DNA of 64,000 bases, taken from contig JBDJPA010000012.1 in the NCBI GenBank assembly GCA_039654915.1, forward strand, positions 1,674,001 to 1,738,000, given 5' to 3'. A program made the translations under genes and the position numbers. The stretch comes from Aquilaria yunnanensis (Eukaryota; Streptophyta; Magnoliopsida; Malvales; Thymelaeaceae). A model generated the notes under the pieces. The model was not told where the DNA came from. It made no database searches and saw only the letters and a list, made by a program, of their open reading frames with translations. Every line of letters begins with the position of its first letter. Position 1 is the first letter of the stretch. Of the stretch, positions 1 through 64,000 are shown one piece after another.

Positions 1-1345
1 TTCTAGGAGGGGTGCAGCTACAGGAGTTATTTATTTTAATATTAGGGGTATGTGGAAAATTATTCTATGAAACAGTAGCACAAACCCGGTTTAAATCATG
101 TACATACGTAGGCTAAAATTTTTTGGAACCCTAAGCAAACTAATTTAGAATTGAGTGAGGTAAATTTCTTTTGACTCAATTTTGTGAGAAGAATCTAATG
201 GTGATCCCAGATTTTTCATTCGATACTCGGTTGGAAATGACAAAAATGCCCTAGCCTAAAGAAAATGACTTTGAGCTTCCAGCATGGAATTTTGACTTAA
301 CAACGACTAAAAGAATTATCTAAGGGTCAAGATTCCTAGTTTTATATTCATTTTCTAAATTGATAGGTAAAATTAGTAAAATACCCTTTGAGGGTAAAAT
401 GGAAATTTTCTTTTCCCTTAATTTCTAGGGTTATTATATAGGCACTAATTGAAAAGGAAAATAAAAAATTTATCCATAAATATACTTTTAAACATTAATA
501 AAAATATTTCATTGAAGTTAAAGGGTAGTGAAATTGATAAAACCTTGTGCTTAAAGTCTTGTTTAATGATAATATGAATCAAGGAGAAGTTTGTTCACTT
601 TAACATCTCAATGATGAATAAAAATTTAATTTGATAGTTTAATGGAAAATTTTAAACTTTTAGTATCTAATATCTAAAAAGATGATTGTTCAATGGGCAA
701 ACATATAGGGTCGTTGGATTGTATGAATAAACTTTTGCAACGGTCTTGCATTTGAAAGTGCAATAGATTAAAATATGAGGTCTTAAATAAAAAAGAATTG
801 AAAAATGGATGTATTATGAAGAATTTAGCCATTATCCTAAAATAGTGTAATTAAAATAACAGGTCTATTTAAGGTATTATAATATATTAAACTTTAAGTG
901 CAAAAAAACCGTTTACCATTTATGCACATTCGTACCTTTTATAATATACGAGATAAGAGATAAGAGATATTCGTTGTTGAAATATTTTTGTTATCAAGCA
1001 TTTTCTTTAGCAAGAAACCGAATCATCCAATATATTTGTTAATAAAGCATTATAAACGAGCAGTGGCAACAATAAATGAGCAAACAAGAAATTAGGGTTG
1101 ATAGTAAAAAGGGCTCTTATTAATCAACAAATTTCAGTGATTAGAAGAAAGGAGGTGGAAAACACTTGTCTCGTTAATTCTAATTTTACTAAGACTTATG
1201 TACTGTTAGTTATATATTCTTTGTTGAAATATTAAAAGGACTCTTATTAAGGTTGCGTGATCTTCAAGTCATGGGTTGCCTAATTAAGCAGTTTATAAAT
1301 TCGCGTAACCCTAACTATTCGTAAACATACTAGCAAGCGAAAAAA
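1..1345. other. Intergenic, AT-rich, no gene recognised
   Basis: Short frames only, rich in A/T, with no coding pattern or repeat that I can name. The last few hundred bases lie upstream of the broken NAC gene and would hold its promoter, but no clear TATA box or motif stood out. Confidence 0.5.
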
Positions 1346-2536
1346 ATGGCCATCCCTAACTCTCTCAAACCTACGCCACTCCCTCCGCTTCCCATCGGAT
1401 TCAAGTTTCGGCCGAGCGACAAGGTACTCTTGGCCCACTACCTGTACAAGAAGGTGGCCGGACCTGCGTATTCCGACCCCTTTGTGAGGGAATGCGACAT
1501 CTACGGCGAGCAGGAGCCGTGGGAGATATAGAGAGACTTCGGTGGGGGGACCAAGGCTGACTCCGAGGATCTCCACTTCTTCACCAAGTTGAAGCCCAAG
1601 ACCACAAATGGCTCGAGGAAAGATCGGACCATCGGGCGCGGTACGTGGAAAGGAGAGGATTCGGGTACCCAAGTGTGGGGCGATCGCGATCACACGACAA
1701 AAGAGAGGAAGTTGCTGGGCCTCAAGAAGCGATTTCGGTACGAAACCGGGAAAGGTGGAGCGCCGCGGCCGAAGCTAGATGCTCGGTGGATCATGTTCCA
1801 ATACGCCCTTGATGCCGCCTCGTTGCCTCCCTCGTACGAGGCCAAGAACTACGTTCTTTGCGTGCTTCGGAGGCTGAAGAATCAGAAGAGGAAAGCTGAT
1901 GAAAGATACGATAATGATGAGCCGATAGAGAATATTGCTGGTAAGCGCTTGGAGACTGAGGATGTTGCACCATTCTACAACTACTGTATCTGGTACGGTG
2001 GCGCTTCAACCTTCACTAATCCATCTGTAGAGCCGTGTTCTGTGGCTGATGGCCCTCAGGCGCAGTATCAAGATCCTATTCCTGCACAGATGGCTCCGGC
2101 AGAAGGAGTCGGGGATGCTGACGCAGAAAATGTGGAATTATACGACATGGTGATGAAAGAACTCGAACTGGAGGAGGAAGGCCAGAAGGGTCGGCCGTTG
2201 GTCATTGAGATTGAGGATTCTGATGAGGATGTGGAAGATGGTGAAAAGGATGAGTCGGTGATAATAGATGTTGAGGAGTATGATAATGTGAAGAGCGGAG
2301 CCAATGTTGTTGAACCTGAACAAGAGGCTGGTGGTGGTGACAATAATCTACGGCAGGAAGATGACTTGAGCTGGTTGGAGGAGATCGACTTCAGTGCATT
2401 TGAGGGTGGCTTTCAAGATGTGACCTTCGATTCTTTCTTCGCCGACGTGCCAGAGAGTTCGTTCGACATTAGTGCTTGTGGATCCAAGGCTGCTGCCGCC
2501 TCTGCTTCACCAAGTCTTGGCGTTGCTGCTAATTAA
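1346..2536 (+). pseudogene. NAC-domain transcription factor-like gene, interrupted by one in-frame stop
   Basis: One uninterrupted reading frame of 397 codons apart from a single TAG at 1529-1531. Codons 1-61 carry NAC subdomains A and B (a GFKFRPSD block, then DIYGEQEPWEI). Downstream in the same frame come subdomain C-like (HFFTKL, RTIGRGTWKG), subdomain D-like (LGLKKRFRYETGKGG, ARWIMFQYAL) and E-like (YVLCVLRRLKNQKRK) stretches. The C-terminal half is acidic (many E/D at about residues 225-300), as expected of an activation domain. The stop falls where relatives commonly have tryptophan (EIW), so TGG to TAG is the simplest history. No splice pair removing it was found; NAC genes usually have an intron near here, but none is seen. 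The rest of the frame is undamaged, so the change is recent, or the stop is read through, or it is a sequencing error. It is a divergent NAC, unlike the FEZ-type gene further right. Confidence 0.75.
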
Positions 2537-3599
2537 CTAGTAATTAGTCATTAGTTAATTTGTGTAATTAAATTAAGTACCTGACTAAATTTAGAAGCTA
2601 GCTCTTTTGTAAGTATTTCTGTGATTGAGAACTGATCTGATGTAGATGCCGTACAGGCTTTTTTGTGGCAATAAAATTATATGTTTTCTTTTTTCATTAC
2701 ATATGTAAGTAGAATGACGCCCTTGTCTAAATTTGCAGCAAGCACAGGAATGAGTTCTTAAGCTGCAAGTTCGATCATTCTGATCTTGTCGCCAAACGTA
2801 CGTTGTGGATGGGGTGTACCTAACAATTCATTTTCAGAATTTGAGAGTTGATTAATTCTCTAATATATAGATGAGTCTGTGACTTTAAAGTCTCAAGGAC
2901 AGATATATAGTTTGCTTGGGCCCCTTTTCAACATCCGTTACCATCTTGGAAGACGCGTTCCTGATTCCAGTTCACCATCAATAAAGAAGTCTGGTGACAA
3001 CTATAATATCATGGAGATTTTTTTCCCAAACGACCACGTTTCTATGATGGATTATTATTTGCGTTGGTGGGCCAGCATTCCTCTTTTCTGCTATTATAAG
3101 CGAGTTATTCCACCTTTTCAAGTCCGCGCAAACAAGGCTGGTAAACAAGTTCTATAGGCAGGGGGGGTGCAATACAATTACCGGTCACTTACATGCTAAT
3201 TACTAGTCCCCGTTGGGAAAATTTACTTTCTTGATGAATTCCAAACATCGTGGAAACTGTAATGTGCTAGTATTATATCAAAATTTGGTCTTGATAATAA
3301 CATTTTAGAGACTATCCATCCGGATACTTGCTCATACATAATACATCTAAATAAGGGTAAAAAAAATCAAATACAATAAAGTCCTTGAAGCTTCGAGCTT
3401 TGCAGCCCTGTAAAGTAAATTAGCACAGTGAAACTAGGGCCAACTCGCGGTTAGATACCCATTCACCTTCGAGCTCGAATACCCACCCAGCAATAACGAG
3501 GAGTAAATAAATTAATCCATGTCAGAACTCGTGTACAAAGCAAGGGCATACCTCTGGTCCCAGGCTGATCCTGTTTCAACTAACCCCATCTGCGCTTTC
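2537..3599. other. Intergenic between the NAC-like gene and PMT2-type gene
   Basis: Holds the 3' flanks of both neighbours, which converge here. A 92-codon frame at 2879-3157 (+) matches no family I recognise and lacks coding signs. Nothing else seen. Confidence 0.5.
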
Positions 3600-6500
3600 T
3601 CAATGTGCCGAGGTCGAGTTTCCAACCCAGTATTGCTTAACGGCTACCAAAATTTTCTCAGGGACCAGAGGGCCATCTTCGTGGTCAACCATCTTAGCAT
3701 CCCACCTCATCCCTCCAATTAACTTCTTTACCTTAATTATTGTATCAACTTCATCCCGAATTATGACTGCACCTTCTGGCCGCAAATTCCGGTCCATCTC
3801 CAAAAGGATGTCCTCCAGATTACATCTGCATACATCCAGTGGCATAGGTATTCCATACATACATACATACATACATATATATATATATACATATATATAT
3901 ATGACAGTTCCACAATTACAAAAGATTGACTTGACAGTTAATACGATATGAGATCTATGATGCTGTAAAACTGTGTCCACGTGCTTGTGTTATGATATAA
4001 AAGAACAAGATGAATTGCATGGTCAATTTCAACAGAAATTGTTGATTCATTTCACTTTGTAGGAGCGAAATGAACTAACACTCACCACATACACTTACCA
4101 TACAAAAAACACATGGATTCAACAAGATGCATACAATTTCAAGGCTTAGACAGATCATATGCATACAACAAGAGGAATAAAACAGGCCAAGATTAACATG
4201 TACTCTTAACTGTTTCTCTATAAAAGGACCAGGTGAATACTAGAATCATGCCATAACCGTCCAATAAGCATAGAATGATAAAACAACTTTTTGCTCTTTG
4301 AAACTCACCTGTCCTTGTATAGACTGAAAACACCATTGGCATGTATGAGATCATATGTCCTTGGGTAAGTGGAGAAGGCTTCACACCTGACCACAAAAGA
4401 AAATAGAATGTTATTTTGTTGTAAGCAATAAGAGGTGAAGGATGAACTGGACAATAGAAAGTCATGCAACAGTGACAATAAAAAAACGAAGAGAGAACAA
4501 TGGGAAGCACGGAGAACAAGCACCAAAGGAGCATTATACAGAAATTCAAAAAGGACCATCAGAAACCAATTTGGTCATGCTTATTTGTTTATTTTTTAAA
4601 CCAAAAAATGCTTCAGCACCAAAAATTATGGCAAGAAAGGCAAGAGTTTGAAGCTGTACCAATCATGATAGATCCCAATTAATCCTCGTTCATATATGAC
4701 ACCCAATGTGTTCTTCTCTGCTATTGTGGGCATCACATTCATAACCCACAGAACAGGAGATTCAAGAGCTGCAGCAAAACCTCCCAATCCAGCGTTCATA
4801 TCCATGATGTTCCTGTACCTGCCTGAGTCAATAAGTTTATTAATTTTCTTATAAGCATTCACATGCTTCTTCCAGTTGCGATTGTCCTCACGGTATTCCT
4901 CAACAGTAACCCCAGGAATGCTTCCACTAGCGATTCTAGGAGGGACAGCATATAGCCTCTCAGGGAATGGCTTCAGTTTCCCCCCAGCGACCTCATCACC
5001 AATAACTTCAGGATATGGAGTTACGCACACATCCATCTTCTTGTACCTATACAACAACAGGCCATTAGTAATTAGATTTTCGGGAGAAAAACAGCACTTA
5101 TGGCTTCAATGTTGTACAGATATACACACAAATGCCAGGATAGAAGTATAGCAACTTAAAAATTGTTATTAGAGAGATTGAAATGAGAAACATCATGTGA
5201 AATGTGATCCCATTGCACTGCTCATACCAGACGTCATCAACCTCATCAGCTTTGCAAAATGAAACTTGAGAATCATCCTGCCTGTCACGGCAGGAGTCAT
5301 CTGTTACTCTCTTTTGCCAAATTGCAATTTCGCCCTTTTCTGACTTCTTTTCCCAGCAAAGTTGGCGGGCTATCTCCTCAATCTTTTCTTGCTCCTCCTG
5401 GAGCTCCTCCTTCGGACGTTGCCAGGCTTTATAATTGGTCTTCCAGTTGATTGGAGGACCTGATAGTACCCAGTAACCACCAGGTCTAAGAACTCGGTCC
5501 ACCTCCTTCATGTACATTCCATCTGCAAAAATGGAAGTCCCAAGAAGCATATTACGAATTAATCAATCCACCTTTCAGAACAGAAAGGTAAATGATTCAA
5601 CACCAAAATTGACCAAATCAAAGTGAAAATGAAATAATTGTTATTCCTTTAAGAGGAGAACATCTAATTTGATATTACACTCACCATTTGCTCCCCAAGG
5701 AATTAAGCAACGGGAACAATGGGCCATGTCAAAGACTCTGGATGGATATGGCATCTTTATAGTACCAAGAACACCAATAACAGCAGGTACACCTCTCTCA
5801 AGAGCAAATTGAACTTGTGCTTCATGTGAGTCCCTTGGTGCAAAAGACATTGTAATGACTTTCCGACTCCATAAATAGGCTCCCCAACTTGCGACCTATG
5901 GAAAACAACAAAATGTGAGTGAAATGACTTCATAGACATAGTCAGAAAACTTCTGTGCATGTAATGAAAATTGCCATCGGAAGCATAGCATACCCCACAA
6001 CCAGTGTCCAGTGCAGTTCTAACTGTCCCATTAGTTATTGGGATCACAGAAGCAAGTTGGTCAATGTACTTATCAGCCCCTTGCGGAAACTGTGTCCCTC
6101 CACCAGGGAACCTAAACACATTGCCCTCATATTGGATCCAGTTCTGAATAGCCTTTTCAACAGTCAATGCCTTATATGGTGCATTTGCATAAGGCACATA
6201 ATCACGGCTCTTAGGCCAGGGGAATGGAGTTACATATCCCTTTGGCGCTGGTATGAGACAATGAAGTTTCTTCCCCTCGGGAGGACAATGTCTCTCACGA
6301 TAATTCATGTTTTCTCTAGGGAAGGTCATCGCCCGGCTTTGATCCTGGCAAGGCGTGTAATCAGTGTAACGGGAGTCACAAGGCTCAAAAAATTTCGGCT
6401 TCTCCGACTCATCCACTTTGCCAACATCACCGCCATGATGAGTTTCAAAATTTAAGCTTGGGATGATATTGCAATCCGCCCCATGCTTGGTCATCTCAAC

Positions 6501-6638
6501 AGCTATGCTATCTCCCTTCCCAAAACCACTTCTCTGCCATGCCCCCAGTATGTAGAAAAAACAACACAACCCAACCACAATTAATATCTGCACAGAGCTT
6601 CGAGTTCTATTATCAGCTGCATTTGATTTCAGAGCCAT
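3600..6638 (-). CDS. PMT2: PMT2-type probable Golgi methyltransferase
   Basis: Six coding exons on the minus strand, all with GT-AG junctions that keep frame: 6638-5994, 5895-5685, 5522-5228, 5046-4660, 4386-4309 and 3825-3600. They give 613 codons, the family's usual length. The protein is a type II membrane protein: a short cytosolic N-terminus, one membrane span at about residues 14-34 ([19 protein letters not shown]), then a luminal DUF248 methyltransferase region. Visible family blocks are [38 protein letters not shown], the SAM-binding [13 protein letters not shown] at about 211-223, [29 protein letters not shown] and the second-half repeat [15 protein letters not shown]. The family is thought to methylate pectic polysaccharides in the Golgi; the substrate of this member is inferred, not shown. 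It most resembles Arabidopsis PMT2 (At1g26850) from memory. No disabling change was found. A 5'-UTR intron lies upstream. Confidence 0.93.
3854..3902. repeat. (ACAT)n/(AT)n microsatellite in the last PMT2 intron
   Basis: Tetranucleotide CATA units pass directly into TA repeats inside the intron between coding exons 5 and 6. A likely length-variable site. Confidence 0.9.
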
Positions 6639-6645
6639 GATGAAC

Positions 6646-7105
6646 CTGGAGCAGAGCCCGCTAAGATCAAATCAATTGAAGCACAAACACAAAGCAAAAC
6701 CAATCCAACGAAAGCATCCAGATGACTCAATTACAACCAAGCTCTAGTGTAACATCCACATCAATCCAATAATGAAGCAATAAACACCGGGATCTGACAC
6801 GGGACTAGCAAGTTAGAGATTTTGTTCAAGAAATTCGATTCAATTATCGGAAACCAAATTCGGACCGTGTTGAACAGATCCCTTAAGCTCAAGCTACAGA
6901 ACCACAAACAACTTCATTCTTGTCTACAAGATCAAGCACAAAGAGCATGAAGGTTACGAGCAGGAGCTCAAATCATCAAATCAGCAGAAACTCTAAGCAC
7001 CCGACAGCCAAAACTGAACACATAGCAACTGGATCATTTCACTTGCAACAAAAATCATCAAATCAGCTTCGAAAAAACAAAAAGAGGAAAGATCAGATCA
7101 CTTAC
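6646..7105 (-). other. Probable 5'-UTR intron of the PMT2-type gene
   Basis: On the minus strand a strong donor (GTAAGT) begins at 7105 and a CAG acceptor ends at 6646, seven bases before the start codon. No coding is seen inside. Introns just ahead of the start codon are common in plant genes and often raise expression. Transcript data would settle it. Confidence 0.6.
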
Positions 7106-7341
7106 GAATCGCATGAAGCGAGAAGCACTAGTGTTCAGACTTCTTTCGTGTTCCGAGGAGAAGAACCGGCAATGATTGCGGGGGAAATTAAACAAGTGTG
7201 GATCTGAGAAAGAGACGTGTCAGTAAATCACCGACGAAGCCCTGGCTAGCCTCGAATCGACATGGAAGAGGACATGAAAAACATTAGCCACTTCCATCGA
7301 TTTCGCTTTATAGTTTTACCGACAAGGTTCAAGATCACACG

Positions 7342-7346
<5 letters not shown>

Positions 7347-7377
<31 letters not shown>
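7347..7377. promoter_or_regulatory. (CT)n/(GA)n tract near the presumed PMT2 transcription start
   Basis: About 15 CT units on the plus strand, hence (GA)n in the sense of the gene. It lies some 240 bp upstream of the 5'-UTR intron donor. Pyrimidine/GA tracts of this kind are common in plant core promoters and leaders, and may bind GAGA-binding BPC proteins. The role here is inferred from position only. Confidence 0.45.
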
Positions 7378-7381
<4 letters not shown>

Positions 7382-7385
7382 TCCT

Positions 7386-8449
7386 TTCACACTTTTTTCC
7401 ACATTTGAAGAACTATAACTCTTCAGCAGAACTATATGCTTTGAGACAAAAAAGTAGCTGAACTATTTTTTGTGTCAAATAGGCGATTCAAGTTACCACA
7501 TCAATGTCTTATGTTTCACCGCTTAAGATCCACTCAATCACTTGTTTTCAGTAGAAGTATGGGTACATTATTTTAATAAAATGGAAAAAAATTTCCGAAG
7601 AGAATTCATATTTTAAAATGAAAAATTGTATTTTAAATGTTTCTCACTTCTTTGAAGGATTTCTCCAATGTCACCTTATTTTTTGTTCGAAATCCAAAGC
7701 TCTACATGTACAGATACACAAAACACACAAAAACTACCTTTTAGGTTTTGGATGGTGGTAGCTTTTATGGTAGGACATGTACAATCTACACCGTCGCACC
7801 CTTAGATAGTGCCGTAAACAAATATAATGTTCAGTAAATTATTTATGAATTAGTGTTTTTTATATTTATTTATTTAATTAAATGAATAAATATAAATAAA
7901 ATATTATTTGTTTGTTTATCCTCATGAATAGTTCAGTTAATGTCGTTTATATTTGTGTGTTTATTTGTCCCTTTATTTGTTTGTTTGTTTATATTATTAT
8001 TTATTTTTTTATAAATTCATTTATTCCTGATGTTTATTTTTGTTTATTTGTTTATGTTTATTTATTTTGTTCATGAATACATTTATTCATATTGTTTACG
8101 ATCATGTTCATTCAATGGTATTCATGAACACTTTCATTTGTTCAATTTATTTGATTCACGATAATATTATTGTTAACGAATAACACGAATATATTTATTG
8201 ATAAACGAACGAATATGAACAAAGAAAATATATGTTAAGGCAATCTATTCGTGTTTGTTCAATTTGCTTTCATCCCTACACCTAGATTGACTCTAATATC
8301 ATGAGTCACAAATTAGGTCTTACATTGATGTTGCAGCTACTCTTTAATTATACCATGTGTCTTTCCTTTTGTAAGGACGAGTGTTATATGCACTAGTTCT
8401 ATTACTTGTAGTAGTGGTAGAGTCACGTTATAGTTGCTCCCACTGAATT
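7386..8449. other. Intergenic; low-complexity TTTATTTG-rich stretch
   Basis: The stretch 7840-8240 is dominated by TTTATTTG/TTTGTTTA words and their complement, with several ATTCATGAA-type palindromic words. This pattern is seen in old non-autonomous transposons, but no terminal repeats could be placed. No gene seen. Confidence 0.4.
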
Positions 8450-9190
8450 TTGGTAGATACAGTATTTTTTCTTTCTTAATTTGCAATTTAACCTCATAAG
8501 TTTTAAAATTTACAAATACATGTTTTAGAAAAATTAACTATTACCCCCCACTAACTATTTTTTCTAGCTTTACCTCTATCGTCCTAAATTCTTTGCAACA
8601 TTTCAGTTTTTCCACTTAAGTTTAACTTAATTTATTTATACTAATATTTGCTAAAAAAATTTCAAAAATTTATATTAAAAAACTTTAAATCTTGTAGTTT
8701 CTAAATATAAAATTTTTTTAAAATTTTATTAAATATAAATATAAATACATTTAAATTAAACGTACAATAAAAAACTGAAATAGTATAAAGACTTTGAATG
8801 GTGGGAGTATGTGACATTATTTCTAGTTCTCCCACCTAGCATTCGATATCTAGGATAATATGCATCATCTCAAAATTCCCAAATCAACCAAAAACAGTAA
8901 TTAGCTTCAACTTTTTCACAACATTTTGTTCCCTAATTCTTTTACCCTTTGACTCAGATAGAGTTCGGCCACAGATTCATTCCTAATTATAACCATCATT
9001 GGAAAGACTTTGCATTGAGGTGAAAATTTAGTTTAAGTTGGCTGCTAAATTAGATAAGTTTAACGGCTCTAATCTATTTGGTTGGCCTACAACCATAAAT
9101 AAGTAGCCTATTTGGTCGAAAAAACAGTTTAGCTGCTTATACATGCCAAAATATATAGCTTTGTGGCAAATTCGTCTTTTCCTCCCAAAA
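8450..9190 (+). repeat. Dispersed repeat, copy A (inverted relative to 18090-18570)
   Basis: The sequence matches the reverse complement of 18090-18570 over several blocks, for example the run around the words CTAGTTCTCCCACCTAGCATTC and CCCAAATCAACCAAAAA. The copies are clearly diverged. Copy A carries a MITE that copy B lacks. The family is not identified. It is non-coding and probably a DNA-transposon remnant. Confidence 0.75.
8573..8807 (-). mobile_element. Degenerate Stowaway-type MITE (in dispersed repeat copy A)
   Basis: 235 bp flanked by TA at 8571-8572 and 8808-8809. The ends are decayed versions of CTCCCTCCGTCC / GGACGGAGGGAG. The interior shares the TAGTTTCTAAATAT core (inverted) with the elements at 17797-18036 and 34952-35183. 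The paralogous copy B has an uninterrupted TA at this place, which marks the insertion point. Confidence 0.7.
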
Positions 9191-9468
9191 AGTTCACTGC
9201 TACTAAAATATTCCGACGATGTAAACGGAGTCGGAGATGTTCAGCTTCGTTTTTTCACTTACGATTCTTTTCATTGTTGGGAATTGTTTTGTGATAAAAA
9301 AAAACAAATAACCAAAACATTTAGTACTAATTTAAAGTATACAAAGAATATTATAAAAGGTGTAATATACTTCTATCACCAAAAGAATATAACTAAGGAG
9401 TGCTTAAATTATTGTATGTAAGTTTACCCAAGATAAATAAGTTCCAAATATTATAATATAACTCTAAT

Positions 9469-9486
9469 AAGTATCTCATGGTTATT
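9469..9486. repeat. Left target-site duplication of the LINE fragment
   Basis: An 18-base word (AAGTATCTCATGGTTATT) is repeated exactly at 11384-11401, just after an A-rich tail. This is the hallmark of target-primed LINE insertion. Confidence 0.85.
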
Positions 9487-11383
9487 ATAATACCAATTCG
9501 GGTCAAATACGGTTTTTCTTGAATATCTTTGGAGTGTCAAGAGATATTTAGGATTACCAACCTGTGTTGGCAGAAAGAAGAAAAGAGCTTTTATTTTTTT
9601 AAAGGAGCAGGTTTAGAAATATATCTCAGCTTGACACAATAAGACATTATTGAAAGAAGGTAAGAAAATTCTTATTAAAGTAGTGGCTCAATCTTTCCCC
9701 ACCTATACTATGAATGTTTTCCATATTCCATAGACAATATGCAGGGAGTTAGACATTACCATGAACAACTTTTTCTGGAATCATGGAAATTTTGGTCAAT
9801 GGGTAAACGGGATGTGTTGGAATCGTATGATGTCGTGCAAAGAGAATAGAGGGATTGGTTTTTGGGACCTTTTGGAGTTTAATATAATGATGCTTGCAAA
9901 GCAAGGATGGTGATTGCTAACAAATCAAAACTCCTTTGTGTGCCTGAATTCTGAAGGCTAAATATTTTCCTATGACTTCTTTACTAGATGCTCAAGATAA
10001 ATCCAATTCATCTTTTACCTAGCAGAGTATTCTGGAAGGGAAAAAAATCCTCTTGAATGGTGTAAGATGGCTTGAGGGAGTCTATGCGTATTTGAGAGGA
10101 TGCCTCGGTCCCAGGAGCGGAATCTTTTAGACTTTCAAATCCCCCCTTCTTTTTAAAACCTAATGCAATTGTTGATCAACTAATTTCGAGCAATCCAAAA
10201 TCCTAGAAATCTCCCTCTCCTTCATCAGTTGTTCACTGTAGCAAAGGCAGAATTATTTCAGCAAATCCTACTGCATGTATCTGAGTCACAAGATGCTCTG
10301 GTCTGACGTTGTAACTTTGATGGTGTGTACTTGGTGTGCAGTGGATACCACGTTTATATGCATATGGTGTTAAACAGGGCATGCCCGCCCAGCCATGATG
10401 AGCAAATATGGAAGGATATTTGTGTTTTAAGGCTTTAAGCAAGTATAAAAATTTTTTATGGAGAGTGGCGCATAACTGTTTACCTACCTAAGACAATTTA
10501 GCACTCCAAAAGATTACTCAAGATACCCACTGTCCCTTTTGCTCGTTTCCAGTTGAAACCGCCTTTCATGCCCTCGGAGACTGCTCATTTTATCATTTAC
10601 TTTGGAATGCTGAGCATTTGTTTTTTGTGATGGAATTGGGGGGAGATTAAGCCTGTAAGTCATTAACAAAGGTGCTTGATGCTTTGTCGTTGGAGGAATG
10701 GAGAAATCTTGTGGCTATAGCCTTGGTCTTATGGTAGCATTGGAATTCGATAGTTCATGGGGAGACCTGCTCTCATGTTGATGCGCTTAAATAGAAGTGT
10801 CAGAAGCTGGCAAATGTTCTCATTGTCTAATAGAGTCTCAATGTTATGGCCCTAGTCTACAGCTTGGTTGAAGCCTCATGCTAGCTGATATGAGTTGAAT
10901 ACGAATATTGCGGTAGGGTCTTCCAGTACTCTTGGTGTTGGGGCGATTATTCGAGATGACAAAAAAGGAATTGTTGCTGCTTTAGCTGTTAGGAAGGTGG
11001 GGCTGTTGGATGCCTTTTTTGGAGAAAGTACGGCTTTGCTTGGAGGTGTTGAAGTTGGCCAAGGACCTGGGGATTATTAGGTTGGTGGTTGAGGTTGATG
11101 ATTCCAAAGTGGTTCGAGCAGTGTTGGGGAACAAGGACAAACGGTCTGAAGCTTTCAGCTGCATCAATTAGATCTAACCCGGTTGGTAAAATGAGATGAT
11201 TGGTTTTTCCTTCATACTCATAGAGAGGCAAATGAAGCTATGCATCACTTAGCTCTTGTAACTCTTACTTGTCACGATTTTTCTCCTTGGACAAATGTTT
11301 TACCATCTCCTTTGTCGATCATTACTGCCAAAGAGATCATGGTTTAATGAGAACATGATATGATGCTTTGTATCAGAAAAAAA
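9487..11383 (+). mobile_element. 5'-truncated, decayed LINE (L1-type) retrotransposon
   Basis: The element is bounded by an 18-bp target-site duplication and ends in a run of about nine A. Translated fragments on the plus strand match the C-terminal part of plant LINE ORF2. There is a reverse transcriptase thumb-like block near 9670 (ILIKAVAQSFPTYTMNVF), a zf-RVT cysteine/histidine block near 10520 (CPFC...ETAFHALGDC) and an RNase H-like block near 10895 (VGAIIRDDKKGIVAAL). Many stops and frameshifts interrupt it. The 5' half of ORF2 and all of ORF1 are missing, as is usual after incomplete reverse transcription. It cannot be active. Confidence 0.85.
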
Positions 11384-11401
11384 AAGTATCTCATGGTTAT
11401 T
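11384..11401. repeat. Right target-site duplication of the LINE fragment
   Basis: Identical to 9469-9486 and directly abuts the A-tail of the LINE. Confidence 0.85.
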
Positions 11402-12622
11402 GCTCAAATAAGTACTCACCATGACAGTATCCCATATTATTTGTTACTTTTTTTAATGAAAATTACAAATTTCGTGCCACATAAGTATATTTTGTATGTT
11501 TTTCTAATATTACTTTTTATTAAATAGCATAATTATGACACGTAATATTCATGAAAATTTGCTTTACATAACAAGACTAATATATTTGAAGGGATATATA
11601 TATATAAATATGAGAAAGTGAGACATATTTTTCGTTACAAAAAAGTAATTATGAAATAGAGGAAGGAACAATATTTCTTTTCAGAAAAAAATAAAACAAA
11701 ACGTTCAGTGGAGTTGACATTTAAACAGAAAAAAATTAAAAAATTAAAAAATTTTGAAATTTGTTTCCCTGAAATCAGCTTTTTCGTTCATTTTGGGCTG
11801 AAACCAGATATAGTTAACTTCAGTTTGGTTTTCCGCTTCGGGTTTGTCAGTCGGATATCTCAGCTACCAGAAAAAACTGAGGTTTATTTCATATGTATTC
11901 GGGCTTCTCCTAGCCCATAAGCCTAAATTACACTTACTTGGGATTGGGCCACACACATCGGCCCAAATTATTACTAACCCGCTAACCATAACCCACACAC
12001 GCACACCACTACGGCGTACGCAGGCGGGCAGACGCTCAGCAATCGCTATCAGCTGACTGGTGAACGCTCGACGCTTCGGCCTGGACTCTGAAGGAAGCTC
12101 GCTCTCGCTGTCGCTCATCTGCTTGCCGCATCGCCGACTTGGCCTCGATCAAGCTCGTAGTCGCGAAGCCTGAAAGGAGGCCGCTCTGCACGCCATCGTC
12201 CAATAGCCACAACCACCGTCGTCGCTCATCGTCGAACAGATTCGGGAGAAGGTACTCAAGGTAGTTCTGAATTTATCTTGAAATTGTATGAATCTTATTA
12301 TGCGATATTGCGATTGAATGATGTATTATTCAGCGTTTCATCTAGTTTATTGCTGCTTGTACGAGATGAACTATCAAATTCCTATCCTAGTATGTGAAAT
12401 TCATTGGTTTAAGCTCGGGTTTAGGGGTCTATTCGATCTATTCGGTTTCTTGCCATCTGAAACCCAGAACCGAATAAACCGATTGCCCACGTCCCTCAGA
12501 GAATAAAACGATGTCGCTTCCATGAGTTTGCATGCAGAGACGGTAGACCTCGCCGTTTCTCCTGCAAGTCGAAGCTGATCCCAGACCAGAGAGTCAGAGA
12601 CAAGAGACAAATCAAAGTAAAG
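11402..12622. promoter_or_regulatory. Upstream region of mS23 with site II-type motifs
   Basis: TGGGCC at 11945-11950 and GGCCCA at 11960-11965 match plant site II elements, which are typical of genes for ribosomal and mitochondrial proteins. The stretch 12000-12260 is GC-richer than its surroundings and ends at a plausible splice donor (AAG/GTAGTT near 12260). It may be a non-coding first exon joined to an acceptor near 12570, but this is a guess. No separate protein gene was recognised. Confidence 0.4.
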
Positions 12623-15600
12623 ATGGCGTTCGTGAAGGGCAATTTGCTGACCAAAACCAGGAAACTCGTGAAGGGATTGGCCATCGCTGAACCTGTCTGG
12701 CTAAAGGCCATGGAACAGTCAGTCACTAATCTCTTTTTATTCTTTTATCTTGTTCTGCCCTGCAATTCACTGTTATCTAGTTGTTGTTCTGGTTCCTTGT
12801 CGAAATGACATGAATTCGTCCCTTTTTAGTTTGTCTTTGGTAAAGATCTACACTCTTATTTTGTTTCTAAAGGTTAAACTTTTCTGGGTAGGCGAAAGTG
12901 GGAAAAAAAAAAATCTTCCTTTCTAATTCTTTTCACCTGTTGGTGAATCCTGGAGAAGTTCGTTGCTAGAAGTGGAATCCTAGTGTTTTCTGCTTAATGA
13001 ATGACTTTCAGATAATGAGACAGAGTTGTGGTAGGTCCTTGATAGGTTTAGTGGGGTTTCTATTTTCTTGTGGAAGGGATATGACTGGGGAAGATGGAAC
13101 AACTTAGTGAAGAGGTGAGAACTTTAGATGCATGGTCCATTTAATAAAGTTTCTTTGTTCTATTTTGAGGATTTAATTATGTCATCTATACATGTTATGT
13201 ATTCCACTGATTTCTCCTCCTTTGTTATGATTTTTGCAGTGCACAAAGAAATTATAATTCTGTTTCACCGTGAGTAATTAGAACCCCCAAGACTCTTTCA
13301 TGTGTTTCTAAATGGGAAATATAACTGGTCTTCTGTTTGTTAGGGTGCTTTGGAATTGGGGATTTGTTAGGTTAGTTGAGTTGAACAAGTCTCCACATTG
13401 CATACGCGTATTTTGCACACTTTTGATAAGTTACCATACATGTAGAGTTTCATACTTGGTGCATTTACTTTAAAGTGACCAACAAAGATTTGAAATCGGT
13501 ACATTAAGAAATATGTTGGAGGTGGGGTTACATAGATAATATGTAATTAGTCCATGTTGGTTTCTGGAGGTTGGAGGTTTTTCCTTGCAAAACAATAATC
13601 CAGGTGTTCCCTTTCTGGTGATGTTGAAAATCTGTTACTCTTAGAAGTTCATAATTCCTTTTTCTGTTACTCAGGTAACTATATGGTTGCGTTTCCCAGA
13701 GATTATAGTTCTTCAGTTGTTTTCTCTTAGGTTTTAGAACTTTTAAGTGAAGGAACAACTTGTTTTACTCCAGATGCTTATGTTATTTACATTAAGCTCT
13801 TTTTATTCTGACAGGGCACCACCTGTTACCTTTCCTCGCCCTGATGGAAAAATTAAGAGAATCAGCCTTCCAGAGGACCGCTACATAAAGAAATTTTTCC
13901 AGAAACATCCAGATTCAAAATATCATGATGCCATCAAGTATGGTTCTCCTCCCGCTCTACTCTCGCTCTTGTTCTTACGCCTGTACCAATCTTATCTGCT
14001 ACTCATGATATGAGTTTCATAATCAATACTTTCTTTCTCTTTTCTGAACATTTAGAAAGCCAAGGCCAATGGGGAACTGTACCTGGTTAGCAGCATCTAA
14101 GGTTTAAATGCTAAGCTAAACCTTTGTTTGCTATTAGTATCGTGCTTCTGAAAGGTTATTAGTTTTTGAATGGCAGGAAGCAGATTTTAGGGTTTTTCTA
14201 ATACATCAACCTGCTGCAGCAGTCAGAAAACTAGGGGGCTTATAAAAGTTAGTAAGAATAGGTAAAAACCTTTGAATTAGGAATGATTTATCTAAAACAT
14301 TTCATGCGTATGGTAAAAGACAGAACATGTGGGGCATGAAAGGTAATCAAGCAGTTAAGTTAAGCTTCAGTTACGAGGATCCTGTAAAACAAATTTAGAA
14401 CATACTTATTTACTCAAAAGAAAAGGAAGAACCCAGACTAGGAGTGGTTATAGTTATCATAACAGTTTAGAGGTCAATTTCCAGTCAGCATGCCAAATAG
14501 TTTTCCTTTGTGTTTGTGCATTATCAGCTTCAAGGTTACTGCCCCAATTCACTACCACATAACAGCAGACTTTATAGAGGCTTACTTCACTTCACTGCTG
14601 TCTATCCTTGCTTCTGTACACTTGAAAATTCCTCAAAAACTCTGGATATTTACTGTAGCATATTTGATATGATAAATGCATTTTTAAGGCAGAAGGTTTT
14701 ACCTTTCTGAAATTTAACTGTTATTCACATGATAATGATAGCCTTGCTCTTCAATTGACCTGCCAGATTCTGCAACTAGATACTTCAATCCTATCCATTC
14801 CTCTTGCACTTGATAGCAATTTTGTCTGTTGATGGTATTAGGCTCAAGACTTGTTCCTTCGAACTCTTTAATCCAGAAACCAACTTCCCATTTGTGGGCT
14901 TAGCTCTCTCCCAAGTTTATCAAATGACCTGACAAGCAGGGACTAACTGGGGTCTGTCCATTTCAGATAACTCGCAGCCTAACTTCTGGTTGACTCTCCA
15001 ATTTCTTTTCATGCCAACAGTGTTCCCTACTTCCCTTCTCCTCCGTCACTCTTCTGTAAGCCCTTTGTCACCACAATTCAGCGTTCTTGTCACCAACATC
15101 AGAAAAACTTAGAATGTAAGACAACTAATCTTTCTAAAAAATACTATTAAACAAATTTCATAATCATAAATTTCCTGCTGACTAAGCCATGTCTTTCTTA
15201 GCTTTCAGAACAAGCATTATCTGTTAGTGCAGGAATTTACGATTTGTGTTGATGCAGGCTTACTGCATTTGATCCACCTCCAGCGCGTATATTTGGCTTG
15301 CGGGTGCTTGAATTGAAAGAGCATGGAGTTAGTGAAGAGGAAGCAATGGCTTTGGCTGATGTATTTTTTCCTGAATCCTCAAAGCTCATTATGTGTCTTA
15401 TGGACTATTATATGGAGTATTTCCTTTCCCCAAATTCCAGTTTTTCTGCATCACTTCCCTTTTTCGAGTCTTAGAGACGGACGTGGTCGGTTTCCTTTTT
15501 ATGTTTTTCACAGATGGAGTATCGGGCAGAGAAAAAGCAAAGGAAGATGGCATATGCTCGACTGAAACAAATTGCCCGTCTTCAAGGGAAGAAGCCTCCT

Positions 15601-15756
15601 CCAAATCCATATCCCAGTCCGATTAAGGAGATACAAGCAGAGGAGAGACCATATGTGCGTGACCGTTTCTATAATCCCAATACCCGGAGGATTCTGGAGA
15701 AGCTGAGACAGGAGAAGAAGGCTGAGATGGAGGACAGAATGAGAGCGAGAAGCTAG
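12623..15756 (+). CDS. Mitochondrial small-subunit ribosomal protein mS23
   Basis: Four exons with frame-consistent GT-AG junctions: 12623-12717, 13815-13937, 15258-15360 and 15514-15756. They total 187 codons. The product is basic and helical, with blocks typical of the plant mS23 family: an N-terminal MAFVKGNLLTKTRKLVKGLA, then APPVTFPRPDGKIK, LPEDRYIKKF, FDPPPARIFGLRVLELKE, GVSEEEAMALADMEY and a lysine/arginine-rich tail containing LQGKKPPPNPYP and IQAEERPYVRDRF. It would be part of the small subunit of the mitochondrial ribosome. No classical long presequence is seen; in this family the basic N-terminus presumably serves for import. The first donor sits within codon 32 and is a weaker GTCAGT. 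The gene is intact. The large introns hold no obvious second gene. The family call rests on recalled similarity, not on a search. Confidence 0.85.
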
Positions 15757-16489
15757 TAGGGCTCTATATATACTCAATGAAAAAAATTCATTTCTCCACT
15801 TTTAGGGCTGAAAATATAGAATTGTTAGGCATCAAACTTCTGCAGTTCTGTTCATGCCAATCATCACGGGGAAGTCCCACAATTGTCGGTTGATCTCAAA
15901 AAATAATCTTCGAGGAATTAGGGAAGAACAAGCATGTTCTTGTACCTGATCCAAAGAAAGAAATTTAAGCATTTTTCTCCTTTTCTTTTCCTGAGCATTT
16001 TTCTGTTATAACTTCTTTGATCAATTAATAATTTTAGCGATCAATTTGAAAGTTTTTGAGTATTTACGAATGGGGAAAACCGGTTTCAATACTTTAGAGC
16101 AGTTTTTTTCCTCTCTCCTTATTTCCTGAATTTGAGATTTTTGGCATCAATTAAACTTGATGACCCTTCTGGTCATGTAGATGATGATTGATGAGTGCCT
16201 GACAATTACTTCGTTAATGCTGAAATTCCTACCACACCAAGCTTTTTTGTTTTGACTTGGTGCTTATACTGTAGTACTTTTTTTTGGGTAAGAGTGAGTT
16301 GCCACCATTTTATTGCGCCACTTGCAAGTTGAAACAATAAATTGATCACTTGACGATTACTCCATTATTTTTAGTACTATAGATTTCTTGAACACAAATG
16401 CATGGAAAAGAAGAATCACAACATTTACAGATGGTTATTTGCTTTCGCTCCCAAGCGTATCGTGTAATTGTGTCTTGGTGAAGACAAGG
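15757..16489. other. Intergenic, 3' flanks of mS23 and Derlin remnant
   Basis: Convergent 3' ends. A/T-rich, with no gene or named repeat seen. Confidence 0.5.
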
Positions 16490-17735
16490 TCAGAAGTAGC
16501 CGCCACCAAGACGACAACTTGTCCCATGAAAAGCGACACCATCGGCCGAAGCCGAGTTCTGCCTCTTGACCACCGCCGGTCTGAGCCTGCTCCGGCGAGG
16601 CAACTGCCGGATTGTGAGCGGCTGCCACCAAGACAGTGAGTAACTTCTTCCTCGGAAAGCAACTCCAGCTGATGGGTCACGCTCCACTGGATAGTTGATT
16701 TGCACTCCCTCACCCCAAAATGCTACTATCTCGTGAGTGGAAACTCCACCATCAAGTACCACATCTAGAGAGACACAAAAACTTTCATCAACTTGATTAG
16801 CTGGTCGGACAAAGATGATGGCATAAATGCATAACTAAGCAGGAGAAAGAAGATAAAGGACAGACCCATAGAGGAACGTATTTTCCACCAGCAAGAGGGT
16901 GAACAACTGTCAAGAATTAATACAGATGGCCTGCAACCATCCCAACCAAGAATGTCAGGTTTTATAGGATTCCCGATAACCATGTCCACTGCCAACCTTG
17001 TCCATGGTAGATATAATCCCTGTAGAACATAAGACATACCAACGCGGCCAGTTGAGAATAGTTTCGTGGGAGTGACACAGATCATGCTACGATTCAAGTT
17101 CTCCAGTAATTGTCTTCTATTTTGTTCTTGTCATGGGACCATACATAGATATCAAGCTAGTACCTTGAAGGACACTAAACCATAGAAGCTCACACGGGCA
17201 TTAGGGAATTCCCCTGCCCCACATATAGAAATGGAATGGCAGCCATCACCTTAATCAAATAGTCGATCATTCGTTACAAATACATCGAATTGAAGTAGGT
17301 TTGTGGTGAAGTTGCTTCTTTCTACTTACAACAAGTAATAAAGCTCCGAAGATAAACATCGACACATTGTCTGCTAGGGTCCCCTCTTCAGTGGAACACC
17401 ATACCTTGCTCCGCACCAATTCAATTTCCGAGTTACTTGGATAAAAGAGTTTGCAAAATCACAGTATTATGATGAAAAACCGGCACAGTTGGATTCTCTT
17501 ACAGCATCAGAAGATGGAAGGCAAAGGGCAGCGAAAAGGGGCCCAGAAAGAAGAAGTTCGTAACAAGTCTCTATATCTGCACCAGACAAGAGTTGTTTGA
17601 ACAAGCACAAAGCTACTTCCTTATTCTCTTCCATTTCCATTTTTAATTTGCATCAGAAGTTTAGATTGTAAGCCAGAATGAACAACTGCACTTACCTGGA
17701 AACGCTTGAAGATGTCACTACAAAACAAAGCTAAG
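16490..17735 (-). pseudogene. Derlin-like (ER membrane, ERAD) pseudogene
   Basis: Read right to left, five or six decayed exons of a plant Derlin can be followed. Near 17735-17700: LALFCSDIFKRFQ, ending at a good GTAAGT donor. Near 17560: RLVTNFFFLGPFSLPFAFHLLM, with a TAG where tryptophan is expected just before it. Near 17400-17330: ARYGV and MFIFGALLLV. Near 17210-17165: EFPNARVSFYGLVSFK. Near 17020-16880: GLYLPW...DMVIGNPIKPDILG, then a frameshift into GMVAGHLY-stop-FLTVVHPLAGGK. Last is 16762-16490, still open: IVAFWGEGVQ and two VAFRGRSY-like ends. The first exon (about 40 codons) is missing. Derlins are multi-span ER proteins that retrotranslocate misfolded proteins. Splice sites remain recognisable, so this is a degraded gene copy and not a retrocopy. 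Its 5' end lies beside a MITE. Confidence 0.85.
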
Positions 17736-17796
17736 TCCCGGTAGCTGTAAGGACTGAGGTGAAAAGCGGCTGTGGCCGTAAAACAAGAGCTATATA

Positions 17797-18036
17797 CCAC
17801 TCACTGTGTCACATTAATTGACATTTTTACCTATTTTTAGTGAAGTTTGACCTAAATATATTTATATTATTATGTATTGAAAAAAATTCTTAAAAATAAT
17901 ATTTAGAAACTATAATCTTTAAAGTTTTATTTTCATATAAAATATTTATATTTTTATAATAAATTTTAAAAGAAATAAAATCATAAATTAATTGTTATAA
18001 ATAGTAAAAAAGTCAGTTTTTATGAAACGAAAGAAG
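17797..18036 (+). mobile_element. Degenerate Stowaway-type MITE beside the Derlin remnant
   Basis: About 240 bp between TA dinucleotides at 17795-17796 and 18037-18038. The ends are decayed CTCCCTCCGTCCCA-type repeats. The interior matches the intact element at 34952-35183 (ATATTTAGAAACTA, then AAATCATAAATTAATTGT). Confidence 0.65.
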
Positions 18037-18089
18037 TATAAAACAGAGCTGAAGCTATATACTATAAAACAAAGCTAAGTCCTGGTAGC

Positions 18090-18570
18090 TGGAAAGGACG
18101 AATTTGCCACGAAATTATAGCTTTGGCAAGTATAAGAAGCTAACCTATGGTTCTAGGCCACCAAATAGATCGTTGAGTTTATCTGATTTAGCAGCCAACT
18201 TAAACAAAAACTTCATCTCAATGCAATGTTTTTCCAGGGATGGTTATAATTAGGAGTGAATTTGCGGTTGAACATGTATGAACTTTATATGAGTCGAAGG
18301 GTAAAAGAATTGGAGAATAAAATGTTGTGAAAAAAGTTGGAGCTAATTACGGTTTTTTGGTTGATTTGGGAATTTTGAGATATGCAGATTATCCTAGACA
18401 TAGAATGCTAGGTGGGAGAACTAGAAATAATGTGACATATTATTCTAGACAAGCAGGCGGAGCTAAAAACAAAAAAGGTCAGTGGGGCAATAATTAATTT
18501 TTCTAAACATATATCTATAAATTTTAAAACTTATGGGGTCAAGTTGCAAATTTATTAAAGAAATAATTCT
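18090..18570 (-). repeat. Dispersed repeat, copy B (inverted relative to 8450-9190)
   Basis: Reverse-complement match to copy A in the same block order, lacking the MITE of copy A. Between 18061 and 18110 it abuts a 45-bp near-copy of the Derlin remnant's 5' exon (17705-17755), so local duplication has also occurred. Confidence 0.75.
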
Positions 18571-18714
18571 ACAAATAATTAACCCATGCACAACAAAACT
18601 TCCAAGTCCTTGCTGCCAAAAGTATATGCAGCAAGTACCCACAGACACAACTAGGACTTCGACTTCTGGAAGCTATAAACCCTAAATCGACGCCATTGTA
18701 CAAAAAACAAGTCA

Positions 18715-19690
18715 GATGTTGATCAGTTTTCTATCAAAACTGCCAATCATCTTGTGCTGATTGATATGGGGTTGCATGGATTAGAAATTTTGGTCTTGGA
18801 TGTAGAGTTTATTGTGGCATACTAAAATCTTAAAACCTTTTTGTGGCGGGCTTTGATAAACGCTCTACTATCTCGAGATAACTTGTGGTATTGAGGTATG
18901 CAGGTTCCATCTGTTTGTCTGGTTTGTCGAGCTGGGATGAAGATTTTGCATCACATGTTCTTTCAATGCCCTTGGTCTCATCTAATATGGTCATCTTTGG
19001 GCTTTAGTTTTCCTCTTGGAGTTCAGCTTCATGATATTATGGAGACTACTTTTGCTCAGAATGTGTGGTAGGGACAACTCATGGTTGTACCGGAACCACA
19101 GCTTTTTTTTTTTTTTTCCAGCCATCCCATAGATTTTATGATATGAATTGCCTCGCAGACTCCTGACCCATCAACCCAGACATATAGCTTGAGCAGTCAA
19201 CTGTGCTGGGAGCTTCTAACAGTGGGGGTGGTGAAGTTGAATATCGATGAAGCCATTTTTCAACCTTAGGCATTTGCTGGTATTGGGGTTGCAGCCTGGG
19301 ATCATAAGGGCAAGGCTCTTTTGCTCATGTGTCAGGAGGTGCGTTTTTATGAGTGTTCTTCAAGTGGAAGCATTTGCAATTTTCTATTCTCTGCTCGAGA
19401 CTAGGAGGCATGGGTGAAGGTCAATTATCCTCAAGTCAGATTCTCAAGTTCTGATTTCAGATGTTCGATCTGGCAGGATGGTGTTTATGTTTCCTTTTGG
19501 TGTGATTTTAGATGATATTTTAACATTTGTTCCTACTTTTGATTTTATTATTTTTGCTTATAGGGTAGACTTTGTAACATAGTAGCTCATCGTCTTGCTA
19601 GAACTACATGCATTCTTGCAGGACAAGTGTATTTTACTGAATCTCTTCTGGAATGGTTGATTGTTTCTCTTCTTTTAGATGATAATTAAT
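18715..19690 (+). mobile_element. Decayed LINE fragment (zf-RVT and RNase H regions)
   Basis: Plus-strand fragments resemble the ORF2 C-terminus of plant LINEs. They include a zf-RVT block near 18900 (VCLVCRAGMKILHHMFFQCP) and an RNase H-like block near 19220-19300 (VKLNIDEA, then GIGVAAWDHKGKALLL). Stops and frameshifts are frequent. Its ends and target-site duplication could not be fixed. It is distinct from and more decayed than the LINE at 9487-11383. Confidence 0.7.
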
Positions 19691-20186
19691 GCAAAGTGAT
19701 GGAATTAATTATTTTGAAGAAAAAGGAAAAATTATGTTAAACTACTTTAACAATAAGGCCAATTAGTTTCAAATTCAATTTTAGTCATTAGTGTACATTT
19801 ATTATTTTCAAATTTATTGAAATTGTTTGATTTTAAAAACAAATTATGCTTTAAATCTATGACCACCTGTTCTAAAAGTATTTTCTTTCCTTTTGAAACA
19901 GCAAATTACCCCGTTATATGGGTTAAGAAGTTGGCCTGCAAGTATTACCATTTTTTGGGCAAAAAATGTTCCCCTGCCATATCTGACGCTAAAGAAAGAT
20001 GGAGGCATGTTTCGCAAAAATGCAAAATTTTGGTTTCAAATTGGGCTTTTTCTTAAAAAAAAAAAAAAATGCAAACGTTATCCCTTCCGCCTCCATTAGA
20101 GAGCTGAGCCCCCTTCATCAAACTTCATTACTCAAACAACGAAGGACTTTAGTGGGGAAAAAAAAAAACAGATTAACCGAAAGGAG
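19691..20186. other. Intergenic, promoter side of the CPBP protease gene
   Basis: AT-rich with several poly-A runs. No motif could be assigned with confidence. Confidence 0.4.
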
Positions 20187-23100
20187 ATGGTTTCGACTTT
20201 GATTACGGTACTAGCTCAGTCTTCACTCAGCTGTCTCGCCGATTCCCCAATCTTGACCAGAAAAACTGTACCTATTTTTCTCAGCAGACCAATCCCTGTT
20301 TCGTGGTTTGGTCGTACGAGGTCGACTCTGTTTCCTGAAAAAGTTCCACGTTTTCTTCTTTCTTCCAGTGCCCAAAAAGACTCAGTTTCGAATGCTCAAG
20401 GCAAGGTATGATTTTTCTGTCAAAGGTCGTTTCTTTTCAGAATCCGATAAAAATTTTTTTTGAATTGTTATGTGTTTACCTTACTTTGGCTGTAAAAAAG
20501 GAGTTCGAATCGAAGTGGCCGGTACTCAAGCGATGGGAAGTTCCATGGGGGTGGCAAACAATTTCACTAACCTCCCTTGCTTGTGGATTCAGGTGTGCGT
20601 CTAAACTTATGGTGGTTTGAATTTTGGGAGTGCTTTCTCAGTTTAGCTTCTGTGTTAGATATGCTTCTGCGAGAGGTTCTTGAATCATAGGCTTCATAGC
20701 TTAATGTTGTCTGGTAGCCTTTTTGGTCCTGAGTTCGAAAGGGAATTAACCTTTTCCCAGCCAGTTTTGCTTTGACAGGATTGGTAGAGACCGCAGCTCT
20801 ACCTTATCTGGGGATTAAAATTGAAGAATTGAGTCTGGATGAAAAGGCAGAATTACTTCTTGTGGATCAGAGGTATGCTTCATTACTACGTTCACATATC
20901 TACATGTTACAGTGTAGTTTTTTCTATCTAAAACTATACTGGGAAGTATAAGTACTTGGGGCATCTAGAAGGGGCCGGGTCAAAACAACCTGGATCCTAT
21001 TCCTAAGGTGTGTGATTATGCCCATCAACTGGTAGTTTTGCGACTAAAGCAAGACCGCAAGTTCTACAGTATAGATTTTTTTGTTTTGATACTTCTACAC
21101 TATAGTTTTTGCTAGTCATGAGATATGCTAGTTTCAAAGTTTTTATTTTCGAAGATAAATGTCTCACTAATGTTGTACAGGATTGTTTGCTATGTATCTC
21201 AAACTTCAGTTCTCTAGACATGAGAGTGAAATTAAAGTAGAAATGCTGTGCTATAAAAGGGAAAAAAAAACCAGAGTTGACATCTCAAATGTATAGCTTT
21301 TCAAAATTCAAATGATTATATTTCCTAAGAAATTTAAAAATTCAATGTCGATTTGGATTGTCAATATCATGTTTTATGGCTGGCTTACTACCAAATCTTG
21401 TGACTTCTGAGTAGGATGCACAGTAATCCAATGCCCTGAAGAGAGCATTATACTTGATAATTTTTTTTTAAATTTCAAAACTATGCTTAGCCGCATCTTT
21501 CATTTGAAAGATGATTCTCTATATTAGTAATTTGATTTGCATGTGGGGAGTAGGATCAACACTAACTCCAGGTTATGGTCTTTTTATTTATTTATTTATA
21601 TATATATTTTTTGGGTGGGGGTGGCTAAACTTGGTAAAATGTTCTAGGATACCTTGGTTCCTTGAAGTTGTTTAAGTCATATACGTTTTCTTTTTGTTTC
21701 AGTAAGCAATCAAATATTTTGGGCTTGAACAGGTGAAGAATGCCCCCTCCCCCCTTTTTTTAGTAGCATAGTGAAGAAGCATAAGCTTCTCGCCCAAGCA
21801 TGTCTTCTCTGGTTGCATACGTGTTTCTAGTTAAATGTGTAATGCTTTGTTTATATAATCTGTCCTAGAGCTAAACTTCTATTGGTGACTTAAAATGCGT
21901 GACTTCTCTCTCAGACTGCAAGTAGATTTAAATTATTTTCTTAATTGCTTTGGCAGCATTACTACTGCAGTTATCCTTGGGATCTTATTTACAGTTGCCA
22001 ATACCTTTCAACCGCTTCCTGAAGACATATATCGCTATGGTACTTAATTCTCTTTAATAAAGCATTTGTTCTGTTCAATCTATTTGTTCTTGATGTGAAA
22101 TTAGCCACTTCCATGTGTAATTGCTACTGTCTGCATTTGCATTATCTTGAGACTTGTTGGGCTATTTGTAAGTTTGCATGGAATGCCTTGATGCTAAGCA
22201 ATTTGCGCCATTTTGATGGAAAAACTGTTATTTCTGTCCATTTCTGTGTTTTCTCTTGTTTAGTTTACAACAGAGTGGAAACCTTTGTCCCCTATGCTAA
22301 CTTTTGATGCTGGCTGTTACTGTTTCAGATTTGAGGGAACCTTTCAACCTGCAAAGGGGATGGTTCTTGTGGGCTGTGATTGGTCTTGTTGCTGCCCTCA
22401 TTGCATTAGGATTAACAGGAGCTGCACTTTCTCTCTTCCGTGGTGAGGACACACAAAGAGAGGTAAGAAATGGCCCAGTTTATCCTTTTCTCCTTAAAAT
22501 ATCTAGATTTAAATTCAGGACATCCAAAGAAAAGAAAAGGTTGGATGCCTGTGAGCTTTTTAGATTGATGCATCATGAACTCTCTAGCACTCATGCTAGA
22601 ATATCATTTCCCTACCTTTTCTCTTTTGTGAAAGCTTGCTAAGATGTTGAAACTTTCTTCCAGACGGATGCTTTGGTTCGATTGCTTCCATTGATTGGTT
22701 CCTCGACTACTAGGTACACCTTTGAGTTAATTTTAGCATATTGCTATTAGAATGCTTAGCTGAATGCAAGTCTAACTGACTATAAATCTATGAGAGTTAA
22801 AACCTTTTCTGCTTGTTCCTTAGTGATTTGAATTTGATTATTTCAATCTCTTTTACAGCACTGCATCTTTGGTGGGCATCACTGGTGTTTTGGCTCCACT
22901 TTTGGAAGAGACAGTATTTCGAGGATTTCTCATGGTTTCCTTAACAAAATGGTATTACTCTTTTTCACAAACAAATTAGCAATTCTAGAATTGTCTTGGT
23001 CACTTTTGTACTCGTAGCACATGAATTTGTTGCAGCACATTTCTCAGGTGTATGCTTGATATCTTTCAAACATCAGCTACTAGAATTGTGCGTTCGGCCC

Positions 23101-24070
23101 TTCCCCTACTTTTGTATAACATGCTATAACTAATGAAACTTATTAAGCATATTTTCTAATCTGAGTGAGAAATTTCAGTTCAGGGGGAATCAAATCAGTT
23201 GGTTCCTCCTGGAGATTGAGGTGCTAGAACCAGTTCATTTTAACTGTTTTCATTATATTGATTTCATCTTTCAATGATATCCGACTCTATTATATGTTTT
23301 TCATTTTTCCTTTCAGGGTCCCTACGCCAGTTTCAATTGTTATCAGCGCTGCCATCTTTGCCATCGCACATCTCACTCCCGGAGAATTTCCTCAGCTGTT
23401 TGTGCTGGGTAATGCATCAAACTTTGACTGCCCAAGTTGAGAGCACCTAGGCCATGTTTACTTGGGCAAATTGCATTATTGCAATTCTTCGTTAGTTCAT
23501 TCTGAAATGGACGAACGAAGAATTTCTATGCAACATGCGTGTAATGAGGCAAACATATCCTTGGTTGTGGGTTAAAGTGGCTCTCAAATCAATGCCAAAC
23601 TTTTCTGGTTCTTGCAGGGAGCGCTTTAGGATTTTCATATGCTCAAACTCGTAACCTGTTGACTCCCATCACCATTCATGCTTCCTGGAATTCTGGAGTC
23701 ATTTTGCTTCTCACCCTTCTTCAGGTAGACCTTTTCTCTTGAATAATGCTTTCAGTTCTCACCCTCCTTCAGGTAGACCTTTTCTCTTGAATAATGCTTT
23801 CAGACTTTAAACTTTTCTATGAAAGTGAATTTGAAAATCAATATATAGAGTCTGTAGACAATAAATTGGAGCAGAAACGTATGCAGAATTCAACTGTGTG
23901 CTAATTCTTTACCACATCGGTTCACATAATTAATTCTTTAAAAGGAGAATCTGCAATTTAACATTGTTCTTTGTAGATTTACAAAGTTGATTCTTGATGT
24001 TGTTTTTCTTGTTTATTTGTGGGTGTAGTTACAAGGATATGATATCAGAGACTTATTACAAGCAAGTTGA
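20187..24070 (+). CDS. CPBP-family (CAAX-like) intramembrane protease, probably plastid
   Basis: Ten exons, all frame-consistent: 20187-20405, 20501-20592, 20765-20872, 21957-22039, 22329-22462, 22664-22713, 22859-22951, 23317-23408, 23618-23724 and 24029-24070. They total 339 codons. Residues 1 to about 70 are rich in S/T/R and poor in acidic residues, like a chloroplast transit peptide. Several hydrophobic spans follow (for example SITTAVILGILFTVANTF and WAVIGLVAALIALGLTGAAL). The Abi/CPBP motifs are complete: E245-E246 with R250 (EETVFRGF), F274-H278 (FAIAH) and H311-N315 (HASWN). These are the glutamates and histidines used by metal-dependent glutamyl proteases of the Rce1 type. Most plant plastid members have no proven substrate, so the activity is inferred from motifs. 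Exon 2 has a weak purine-rich acceptor. From memory it resembles At1g14270. Confidence 0.9.
23708..23803 (+). repeat. 48-bp tandem duplication across the exon 9 splice donor
   Basis: Two adjoining 48-bp copies (23708-23755 and 23756-23803) differ at one base. Each holds the last 17 bases of exon 9 and the GTAGAC donor. The first copy ends in TTTCAG, so the second copy begins right after a possible acceptor. Confidence 0.95.
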
Positions 24071-27000
24071 TCGGTCAAGGTTCCTCTTAATTCCTGTGGC
24101 TTGTCAGTTTTCTAGTTTTTAGTTTTTTTGCCAATACTCTGAATAATGATTGTGGCATATAAAATAATGTATATTCTATCCCCAGCCCTTCGGCCTAGTG
24201 GCTAAAAGGCTAGGGAAAATGGAGGTCAGGATTTGAACCATGAGCTCCCCATTTCCATATATGATGCCCAGTTAATGGTTGAGGTTTCTTTCGGGTCTAG
24301 GGCATTCATCTTTTCCCTTACATATGAATACCTCATAACCCTTGCATTTTTACTATCCACTAGTAGTGAAAGAATTTTTTTTCTACCTCCATTTTTACTT
24401 GAAAATTTCTTTATCTACTTAACTCCTTGGACTTAACGGTGCTTCCATAAATGTCAACTTTCAACTTTTAACCTTCACATTATTTTGGCGTTCAAGCGAA
24501 AAAGAAAAAAAAAATCACTACTTGGGCTCGACAAATAAAAATCCCTGTTGAGTTGATGGCTTCCGCTGTTCCTCTTCACAAACGAAGTTTTCTTCACCTT
24601 CGCCAGCTAAATCCATTTGAAGGAAATTGAGCAGAGGAAGAGAGGGGATAAATTATTGACAGGTGTCAATAGCAATCAATATATTGAATAGCTTTTGAAA
24701 AACAAAAACCGTTTGATCCTAGAATGAGTGGGGTTTTATTGGTTAGCTTAAGATCAAATCTGAGTAGAGATTTATAGAATCGAACTCTATTCAAGTTTGG
24801 TGAACTTAAGCTCCGCCAGTCCATTTACATCTTATTTTGAACTTGCTGCCAGAAATTATAAAATGTTACTTCATTGTACTATTTGGCCAAATGTTTCCCC
24901 CAAAAGATGGTCAAGGCAAGTTCTGAACACATGTATAATATCGGACTTGTTTGTTCTATTCTACGGCTTTTCGCGTTTTTGAGATTTTCTAAGACACCAA
25001 AAGTTATGACAGCTCTAAAGTAAACCAAAATTTGAAATTAGCCAACATTTTAAATCGTGACCATCCGTAGCTTATGATGATATTGCTGGCATCATATGTA
25101 ACAAAGTAGCACCTATCATTTTTGGGCGAAATTTTACTGGAAGAAATTTTACTGGAAGAGATTAAGGTTGAATATTTGGTTGGTTTGGTTTGAAACTAAT
25201 TCGAATATAATGATTTGATTGATTTTTTATTTTTATAAAATATATTTGAATTGTCTGAACTACATATCAAAATCAATCCAAACTGTTCAAATTATATTTC
25301 GGTTTATTTAGTTTGGGTTATTTGGTTCCTTCTTTTACGGCCTATATACATGGTAAATGAAAAAAAAAAAGACAAAAATTAAAACTTTTACATCTCATAC
25401 CTACAATTAAAGAAGAATAGACAACATATAATCCAAGACTGGTAGGAAATAATTTTATATATATAGGGTTATAGTGAATAATAGTAGAATAATGGTATTA
25501 TTATTCGTTTTATTTGATTTCAAGTATATGATCTAATAACTGATCCGGTAACCAAACATAAAATACGATTTTGGTCTGAACCAATTAAACTATAAAACAA
25601 ACCGGACCATTTTATCCAAATATAATCAATTTTTTTTTTATTTTGTTCGAATAATACTCAGTTACGTGAAATTATGTCCCCGTATCAAAGTTTCAATCAA
25701 AATTAGGTTGGCGTCGGTTTTCAACACAAGTAGACTTAGCAGTTGCAAACTGGTAGTATAAGGCTTTAATGTTACTCGTAGATAGAGGTATTGAAGTTGA
25801 AGCTTGGGTTTGAAGAGTTTGACCCCTTGTTTTTTTCTTATTTTTTTAATAAAAATATTCTAGTTATTGTCAATTTGAAATAGAAAAGGTATGGTTACAC
25901 GTACGCTTGGGTTTGGAAGGGAAACCCTAGGTGAGGGAAAAGACAAAAAAAGGGATCCAAACCTAGGGCACAGATTGGGTGAGTTTCACTGAATTTGGAG
26001 TCCCAAGTTTGGTAGTTTGACTCTTGTGTACTTCCCATTAAATTCGTCCTCCTTTACTTGCTACCCAATTGCTCGACATTTTTTTTAGCAAACTTATATA
26101 TATCAACTTTGGTTTATTTCTAGATTGTAATCAAAGTTTTGTGCTTTGGGTTTCGAAGGGGATCTTAATTCAAGCCCTTGTTTTTAGTATTTTCATCGCA
26201 TTGTTTTCACCTAATTTTTTTGGCATTATCAATATTGAGGAATTCTATACTTGGTTTTCCAAAGATCAAAAAACCTAAGCGGGTGTTATCTAATTTTGAC
26301 TTTAATTCCCACTTGCCCTTCAAAATCGCCCTTCATCACTGTTTTCTTTTAGCAGCATCACACTTGCAATATTTAAGGAAATAATATGGAGAAACTAAAG
26401 TGGGGTTTAAGAGGACGTCTTATGACACGAACCCAATAAAAAGGCTAAGGATATAGAAAAATACGTATGTAGTATGGTTCTAATTAAGATCTGTATATAT
26501 GTATATAGACACACACACACAAATAAAAATATATATATCATGTCAGTACTCTATATAAAGCTTCAAGACACTATTATTATTAACTACTAGTATATATATA
26601 TCTATTTGCTTCATAAATCTATAGCTTGTTTCAATTTCTTGAAGTTTAGCAAATTTACTGCTTCAAGTTTAGGGTTTCTTTTCACAAATGCACTTTTCTA
26701 GTTGATTCAAATAAGGGCAACAAATAATATTGGTGTTGAGTTTATCCGTTCATACACAGAGCCGCAACAGAAAATTTTGGAGACAAGTAAATTATTGGAA
26801 ACAACAAAAAATCACCAAATTTACTTATAATTACTACCTTTTATAATGTTGTATATGTAATTCGTTTTGCTCATTAATATTTTTATGATTTTTTCTTCTT
26901 CTTCTTCTATTTATTTATTTTTTTAAAAAAATGATCAAAAGCATCTGTACAAATAGAAGGGTGAGAGATATTTTATAATTAAGGGATGAGAAATACCCAC

Positions 27001-28443
27001 ATTTTTTGGACCAGGATTAATGCTATTAAATTAGCATAATTCACATTTTATGGGAAGTTTGGTGGAGGTATGGTTTAAACCCCTAAACTCCTCAACAACT
27101 TGGGCCGAGATTTCTAGACTTATATGCTAGAACTAATTAAAAATTTTATATGATACATCATTTAATTATATTGGCTTCATATATTTTCCTGATGAGTCGA
27201 ATATCAATACTTTAAATATAGTATATTCTCAAAATAATAATTAATTTATAATCCAATCTTCAGAGGCTCATCTACATAAAATTAGAAAAATCTTATCGGT
27301 AATGGTCTATGATAACTGTGAATTATCGCATGCGCGCCACTGACCAAATGAAACCCACATAATTATTAAAACCTATAAATTATTATTTTGACTTTTTTAG
27401 AGTTTAATTACTAAAATCTCTACCACATCCATTAATTAGGATAATAGTTATCGTCTTAATTGCTCAAATAAATATATAGATTATCTTGTAATAGATTATC
27501 AGCTGTAAGTATGTTTTAGAATTTTGATTACTTAATTATCAAATTAAACTACGTCAGGTAGCTCACATAATAATAATAATAATAATAATTCAGTTTGTTT
27601 TACATTAATAATAATGAATTATTGGGCATTATCCTTATATAAAATGATAATTTACAAAGATTATCAATTTATTGACACCTATAATTTAAGAAATCTAAAA
27701 ATTAATTTTACAATATTTTTTTTCTTGAAATAAAATATTTTTTATTAAATTTTATTTTTTAGGTTTTTTAATTTAAAAATTTAACAAATAATTAATTTTT
27801 ACAAAAATATCTTGAAATTCCAATATGTATGAATTCCAATATATAAATAAAATAAGAGATATAATTTAAGAAAAGTGAGAAATATGTATAAATCTTGGAA
27901 GACCTATGCACAAAAAAATTTTTGAATACTATTGTTGATATATTCAACTATACGCATATTGAATATTTTCATACACATTCTTTTAATATGCATATTAAAC
28001 TTCAATTCTTTAAATATTCAATAGAACCACATGTGTTATTTCATAACTTATGCATATAATTTGTCTTATGTGTGCATAAATTTAAATTCATTCAAACATA
28101 TATTATTTAATTATATTTTCACACAATTTATGCTTGGATTTATATTATTTTAAAATAAAATAAAAATTAAGATAAAATTCAATTAATAGTAACTGTGGTA
28201 ATATGTACAAATCAGATGTTAGATTTATATGAACTTAATATATAAATAAGGTTAGAGACGTGTACAAATCAAACAACTGATATACATAGTTGGTATCAAA
28301 GATTTATATAAATTATATAAGACATATGTACAAATAAACTTTTGTATACAAACATGTGTAGAAACATATAAGCTTATATCTAAAAGAAAATAAAATTTTG
28401 TATACAAAAAATAATATATGTGACATTATTTCTGAAAATGAGT
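24071..28443. other. Long AT-rich intergenic region, no gene recognised
   Basis: Contains microsatellites (for example AC repeats near 26510 and AAT repeats near 27570). A GGTTTGGTTTG/AACCAAAC-type stretch at 25150-25660 looks like an old DNA transposon. There are many short frames without coding character. No RNA gene was recognised. Confidence 0.45.
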
Positions 28444-29030
28444 TTACTCATCTGTATATATGCAATTAAATGTTTGTATAATTCTATTTATGTGGTCGCA
28501 TACGTGAGACCGTAAAGAAAAAAAGAAAGAAAAGGTTAGTGACTTAAACGAAAAAGAAAAAAGAATAGAACGTCTGCAGGCGGGTTTAACCAAATTTGAT
28601 GTGGGTTCTCGAACGGGTCGGGTTTGGGTCGCGCGACAGGTTCTTCGCATGTTCCCTCTGCAGCGGTGGTGGATGGGCGAGCGGCGGCCTTGGGTTTAAG
28701 ACAGCGGAGCGTTGACGTTGAAAGGCTGCGAATCGATGTGTGAAACATGGCGGGACGGGTTACACTTCTTCTCCTCTTCGATTAAGCGTCGGTGAAGGTT
28801 GGAGACACCTGGGAACGACGGCGTCTGGGGAGGTGGGATAGCGGCGACGGGCTGGAGAGGCGGAACGTGATTCGGCAGAGAAAGGACATGACATGAATTG
28901 ATTTTTTAACAGGGGCATATTTGAGTTTGAAAATAGATTTTGCTGGAGGAGGCGGTTCTAAATAATATCCGGAGACAAATTTTTTTTCTTTTTCCTGTTT
29001 ATACTTCGGTGGCTTAGTATCCAACAAAAC
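28444..29030 (-). other. GC-rich island with minus-strand frames, unassigned
   Basis: Between AT-rich flanks, 28560-28880 is clearly GC-richer. Two overlapping minus-strand frames (28782-29027 and 28536-28748) encode proline/serine/arginine-rich peptides with no family that I recognise. It may be the 5' exon of a lost gene or a transposon fragment. Confidence 0.25.
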
Positions 29031-31130
29031 ATGGTCAACAAAATTCTACCTATATATATATATATATATTATATGCTCCTTTTGCAGAATTAGATCGATC
29101 GGAGGTAGCGGGTGTCCCACCACCGGCTCTAGTAACACTTCATTGTTAGCTAGCCCCAGTTAAGTTAATTACACACACGTTCACTTGTTTTTATCTGTAA
29201 TTAAACTAATTAATAATTTGACGAGAAATTAATCATTGAAAATTTTTCCCTGACAAAAGTCAGTGGAATAGAAGCTGTGGGGAATGGAATAGAAACTGAT
29301 GAGTTTCGAACTCTGAGGAAAGAAAACCCTAATTTTTAAATTCTAAAGCTAGCTATAACAGTGCCTAATAACCGGCCAATTCATAGGAATTTCACAGTTA
29401 GATTTTTTAAATTCGATTTTTCGAACTCGGGTGCATTGGAGGCCGGGAGGGTCCATGTTTCCATATGAAATTGTTGAAACGAAAGACCACAAAATTAACT
29501 GCTCCCCCTTGGATTTGCTTTGTTTTGACTTCAACTGATTAAATATTATTATTGGAACAATAAAAAAAGGTTTGCGAATTGATGGTGATCGATTTGCCAT
29601 CTCCAGAAGCTGCTGATTCTCTGGTGTTCTTGAGATCCCTCCATTTAGATTAAACAAAAGGCCTCGAAATTTAGTGGGTTTCATTCAGTTGGGGCACAAT
29701 CAAGGAAGAAAATGATGGTGAATTATCTGAATTAGTTTTCACTCTTGAAAAGCCTCAACTCATTTCACAAAAATTGATCATGTTTAATCCCATAATTAAG
29801 TATAACTGCATGGGAGTGTCAAAATTTCCACTGAAGTGGATTAAACCTGTAGTTTATCAAACTATTCATTTTCTTGTTGTACATATATTAAACGAATATA
29901 TTAATTTTCTTATTGCTACATTAAACGAATATATTATAACTTAGCCGATTCAAATGGGGCAGGCATAGGCCTGGCCATCCTAAAATAATAAAATCTCGAA
30001 TTTGAATCCTTAAGTCTCAAGGGCAAGTGTATTATATGAGTACCCTTCTTAAAAAATGACTAAACTAGAACTAAAGTTTATCAAAATGGTAACCAAAGAG
30101 AACGCCTATAGATAAGGTCAAGATTTGAGGAGTGGTATCGCACTTTACGCAAAACAGATACAAAAAATGGGCTGATTGCTCATCCCCTAAGTTTAGGACT
30201 GTTCAGCCTTATCCATATTCTAATTGTAATATTGTATTAAATTATATATACCAAAAGAAAAAAGTTTATAAGTAAAGTGCATATATATTTTATAGCTCTA
30301 CGTACTCTGTGAAAATGCTAAGTCTGCCTAGCATTTTGATAGGTAAAGTGCATATATATTTTATATCCATACTCTACGTACTCTTGAAAAATGATCAGGT
30401 TGCTACTTTGAGAGTAACCCGAACAAAATTTTTGAAAGGGGCACACTTTAACCACATGAATTTCCGAGCTATTTGTGTGTTTATATACTGTCTAATATTA
30501 TCTGGATGTAGCAGTTTTCTAATTATTCTGCTTTTTTTGTGAATTTAATTAGAAAGCTAAGCAACCAGCAGTTAATTACAAGACACAAGAATTAACAGAA
30601 AAATGTCCTAACTTAAATGGGTGGAGAGAATTCCAACCTCCCTGATCAATGCATTTAAACATCTGGTTACTGAGGCAAAATCTCAAGTGCTTCTTAATAT
30701 ATATCGTAGGTTATACTGTGTTTAAGTTTCTGGTACATCAAAATTTGTCCTAACACACAATTAATATTGAGATTTTTTTATTTTTTGTCAATTTGAACCA
30801 GAAAATCCATCTTATTGACTTAGGTTTCTTGGCAGTTGCTCTCTCTCTCTCTCTCTCTCTTCTCCTCTGTATTTTTTGGAGATAGATATATATAGACACA
30901 GACTTTTAAGAGTCACCAGAAAAGGCGGCTGATACTTCGGGGCCAGACCCCTCTTCAGGTAGCATATATTGCCTACAAATTAAGTGAAGTGAGCTCCACT
31001 CGTAATTGCCAGCTTGCTAGCTATTTGTCTCTCTCTTATTAGCTTATCTTGCCCAGCCCACCTTCCTCCATATATATTTCTAGGGTTTTTTGCTTCTGGT
31101 TTTCCTAGCAGGGTTTAAGAAAACAGAAAC
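29031..31130. other. Intergenic and FEZ upstream region
   Basis: Holds a (TA)n run near 29050-29070, a 29-bp word (around AGTGCATATATATTTTATA) repeated near 30275 and 30345, and a (CT)10 tract at 30839-30861 about 270 bp before the FEZ start codon. No gene seen. Confidence 0.4.
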
Positions 31131-32486
31131 ATGGATGATCATGAGAGAAATGGCATTAACATTTCAGATCATCAACAAGGTGAAAAGCTGGAAGAAGTTG
31201 TGTTGCCAGGCTTCAGGTTTCACCCAACTGATGAAGAGCTGGTAGGCTTCTACCTCAAAAGAAAGATCCAACAGAGGCCTCTCTCTATTGAGCTCATCAA
31301 GCAACTTGACATCTACAAATTTGACCCTTGGGATCTTCCTAGTAAGTTTCTTTCTTTCTTTCTTCCTTTTGCCTCACCTTTTTGAGCTTTTGTTCATATA
31401 TATATAGACACAACTTCTAACCAAAAAGATTGGTTTTTCTTTTCCATGGGCGGTGAAGAGTTGGCGACAACAGGGGAGAAAGAGTGGTATTTCTACTGTC
31501 CAAGGGACAGGAAGTACCGGAACAGTGCGAGGCCAAACCGGGTGACTGGAGCCGGGTTTTGGAAGGCAACCGGGACAGACCGGCCCATCTACTCGTCGGA
31601 GGGAAGCAAATGCATAGGGCTGAAGAAGTCTCTTGTGTTCTACAAAGGAAGGGCAGCAAAAGGAGTCAAAACTGACTGGATGATGCATGAGTTCCGCTTG
31701 CCTACTCTCTCACCAGACCCCTCCTCTTCACCTAAGCGCTTCCTTCACAAAAACCTCCCCTCAAATGTAAACATCTCGCGTACATATACACGCGCGCACA
31801 CACAGACACATTCATATATACACATGTATAGACATAACATATATGAACTAATTAGTGTTTTTTTTTTTTTCGGTATGCAGGACTCATGGGCGATTTGTAG
31901 AATATTCAAGAAAACAAACTCAACAGCCCAACGAGCTCTTTCTCACTCATGGGTGTCTCCCCCAATGCCTGATCAAACCACCTCACCATCAAATCATCAA
32001 CTCCCTAATGGAGACTCCACCAACAACACAACTCATCATCCTCCACCAATCCTCTTGAACCCTAACCCTAATATTCATGACCTTCACCATATTTCCGCCG
32101 CGCCTCATGCTCTGGATTTCTCTTCGTACAAGCTCATCAACCATTTGAGCCTACTAAATAGTCCGGGAGACCTAGCGAGCCTCATCTTCGCCAATATGTC
32201 GTCTTCTTCCTCTTCTTCTCCGATGCCATCGGCCGTTGACTTTGGTGGGTCTCCTCGAGAGCATTGCAACAGCGGTAGCGTAGATGGCAGCTTGATCTCC
32301 TCATCAGTTGCCTTGACCCATGATGAGATTCTTCAACGGAGTGAAAGTTCCTTGACGGCCGATCTTAATCTCAAGCATCTACAGCATGATCAGTGGGATG
32401 CCGTTCGATCAAATGCCGGTTTTCCGTTTGGTTTTCCTGTGGGTTTAGGGGATTCTTGGAAGCCAAACATGATGTGGGATTCTTAA
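31131..32486 (+). CDS. FEZ: FEZ-type NAC transcription factor
   Basis: Three exons, 31131-31341, 31459-31766 and 31881-32486, give 374 codons. The NAC domain is complete. Subdomain A is [13 protein letters not shown] at about 25-37. B is [13 protein letters not shown] is [16 protein letters not shown], and D includes [13 protein letters not shown] and [26 protein letters not shown] is [11 protein letters not shown], just after intron 2. The variable C-terminus is rich in S, P, N and H. The intron positions (after DPWDLP and before DSWAICRIF) are usual for NAC genes. The DNA-binding half strongly resembles Arabidopsis FEZ (At1g26870), which promotes periclinal divisions of root-cap stem cells; that role is inferred here. 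The second intron is 114 bp with no in-frame stop. The gene is undamaged and unrelated in detail to the broken NAC gene at 1346-2536. Confidence 0.9.
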
Positions 32487-34291
32487 TGATAGAAAATATA
32501 AATAAATAAAAGAAGAGGACTCTCTAACTTTTATGATTATTTTTCACTACTAATTAGCTAGGTTTTCCTTAATATATAGATGATATTCTTTAGGGCTTTT
32601 TTTTTTATTCCCTTTTTCCTTTCCCTCCCATTAATGAATATCGAAGTGGAAACCAATTTGTCCTGATTAATAGTGAAAATCATGTTGACGGTGGTCTATT
32701 TCTTTTTATTTTTTTTCTATGACACGTGAGATGAAAAGCAATAGTTAGATGGATTTTAGATTAGTTATATACCCAGCCCACTTTAGAGAGGAGTCAAAAT
32801 ATTGAAATTTTGTATGCTTTGGCATTTGCGTAAAATAAAAACATGACATGTGACAATACATTGGTGTGACAATTTATGAAAACATATATATGTACCCAGA
32901 AAAAATTAATGAGAACATATGAACAATACAAAAACAATTAATTAGCACGTGATGCAACGCCATTAAGATGTGTTGCTCACAAAAATATCAAAAAAATTGC
33001 AGAAGGCAGATAATTCAGGTTACTTTCAAATGAACCTCGTCACCTTAAAACAGAAAGATGAATATAAACTAAATTGGTTTTAGCAATGAATTTAATAGAA
33101 TTATACCTCTGCTCACCTAAACACTTCTATTCCAGTTATAAATTCCAGATTCAATACAGAACTAAGAAATTTACCAGCTAAATTTCGAGAAACAATGGTG
33201 GACATCCCAGGTGAGTTTTAATCTGATTCGTCTTGGACCAAAGAAGGTCCGCTTATAGAGAAGGTGTTGACTTGAACCATGGAAAATTTCACTCATGCGA
33301 GTCCAAAACAGCCAAATCCGATCGCCAGAACCAAACCCATTACTTCCATTCATATAAGTAGGGACCAGTAATCGCTTGGGCCGATCCAGCAACAGAAGTT
33401 GCAGGCCTTCAAAACCTACAGCCCAAGAATAGAACCTGATGCACCCTAGCAGCTTTGTTACTCGTCAGATCAGATCACCACCACATTCGCGCTAGTTTCA
33501 GCCGGTGCAAAGTTCGGTTATATTTTCCCTTCCCACGCAGCGCGACAACGCCCATGAGAAATTTCTTTCCGGATCATTTTTCAGCTTTTTTCAGCACAAA
33601 AATTTTGTTCCATGATTTAATTAGCGGACGAAGAAACAATTGGATCGAGTTCACTTGCGTGTATCCAATTAGATACAAACAACTAGAAACTTTATGCCAA
33701 ATAAACAGAGCTAAGAGTACTAGTGGAAGCTCAGAAACTTAAGTAGAACTTCAAGACTATTGGCATTCAAGAAAATCTAGGCAAAACTTCGAGAGGAAAA
33801 CTCATCCGATAGCTTCTTCGCAGATATAATGCCATTTCCACCAACACAAATTTGCCAAACAGTTATCCCCACAATCATGCAAAAGACACCACAATAAAAA
33901 TGAATTTCAGATCTCGTAATTGGGCACTCTTTTTTGTTAAAGCAAACCAAAACCAGGCATTATGAGAATTTGTGATTAGATTCACCACTGAAAACCACAT
34001 AACAGGCACCAGGTATTTCTCCTGCCCATCTGCTTCTGCTCATAACAACTAATTTTGCACATCTACTGAGAGTTTAGCTATCGAAGAACACCAATCCAAA
34101 CCAACCATACTAATTAGCACCAGGTACCCAACAAAACTTTTAAACCAAGCGGATTTGTCGACAAAGTGATTGAAAAATGTAGACACCCAGTATTCAGGAA
34201 AGCGAAAATACAAGTTCAAATTTTACCAAAACAAAAAACTAGTCATCAACTCAAGACCATCAAACATGACTTGAACAATTCTACTCAAAAC
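32487..34291. other. Intergenic between FEZ and RPL34 (convergent 3' ends)
   Basis: AT-rich with short unassigned frames (for example 33171-33392 minus and 33455-33742 plus). No repeat or RNA gene was recognised. Confidence 0.45.
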
Positions 34292-35801
<1,510 letters not shown>

Positions 35802-35871
35802 TTTCTGCTTCCTCGGAATCTCTCGCTCTCTGTGGGCTTCTGGAGGAGACGAGCGTTGGAAGCGGAAAGGG

Positions 35872-35880
35872 GTTATATAG
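35872..35880 (-). promoter_or_regulatory. TATA box of RPL34
   Basis: CTATATAAC on the minus strand, about 75 bp upstream of the start codon, followed by a pyrimidine-rich leader. Confidence 0.65.
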
Positions 35881-36009
35881 CGAGGACGAAACGGGACCAA
35901 GGGTTTTCTGGTTTTGTTGATGCCCTAGATCCGAGGGCGGAGATGAGATGTTACGTCTGAAACGGACGGCTCAAAAGTTTCGATGCTCACCAATGAAATT
36001 CCGGTATTA

Positions 36010-36020
36010 TGGGCTGGGCC
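36010..36020 (-). promoter_or_regulatory. Site II motifs upstream of RPL34
   Basis: Adjacent TGGGCT and TGGGCC, with a further GGCCCA at 36111-36116. Site II (TGGGCC/T) elements are bound by TCP proteins and are common in plant ribosomal-protein promoters. Confidence 0.55.
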
Positions 36021-39000
36021 TTACGAACCATGAAGTGAGTGTAGGACTGACTTGGCCTGCTCATATTAGAAAAAGGAAACTGACTAGTATGAGGCTTAAG
36101 CCCAAAACCGGCCCATGAAGGGAATAAAGACATCAGGCCAGCTAAAAATTCTTGCAAATCTGCTCGTGATCCGGAGTATCTGGATACACGTGTAACACGA
36201 GTTTAGGAACCCGCGCGTTGCGCCGTTTGTAACAAATCCAAATCCTAAAGTTGTTTAAGTCGGTCAATAGTAGAGCTATGAACTGAACATTTATAAGAGC
36301 CCTTGCATTGCAGCAGACATATCTTAAAATGTGAACAAAAGATTTTAAATGATAATAGAGTTCAACAGCCGGTTGGCCTGGTTACAAAATGAAACACAGT
36401 AATTTGGTTACTTAAAGACAGGGGCGGATCTATTAAGGGGCAGGAGGGTGCCGTTACCCCTCCGAAAATTTTGAAAAAATTTAAATATAGGTACTTAATT
36501 GGTTAATTCAAGAGAAATTAGGGACTTGAAATACATTTTTCCCCTCAGATAATGGAAGAATATGAAGATGGGGGGACAGGAGGTAGGCACTAAAGAAAAT
36601 AGGGACCAAATGAGTAATTATTCCCTCTAGCCTTAAACAGATATTCTCATATGGCCTAAATGCACTATTAGTCCTCCAAATTTGTCACCTTGTCAAGTTG
36701 CACCCTAATATTTGAATTAATACGAATTAGTTCCAATCTCCAGCTTTGCCCCTCCTCAATGTCGTCCCTCTCCTCCGGGTTTGGTCGACTCTCCTTTGGG
36801 CTCGCCCCCCCGAACAAAAAATTCTGGTTTAAAGACATAATGAAACAGAGCATACTGCTTACATAACTGCATATCACATCTACCGCAATTGCAGAGAGGT
36901 ATGGTTAAATAAGAAAAATTCCCAGGTAGATAAATAAAGAAGTCCTACATGAACATGGCATGATAGAGCGTTAAGCAGCAAAAATGCATTGCGGGAGCAA
37001 TACACGAAAAATAAAAACAACATGGATGGATGGTAGAATGGAAAATATCAATTTGGACAATCTAAATGCCGGAAGTATTAACCTGATAAAGGAAGGGTAA
37101 AGAAAAAGTTGTGGGCGGATACATGGTATACAATAAAACATGAAGGCGTTAACACATACGAGTAGGGGTAAGTAAAATTTCGGTTATATATGAAATAATC
37201 AAATAATGGAATTTTCTTTTTCAGTTTTTGGTTATTACTTTTAAGTGAAATTTTAGTTTTCAGTTATAACCAAAAACCGATATATAAATTTGGTTTGGTT
37301 TTCAGTTTCCCTCTATTAAAATTTGGTTGACCAAAATAACCAAATTTTTATTCCACTAGTATTTATATTTGAGATTTTGAAAGGATTATATATGTGATAG
37401 ATATTTGTTATGTGCATAAATGTGATATTTGGTCTTAGAATGAATTATAGACGTTTGTTAGGTAATTGAAATGTGTGTTTAGATTGGGATATATGATGAA
37501 GTTAGAGATTTGAAATGTATATACATAAAATTTGGTTATCTTGGTTAAAAACCGAATAACCGATTTTTTTTAATTGTCTATTATTTTGGATTTCTACTAT
37601 GTTTCAGTCTATTTTATTATTAGTACATAAGATCAGAAATAAAATAAATTCAATTATTCGGTTTTAGTTAAAACAGAAATAACCAATTAAGCACCCTTCC
37701 TTACAAGGGAAAAAAGCATGAAGGGAAAATAGAGGAAACTACTTACAAACAAGGTGTTAAATATCATTACTGCTAGGTATACCGCACCCCAAATTTTTAA
37801 TGTATATCACACCGCATATCATTACCATTTTCGCAAAAAAAATAAATGTTACTCCATAATGTTATTTTAAGATGACATAAATTCAATAATTTTTGTTAGC
37901 ACATTTTATATGTATTCTAATTTTTCTCATCATAATTTGTCAAATATAAATAAAATATATATGTTAGAAGATATTTTTTAATACTAAATGATATACAAAA
38001 ATAATTATTTTTATGTTAACTAAGAAAACTAACTAAAAAAATAAAAGTAAATACTTATTTTATGATATGTGTATTAATTATATTTTAATGTTTTATATAT
38101 TTATAATTTTTTAATGTAAAATGACAAGAAAAAACATCTCACACATATCCATGAAAAATTAAGTACAACAGTATGTATTTCACGGTATTTTGCGGTATAC
38201 TGTGGGTTTTTAACAAAATGTACACAAAAAGTGAGTAGTATGTAAAATATCACAAAATATTACAGTATACCATGGTATACCGTGCTATTAAATGACAAAG
38301 CGTAAAAATATTTATACCACATATCACTTATCGTAGATAAGTGATATATCACGCAATATACAATTGTACCACACTGTATTTAATTCCATGCTTACAAATA
38401 AAAGACAAACCAATGAAGATACAATTGCTTTATCATACGTCTGATTGAAAAGGGAAAAGTAATTCAAAGCCTGGCAAATGAATAGCATTGATACAAAAAA
38501 AAATCTAAAAGATAACAACAAAAATCATAAAAAAACAAAGACTTTGAGCGAAACGACACCATAACCATTGGCTGCATCAAAAGCTTGTTTATAATGAAGA
38601 ATAGAGGTGAAATTTTTTCCATGGATTTGAGTGAAAGGGGTTTCAATCACTAATGAGAGTCAATTTTTCTGTAAAAAAAAAAACAGAGAATTGAGCGTAT
38701 GAAAGATGAAATGGAGTGACAGGAGCAGATACGAGAGCTCTCGTGAGATAGATTATGACGAGGTTCATTGATCCGCGCGTTGCGGCGGGTTCATAGATTT
38801 AAAATGAGGGACCTGATCATCAGAAATAGATGCTCGGGGTCTAAAATGGCAAGGTTAGAATATCTACAAACTGAAATAGGGGTTTGACCCTTAAAGGTAA
38901 AAGGTGCAAAAAAAGAAAAATGGCAGCGTTTCATTCGGTATTCATTGAACATTGAATTTGTTCCATCTTTAGTATATAGTAATAACTTCAATAAATTTAT

Positions 39001-39343
39001 AATTAAAATAAATATCAATAATAATAATTAAAAATTCTAAGTCATAAATTTATGTTCATTGATTAATATTTTATTTTATCTTAATTTTGTTAAGATTTTT
39101 TCTATGTTATGTTCTTATATCAATTATGATCAAAACATAATACCGTGAAACATAATATTGCACATTATTTGAAATGACAGATATTTTTTTTATGATTAAA
39201 GAATAATTGACTAAAAAATTTTATCTCTTATCAATTTAAATTTAAATTTTTAATATAGATGAAAAGTTTATTTAAAAAAATTCACTTTTAATTTTAGAAA
39301 TTATTGACCAAATCACTTCATTAAATCATAGAGCTTTTTCTTT
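36021..39343. other. Intergenic with DNA-transposon debris
   Basis: 36420-36470 (CAGGGGCGGATCT start) and 36805-36830 (CCCCCCCGAACAAAAAATTCTGG) resemble the left and right ends of a hAT-like element, but the right terminal repeat is missing. 37170-37690 is rich in GGTTATTT/AACCAAA words. 37780-38330 is rich in GGTATAC words. No gene was recognised. Confidence 0.4.
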
Positions 39344-39474
39344 TTACCTTTACTACGTTAATGGTAACCAATGTTTTACTTTAGAAAATAACACATCATA
39401 AAAAATATATAAAATTGTGTTGAATTTATGTTAATCAAAGAATAGTTTAGCCATTAATATAGTAAAGGTAAAAA
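39344..39474. repeat. 24-bp inverted repeat ending at the retrotransposon boundary
   Basis: TTTTTACCTTTACTACGTTA at 39344 onward is repeated as its reverse complement at 39451-39474 with two mismatches. The right arm stops exactly where the LTR homology begins, and the first 11 bp of the LTR are absent there. Confidence 0.7.
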
Positions 39475-39957
39475 TTTCGTCCGACCATAAAAAATTTTAA
39501 AAGAAATTAAATAAAAGAAATTAAATAAAAAAATTTATTATTATTATTTTTATTATTATTACTAAAAATTTTAATTAGTTTAAAATACATTTTTTTTTGT
39601 GAAGATTTGATTTAAAATGATATATGTGTGTATTTGAAAGAAAAAAAGAAAACTCCAAAAAAATGGCAAAATTTAAAAGTTTGAGGTAAAAATGACAACA
39701 TTAAGAAGTTTCGGGAAAAATTGACAAATTCTGAAAGTTTCAGGAGCATTTGGTAGTTTGTCACATAAAATTTTGGGCCTGCCGACGTTTCCGGCGCAAA
39801 TTGACAGAAAACGACAAAATTGTCAAAATCAGAAGCTTCAGGAACTTATCCAGAGGCTGAGAGACGTAAAGGACTAAAATTGTCATTTTACCAATTTAAA
39901 AGATAAGTTTGAAATTTTTTATTAATTTATCCATCAACAGTTCAGCCAAACTTCCTC

Positions 39958-39965
39958 TATAAATA
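39958..39965 (+). promoter_or_regulatory. TATA box of the 5' LTR promoter
   Basis: TATAAATA within U3, followed by the presumed transcription start about 30 bp on. In the 3' LTR the same place reads TACAAATA. Confidence 0.7.
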
Positions 39966-40399
39966 GCCTCCCAAATTTTGTGCTGAACACAGAGAAAAAT
40001 AGAAAGAAAAGCTTAGAGCTCCGTTTTTAAAATAGAAAAAATTACAGCCTTAGTCCCTAGCTCTCCTTCCTTTCCTCAGAAAATCTCAAAACTTTTCATT
40101 TTGACGATTAAGCCATCTTCTTCCCCCCCCCCCGCGCCCTCTGTTTCCATTTCTCAGAATTCAGAATTTAAAATCAAGGGTACAACTCTCATTTAATCCT
40201 TCATCTTTTCAATTTCTTTCACTTTGGTCACTAACTTTGTATTTTATTCTTGCAGAATTAATTACTAACCCTTTTAATTTTTACTTGTTTGTTTATTATT
40301 TGTTTATTACTAACCCCTTTTTTTTATTGTTGTTATTAACTTACTAACAACTAACTTTTAATACTATTATTGTTACTAACCTTTTAATTTTTGCATTAT

Positions 40400-40800
40400 T
40401 ACTAACTTTTATAATTGTTGTTAACAATTAATTAACTTTTATTATTGTTGTTAATTAATTAATTTAATTAACTTGGCTAACTTTTATTATTGTTGTTAAT
40501 TAATTAATTTACTTAACTTGGCTAGCTTTTTATTATTTTTGTTAATTAATTAATTTAATTAATTTGGCTAACTTTTTATTTATTGTTGTTAATTAATTTA
40601 ATTAATTTGGCTAACTTTTTATTATTGTTGTTAATTAATTAATTTAATTAACTTGGCTAACTTTTTACTGTTGTTAATTAATTAATTTAATTAACTTGGC
40701 TAACTTTTTATTATTGTGGTTAATTAATTAATTTAATTAACTTGACTAACTTTTTATTATTGTTGTTTAACAATTAATTTAATTAACTTTGCTAACATTT
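40400..40800 (+). repeat. AT-rich minisatellite inside the LTR
   Basis: About nine units of roughly 40-45 bp built on TTAATTAATTTAATTAACTT followed by GGCTAACTTTTTATTATTG. The 3' LTR (54990-55400) has one extra unit near 55150-55195. Confidence 0.85.
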
Positions 40801-41963
40801 ATTATTATTTTTAAAGTGGATGGCCAAAAAGCCCCACTTTATTATTATTAATTTTTTTTCTTTATATAATTTTTTTATTTAATTCACCTTTACCCTTTAC
40901 TAATTAATAAATAAATGAAAATTAAAAGAAGATTATTTTGTAATTAATTATTAAGGCTAATAAAAATTATTTTTAAAAAAGCCAATTATTTTTATTTTTA
41001 TATACATGTTTTTAATTCTTTAAAGATAACAAAAAGTTAAAATTAATTTTAATAGTTATTTTTATCCAGTAAAAATAATAAAAAAATAAAAATAAAACCT
41101 GTTTAAAAAAATACATGAAAATTAAGACTTTATATTTTACTGATTTATTTAAAATATAACTTTTAAATCCACTAAAATAATAAATATTTTTCATTAAACA
41201 AGAAAACAAAAAGAAAATTAAAACAAGATAAGAAAAAGATAAGAAAGATAAGAAAAAGATAATAAAGATAAGAAAGATAAGATAAGATAAGAAAGATAAG
41301 AAGGAAAAGGAAGAAAAGAAAGAAAAATATAGAAAATAAAAATTTTTAGATTATTAATGAATCTAAAAATTCTATAACAAAAAGAATTACGAATTAGTAA
41401 TTAAACTAATAATTAATTCCATAAAAATAAGAATTAAATAATTAACTATAAATTAAACCAACTTACATATCCGGATGATCCGTCAGGATCTGTGGTTTAA
41501 AAAAAATATCACCCTTTTAATTAAATAAATTAAATAAAAAAAAAAGATAAAAATCCATATTTACAATATGGATTAAATTATTTAAAAGTTCACCAAATTC
41601 CGTGTCCAAATGACTCGGCAGAGTCCATGGTTCGGAATCAAAAATCTTCCGTGTCCAAATGACTCGGCAGAGTCCATGGTTCGGAAGTATAAAATTTCAT
41701 ACAAATTAATTAATTTAAAAATCCACATTTCGACTAATCCAGTTAAAATTTCTAATTTTGAAAATTAACTGAGAATTATTTAAAAGCAAAGCAAAACAAA
41801 ATTAAAATCAACTAAGGTGCCAATTTTTGGGCGTTTTAACAAAGTTGTTTTAACGTAACCGTACTCCCGATCCCCGAACTCTCGCAGACCAATTTTAAGG
41901 TGACCAATCGACCTAAGAAAACTGATTAGTGGCGACTCCCGAAAACCCGACGTTGCCACAGCT

Positions 41964-41981
41964 TGGCGACTCCACTGGGGA
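41964..41981 (+). other. Primer binding site
   Basis: TGGCGACTCCACTGGGGA, three bases after the LTR end. It starts with TGG, complementary to a tRNA CCA end. From memory Ogre elements use a tRNA-Arg primer with a very similar site; the tRNA was not checked. Confidence 0.8.
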
Positions 41982-42699
41982 CTCCACATTAGTGAGTCGA
42001 GCCTAAAGTTGATTTGTTTTGATTTACTTTGCTTATTATGTGGATTTATATGTTATATTTACTTATTCTAAACATGCATAATGCATTCACAATATGAAGC
42101 TCTATACCCGAGCTTCCTTAAATCAAACACGATTCTTTCTAAGCGGAATTGGTGTTGCTGTCCTTGTGAGGCCACGGTCTCCAAGCCTTCACCGGTTTCA
42201 AAGTAGCAAAGTAGTGTATTGCCTTCTGAGACGGTTAGTCTCTGCATGGGCCCACGAAAAGCTACGACTCGAATTAATCCATTCCTTACATTAACCCTAG
42301 AGGGTAAGGAATCGGGCCGTCACTATGATTTAGTGACGGGATTCGGGAACTATCCCTTGCCTTTTTGATAAGCTACCTTATGCATATAGAACTCCCCACT
42401 TAACCATAGAACTGACCATAGAATTTCTACCATTTTACCAACGCCATAAGCACGTCCTTGTTATGCTATGTTGTTGCTCTACACTTTTATTTTCCGAGTG
42501 TCTTATATTTATGGTTTTAATTCATTTTTCCATAATACTTCATGAGTTGTTAATTGCTATTTAACTTATTAATAACCTTATCTTTCTTGTGCAATTATTC
42601 TTCATGCATCAAAACCACGCATCAAATTATGCTAACTTTTTGGTCTTTATAATGACAACTAAAAGTTTTGAAGTTCTACGATAATGGATAAGCAAACTC

Positions 42700-43110
42700 A
42701 CTCATTGCATGCATTCCCTTACATTAATCACGTGCATATAAAGTATGATAAAAATAATCTCATTGCATGCATTCCATTACATCAATCACACGCATATAAA
42801 ATCTGATAAAAATAATCTCATTGCATGCATTCCATTACATTAATCACATGCATATAAAATCTGATAAAAATAATCTCATTGCATGCATTCCATTACATTA
42901 ATCACGTGCATATAAAGTCTGATAAAAACATAATCTCACTTTATATTGCATGCATCCATTACATCAATCACACGCATATAAAATCTGATAAAAATAATCT
43001 CATTGCATGCATTCCATTACATCAATCACGTGCATATAAATTTTGATAAAAACATAATCTCATTGCATGCATCCATCACATCAATCATATACGCATAGAA
43101 TCTAATAAAA
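42700..43110 (+). repeat. About seven tandem 59-60 bp units in the retrotransposon leader
   Basis: Each unit contains ATTGCATGCATTCCATTACAT, then ATCACRYGCATATAAA, then CTGATAAAAATAATCTC. The array lies between the primer binding site and gag, so it would be in the untranslated leader. Confidence 0.9.
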
Positions 43111-43179
43111 TAAATATTCCTTTAAAAAGGTAAAATTGGACCTTAACACCGATATTCAACTCGACTCCAAACAAGATTA

Positions 43180-44931
43180 ATGGCAGAACAAGCCGAAGGA
43201 CGTCTCATGGAGATGGAGTCCAAGATTGAAAGTATGTCAGAATAGATGAGACAATTGATGGAATTAATCAAAGGGAAAGCAACTCAAGTCCCCATCAAAG
43301 AAGTACAAGATCCCACTTATCCCCCGGGATTCACCCCGCAACGAGTCTCAGTCCAAGAAAACCTGTTTCAAGAATCAGGACCGTCTGCTAGTGTTCACCT
43401 GAAACAAGACACTGTACATGAAGAGAAGAATATATTACCAAAAAAAGAAGCAGAATCTCAAAAGCTCGAAACAATAGAGAAGAGACTGCGAGCCATTGAA
43501 GGAGGTAATATATTCGGATCTCTCTCAGTGGATGACCTCTGCTTAGTGCCAGACGTCATAATCCCTTCGGACTTTAAAGTACCGGATTTCGTAAAATACG
43601 ATGGAACGAGTGATCCCATCACTCACATCACACTGTTCCTAAGGAGACTACAACCACTCACAAAAGATGAAAAGGTGTGGATTGCACTTTTTCAGGAAAG
43701 TCTCACAAAATCAGCATTGCAGTGGTATCTAAGTCAAGGACCAAGAAACATCAAAACTTGGAATGACCTTGCTCAGGCCTTCATCGGCAACTATAAACAT
43801 GTTATGGACTTGGCTCCGGATCGCCAAACTCTCCAAAACATGGAGAAGAAAAAGCCAGAAACTTTCAAGGAATATGCCCAACGGTGGAGGGACTTAGCTG
43901 CACAAGTTCAGCCACCCATGACAGAAAAAGAAATGATTACTTTGTTTGTCCAGACACTGAAATACCCATATTATGACAAACTCATCGGCAATTCGGCAAC
44001 TAATTTCTCCGATGTTGTCATGTCTGGAGAAAGGATCGAGCATGGGATTAGGACTGGGAAGATTGCTGAGTCCTTTAGTGATCTTATGAAAAGAGGAGGA
44101 CCATCCAGAACAAAAGATGAAGAAGTACAACAAATAGGACGCGAAAGAGGGATTCCCCTCGTAGGTACTGTGGCTACCGGTCCTCGCCTATCCTATTCTG
44201 CTAAAAGGCCCAATTATTATCCTACCAATAGGCCCAATGACTATCCTCCCAATATGCCCAATGATTATCCTTCCAATAGGCCTAATGATTATCCTCCCAA
44301 TAGGCCCAACAATTATCCTCTCAACAGGCCTAATCAGTTACGGCCACCTGTTCCGACTCCTCCAGTACCCACACGAAGACCAAAAGAAGTTTTTGCACCA
44401 ATTCCCATGACTTACACTGAGTTGTATCCAAAACGCATAGAAAGTCAACTTATCCGTCCAATTCCTACAAATCCATTTGGACCCCCATATCCAACGTGGT
44501 ATGACCCTAACATAACTTGCCCATATCATGATGGCGTTCCAGGCCATGGCTTGGAAAATTGCACAGCATTGAAACGTATAGTCCAACAATTAATCGAATC
44601 AAAGTGGTTGGACTTTTCCGATGAACCGAACATCACTCACAATCCATTGCCGCCTCATCAAGAAAAACCAGTCAATATGATAGAAGAACACCGGCTGATG
44701 AAAAAGTCAGTCAATGATATCATAACCCCTCTTAAGCATGTATATTCATGCCTTGTGAAAGAAGGGATTATCATGGGAAAGCCTTCTTTTGGACATGAAG
44801 AAGTTGAAGATGAGGAATGGTGCAACTTTCATGACAGTAAGAGTCATTCTATCCAAGAATGTTCAGAATTCCGTAAGAATCTGCAAAGACTCATAGACTC
44901 ATCCCAACTTATCATTTTTATGATGATGTGA
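43180..44931 (+). pseudogene. gag: Retrotransposon gag, with early stop and 3' frameshift
   Basis: The frame opens with ATG at 43180 (MAEQAEGRLMEMESKIES) but meets TAG at 43243-43245. It resumes in the same frame from ATG 43246 for 561 codons. The central block (VPDFVKYDGTSDPITHITLF, ALQWYLSQGP, TWNDLAQAFI, APDRQTLQNM, FKEYAQRWRDLAAQV) is a retrotransposon gag domain of the Tat type. Six units of a NRPNDYPP-type octapeptide repeat follow (44210-44336). Two Cys/His blocks come next, CPYHDGVPGHGLENC and CNFHDSKSHSIQEC, in place of a classic zinc knuckle. Near 44905-44925 the reading shifts: another frame continues from HFYDDVNVII to a stop at about 45071. No protease follows. Gag would form the particle that packages element RNA; here translation could start internally at 43246. 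Confidence 0.85.
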
Positions 44932-45856
44932 ATGTGATCATTAAAGAACAAGAAGTCAATGCTATACCAATCTCAAAACCTACTCTTAAGCCGTCAAGTC
45001 CCAAGGCCATTCCTCTACAAATCAAACAAAACCGAGGTCAAGCTGCTAGGCCCGATGTGATTGGTAATTGAAAGTGAAGATTTTGAGCTGGAATTACATT
45101 GATTTTGGAAGGGCTCCAAGTCAGATCTGACCTAACAGTCCGCATACATTTTTGAATGACAGGGAATCCTTTGAATAAACTTGTATCTTTGAAAGCTTGC
45201 AAAAGTAATCTAATAGTAAAAATCTCCTAGATTTAGTCCAGAATCTAGGGTGTAGTCTTTGTTAAATGGACACCTGCTATTCTTTTTCTGGTACAACAAA
45301 AAGATGTGATGCGTGCATTCTACTACTTTCCATTTTTACACTCTTTGCTATTATACTATCCATTATTGTCATCACACTTTACTTTTCGACAACCGGTAAT
45401 TCATTTTGTTCTCTAACAAAAAGATGTTGCGTGTGCATTCTACCACTTTTTAATCCCATTATTACTTTTACACATTCTACCAAGTTTTACCAAAAATTCA
45501 ATTATTACACCTTCACATTCTACCACTTCTTACCAAAAATTCTGTTTTTACATCTATCTCTCACTTCTTTCCATTATACTATCCATTATTGCTATCATAC
45601 TTTGCTTTCTAAATGATACTACTCGTGGGTGAAAATAAAAAGTTAAGGGAAATTTGATAGTAATGATCTTGAAAGTGCTGCCAAATCTAGTAAGAAGGAT
45701 TTCATATGTTGCACCTCAACCCTCAAAAAGAATTCACAGTGGTTATCAACATCCTTGCAAGAAGTTTGGGGTTAGTTTCCAAACAAGGTAGCTCTCATAT
45801 TAAATGACTTCAGTGGCCTCCCAATTCTCATAAATGCTTAAAAAAAAAAAAAAGAT

Positions 45857-46325
45857 TCTCAGTTTTCCACAACACAAATTCCAACAAAGGAAAGAAGTTC
45901 ATCCCTTCCATCAAAAGCCATTAAAGGGAAAATCCAAAACAAAAAAAAAGAGACTGAGAGCAAACACAAGCAACTAAAGCCACTTGAATCATTTCACTTC
46001 AAGAGGGCTATGATCTCAGTTCTTTGCAACACAAACTCCGAAAAGAGAAGTTCATCCCTTCCATCAAAAAGCCAACAAGGGAAAATTCAAAACCAAAAAA
46101 AAAGAGAGACTGAGAGCAAACACAAGCAAGTAAGGCCACTTGAATCATCTCATTTCAAGAAGGCTATGATCTCGGTTCTCTGTAACAAAAACTCCGAAAA
46201 GGAAAAAGTTCATCCCTTCCATCAAAAGACAACAAGGGAAAATTCAAAACCAAAAAGGACTGAGAACAAGCACGAGCAAGCAAGGCCACTTGAGTCATCT
46301 CACTTCAAGAGAGTTATCAAGTATG
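45857..46325 (+). repeat. Three tandem units of about 155 bp in the element interior
   Basis: Repeated landmarks are AAGTTCATCCCTTCCATCAA, GAGAGCAAACACAAGCAA and CACTTGAATCATTTCACTTC. The repeats leave an open frame (46010-46453), but it is low-complexity and probably not coding. Confidence 0.85.
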
Positions 46326-46589
46326 TCATAACCATAGCTAAAAAAAAAAAAAAAAAAAAAAAAAAGGAAACAAAAAAAAAAGGGGAAAAAGGGCTCAAAC
46401 TAGAGCAAAAGAAAAAAAAAAAGAAAAAAAGTGAGTTATGGATTCTAGACTGAAAACCTGCAAAGGCGGTCTAGAAGACAAAAGCAACCCTCAAACCAAG
46501 CGTACATAAAGATTACGATAGTTGGGGGGCAACAGATGAGGTCTAACTTTCTGAAAAAGGTGGCAAGTTTGAGGTCTTCACTATTGAAT

Positions 46590-46950
46590 TTTTCACCGTA
46601 ATCAGATATGCTCACGAATAGTATTAAAAGACTCTTCTTCCACACCACTTAAACTTAACTTTCCTCAAACCGAACATCCTCATTCAGTTAAAAGACTATC
46701 ATTGTGAATCATGTTTCAACCTTATTTAATACTGCTCACGAGTAGTATTAAAAGACCCTTCTTTCACACCACTGAAACTTAACTTTACTCAGACCTAATA
46801 TTTACCTCTTAATATCATTCTCATTCAGCTAAAAGACTGCCACAAAAAAAAAAAAACATTCAAACTTAACTTTCCTCACACCTAACATTTACCTCTCGAT
46901 ATCATCCTCATTCAGTTAAAAGGCTATTATTGTGAATCATGTTTCTACCT
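46590..46950 (+). repeat. Two to three diverged units of about 120-150 bp
   Basis: Landmarks are CTCACGARTAGTATTAAAAGA, CTTAACTTTCCTCA and CATTCAGTTAAAAGRCTAT. Non-coding. Confidence 0.7.
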
Positions 46951-47867
46951 TATTGCCTTGCACAGTTTATGTCTTCGAGTTGGAAAGGGAAGAATGGCAG
47001 GATATTTTAATTAAAAATAAAGACCATAAATTACTTTGTCAAGCTTTGCAAATTGATGAAAATTTTTCTTTAAGGCCAAACCATTATTCATTAATGTGTG
47101 TAGACTTAAAAGTGAGGAGATAGCTTGAGTCTTTCTTTAATAAGATGTGGTTCTTGTAAGAGAAATTTACGATCAAATGCCATCACAAAGGTCTAGAAAT
47201 GCTCGACCTTCTGTTAAATCAAAGGCGAGATGATACCTTTTATCCACATAAATATCATATTCAGGGGGGCAAAGTAGTCTCTACGAAGCGTAAGAGGAGT
47301 ACTGCCAACAAAGAAGTTCAATAGACAAGGGGGCAAGTCTTATGGATCAAAACATGAGTTCAAGGAAGAGCAATCATTCAGACTATAACATGGGAATAAG
47401 TAAGTGTCGGCACGACCACAAGAAAATGGGCAAAGCAGACATTGAAAGTAAAGCCTTTGATGGTATCAAATCCATGGCAATGGATGAGTACCCGAAAGAG
47501 ATATAAATTATGAGGCGGCCCAACTTTAAAGAAATTGAGGCCAAAATTCAAGAACAAGTCAAAGAAAGAGGATTTTGAAAAGAGTCCAAGAATAGTCCAA
47601 GAAGGCCATCACAAAGAGGATCCAGTAAAACAAAGACATAAAGAACTAGATCCATACAAAAAAAAAAAGCCATTAGTTACACATGCTTTGCATTCATGCA
47701 TTTCACATCATGCATGCATGACTTTTACATGATAGGAATCAAATGGGAAACACATCCACCGCACCGTTACAGCAGTATAAGCTGAGATCTCAATAATATC
47801 AGCTCTTACCAATCTATCACTGGATACACAGCTAATATGCGGGACCAACCCACATCAGGAATTCAAG

Positions 47868-48245
47868 GATAAGGTAGACAATATGTCAAAAGCCTGGCAA
47901 TTGATTCAATAATCGAGACTACACCTGGAAGGACAGGATTGACATCAGCTAGTAGTATCCAAAATAAGAGATAGCTATAGCCAAGGATAAGGCAGATATC
48001 AAAAAGGATAAAGTAGACAATATTGTCAAAAACTTGGCAATTGATTCAATAATCGAGGCTACACCTGGAAGGACAGGATTGATGCCAGCTTAGCAGCATC
48101 CAAGATAAGAGATAGCTGTGGTCAAAGATAAGGCAGACATCAAGAAATATTGTCGTTGAAACTTTGTCAAAAGCGGACAATGGATTCAATAATCGAGGAC
48201 TGGATCAACGTCAGCTCGATGGAATATCCAAGATAAAAAATATCT
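47868..48245 (+). repeat. Three diverged tandem units of about 140 bp
   Basis: Landmarks are CAATTGATTCAATAATCGAG, CTACACCTGGAAGGACAGGA and AAGATAAGAGATAGCT. The array lies directly upstream of the first cysteine-rich gene. Confidence 0.8.
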
Positions 48246-48383
48246 ATCATATCAAAATGAAGTAGGATCTACTTTTCCGGTTAAACGGCGGATACGGTAC
48301 TCCGTGACTCTCAAGTCGGTTCTCTCAGTTGCCCATAATAACTGATTCCTTCACCCCTTCTTTCTTTTACTTCCTCCTAGAAA

Positions 48384-48932
48384 ATGGATCCTACTTTTTC
48401 CGCCTTGCGAAAGTATTTCCCTTCTTTCCCAATGAACATCCTCAAAAAGATCTACCAAGTTCGCTGTGAACGATTAAGAGTTCTGATGCACAAAGGAATC
48501 CCTGAAGATGTGCGGTGGTTAATCGAAGCCAAGGTTCGTCTGGCAGGTGAAATCCCAGAGGCATTTGTGTCTCACATGCCTGGTATAGGCAAAAGCTCTT
48601 ATGCCAAAAAGCGAAGAGCGAAAAGGTTACAAGTCTGCCATAAATGTGGACGGTGGACTTGTAATACTAAATGTCGTTCTTTAGGGATGATCTCTGATAA
48701 TCGAGAAGATAAAATACGATTCATTAAGAATGGCCTGAGTAAAGACTCGTTGGATGATATCCAATTGACTCTTGAGACGCATTCTTGTGGATCTGTGCAA
48801 CGTGAACTACTTGGTTTGTGGAGCATTTTTCATGAAGAACGAAACCGTTACAGTCCCGGGAATCTGACTGTAAATGACCCTGTTTGCCAGCTTGTAAGAA
48901 AACTGGATGGGAAGCAAATCCTCGACTCATAG
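48384..48932 (+). CDS. Cysteine-rich basic protein, copy 1 (viral NABP-like), retrotransposon-borne
   Basis: Intronless 182-codon gene. Residues 1-68 are predicted mostly helical (LRKYFPSFPMNILKKIYQ, DVRWLIEAKVRLAG). Residues 69-81 carry a glycine/serine turn and a strong basic patch (KKRRAKR at 75-81) fit for nuclear import and nucleic-acid binding. It is followed at once by C85, C88, C93 and C97 (C-X2-C-X4-C-X3-C), then an isoleucine/serine/asparagine turn and FIKNG at 113-117. The order of basic patch, four-cysteine cluster and short hydrophobic motif resembles the cysteine-rich nucleic-acid-binding proteins of carlaviruses and allexiviruses. That is my recognition by pattern, not a search result. 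The C-terminal 65 residues, with a conserved HSC and NDPVCQ, match nothing I know. Function is unknown; nucleic-acid binding is likely. No TATAAATA box is seen close upstream, unlike copies 2 and 3. Confidence 0.8.
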   Translation: MDPTFSALRKYFPSFPMNILKKIYQVRCERLRVLMHKGIPEDVRWLIEAKVRLAGEIPEAFVSHMPGIGKSSYAKKRRAKRLQVCHKCGRWTCNTKCRSLGMISDNREDKIRFIKNGLSKDSLDDIQLTLETHSCGSVQRELLGLWSIFHEERNRYSPGNLTVNDPVCQLVRKLDGKQILDS

Positions 48933-49094
48933 AAGCCGTTAATGCCGTTACTGGACAAAAAACCAGTGGAAGATGTGAGCCACAGTCACAATTACTGTAC
49001 ATACAGTTTGTTATATTTGGAAAAGTTTGCATTTTCTTTTGACAGATGTACACGCTCCCCTAAGTGTAATCGACACGTTATCCCTTTTCATCAC

Positions 49095-49102
49095 TATAAA
49101 TA
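49095..49102 (+). promoter_or_regulatory. TATA box upstream of copy 2
   Basis: TATAAATA inside the segment TTATCCCTTTTCATCAC-TATAAATA. A closely similar segment precedes copy 3 and the LOG-like gene. It lies about 120 bp before the start codon. Confidence 0.55.
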
Positions 49103-49221
49103 CGTGTTCTTCCTTCTGATTAAGCAGCGGATAAGATACCCCGTGACTTCTAAATTCAGTTATTCCAGTCTCCTACAATAACTGATTCATTTCCCTCTTC
49201 TCTCAAATTCTTCTCTCATCA

Positions 49222-49770
49222 ATGGATTCTACTCTTTCTGCACTGCGAAAATACTTTCCTTCCCTTCCAATAAAAGTCCTTAAAAAGATCTACCTGGCTA
49301 GATGTGAAAGAATCAGAGTTTTTACACGCAAAGGCATTCCCGATAATGTGCAGTGGATAATTGAAGCTAAGGTCCGTTTGGCGGGTGAAGTTCCAGATGC
49401 ATTTATGCCCCGCATGCCCGGTTTAGGTAAAAGCCGTTATGCCAAAAGGCGAAGAGCAAAGAGACTAGGCGTGTGTTATAAATGTGGGCGATGGAATTGT
49501 ATTACTAAATGTCGCTCTTTAGGATACATCTCCATAAATCGTGAAGATAAAAGAAAATTCATTAAGAATGGCTTGCGTAAGGAATCTCTGGAAGATATCC
49601 GAGAGACTCTTGAAACGCATTCTTGTGGAAAAGTGCAAGGTGAAATTATCAGTTTATGGAGGACTTACCATAAAGAACGAAACCGTTACAGTCTTGGGAA
49701 TGTGATTTTAAACGACCCTGTTTGTCAGTTTGTAAGGAAACTGGATGGGAAGCAAATCCCCGACTTATAG
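49222..49770 (+). CDS. Cysteine-rich basic protein, copy 2 (viral NABP-like), retrotransposon-borne
   Basis: Same length (182 codons) and no indel relative to copies 1 and 3, with about three quarters of residues identical by eye. The basic patch reads KRRRAKR and the four cysteines keep the C-X2-C-X4-C-X3-C spacing (VCYKCGRWNCITKC). FIKNG, the HSC near residue 135 and NDPVCQ are also kept. Substitutions are spread over the protein and many are conservative (I/V, D/E, K/R), as expected under selection on the protein. The upstream leader (CCGTGACTTCTAAATTCAG to CAATAACTGATTC) and the downstream segment (CATTACTGGACAT...CAGTGGAAGATGAGAGCCAC) match those of copy 1. The duplicated unit of about 0.8 kb therefore includes flanks. 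Function unknown. Confidence 0.8.
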   Translation: MDSTLSALRKYFPSLPIKVLKKIYLARCERIRVFTRKGIPDNVQWIIEAKVRLAGEVPDAFMPRMPGLGKSRYAKRRRAKRLGVCYKCGRWNCITKCRSLGYISINREDKRKFIKNGLRKESLEDIRETLETHSCGKVQGEIISLWRTYHKERNRYSLGNVILNDPVCQFVRKLDGKQIPDL

Positions 49771-49920
49771 AAGGCATTGAAGCCATTACTGGACATAAAT
49801 CAGTGGAAGATGAGAGCCACGGTCATGATTCCTGTACATATAAGCTGTCATTTGTCTTTTCTTTTGACAATAATGTACTTGCTTCTGTAAGTGTAATTAA
49901 CGCATTATCCCTTTCATCAC

Positions 49921-49928
49921 TATAAATA
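49921..49928 (+). promoter_or_regulatory. TATA box upstream of copy 3
   Basis: TATAAATA preceded by TTATCCCTTTCATCAC, 59 bp before the ATG of copy 3. Confidence 0.6.
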
Positions 49929-49986
49929 TGTGTTAGTTATTTTCATTTCCTACAATCACTAATTTCTTTCTTTGCCTCCTTCATCA

Positions 49987-50535
49987 ATGGAGTCTTCTCT
50001 TTCCGCCCTACGAAAGTATTTTCCTTCCTTCCCAATAAATGTTCTTAAAAAGATTTATCAAGCTAGATGTGAACGATTCAGAGTATTTATGCACAAAGGC
50101 ATTCCTGATAATGTGCGGTGGCTAATTGAAGCTAAGGTTCGTTCAGCTGGTGAAGTTCCAGAAGCGTTCTTTCCCCGTATGCCCGGCTTTGGTAAAAGCG
50201 CTTATGCCAAAAAAAGAAGAGCAAAGAGGCTAGGCGTTTGTCATAATTGTGGATGGTGGATTTGCGGCAATAAATGTCGTTCTCCAGGAGTGATCACCAG
50301 AAATCGTAATGATAGAATAAGATTCATTAAGAATGGCTTGCGTAAGGAATCTCTAGAAGATATTCGAGAGGTTCTTGAAGCGCATTCTTGCGGAATAGTG
50401 CAATTTGAGGTTGTTGGATTATGGATAATTTTCCAAAAAGAACGAGATCGTTACAGTCTTGGGAATCTGACCCTAAACGACCCTGTTTGCCAGTTTGTGA
50501 GAAAGCTAGATGAGATGCAAATCACCGATTCATAG
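49987..50535 (+). CDS. Cysteine-rich basic protein, copy 3 (viral NABP-like), retrotransposon-borne
   Basis: The ATG at 49987 gives 182 codons, equal to the other two copies; an upstream in-frame TTG was rejected as a start. The basic patch is KKRRAKR. The cysteine spacing is unchanged (VCHNCGWWICGNKC), though some residues between the cysteines differ from the other copies. Helical N-terminus, FIKNG and NDPVCQ are all present. The downstream segment has expanded into a short tandem array (50575-50960). Three intact paralogues in a row suggest either dosage or division of labour. I do not recognise a cellular plant family for it. If it is related to viral cysteine-rich proteins, roles in binding RNA or DNA, countering silencing or altering host transcription are possible but unproven. 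Confidence 0.8.
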   Translation: MESSLSALRKYFPSFPINVLKKIYQARCERFRVFMHKGIPDNVRWLIEAKVRSAGEVPEAFFPRMPGFGKSAYAKKRRAKRLGVCHNCGWWICGNKCRSPGVITRNRNDRIRFIKNGLRKESLEDIREVLEAHSCGIVQFEVVGLWIIFQKERDRYSLGNLTLNDPVCQFVRKLDEMQITDS

Positions 50536-50574
50536 AAAGCATTAAAGCCATTACTGGACGCAAAGCCATTGGAA

Positions 50575-50960
50575 GACGAGGATCAAAGTCACGATTACTG
50601 TACGTGCTAGCTGTCGCTTTTGAAATTTTCCTCCCCTTTTGGTAATAATGTATTCACTCCTAACGTGAACCAAAGTCACGATTACTGTACATGCTAGCTG
50701 TCGCTTTTGAAATTATCCTCCCAATAATGTACCCACTCCTGACATGAGATACAGTTATGATTACTATATATAGCTGCCACTTTTTAAAATTTTCCTTCTC
50801 TTCCAACAATCACGTACCTACTCCTGACGTAAGCTACAGTAGTGACTACTGTACATGCTAGCAGCTATTTTGAAAATTTTCCTCCTCTTTTAATGATAGT
50901 GTACCCATACCTGACCAAAGTCATACTCGTGACTACTGTGAATAGCTGGCAATAATGTAT
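50575..50960 (+). repeat. Four to five diverged units of about 75-90 bp after copy 3
   Basis: Each contains a form of AGTCACGATTACTGTACATG then CTAGCTG then CTTTTGAAATTTTCCTCC then AATGTACCCACTCCTGAC. The unit is the 3' flank of the cysteine-rich genes, repeated up to the LOG-like gene. Confidence 0.85.
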
Positions 50961-51001
50961 CCATTCTTGAAAATAAAATTATTGCCTTATCTCTTCATCT
51001 C

Positions 51002-51009
51002 TATAAATA
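51002..51009 (+). promoter_or_regulatory. TATA box upstream of the LOG-like gene
   Basis: TATAAATA preceded by CTTATCTCTTCATCTC, 40 bp before the ATG at 51042. It is nearly the same segment as before copies 2 and 3. Confidence 0.6.
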
Positions 51010-51041
51010 TATCCTCTTTTCTCACAAGGGTAAGGATAGGA

Positions 51042-51672
51042 ATGGAGAAAACCCCAACTCGTAAATCCCGAAGTATTTGTGTATTTTCTGGGGCTTTTCC
51101 TGGAAAACATGAAGAGTATTTAAAAGCAGCCAACCATTTGGGAAGAGTATTAGCTGAGCGAAAAATACATTTAGTTTATGGAGGAGGTAGTGTCGGATTA
51201 ATGGGAGGTGTAGCATCAGCAGCATCTCTAGGAGGAAGTCAAGTTCTGGGTATTATCCCTGGATCTCTGAAATTTATTTCTGGGGGCACGATTGGAGAAG
51301 AATTAGTGGTTAAAAATTTGCAAGAGCGTGTGTTACAAATGCTTTTAAATGCTGATGCTTTTATCGCTCTACCAGGTGGTTTTGGCACATTGGGAGAAGT
51401 CTTTCAAATTGCTTCCATGGCCCCAACTTAATTTGCATAAGAAACCCATTGGACTTTTGAATGTTAACAATTTCTTTACAGGTCTGATAGCTTTCATGGA
51501 TTATGCTATGCAGAAGAATTTCATATCAAGAGTGACACGGCGAATTATAATATCCGCAACAACTGCTGAAGAATTGCTAGATAAAATACAAGCTTTTGTT
51601 CCTGAACCAGATCCAGCAATGATTCAGATAGACTGGACACGACAGTCTTTCCCGACCAGTTCACTCCCATAA
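51042..51672 (+). pseudogene. LOG-like: LOG-like cytokinin-activating enzyme gene, frameshifted, intronless
   Basis: From ATG 51042 the first 129 codons encode the N-terminal Rossmann half of a LOG family protein. Visible are SICVFSGAFPG, the phosphate-binding LVYGGGSVGLMGG, GSQVLGIIPGSL and the signature PGGFGTLGEVF (family PGGxGTxxE). After about 51412 the reading must move by one base: the same family continues in another frame (QLNLHKKPIGLLNVNNF, then SATTAEELLDKIQAFVPEPDP) to a stop at 51670-51672. One extra base is the simplest cause. LOG enzymes release active cytokinin bases from their riboside monophosphates in the cytosol. Plant LOG genes normally have several introns; this copy has none, so it probably came from a spliced transcript. 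A longer in-frame start at 50955 would lie ahead of the TATA box and was not chosen. Confidence 0.85.
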
Positions 51673-52214
51673 TGGTCCTCTACTCACCTTGTTGAAGTAT
51701 TGTGGAAGAAAGAAGCGATCTGATCCGTTTTTCTTGTCCTTTAGTTTTATTATCAGCATTTTCTTTCGCGTTTCAGTTTTTCTTTTCAGGGAATTTCTTT
51801 TTTTATAATATAGTTTCATCCATGCTGATATTAAAACTATAGGACAATGCCTTTAGGTTGGAATGGCTGAGTAAAGAGTAATTTTTGTTACTCTTGAGAC
51901 GCATCCTATTAGGTCTACTAGGCATAACATTTTGGGGTAGTTAAGCTTTAACCTTATTCGGATGACATATCTCACAAGGGAATCTATATTTACTGAAGAA
52001 AATATTAGATGAACCTTGAATATTGATTCCAAACATCCGTTCCATTTACATAATTTGTCAGTGTTATTGTCATCATCAAGATTCACTCGTTTTATCGAAG
52101 CCTAATTCTTTGCGCTCGCCAATTATGAAAATTCACACTTTCGAAGAAAATTATTCCAATTTCAATTGCTTTCATATAAATTTCGCTCGAGGTCCTAAGG
52201 AAAGCTCATTAGCC
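51673..52214 (+). other. Spacer between LOG-like gene and minisatellite
   Basis: Non-coding, A/T-rich, part of the retrotransposon interior. No motif recognised. Confidence 0.5.
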
Positions 52215-53870
52215 TCAAAATCAATTTTCATCATCGGGGTTTTAAGGATGGAACCTTTGCCTCGAAAATAATCAATTTTCATCATCGAGGTTTTAAGGAT
52301 GGAACCTTTACCTCGACATCAATCAATCAATCCGAGGTTTTAAGGATGGAACCTTTGCCTCGAAAACAATCAATTTTCATCATCGGGGTTTTAAGGATGG
52401 AACTTTGCCTCGAAAATAATCAATTTTCATCATCGGGGTTTTAAGGATGGAACCTTTGCCTCGAAAACAATCAATTTTCATCATCGGGGTTTTAAGGATG
52501 GAACCTTTGCCTCGAAAACAATCAATTTTCATCATCGGGGTTTTAAGGATGGAACCTTTGCCTCGAAAACAATCAATTTTCATCATCGGGGTTTTAAGGA
52601 TGGAACCTTTACCTCGAAAACAATCAATTTTCATCATCGGGGTTTTAAGGATGGAACCTTTGCCTCGAAAACAATCAATTTTCATCATCGGGGTTTTAAG
52701 GATGGAACCTTTGCCTCGAAAACAATCAATTTTCATCATCGGGGTTTTAAGGATGGAACCTTTGCCTCGAAAACAATCAATTTTCATCATCGGGGTTTTA
52801 AGGATGGAACCTTTGCCTCGAAAACAATCAATTTTCATCATCGGGGTTTTAAGGATGGAACCTTTGCCTCGAAAACAATCAATTTTCATCATCGGGGTTT
52901 TAAGGATGGAACCTTTGCCTCGAAAATAATCAATTTTCATCATCGGGGTTTTAAGGATGGAACCTTTGTCTCGAAAAGAATCAATTTTCATCGTCGGGGT
53001 TTTAAGGATGGAACCTTTGCCTCGAAAACAATCAATTTTCATCATCGGGGTTTTAAGGATGGAACCTTTGCCTCGAAAATAATCAATTTTCATCATCGGG
53101 GTTTTAAGGATGGAACCTTTGCCTCGAAAAGAATCAATTTTCATCGCCGGGGTTTTAAGGATGGAACCTTTGCCTCGAAAACAATCAATTTTCATCAATC
53201 CGAGGTTTTAAGGATGGAACCTTTGCCTCGAAATCAATCAATCAATCCGAGGTTTTAAGGATGGAACCTTTGCCTCGAGATCAATCAATCAATTCGAGGT
53301 TTTAAGGATGGAACCTTTACCTCGACATCAATCAATCAATCCGAGGTTTTAAGGATGGAACCTTTGCCTCGAAATCAATCAATCAATCCGAGGTTTTAAG
53401 GATGGAACCTTTGCCTCGAGATCAATCAATCAATTCGAGGTTTTAAGGATGGAACCTTTACCTCGACATCAATCAATCAATCCGAGGTTTTAAGGATGGA
53501 ACCTTTGTCTTGACATCAATCAATCAATTCGAGGCTTTAAGGATGGAACCTTTACCTCGACATCAATCAATCAATCCGAGGTTTTAAGGATGGAACCTTT
53601 GCCTCGAAATCAACCAATCAATCTGAGGTTTTAAGGATGGAACCTTTGCCTCGAAATCAATCAATCAATCTGAGGTTTTAAGGATGAAATCTTTGCCTCG
53701 AGATCAATCAATCAATTCAAGGTTTTAAGGATGGAACCTTTGCCTCCAAATCAATTAATCAATTCGAGGTTTTAAGGATGGAACCTTTGCTTCGAAATCA
53801 ATCAATCAATCCGAGGTCTTAAGGATGGAACCTTTGCCTCAGAAACAATCAATTTTCCTTCAACGATAGG
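52215..53870 (+). repeat. Minisatellite of about 33 units (51-bp and 47-bp types)
   Basis: The constant core is GGTTTTAAGGATGGAACCTT followed by TGCCTCGAAA. Units 1-19 are mostly 51 bp with an ATCAATTTTCATCATCGGG spacer. The later units are 47 bp with an ATCAATCAATCAATCCGA spacer. Each core can fold: CGAGG pairs with CCTCG and, inside, AAGG pairs with CCTT around ATGGAA. Because 51 is divisible by three, long repeat-made frames open on both strands; I do not believe they are coding. The array ends about 150 bp before the polypurine tract. Confidence 0.95.
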
Positions 53871-54005
53871 AGAGCTCCTATCGCCGGGGTTCTAAGGAGA
53901 GTTCCTTAACCTCAGGATTTAGGCGGCGAAAAGGTTTTCAATGCCTAGCTAAGCCGGACGAAATTTGGTAACGACTTTGCATACATCATGTCTCATGAAG
54001 CATGC

Positions 54006-54018
54006 AAAGGGGGGCAGC
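54006..54018 (+). other. Polypurine tract
   Basis: AAAGGGGGGCAGC directly before the TGTTGACACCC start of the 3' LTR. It would prime plus-strand synthesis. Confidence 0.85.
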
Positions 54019-56564
54019 TGTTGACACCCAATTTCGTCCGACCATAAAAAATTTTAAAAGAAATTAAATAAAAGAAATTAAATAAAAAAATTTATTATTA
54101 TTATTTTTATTATTATTACTAAAAATTTTAATTAGTTTAAAATAAATTTTTTTTTGTGAAGATTTGATTTAAAATGATATATGTGTGTATTTGAAAGAAA
54201 AAAAGAAAACTCCAAAAAAATGGCAAAATTTAAAAGTTTGAGGTAAAAATGACAACATTAAGAAGTTTCGGGAAAAATTGACAAATTCTGAAAGTTTCAG
54301 GAGCATTTGGTAGTTTGTCACATAAAATTTTGGGCCTGCCGACGTTTCTGGCGCAAATTGACAGAAAACGACAAAATTGTCAAAATCAGAAGCTTCAGGA
54401 ACTTATCCAGAGGCTGAGAGACGTAAAGGACTAAAATTGTCATTTTACCAATTTAAAAGATAAGTTTGAAATTTTTTATTAATTTATCCATCAACAGTTC
54501 AGCCAAACTTCCTCTACAAATAGCCCCCCAAATTTTGTGCTGAACACAGAGAAAAATAGAAAGAAAAGCTTAGAGCTCCGTTTTTAAAATAGAAAAAATT
54601 ACATCCTTAGTCCCTAGCTCTCCTTCCTTTCCTCAGAAAATCTCAAAACTTTTCATTTTGACGATTAAGCCATCTTCTTCCCCCCCCCCCCCGCGCGCCC
54701 TCTGTTTCCATTTCTCAGAATTCAGAATTTAAAATCAAGGGTACAACTCTTATTTAATCCTTCATCTTTTCAATTTCTTTCACTTTGGTCACTAACTTTG
54801 TATTTTATTCTTGCAGAATTAATTACTAACCCTTTTAATTTTTACTTGTTTGTTTATTATTTGTTTATTACTAACCCCTTTTTTTTATTGTTGTTATTAA
54901 CTTACTAACAACTAACTTTTAATACTATTATTGTTACTAACCTTTTAATTTTTGCATTATTACTAACTTTTATAATTGTTGTTAACAATTAATTAACTTT
55001 TATTATTGTTGTTAATTAATTAATTTAATTAACTTGGCTAACTTTTATTATTGTTGTTAATTAATTAATTTAGTTAACTTGGCTAGCTTTTTATTATTTT
55101 TGTTAATTAATTAATTTAATTAATTTGGCTAACTTTTTATTTATTGTTGTTAATTAATTTAATTAATTTGGCTAACTTTTTATTTATTGTTGTTAATTAA
55201 TTTAATTAATTTGGCTAACTTTTTATTATTGTTGTTAATTAATTAATTTAATTAACTTGGCTAACTTTTTACTGTTGTTAATTAATTAATTTAATTAACT
55301 TGGCTAACTTTTTATTATTGTGGTTAATTAATTAATTTAATTAACTTGACTAACTTTTTATTATTGTTGTTTAACAATTAATTTAATTAACTTTGCTAAC
55401 ATTTATTATTATTTTTAAAGTGGATGGCCAAAAAGCCCCACTTTATTATTATTAATTTTTTTTCTTTATATAATTTTTTTATTTAATTCACCTTTACCCT
55501 TTACTAATTAATAAATAAATGAAAATTAAAAGAAGATTATTTTGTAATTAATTATTAAGGCTAATAAAAATTATTTTTAAAAAAGCCAATTATTTTTATT
55601 TTTATATACATGTTTTTAATTCTTTAAAGATAACAAAAAGTTAAAATTAATTTTAATAGTTATTTTTATCCAGTAAAAATAATAAAAAAATAAAAATAAA
55701 ACCTGTTTAAAAAAATACATGAAAATTAAGACTTTATATTTTACTGATTTATTTAAAATATAACTTTTAAATCCACTAAAATAATAAATATTTTTCATTA
55801 AACAAGAAAACAAAAAGAAAATTAAAACAAGATAAGAAAAAGATAAGAAAGATAAGAAAAAGATAATAAAGATAAGAAAGATAAGATAAGATAAGAAAGA
55901 TAAGAAGGAAAAGAAAGAAAAGAAAGAAAAATATAGAAAATAAAAATTTTTAGATTATTAATGAATCTAAAAATTCTATAACAAAAAGAATTACGAATTA
56001 GTAATTAAACTAATAATTAATTCCATAAAAATAAGAATTAAATAATTAACTATAAATTAAACCAACTTACATATCCGGATGATCCGTCAGGATCTGCGGT
56101 TTAAAAAAAATATCACCCTTTTAATTAAATAAATTAAATAAAAAAAAAAGATAAAAATCCATATTTACAATATGGATTAAATTATTTAAAAGTTCACCAA
56201 ATTCCGTGTCCAAATGACTCGGCAGAGTCCATGGTTCGGAATCAAAAATCTTCCGTGTCCAAATGACTCGGCAGAGTCCATGGTTCGGAAGTATAAAATT
56301 TCATACAAATTAATTAATTTAAAAATCCACATTTCGACTAATCCAGTTAAAATTTCTAATTTTGAAAATTAACTGAGAATTATTTAAAAGCAAAGCAAAA
56401 CAAAATTAAAATCAACTAAGGTGCCAATTTTTGGGCGTTTTAACAAAGTTGTTTTAACGTAACCGTACTCCCGATCCCCGAACTCTCGCAGACCAATTTT
56501 AAGGTGACCAATCGACCTAAGAAAACTGATTGGTGGCGACTCCCGAAAACCCGACGTTGCCACA
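54019..56564 (+). repeat. 3' LTR
   Basis: Begins TGTTGACACCC and ends GTTGCCACA. It is complete, unlike the 5' copy. Compared with 39473-41960 there are about ten single-base differences by eye, one extra 44-bp minisatellite unit near 55150 and a longer C run near 54680. Its TATA box position reads TACAAATA. Confidence 0.95.
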
Positions 56565-57463
56565 ATATTAAATAACAAAAACTGGCGATAGAAAGAGAAA
56601 GTTGGGGAGCATTAGGACAGAAGTAACATCTTAGGACCAAAATAGGGGTTTGACCATAGTTGAAAGCATAAAAACAAAAAAAAGAAAACCAGCAGCGCTT
56701 GGAATTGGAAGGGCAAAATCACACCGGCATTGTTCATTCCTGTAGTTTCAACATTAGCGCCTCACGGGTTTTAGAATATAGTTTAATTTGTTGACTACAG
56801 GTGAGAAAGAACATACATAAGACTAGAAGACGTGCAGGCTGAAAGGGAAGCAAGCTACCGGCGAAGCCAACCAATAAAACAACTCGTGCCCCCCAAACTT
56901 TGTTGACTTGGACATTTTCATTCCTAAATTTTGGCATGATGCAACTCAGTTCCTTAACTATAAAATGCAACACATTTAAACCCTTTAACTAGCTAATTGG
57001 GTCAATTTGCCATTAATTTTGTTAAATTTTCAAAGATTTACTAATTTAGTGACATGACTGTAAAGGTTTAAACTCTTAGTCGCTAAATGACAAAACTTCA
57101 TAACTTGAATTACTTAATGACAGTTAAACACAAACTTCTTAGAATTTTCAAAATAATAAATTAAAGGCCATAAAGAAGCTTGGAAAAAAACATTTTCGCT
57201 CAAAAATAAAAAGTAAATAATGCTACATTATTTTCAAGTAAAACAATCAATTCCAAAAAAATCAAATCAATTGAAAAATAGAGAAAATTTTAATCTTTTA
57301 GAGAATCAATATCGTTTAAAAATCAGCATTCTATTTAACTAATGAATGATCAATATTTCAAGCATTTCTTTTTATTTTTTCAAAATAATTAAGTAATTTG
57401 CATAAATTTTTTTTTTTTTAAAAAGTGTCCCCTAGCCAATTATTTTTTGTTGAGAAACATAAT
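56565..57463. other. Intergenic, right flank of the retrotransposon
   Basis: AT-rich. About 60 bp at 56635-56700 resemble 38868-38930 on the left flank (AAATAGGGGTTTGACC, then an A-rich run, then GCAGCG). No gene recognised. Confidence 0.4.
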
Positions 57464-58080
57464 TTACCCATGGTACAAGTGAATAATCACTAAAAAATTT
57501 CCATGACAGATCGGACAATTGGTGGTCTTTATGTTCAAGATGGTGTCATACACGACCACCAAAATCTGCGGCAGTGCGCTCTTCTTCAGCCCCTTCGCTG
57601 CATCTAATATGAATCTCTTGCCACAGCGAAGCGCGTGCCGAATGATAGAGTTTAACCCCAAAGCACGAATCAAGGCACAGAGCAGACCCACCAGAAGTAT
57701 CACCATGCTAGTGTCAAAGTTCGCTTCATCGCTGAACAACTGCCATCCTTCCACTTGGACATGGTGGTGCCTCTGCCGAGCCGATGTCCAGGAGTGGCTA
57801 AAGCCGGTGCCCTTTGTTGGAGGGTCACCGTTGGCATTTGGCAGCAAAGCGCATGCACACCGAATGACAAAGTTCAAACACATAGCACAAATCAAGACAC
57901 AGAGCAGACCTGCCAGAAATATCATCATGCAGGTGTCCAAGTTTGCTTTGTTGCTGAACGACTAGCATCTGCCACTTGGTGTTGGTGGTGCCTCTGCAAA
58001 GCTAGAGTCCAAAAGTAGCTGATGCGGGCACCCTTAGTTGGAGGCTCACTGTTGGCATTTACAATAGAAACATAATCAAA
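57464..58080 (-). pseudogene. ATL-type RING-H2 ubiquitin ligase remnant, internally duplicated and truncated
   Basis: The minus-strand frame 57940-57464 shows an ATL N-terminal half: a membrane span (DTSMVILLVGLLCALIRALGLN), a basic stretch, the GLD-like GLKKSALPQI and the first part of a RING-H2 finger (NCPICHGNF). It then stops, so the rest of the finger is lost. Before it lies another copy of the span (DTCMMIFLAGLLCVLICAMCLN), each preceded by a PPTKG...RQRHHH-type segment. Tracing right to about 58080 gives a unit of about 200 bp present twice. ATL proteins are membrane-anchored E3 ligases that bind E2 enzymes through the RING. This remnant could not form a working RING. Confidence 0.75.
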
Positions 58081-60646
58081 ACTTTAAAAGTCAAAAATTT
58101 CAAGCACCTTTTTGAATTTGAGAACTGAAATCAACACCTACGCAAAAAGAGCTCTAATTTTATAGATCCATCATCTAATTTGATAGAATTAAAACTACCG
58201 GTGAAAAGAAACCATATAAGGTATAAGTAGTACATGTAAGATAATTAAGAAAGTAAACTACATCTGTAACTTGTTTGTCGAATTTGACTAAATATTAATA
58301 AGTTTAAAATTACAAAATAATTGCTTCTCAAACTTGACCTTCCATCGAATAATCACGACGGACCATTGTACAGGAAACATGGCGAGGTCCATAGAAAGAA
58401 GCTGTTTTCATTTTTTGTAGGGAGCAGTGAGATTTACAATGGCGATTTTCTCACGATAATTATGGAAATACAATAATTTTTAAATGGTGGAACCCAAATT
58501 TTTGAAATTATAAAAGGTTATCTATTCGTTGGCAAGAGTGAGACCAACTTCGATAGTAGTGTGAATAAATATCACAATGATCCTTTACTTTTATAATAAC
58601 ATCACAAAAAGAAACACATATATTATTTAATGTGAAAGGATGTTGTTCACTTCACTTTGCTCTTACCAGTTCAGCGGGATCAGCAGAAAATTTTATACGG
58701 GGTCAAAGTAAATATCTGACTAAAAAATTAGGGGTCAAATATATAGTTTTACCAGGCAAATACATGTAGCTCCGCTCGGCTCGGTCAAGTCAGCAAGCAG
58801 CTGCTCAATATTGAATATGCAATTACATAAATTAATTGAATCCAGCATTCTATGATTGGAAGGTGCCAATTTATCTTCGTTTATGAGAAGCTAAACAAGG
58901 ACACAACAACGCGATCTTTTCTCTCCTGAGAATGCCTCGTAATTGTTTTGAGATGTACACAGGGAATTATATTGCAGGAGACCGTTGAAATCTTTGGATT
59001 ACTCGGATAATAAATAAATAGGGTAAAATCTACCGAGGTCACTTAGCTTATTTTTTTTTCTAATTGGGTATCCCATTTTTAAATTGTTCTAGTGAGATAC
59101 ATTACCTCTTAATGTTCATTCTATATGGATATTTTCTGTTAATTTTATAGTTATGTCTAACGAAAAATATTGATGTTGCATAAAAAATAATAAAATAAAT
59201 CTTAAAATAACACTAGTGGTCCTTAAACTATTTCAATCACTAATTATAACCCTTAAACTTTTGCTCAACTCAATTCTATCCCTAAAACCCTAATATTTCA
59301 TCTTTACTACCAAACAACAGCCCAGCCACCAACCCAGCTACCCTCCAGCAGCCAACACAGTCACTCTCCAGCCACCAGTCCAACTGACCGCTCAAATCCT
59401 TTAGCCTAAACACCATAACCCCCTAGTGTCGTTGCTCCACTTTGTTGCTTCTCTGTATATACCTCAAACGGCGAATTGAAGAAGAATTCGTGGAGGTCAA
59501 CGATTTTCTGATTACCCCATTAGCAGTGCCAATTGAGCCAAGGAAATCAAACCCAGATGAAGATCAAACCCAACTCATCGTTTATCACTGCCACCAACTT
59601 GACTCATCGACTTTTGTTCACCAATCAACAGATCTAGAGCGAGTCACACCAACAGCAGTTGGAGCTCGAATATTGCACCGTGACATCAGCTACTCCATCT
59701 TAGGAATGTCAAATTTGCCATTCTTCCAATCCTGACCGCTTAAATCTCAGTGCCGTCACCGTCGTTTTTCACAAAGCTACCGCCACGACATCTCCTATCT
59801 TCGCCTTCATGTCTCTCATTTGTCTATTCTAATCATCAATTAAGAAGCTGAGGAGATCAAAATTGAGAAGAGGAATCAAACCTCACTTGTCGAATTCAAT
59901 CTCTGCTCTTCACCTCTGATTCTCACCTCCTATTCAATCTCTCCAATTTTTGAGTTTTAATAAGGAAACCAGTTAATTGTTTTGTAGTTTGGGTTGATGT
60001 TCTTGATCTCTGCAATTTTTTAGTTTTAATACGGAAACCAGTTAATTGTGTTTGTAGTTTGGGTTGATGTTTTTTATCTTTTTATGGATGGAAGGAAAAT
60101 TTTAAAAATTTGGGTTTGTTATTAATTTTTAGTAAGTTTTGAAGGTTTAGAATTATTAATTGCAAAAATTTAAGAACCAAATTTGTTACTTTACATTTAT
60201 TTTAATATTAATTAATGCTACATCAACAACTTCCATTCAATTTAAAGCCAAAATTGATGAAACTGACCCAATTGAAACACACATAATAAGATAGGATACT
60301 ACGATATGACAACCTTAAAATAAAATATTCATTTAGAACAAAAAAAAAATATGCTAAAGGACACCCCGTGTATTTTACCCTAAATAAATATAATATGGAT
60401 CACCGAAATACGCAAAATCCAGGAAATATTAACCCTGATAGATGAAGAACTTTCAAAATACTACCAAAAATAAACTAACTAGTTACTAGTTAGCAATAAA
60501 CTAAAGATAACAAACCTCATACAGTTATACCTCTAAAAGAGGCTAATCCTTTCAGAGTTTCTTTTCTGTCCGCTCAGCGACAGGAAGACCCAATAACAGT
60601 CAGGAACCTGTAGCTGAACAATATTGTTGCTGTTCAAGAAGAAGCA
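58081..60646. other. Intergenic, no intact gene
   Basis: The stretch 58660-58790 resembles the end of a hAT-like element (GGGGTCAAA..., TGTAGCTCCGC). The frame 59442-59735 (+, 97 codons) is unassigned and lies in a C-rich, repeat-like stretch. No RNA gene seen. Confidence 0.4.
59945..60076 (+). repeat. Tandem duplication with 69-bp period
   Basis: Two adjoining copies sharing GTTTTAATAMGGAAACCAGT and TTTGTAGTTTGGGTTGATGT. Confidence 0.85.
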
Positions 60647-61378
60647 CTAAAAATTGCTCTCAAATTTGTCTCTTTTACCATCTTCAGGGTTAAAGTTGTC
60701 ATCATTGTTGATGTTCAAAGCTCCAATCCCAGTCTCTGATGATCTCTTCCCGAAATTGTTCTTGTTATTGTGCATCCACACCTTCAGAACCCCTCTCTCA
60801 ACCCCAATCTCTCTGCAGAACTCATCCACTGAGTTGTCTCCATTTCTGGGCATCTTCCACCCAATCTTCTCCGCAAAACCAAGCATCTTCTGCTTCTGTT
60901 CTCTGCTGAACTTTGTTCTTGACCTCTTTCTCGGACTCGGGCTCTCTCTCTTTCCGGCCGTTGGATTCGAACCTGACGGCCGGGATTGGCCAGTGGTAAG
61001 GGCCAGGAGCATCTGTGGGGCAGAAGAATAGTATGAATGAGGGGCAGGGGAGGGCGGAGTGGTCTGGGTCTGGGTGGGGGTCGGGCTTCGGCTGTGGGCC
61101 GGGCTCTGGTCCGGGCTAGCGCTGGTGGTGTAATTGGGCGGCGGAGGGAAGTGGTGGACGAAGGGTTGTATTGGGAAGTCGTAGGGATGACGGGCGTGGA
61201 AATTACGGTGGCAGCCGCAGGCGGCACATCTGAGGGAAACGGGATCCGCGGGGGTGGCGGTGGGGGTGGGCATGAACTCGCCGCAGCCGTCGAGAGCGTG
61301 GCCACCCATGGTGGCTGCGTGGTTCTTGAGACACTCTTTGTAGGAAACTACCATTTCTTTGGTTTGGTTTTGGTCCAT
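60647..61378 (-). CDS. Zinc finger-homeodomain (ZF-HD) transcription factor
   Basis: Single exon, 243 codons. Residues about 13-62 form the ZF-HD dimerisation zinc finger (SYKECLKNHAATMGGHALDG, CGEFMP, then LRCAACGCHRNFHARH) with its C/H ligands complete. Residues about 68-150 are a proline/serine/threonine-rich linker containing the common MLLAL motif. Residues about 150-210 form the divergent homeodomain (KRSRTKFSREQKQKMLGFAE, KIGWKMPRNG, VDEFCREIGVERGVLKVWMH, NNKNNFGKR). Intronless structure is typical of the family. ZHD proteins act as dimers in the nucleus in floral, leaf and stress programmes; the specific role here is unknown. No defect was found. The start at 61378 is the only ATG ahead of the finger that preserves it. 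Confidence 0.93.
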   Translation of the reverse strand: MDQNQTKEMVVSYKECLKNHAATMGGHALDGCGEFMPTPTATPADPVSLRCAACGCHRNFHARHPYDFPIQPFVHHFPPPPNYTTSASPDQSPAHSRSPTPTQTQTTPPSPAPHSYYSSAPQMLLALTTGQSRPSGSNPTAGKRESPSPRKRSRTKFSREQKQKMLGFAEKIGWKMPRNGDNSVDEFCREIGVERGVLKVWMHNNKNNFGKRSSETGIGALNINNDDNFNPEDGKRDKFESNF

Positions 61379-62002
61379 TTGGGTTTGAACCTGTGTAATG
61401 CAGGGGGAGGACCTAAATGGGCAATCGGAGGGATTGTTTTAAAAACGGGTTAGGGTTTTGCTTTTGTTTTTAATGAGGGAATTGTTTTATTTATTTAATT
61501 TCTTTTTGGTTTGTAAACTTATATTTTTGTTATGGGTAAGAGATGTGATGATATCAATCTGTACCTTTACCTATGGGTGTTTTACTTTACCCTATCTAAT
61601 GGGCAATATATTTTTTTATTTTTTTAATTGACATGGTTTGGGTTGAATTTGGGTATTTTTTGTTTTGTACCTGTCAGATATGGAGAGGGTATAGGTTTAG
61701 AGGTCTACCCTCCCCGAACCCAGCCCGTACCTTACCCACATATTATACATAGTATATAAGCATTTAAAATATTACATATATTATATATACATACCCAATT
61801 CTAGTTCTATACAATCTAAACATATAATATAATTTTAACCTAAACACTAAAATTTATAACCGTGTGATTGAGTTACTTTGTTTTCGGTTATGTTGTATTA
61901 TCCAAACATGTCATGCTTTTTTTAATTTTAATTTTATATTATGTAATCACTTGTGCAGGGTATTACATGTATAATATCTGACCCTACTCGCTCTGATGCG
62001 AT
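61379..62002. other. Intergenic, upstream of the ZF-HD gene
   Basis: AT-rich promoter side. Nothing specific could be assigned. Confidence 0.4.
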
Positions 62003-62610
62003 GAGGGTTTGAGCAAAGAAATCCTATCTACTGCAGGTTGCGGGTGCGGGTAGTATTTAGGTGAAAGTTTTATATTATGGATAGGATTTGGGAATCACTC
62101 TACTATCCCCAAACTTAGCTCTTGGACATCCCTAAATGTGTTCATGTAGATCAAGAGAGGAAGAGGGGAGGAGGTTGTAGTGATGCAGGTAGTTACAATG
62201 AGAGAGAAGTTTGCCATGTCCAAATGAGGTAAAAATATTGATAATTTTCGATGATACACAAATACAATTCAATATATATTTCATGTATGCACCATCCCCA
62301 ACGCCAGAGCAAGGAGGGTTTGAGCAAAGAAATCTTATCTACTGCAGGTTGCGGGTAGTATTTAGGTGAAAGTTTTATATTATGGATAGGATTTGAAAAT
62401 CACTCTACCGTCCCTAAACTTAGCTCTTTGACATCCCTAAATGTGATCATGTAGATCAAGAGAGGAAGAGGAGAGGAGGTTGGAGTGATGCGGGTAGTTA
62501 CAATGAGAGAGAAGTTTGCCATGTCCAAATGAGGATAAAAGTATTGATAATTTTCTATGATACATATACAATTCAATATATATTTCATGTATGCACCATC
62601 CCCAACGCCA
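62003..62610 (+). repeat. Tandem duplication of about 300 bp
   Basis: Copies at about 62003-62305 and 62314-62610 share most bases. Landmarks are GAGGGTTTGAGCAAAGAAAT, CATGTAGATCAAGAGAGGAA and TATATATTTCATGTATGCAC. Non-coding. Confidence 0.93.
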
Positions 62611-62612
62611 AC

Positions 62613-64000
62613 CATATAAGAGGAGCGTTATTGATGCCTTGAAAATACTGTTTGAAGAGCATTGCCATTACCATAATAATAATAATAATAATAACTTCCA
62701 AAAATCAATATAATGTTTCTTTTCGGATGAATGTCAAATGTACTAAAATCTTTGTGCTCAACTCCTTTGTCAATATCAATATATCACATGCTAATGAATA
62801 ATCTGATTAATGTAACTGAATTATAACATGAATTTATTTTTAATTACGTATTTGGGTTTCCGTTATTGTTGATGATATACACATGTAATTCCTTGTATAT
62901 TGGTGAAAAATATATTAAAAAAATATTTATATTCGGACTATAATCGTATATTTTTATTACATAAAAATAATAATGGATGTTTGGGGGGGGGGGGGGGGGG
63001 GGGGGGTTGCCTTTCGTGAAGGACCGAAGGTAGGTTTTGGGTGGGAGACGTGCCTGAAAATTTTTAGTTAGAATCTATTCTTGAAGACCACTATGGCATT
63101 GCAGCTTGCTTGGGGAAGGGAAGTGAAGTGCGCCAAAAATCCCGATCCGAGCACAAGCATACGTGGAGCTTGCTTATACGAATGGTTCCAAAGGAACAGA
63201 GAATTTGTTACAGACGTAACAGCTGTTGCTGCTAATCTCTAGAAGAATAATTGTCTTCTGCGTAAATTTGTCTCTGTTCTGTTGCTACAGTCACAGGCTT
63301 TTGCCTCTTGTAATTTTTTAATGAGAAATCTATACGTTATGAATGACAGTCGTCACAGATAAATTTAGGTTGTTTATAGCTATAAGCCCATATGTCATGA
63401 ATGACAAGCATCACATAAATACATACAGTCACAAATGGCCTAGATTCGCACATAACATCTATTATTTGTAATGTAATTACAATTTTTTTTTAATTTTTTC
63501 ACATTCAAGTTAATTTAAATTCAAATCATATATTTTTATTTTTACATCTCTTTTATTTTAAATTAATTTTATTTAAAAATTAATATTATTTATGTCTAAT
63601 AATTCATTAAAAATAAATTTTTTATAACATTATTAAATTTTATGATTTTTTTCTTCTCTATGCCAAAAAATAAAAAATCACAAAAAAAGTAATAATATGA
63701 TAAAAATTTTAATTTTAACCAATCATTATACCTATATAATATTAATTTTTAAATAAAATTGGTTCTAATAAAAAATATAAAAATTAAAAAAATATTTTAA
63801 ATTAAAATAATTTAATGTAAAACGAATTTGGTGTAAATTTCAAGGTTACATGTACTCCTCAGTGTGAAGATCAAATTTCTGAATTCAAAGCATACCTTTT
63901 TAAAAAATCGGAATTTTAAGAGTGGGGCTACCTTGTAGCTGTAGGTTTGGGGCAATAGGAACACAAGGGCTGTCCCTCATTCTAAGGGCAACTAAATCTG
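62613..64000. other. AT-rich intergenic end of the window
   Basis: Includes a short AAT microsatellite near 62670 and a G24 homopolymer at 62983-63006. A very AT-rich stretch at 63480-63830 lacks recognisable terminal repeats. No gene seen. Confidence 0.4.

Follow-up and report, generated by a model that had tools for sequence, protein, structure and literature searches.

Our analyses show that the LTR retrotransposon found in the window (the whole 64,000-nucleotide stretch of DNA analysed) is not a one-off and belongs to a large, recently active family. We consider it probable that this copy is a pol-deleted member of an Ogre-lineage family (Ty3/gypsy, Tat) whose regular module between pol and the 3' LTR consists of three to four NABP-like genes and an intronless LOG gene, with a putative role in countering silencing. 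On the plus strand, where all its features lie, the element extends from a 5' LTR (39473..41960) to a 3' LTR (54019..56564, TG...CA), each of ~2.5 kb, which align over 2,488 columns with 10 mismatches (99.6% identity) and two gaps of 4 and 43 nt. The LTR architecture had been described as complete: both LTRs were found, but the 5' one is missing 11 nt at its start that the 3' one has, and no target-site duplication is visible at the element ends. The primer-binding site (TGGCGACTCCACTGGGGAC, 41964..41982) lies 3 nt past the LTR end, the same site following the LTR of the pol-bearing relative L048, and the polypurine tract (AAAGGGGGGCAGC, 54006..54018) is directly 5' of the 3' LTR. The gag gene (43246..44931, 561 aa) matches PF03732 (E 3.6e-12) and shares 90% nucleotide identity with that of L048. 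Tandem arrays are spread along the element, with units of 58 bp (42701..43110, in the leader, at the position of ORF1 in L048), 156 bp (45857..46311), 140 bp (47865..48198, 5' of the cassette), 85 bp (50722..50915, 5' of LOG) and 51/47 bp (52219..53857, ~33 units), beside a 24-bp array. The copy lacks ORF1, protease and pol; the ORF list of the element holds no ORF with a plant mobile domain, and a tblastn search of it with pol fragments from a pol-bearing relative yielded no match at E 1e-6. The original prediction had named the LTR pair, primer site, tract and gag, the absence of pol and the ordered repeat arrays, all of which we located as claimed, and its picture of a non-autonomous Ogre/Tat-type element with a cassette inside the LTR pair is supported. 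Scans of the window with Rfam (gathering threshold) and for tRNAs gave no match.

Three of the cassette genes, N1 (48384..48932), N2 (49222..49770) and N3 (49987..50535), each code for 182 aa and match Viral_NABP (PF05515; E 2.8e-7, 2e-7 and 4.9e-6, respectively), N1 matching also Carla_C4 (PF01623) with E 5.6e-6; both are Pfam families of plant viruses. These three proteins and N2b of L046 exceed the curated cut-offs of both families, N3 barely so for PF01623 (21.5 bits against 20.9), and all 20 NABP-like variants match both at E 0.01. The match to the viral NABP profile is local (residues ~16-122 of 182) and modest, the E values seen ranging from 7e-6 to 2e-8 for PF05515 and from 2e-4 to 8e-7 for PF01623, and the AlphaFold model of the NABP-like protein has a pLDDT of 45. 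A scan of viral contigs with the N2 pattern produced 21 pattern matches, no relative among them. TATA-box-like motifs are placed 127 nt 5' of N2 (49095..49104) and 66 nt 5' of N3 (49921..49930), and TATAAA recurs 87-140 nt upstream of N2 in 18/18 copies and 63-115 nt upstream of N3 in 19/19. N1 shows no TATA motif at the position of its paralogues (3 of 17 copies carry a different one at -152), so that an account based on internal promoters omits this gene.

The fourth gene, LOG-like (~51042..51672; cytokinin riboside 5'-monophosphate phosphoribohydrolase family, PF03641), is split over two frames in the window copy. Four sense-strand accessory genes had been predicted; the three cysteine-rich paralogues and the LOG-like gene are indeed present, but LOG is frameshifted and three are open. 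Across the family LOG is intronless, and 13 of the 19 copies examined have it open in one uninterrupted frame of 207-209 aa. Its TATA-box-like motif (51002..51011) lies 40 nt upstream, and TATAAA is found 40 or 48 nt upstream of LOG in 19/19 copies. The LOG protein of L046 scores well above the cut-offs of PF03641 (106.2 bits against 27) and TIGR00730 (149.3 against 96.35) and below that of the NCBIfam equivalog NF058542 (98.7 against 300). Like LOG enzymes, it matches At2g37210 of Arabidopsis, its nearest solved chain (2a33, E 9.5e-52), and the motif PGGxGTxxE, which we take to be the LOG signature, is invariant in 11/11 aligned copies. Unlike them, the element LOG proteins are encoded in an intronless frame within a retrotransposon and have the RK of 2a33 replaced by RV or RL, which makes phosphoribohydrolase activity only putative. 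Scanning viral contigs with the LOG pattern gave 2 pattern matches, neither a relative.

The LOG motif occurs at 2,701 places in the 842-Mb plant genome (up to 3 mismatches; control 0), and tract-LTR junctions number 3,082 genome-wide (up to 2 mismatches). Among 30 junction loci, the interiors of 17 on the plus strand, picked by tract and LTR start alone, were examined: 16 contain the cassette, and in the remaining one, L047, a minus-strand gag-pol interrupts. At 47 of 66 exact LOG places, the same strand carries an exact tract-LTR junction 1-7 kb further downstream, against a random expectation of 0.9 on average and 4 at most (500 trials). The cassette does travel with its LTR family, as had been anticipated, and for this copy we found neither a cassette confined to it within an LTR family otherwise devoid of one nor an intact pol inside (tblastn, E 1e-6). 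The idea that retrotransposons inserted in and around host genes, the cassette being a repeated host gene cluster, could appeal to LOG as a plant gene family and to the own TATA motifs of N2, N3 and LOG, but it is very improbable and, provided that the linkage count holds, refuted: LOG places number 2,701 over the genome, 47 of the 66 examined have a fixed orientation to the junction, LOG lies in an uninterrupted frame in most copies, and the NABP families are viral in Pfam.

Pol-less copies predominate, with 10 clear and 2 probable ones among the 16 sampled cassette elements; the middle region of the window copy is shared by these 10 (and probably by the other two) and absent from the three pol-bearing elements. 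Two further examples, selected non-randomly by N1 similarity, bear on their mobility. L041/L042 has a window-like structure, a 5-bp target-site duplication (CAAAC) and LTRs 99.6% identical. L039/L040 has LTRs identical at 3,257/3,257 fetched bases and all four cassette ORFs open, with neither gag nor pol and no further stop-to-stop frame longer than 126 aa outside the repeat array. LTRs, primer site and tract are kept, pol is absent and movement is recent, as befits non-autonomous elements. The window copy might still be an individual deletion product, arisen for instance by unequal recombination after insertion and foreign to any transposing pol-less lineage, a view to which its missing 11 nt and the lack of a visible target-site duplication lend some colour. 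Nevertheless, the shared pol-less middle region and the target-site duplication and near-identical LTRs of the same-structured L041/L042 largely refute this very improbable reading.

The cassette had been thought to stand in place of pol. This is contradicted by its relatives, since an integrase lies immediately 5' of the same cassette in 3 of the 16 cassette elements (L046 with L048, L053 with L061, and L045); the cassette therefore represents a regular module between pol and the 3' LTR of an Ogre family. The one of these three relatives that was followed further upstream is Ogre-type as judged from its domains. L048 encodes, in this order, ORF1, gag, G-patch, RT, RNase H, an additional RNase H and an integrase zinc domain (pol profiles RVT_1, RT_RNaseH, RVT_3 and Integrase_H2C2), and its integrase runs on into rve at L046:1-807, followed by four NABPs and LOG. 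An additional RNase H between RNase H and integrase, characteristic of Ogre/Tat, is thus found in L048, a feature common to Retand too. ORF1 (L048:1968-3683) matches PF24924 (E 5.4e-56) and, slightly above the cut-off of 34.9 bits, PF10536 (35.2 bits). The open frames end and resume at 7183 and 7376, leaving a gap of ~190 nt, a candidate for the short spliced intron that parts gag-pro from pol in Ogre elements. According to the accessible part of an Ogre survey (PMC6317226), the two polyprotein ORFs are separated by 274 nt on average, and a 5' extra ORF with a plant mobile domain exists in 57% of the Ogre elements surveyed. Because the window copy has no pol, its own Ogre membership is founded only on homology of LTR, leader and gag.

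Some copies have decayed (N1 is broken in 6/18, N2 in 3/20, N3 in 3/20 and LOG in 6/19). Purifying selection, as read from pN/pS, appears to have kept all four cassette genes working. Pooled pN/pS amounts to 0.155 for N1 (12 intact copies), 0.380 for N2 and 0.273 for N3 (17 intact rows each) and 0.306 for LOG (open copies), values somewhat lowered by the use of open copies only and based on a sample in which the first 8 Mb of a single chromosome predominate. Each is lower than all 60 reshuffles for its gene (means 0.70-0.80, minima 0.41-0.52); the off-frame control for LOG is uneven (0.46 and 2.99). The proposed picture of a parasitic element retaining genes that probably serve host interaction is supported. 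The cassette could instead be a passenger, acquired once and spread by hitchhiking while useless to the element, as gene capture is frequent in plant retrotransposons, at least in the accessible text of PMC13317346, and as some copies have broken cassette genes. We find this improbable: it is disfavoured by the pN/pS of all four genes below the neutral reshuffles, by the old NABP-like paralogue lineages maintained across divergent elements, and by the recent movement of L039/L040, reduced to LTRs and cassette.

Under the preferred reading of a pol-deleted Ogre-lineage element, pol-less copies would be packaged and copied by gag-pol from pol-bearing relatives, while N2, N3 and LOG, with their shared TATA motifs, would be driven by their own internal promoters. 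By analogy with viral proteins, the NABP-like proteins might act as nucleic-acid-binding suppressors of RNA silencing or as transcription modulators and might shield the element from siRNA silencing. LOG, for its part, might raise local active cytokinin and favour cells that divide or belong to meristems, in which a new insertion can be passed on; these functional steps are the most speculative of the scheme. An unlikely alternative is that the NABP-like proteins are transcription factors, as reported for p12 of chrysanthemum virus B, which activate the LTR and internal promoters of the element instead of opposing silencing. Three to four diverged paralogues, each selectively maintained, would fit different DNA targets, but the LTRs of cassette-bearing elements hardly align, so that any activator recognising a specific sequence would have to bind beyond the region that has diverged.

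LTR and cassette phylogenies had been expected to match, and they do so in no simple way. LTR distances show no clear correlation with those of N3 (rho 0.11, p 0.27), and in 9 listed element pairs LTR p-distances of 0.52-0.58 coexist with values of at most 0.015 for N3 and 0.019 for LOG; NABP and LOG distances correlate with each other (rho 0.52, p 0.0055). Near-identical cassettes behind barely alignable LTRs indicate that the cassette is seemingly exchanged as a module. As a counterpoint to this modularity, LTR and LOG distances are still correlated (rho 0.39, p 0.019). Template switching might recombine copies and let a favoured cassette spread among LTR backgrounds. More tentatively, we can conceive the NABP-LOG cassette as a selfish module whose hormone and silencing-suppressor genes act in trans; it would protect all elements sharing it, pass between LTR lineages by template switching and give rise to cassette-only elements. 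Plant RNA-virus NABPs and the NABP-like proteins would then descend from a common ancestor, with gene flow between flexiviruses and Ogre in either direction.

The four extra genes combine recognisable families, selection at the protein level and copies by the thousand, which makes the role of accessory genes in plant retrotransposons directly testable. If confirmed, viral-type silencing-suppressor genes in a retrotransposon would connect plant RNA viruses with plant mobile DNA in a new way, and the LOG gene would couple transposition to hormone-controlled cell division. In the literature, covered through titles and the beginnings of abstracts and including few subscription papers, we found no retrotransposon with NABP or LOG genes.

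Among pol-less retrotransposons, TR-GAG are short elements with LTRs and gag as the sole gene, and LARD are large and devoid of pol. The window copy, with 17 kb and genes beyond gag, does not belong to TR-GAG, and its family differs from both classes in having four accessory genes under selection and in including a gag-less, cassette-only copy. A functional parallel may exist with VANC, which we take to be a protein different from the NABP-like proteins. VANC gives related copies of VANDAL elements anti-silencing help in trans (PMC13317346, PMC10398659, PMC5735166, as far as their accessible text goes), a role that the NABP-like proteins would share; unlike the elements studied here, VANDAL are DNA transposons, and VANC function has been demonstrated (PMC13317346). 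The cysteine-rich NABPs of carla-, mandari- and allexiviruses share PF05515/PF01623 and a basic stretch followed by a four-cysteine finger with our proteins, which are by contrast retrotransposon-encoded tandem paralogues; the available portion of PMC12172455 presents the CRPs of carla- and mandariviruses as suppressors of RNA silencing, an activity putative here. Retand elements, in the text available for PMC11963269, have a similarly long stretch between pol and the 3' LTR that holds accessory ORFs and tandem arrays; as here, gag or other domains are missing from some families. Their accessory ORFs are mostly antisense and mostly TRP28, whereas the NABP and LOG genes are in sense; for sense ORFs of that region (at least 600 bp) the same text reports no known domain. 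A close resemblance in architecture exists with Ogre as described in the accessible part of PMC6317226: long LTRs and tandem arrays and, in L048, the additional RNase H, split polyprotein ORFs and a 5' plant-mobile-domain ORF. The prominent extra-ORF domains there are the plant mobile domain, Transposase_28 and Athila ORF-1, without sense NABP/LOG genes between pol and 3' LTR; since extra ORFs were predicted only from 250 codons, genes of 182 and 209 aa would escape that survey.

Our analyses identify an LTR retrotransposon at 39473–56564, whose LTRs share 99.6% identity across 2,488 aligned columns and whose 5' LTR is missing its initial 11 nt. As originally predicted, LTRs, primer-binding site (PBS) and polypurine tract are all present, together with a gag gene (PF03732) and several tandem arrays; a target-site duplication around the element was looked for and none is visible. 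The four predicted sense accessory genes, three 182-aa ORFs (N1, N2, N3) that are paralogues of one another and a LOG-family gene downstream of them, are also there, but the LOG frame is broken in this copy. Both LTRs contain a 46-bp TTAATTAATTAATTT-rich tandem array (40433–40814 and 54994–55418), inside which lies the 43-nt gap of the LTR alignment. A sense ORF at 45266–45616 codes for a hydrophobic, cysteine-containing 116-aa product without Pfam match, to which a stretch of an open 120-aa frame in a gag-less copy (L039) is similar. The leader carries a 58-bp array where a pol-bearing relative (L048) has ORF1. Ordinary host genes or gene pieces occur nearby (NAM, 1589–2536 and 31446–32486; Methyltransf_29, 5757–6638; ZF-HD, 60647–61378), as do two 93% identical copies of a 194-bp direct repeat with a spacing of 305 bp (62042–62540).

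The 182-aa ORFs exceed the Pfam cut-offs for Viral_NABP (PF05515) and Carla_C4 (PF01623), families of cysteine-rich proteins (CRPs) from plant RNA viruses, and both were matched by 20/20 scanned NABP variants (E 0.01). Invariant features include the finger cysteines C85, C88, C93 and C97 and a basic stretch before the finger. In LOG, the motif PGGxGTxxE is invariant in 11/11 aligned copies and the RK of Arabidopsis 2a33 is altered in the cassette copies. A fourth NABP paralogue, N2b, exists in two pol-bearing elements (L046:3831–4376 and L053:1226–1771), and the N2 of L050 resembles a recombinant between N2 and N2b.

The window element is not a single event, as cassette elements recur across the genome. 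In the 842,125,765 bases scanned, where the window lies in contig C27, we detected 2,701 places with a 32-nt LOG stretch (≤3 mismatches) and 3,082 junctions of tract and 3' LTR (≤2 mismatches); the reversed-pattern controls gave 0 for each. The first 23.94 Mb of C1 contain 66 exact LOG places; at 47 of them an exact junction follows 1–7 kb downstream on the same strand, where random placement expects 0.9. For a cassette-blind sample we took the first 30 exact junction matches on C1 and kept the 17 on the plus strand: NABP genes and LOG are present at 16, and the remaining one (L047) has its interior broken by a minus-strand gag-pol. The cassette thus travels with the LTR family, which answers the check originally proposed.

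The idea that the cassette stands in place of pol fails for the family, since 3 of the 16 sampled cassette elements (L046/L048, L061/L053 and L045) have an integrase upstream of it. In L046, an integrase-core frame (rve, E 2.8e-10) stops ~1.4 kb ahead of N1 and is followed by four NABP genes, LOG and the tract; the 10-kb stretch upstream of it, L048, contains the 5' LTR end, PBS, ORF1 and a gag ORF that includes a G-patch, as well as domains for RT, RNase H, additional RNase H and integrase zinc. ORF1 (L048:1968–3683), upstream of gag, carries DUF7745 (E 5.4e-56) and a plant mobile domain. The integrase ahead of the cassette has 269/269 identical residues in L061/L053 and 93% identity over 117 residues in L045, which is broken into by another LTR. 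A G-patch lies towards the end of each gag-protease ORF at L048:3821–7183 and L047:2155–3960, and the RT that L047 carries on its minus strand shares 97.6% identity with the L048 RT. Ten of the 16 (L043, L044, L051, L052, L054–L059) clearly share the window's middle region, which, upstream of its position ~1,100, is absent from the three pol-bearing elements; L050 and L060, fetched only 0.9–1.1 kb above N1, probably have it, and L049, with another element inside its N1, was left unclassified for pol. By the survey PMC6317226, in which its position is a marker of these lineages, the additional RNase H of the pol-bearing relative points to Ogre or Retand; its split ORFs, together with its plant mobile domain, would favour Ogre.

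Pol-less and gag-less copies move. Two elements were picked by N1 similarity, not randomly. One (L041/L042) has an architecture like the window element, with a shorter gag frame (453 aa), a flanking duplication CAAAC and 99.56% identical LTRs. In the other (L039/L040), matches to gag or pol were sought and neither was found; its four cassette ORFs are all open, its LTRs are identical over 3,257/3,257 fetched bases, with the outer end of the 3' LTR outside the fetched stretch, and its other frames of at least 120 aa are only repeat-array frames plus two of 120 and 126 aa. Replication proteins for pol-less copies would be supplied by pol-bearing relatives, in line with established retrotransposon biology.

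Frames are open in 12/18 (N1), 17/20 (N2), 17/20 (N3) and 13/19 (LOG) assessable rows, one additional N1, cut by the fetch, being outside the 18. Pooled pN/pS in open copies is 0.155, 0.380, 0.273 and 0.306, respectively. In a neutral control with the same variable sites put at random on equal bases (60 trials), means were 0.70–0.80 and the lowest trials 0.41–0.52; off-frame values were 1.54 and 1.60 (N1), 0.93 and 0.90 (N2), 0.88 and 1.11 (N3), and 0.46 and 2.99 (LOG). With dN/dS of 0.20–0.29 among paralogues, these results, from a small sample of open copies mainly of one chromosome end, therefore imply that selection on active copies maintained the cassette proteins. N1 and N3 each form one clade (support 100/100) and N2 a main clade (100/99) plus the N2b lineage, so that the duplications predate the spread of the sampled copies. 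A TATAAA in shared context lies 40–140 nt before N2 (18/18), N3 (19/19), LOG (19/19) and N2b (2/2), and we infer that these motifs may be separate internal promoters; none in that context was found before N1, where 3/17 copies have a different TATAAA at −152.

The proposed test of matching phylogenies for cassette and LTR gave no simple match. Among 17 elements, LTR distances agree weakly with LOG (rho 0.39, p 0.019) but not with N3 (rho 0.11, p 0.27); N3 and LOG are concordant (rho 0.52, p 0.0055). Nine element pairs combine LTR p-distances of 0.52–0.58 in the first 900 bp, barely better than unaligned, with N3 ≤0.015 and LOG ≤0.019; good LTR alignment is limited to the first ~80–90 bp. Because LTR distances are saturated, the evidence for cassette exchange is one of discordance, not of dated history. 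Template switching between co-packaged RNAs would be a plain mechanism.

Silencing of plant retrotransposons goes through small RNAs. A set of NABP-like genes under selection would most simply serve to shield the element from silencing, with the benefit shared in trans; this would explain how an element stripped to its cassette could still spread. Viral CRPs of the NABP kind suppress RNA silencing and increase virus accumulation according to PMC12172455, and an anti-silencing action is our tentative reading; transcription activation, for which one viral CRP reported there as a transcription factor offers a precedent, seems unlikely. Beside the putative anti-silencing of the NABP-like genes, the LOG protein, if it works as an enzyme, would yield cytokinin in its active form.

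Accessory ORFs, non-autonomous LTR elements and gene capture are already known. Our literature search found no report of sense-strand viral-type NABP genes together with LOG in a retrotransposon. The large survey PMC6317226 took extra ORFs only from 250 codons up, a limit that would have hidden a cassette of NABP and LOG genes.
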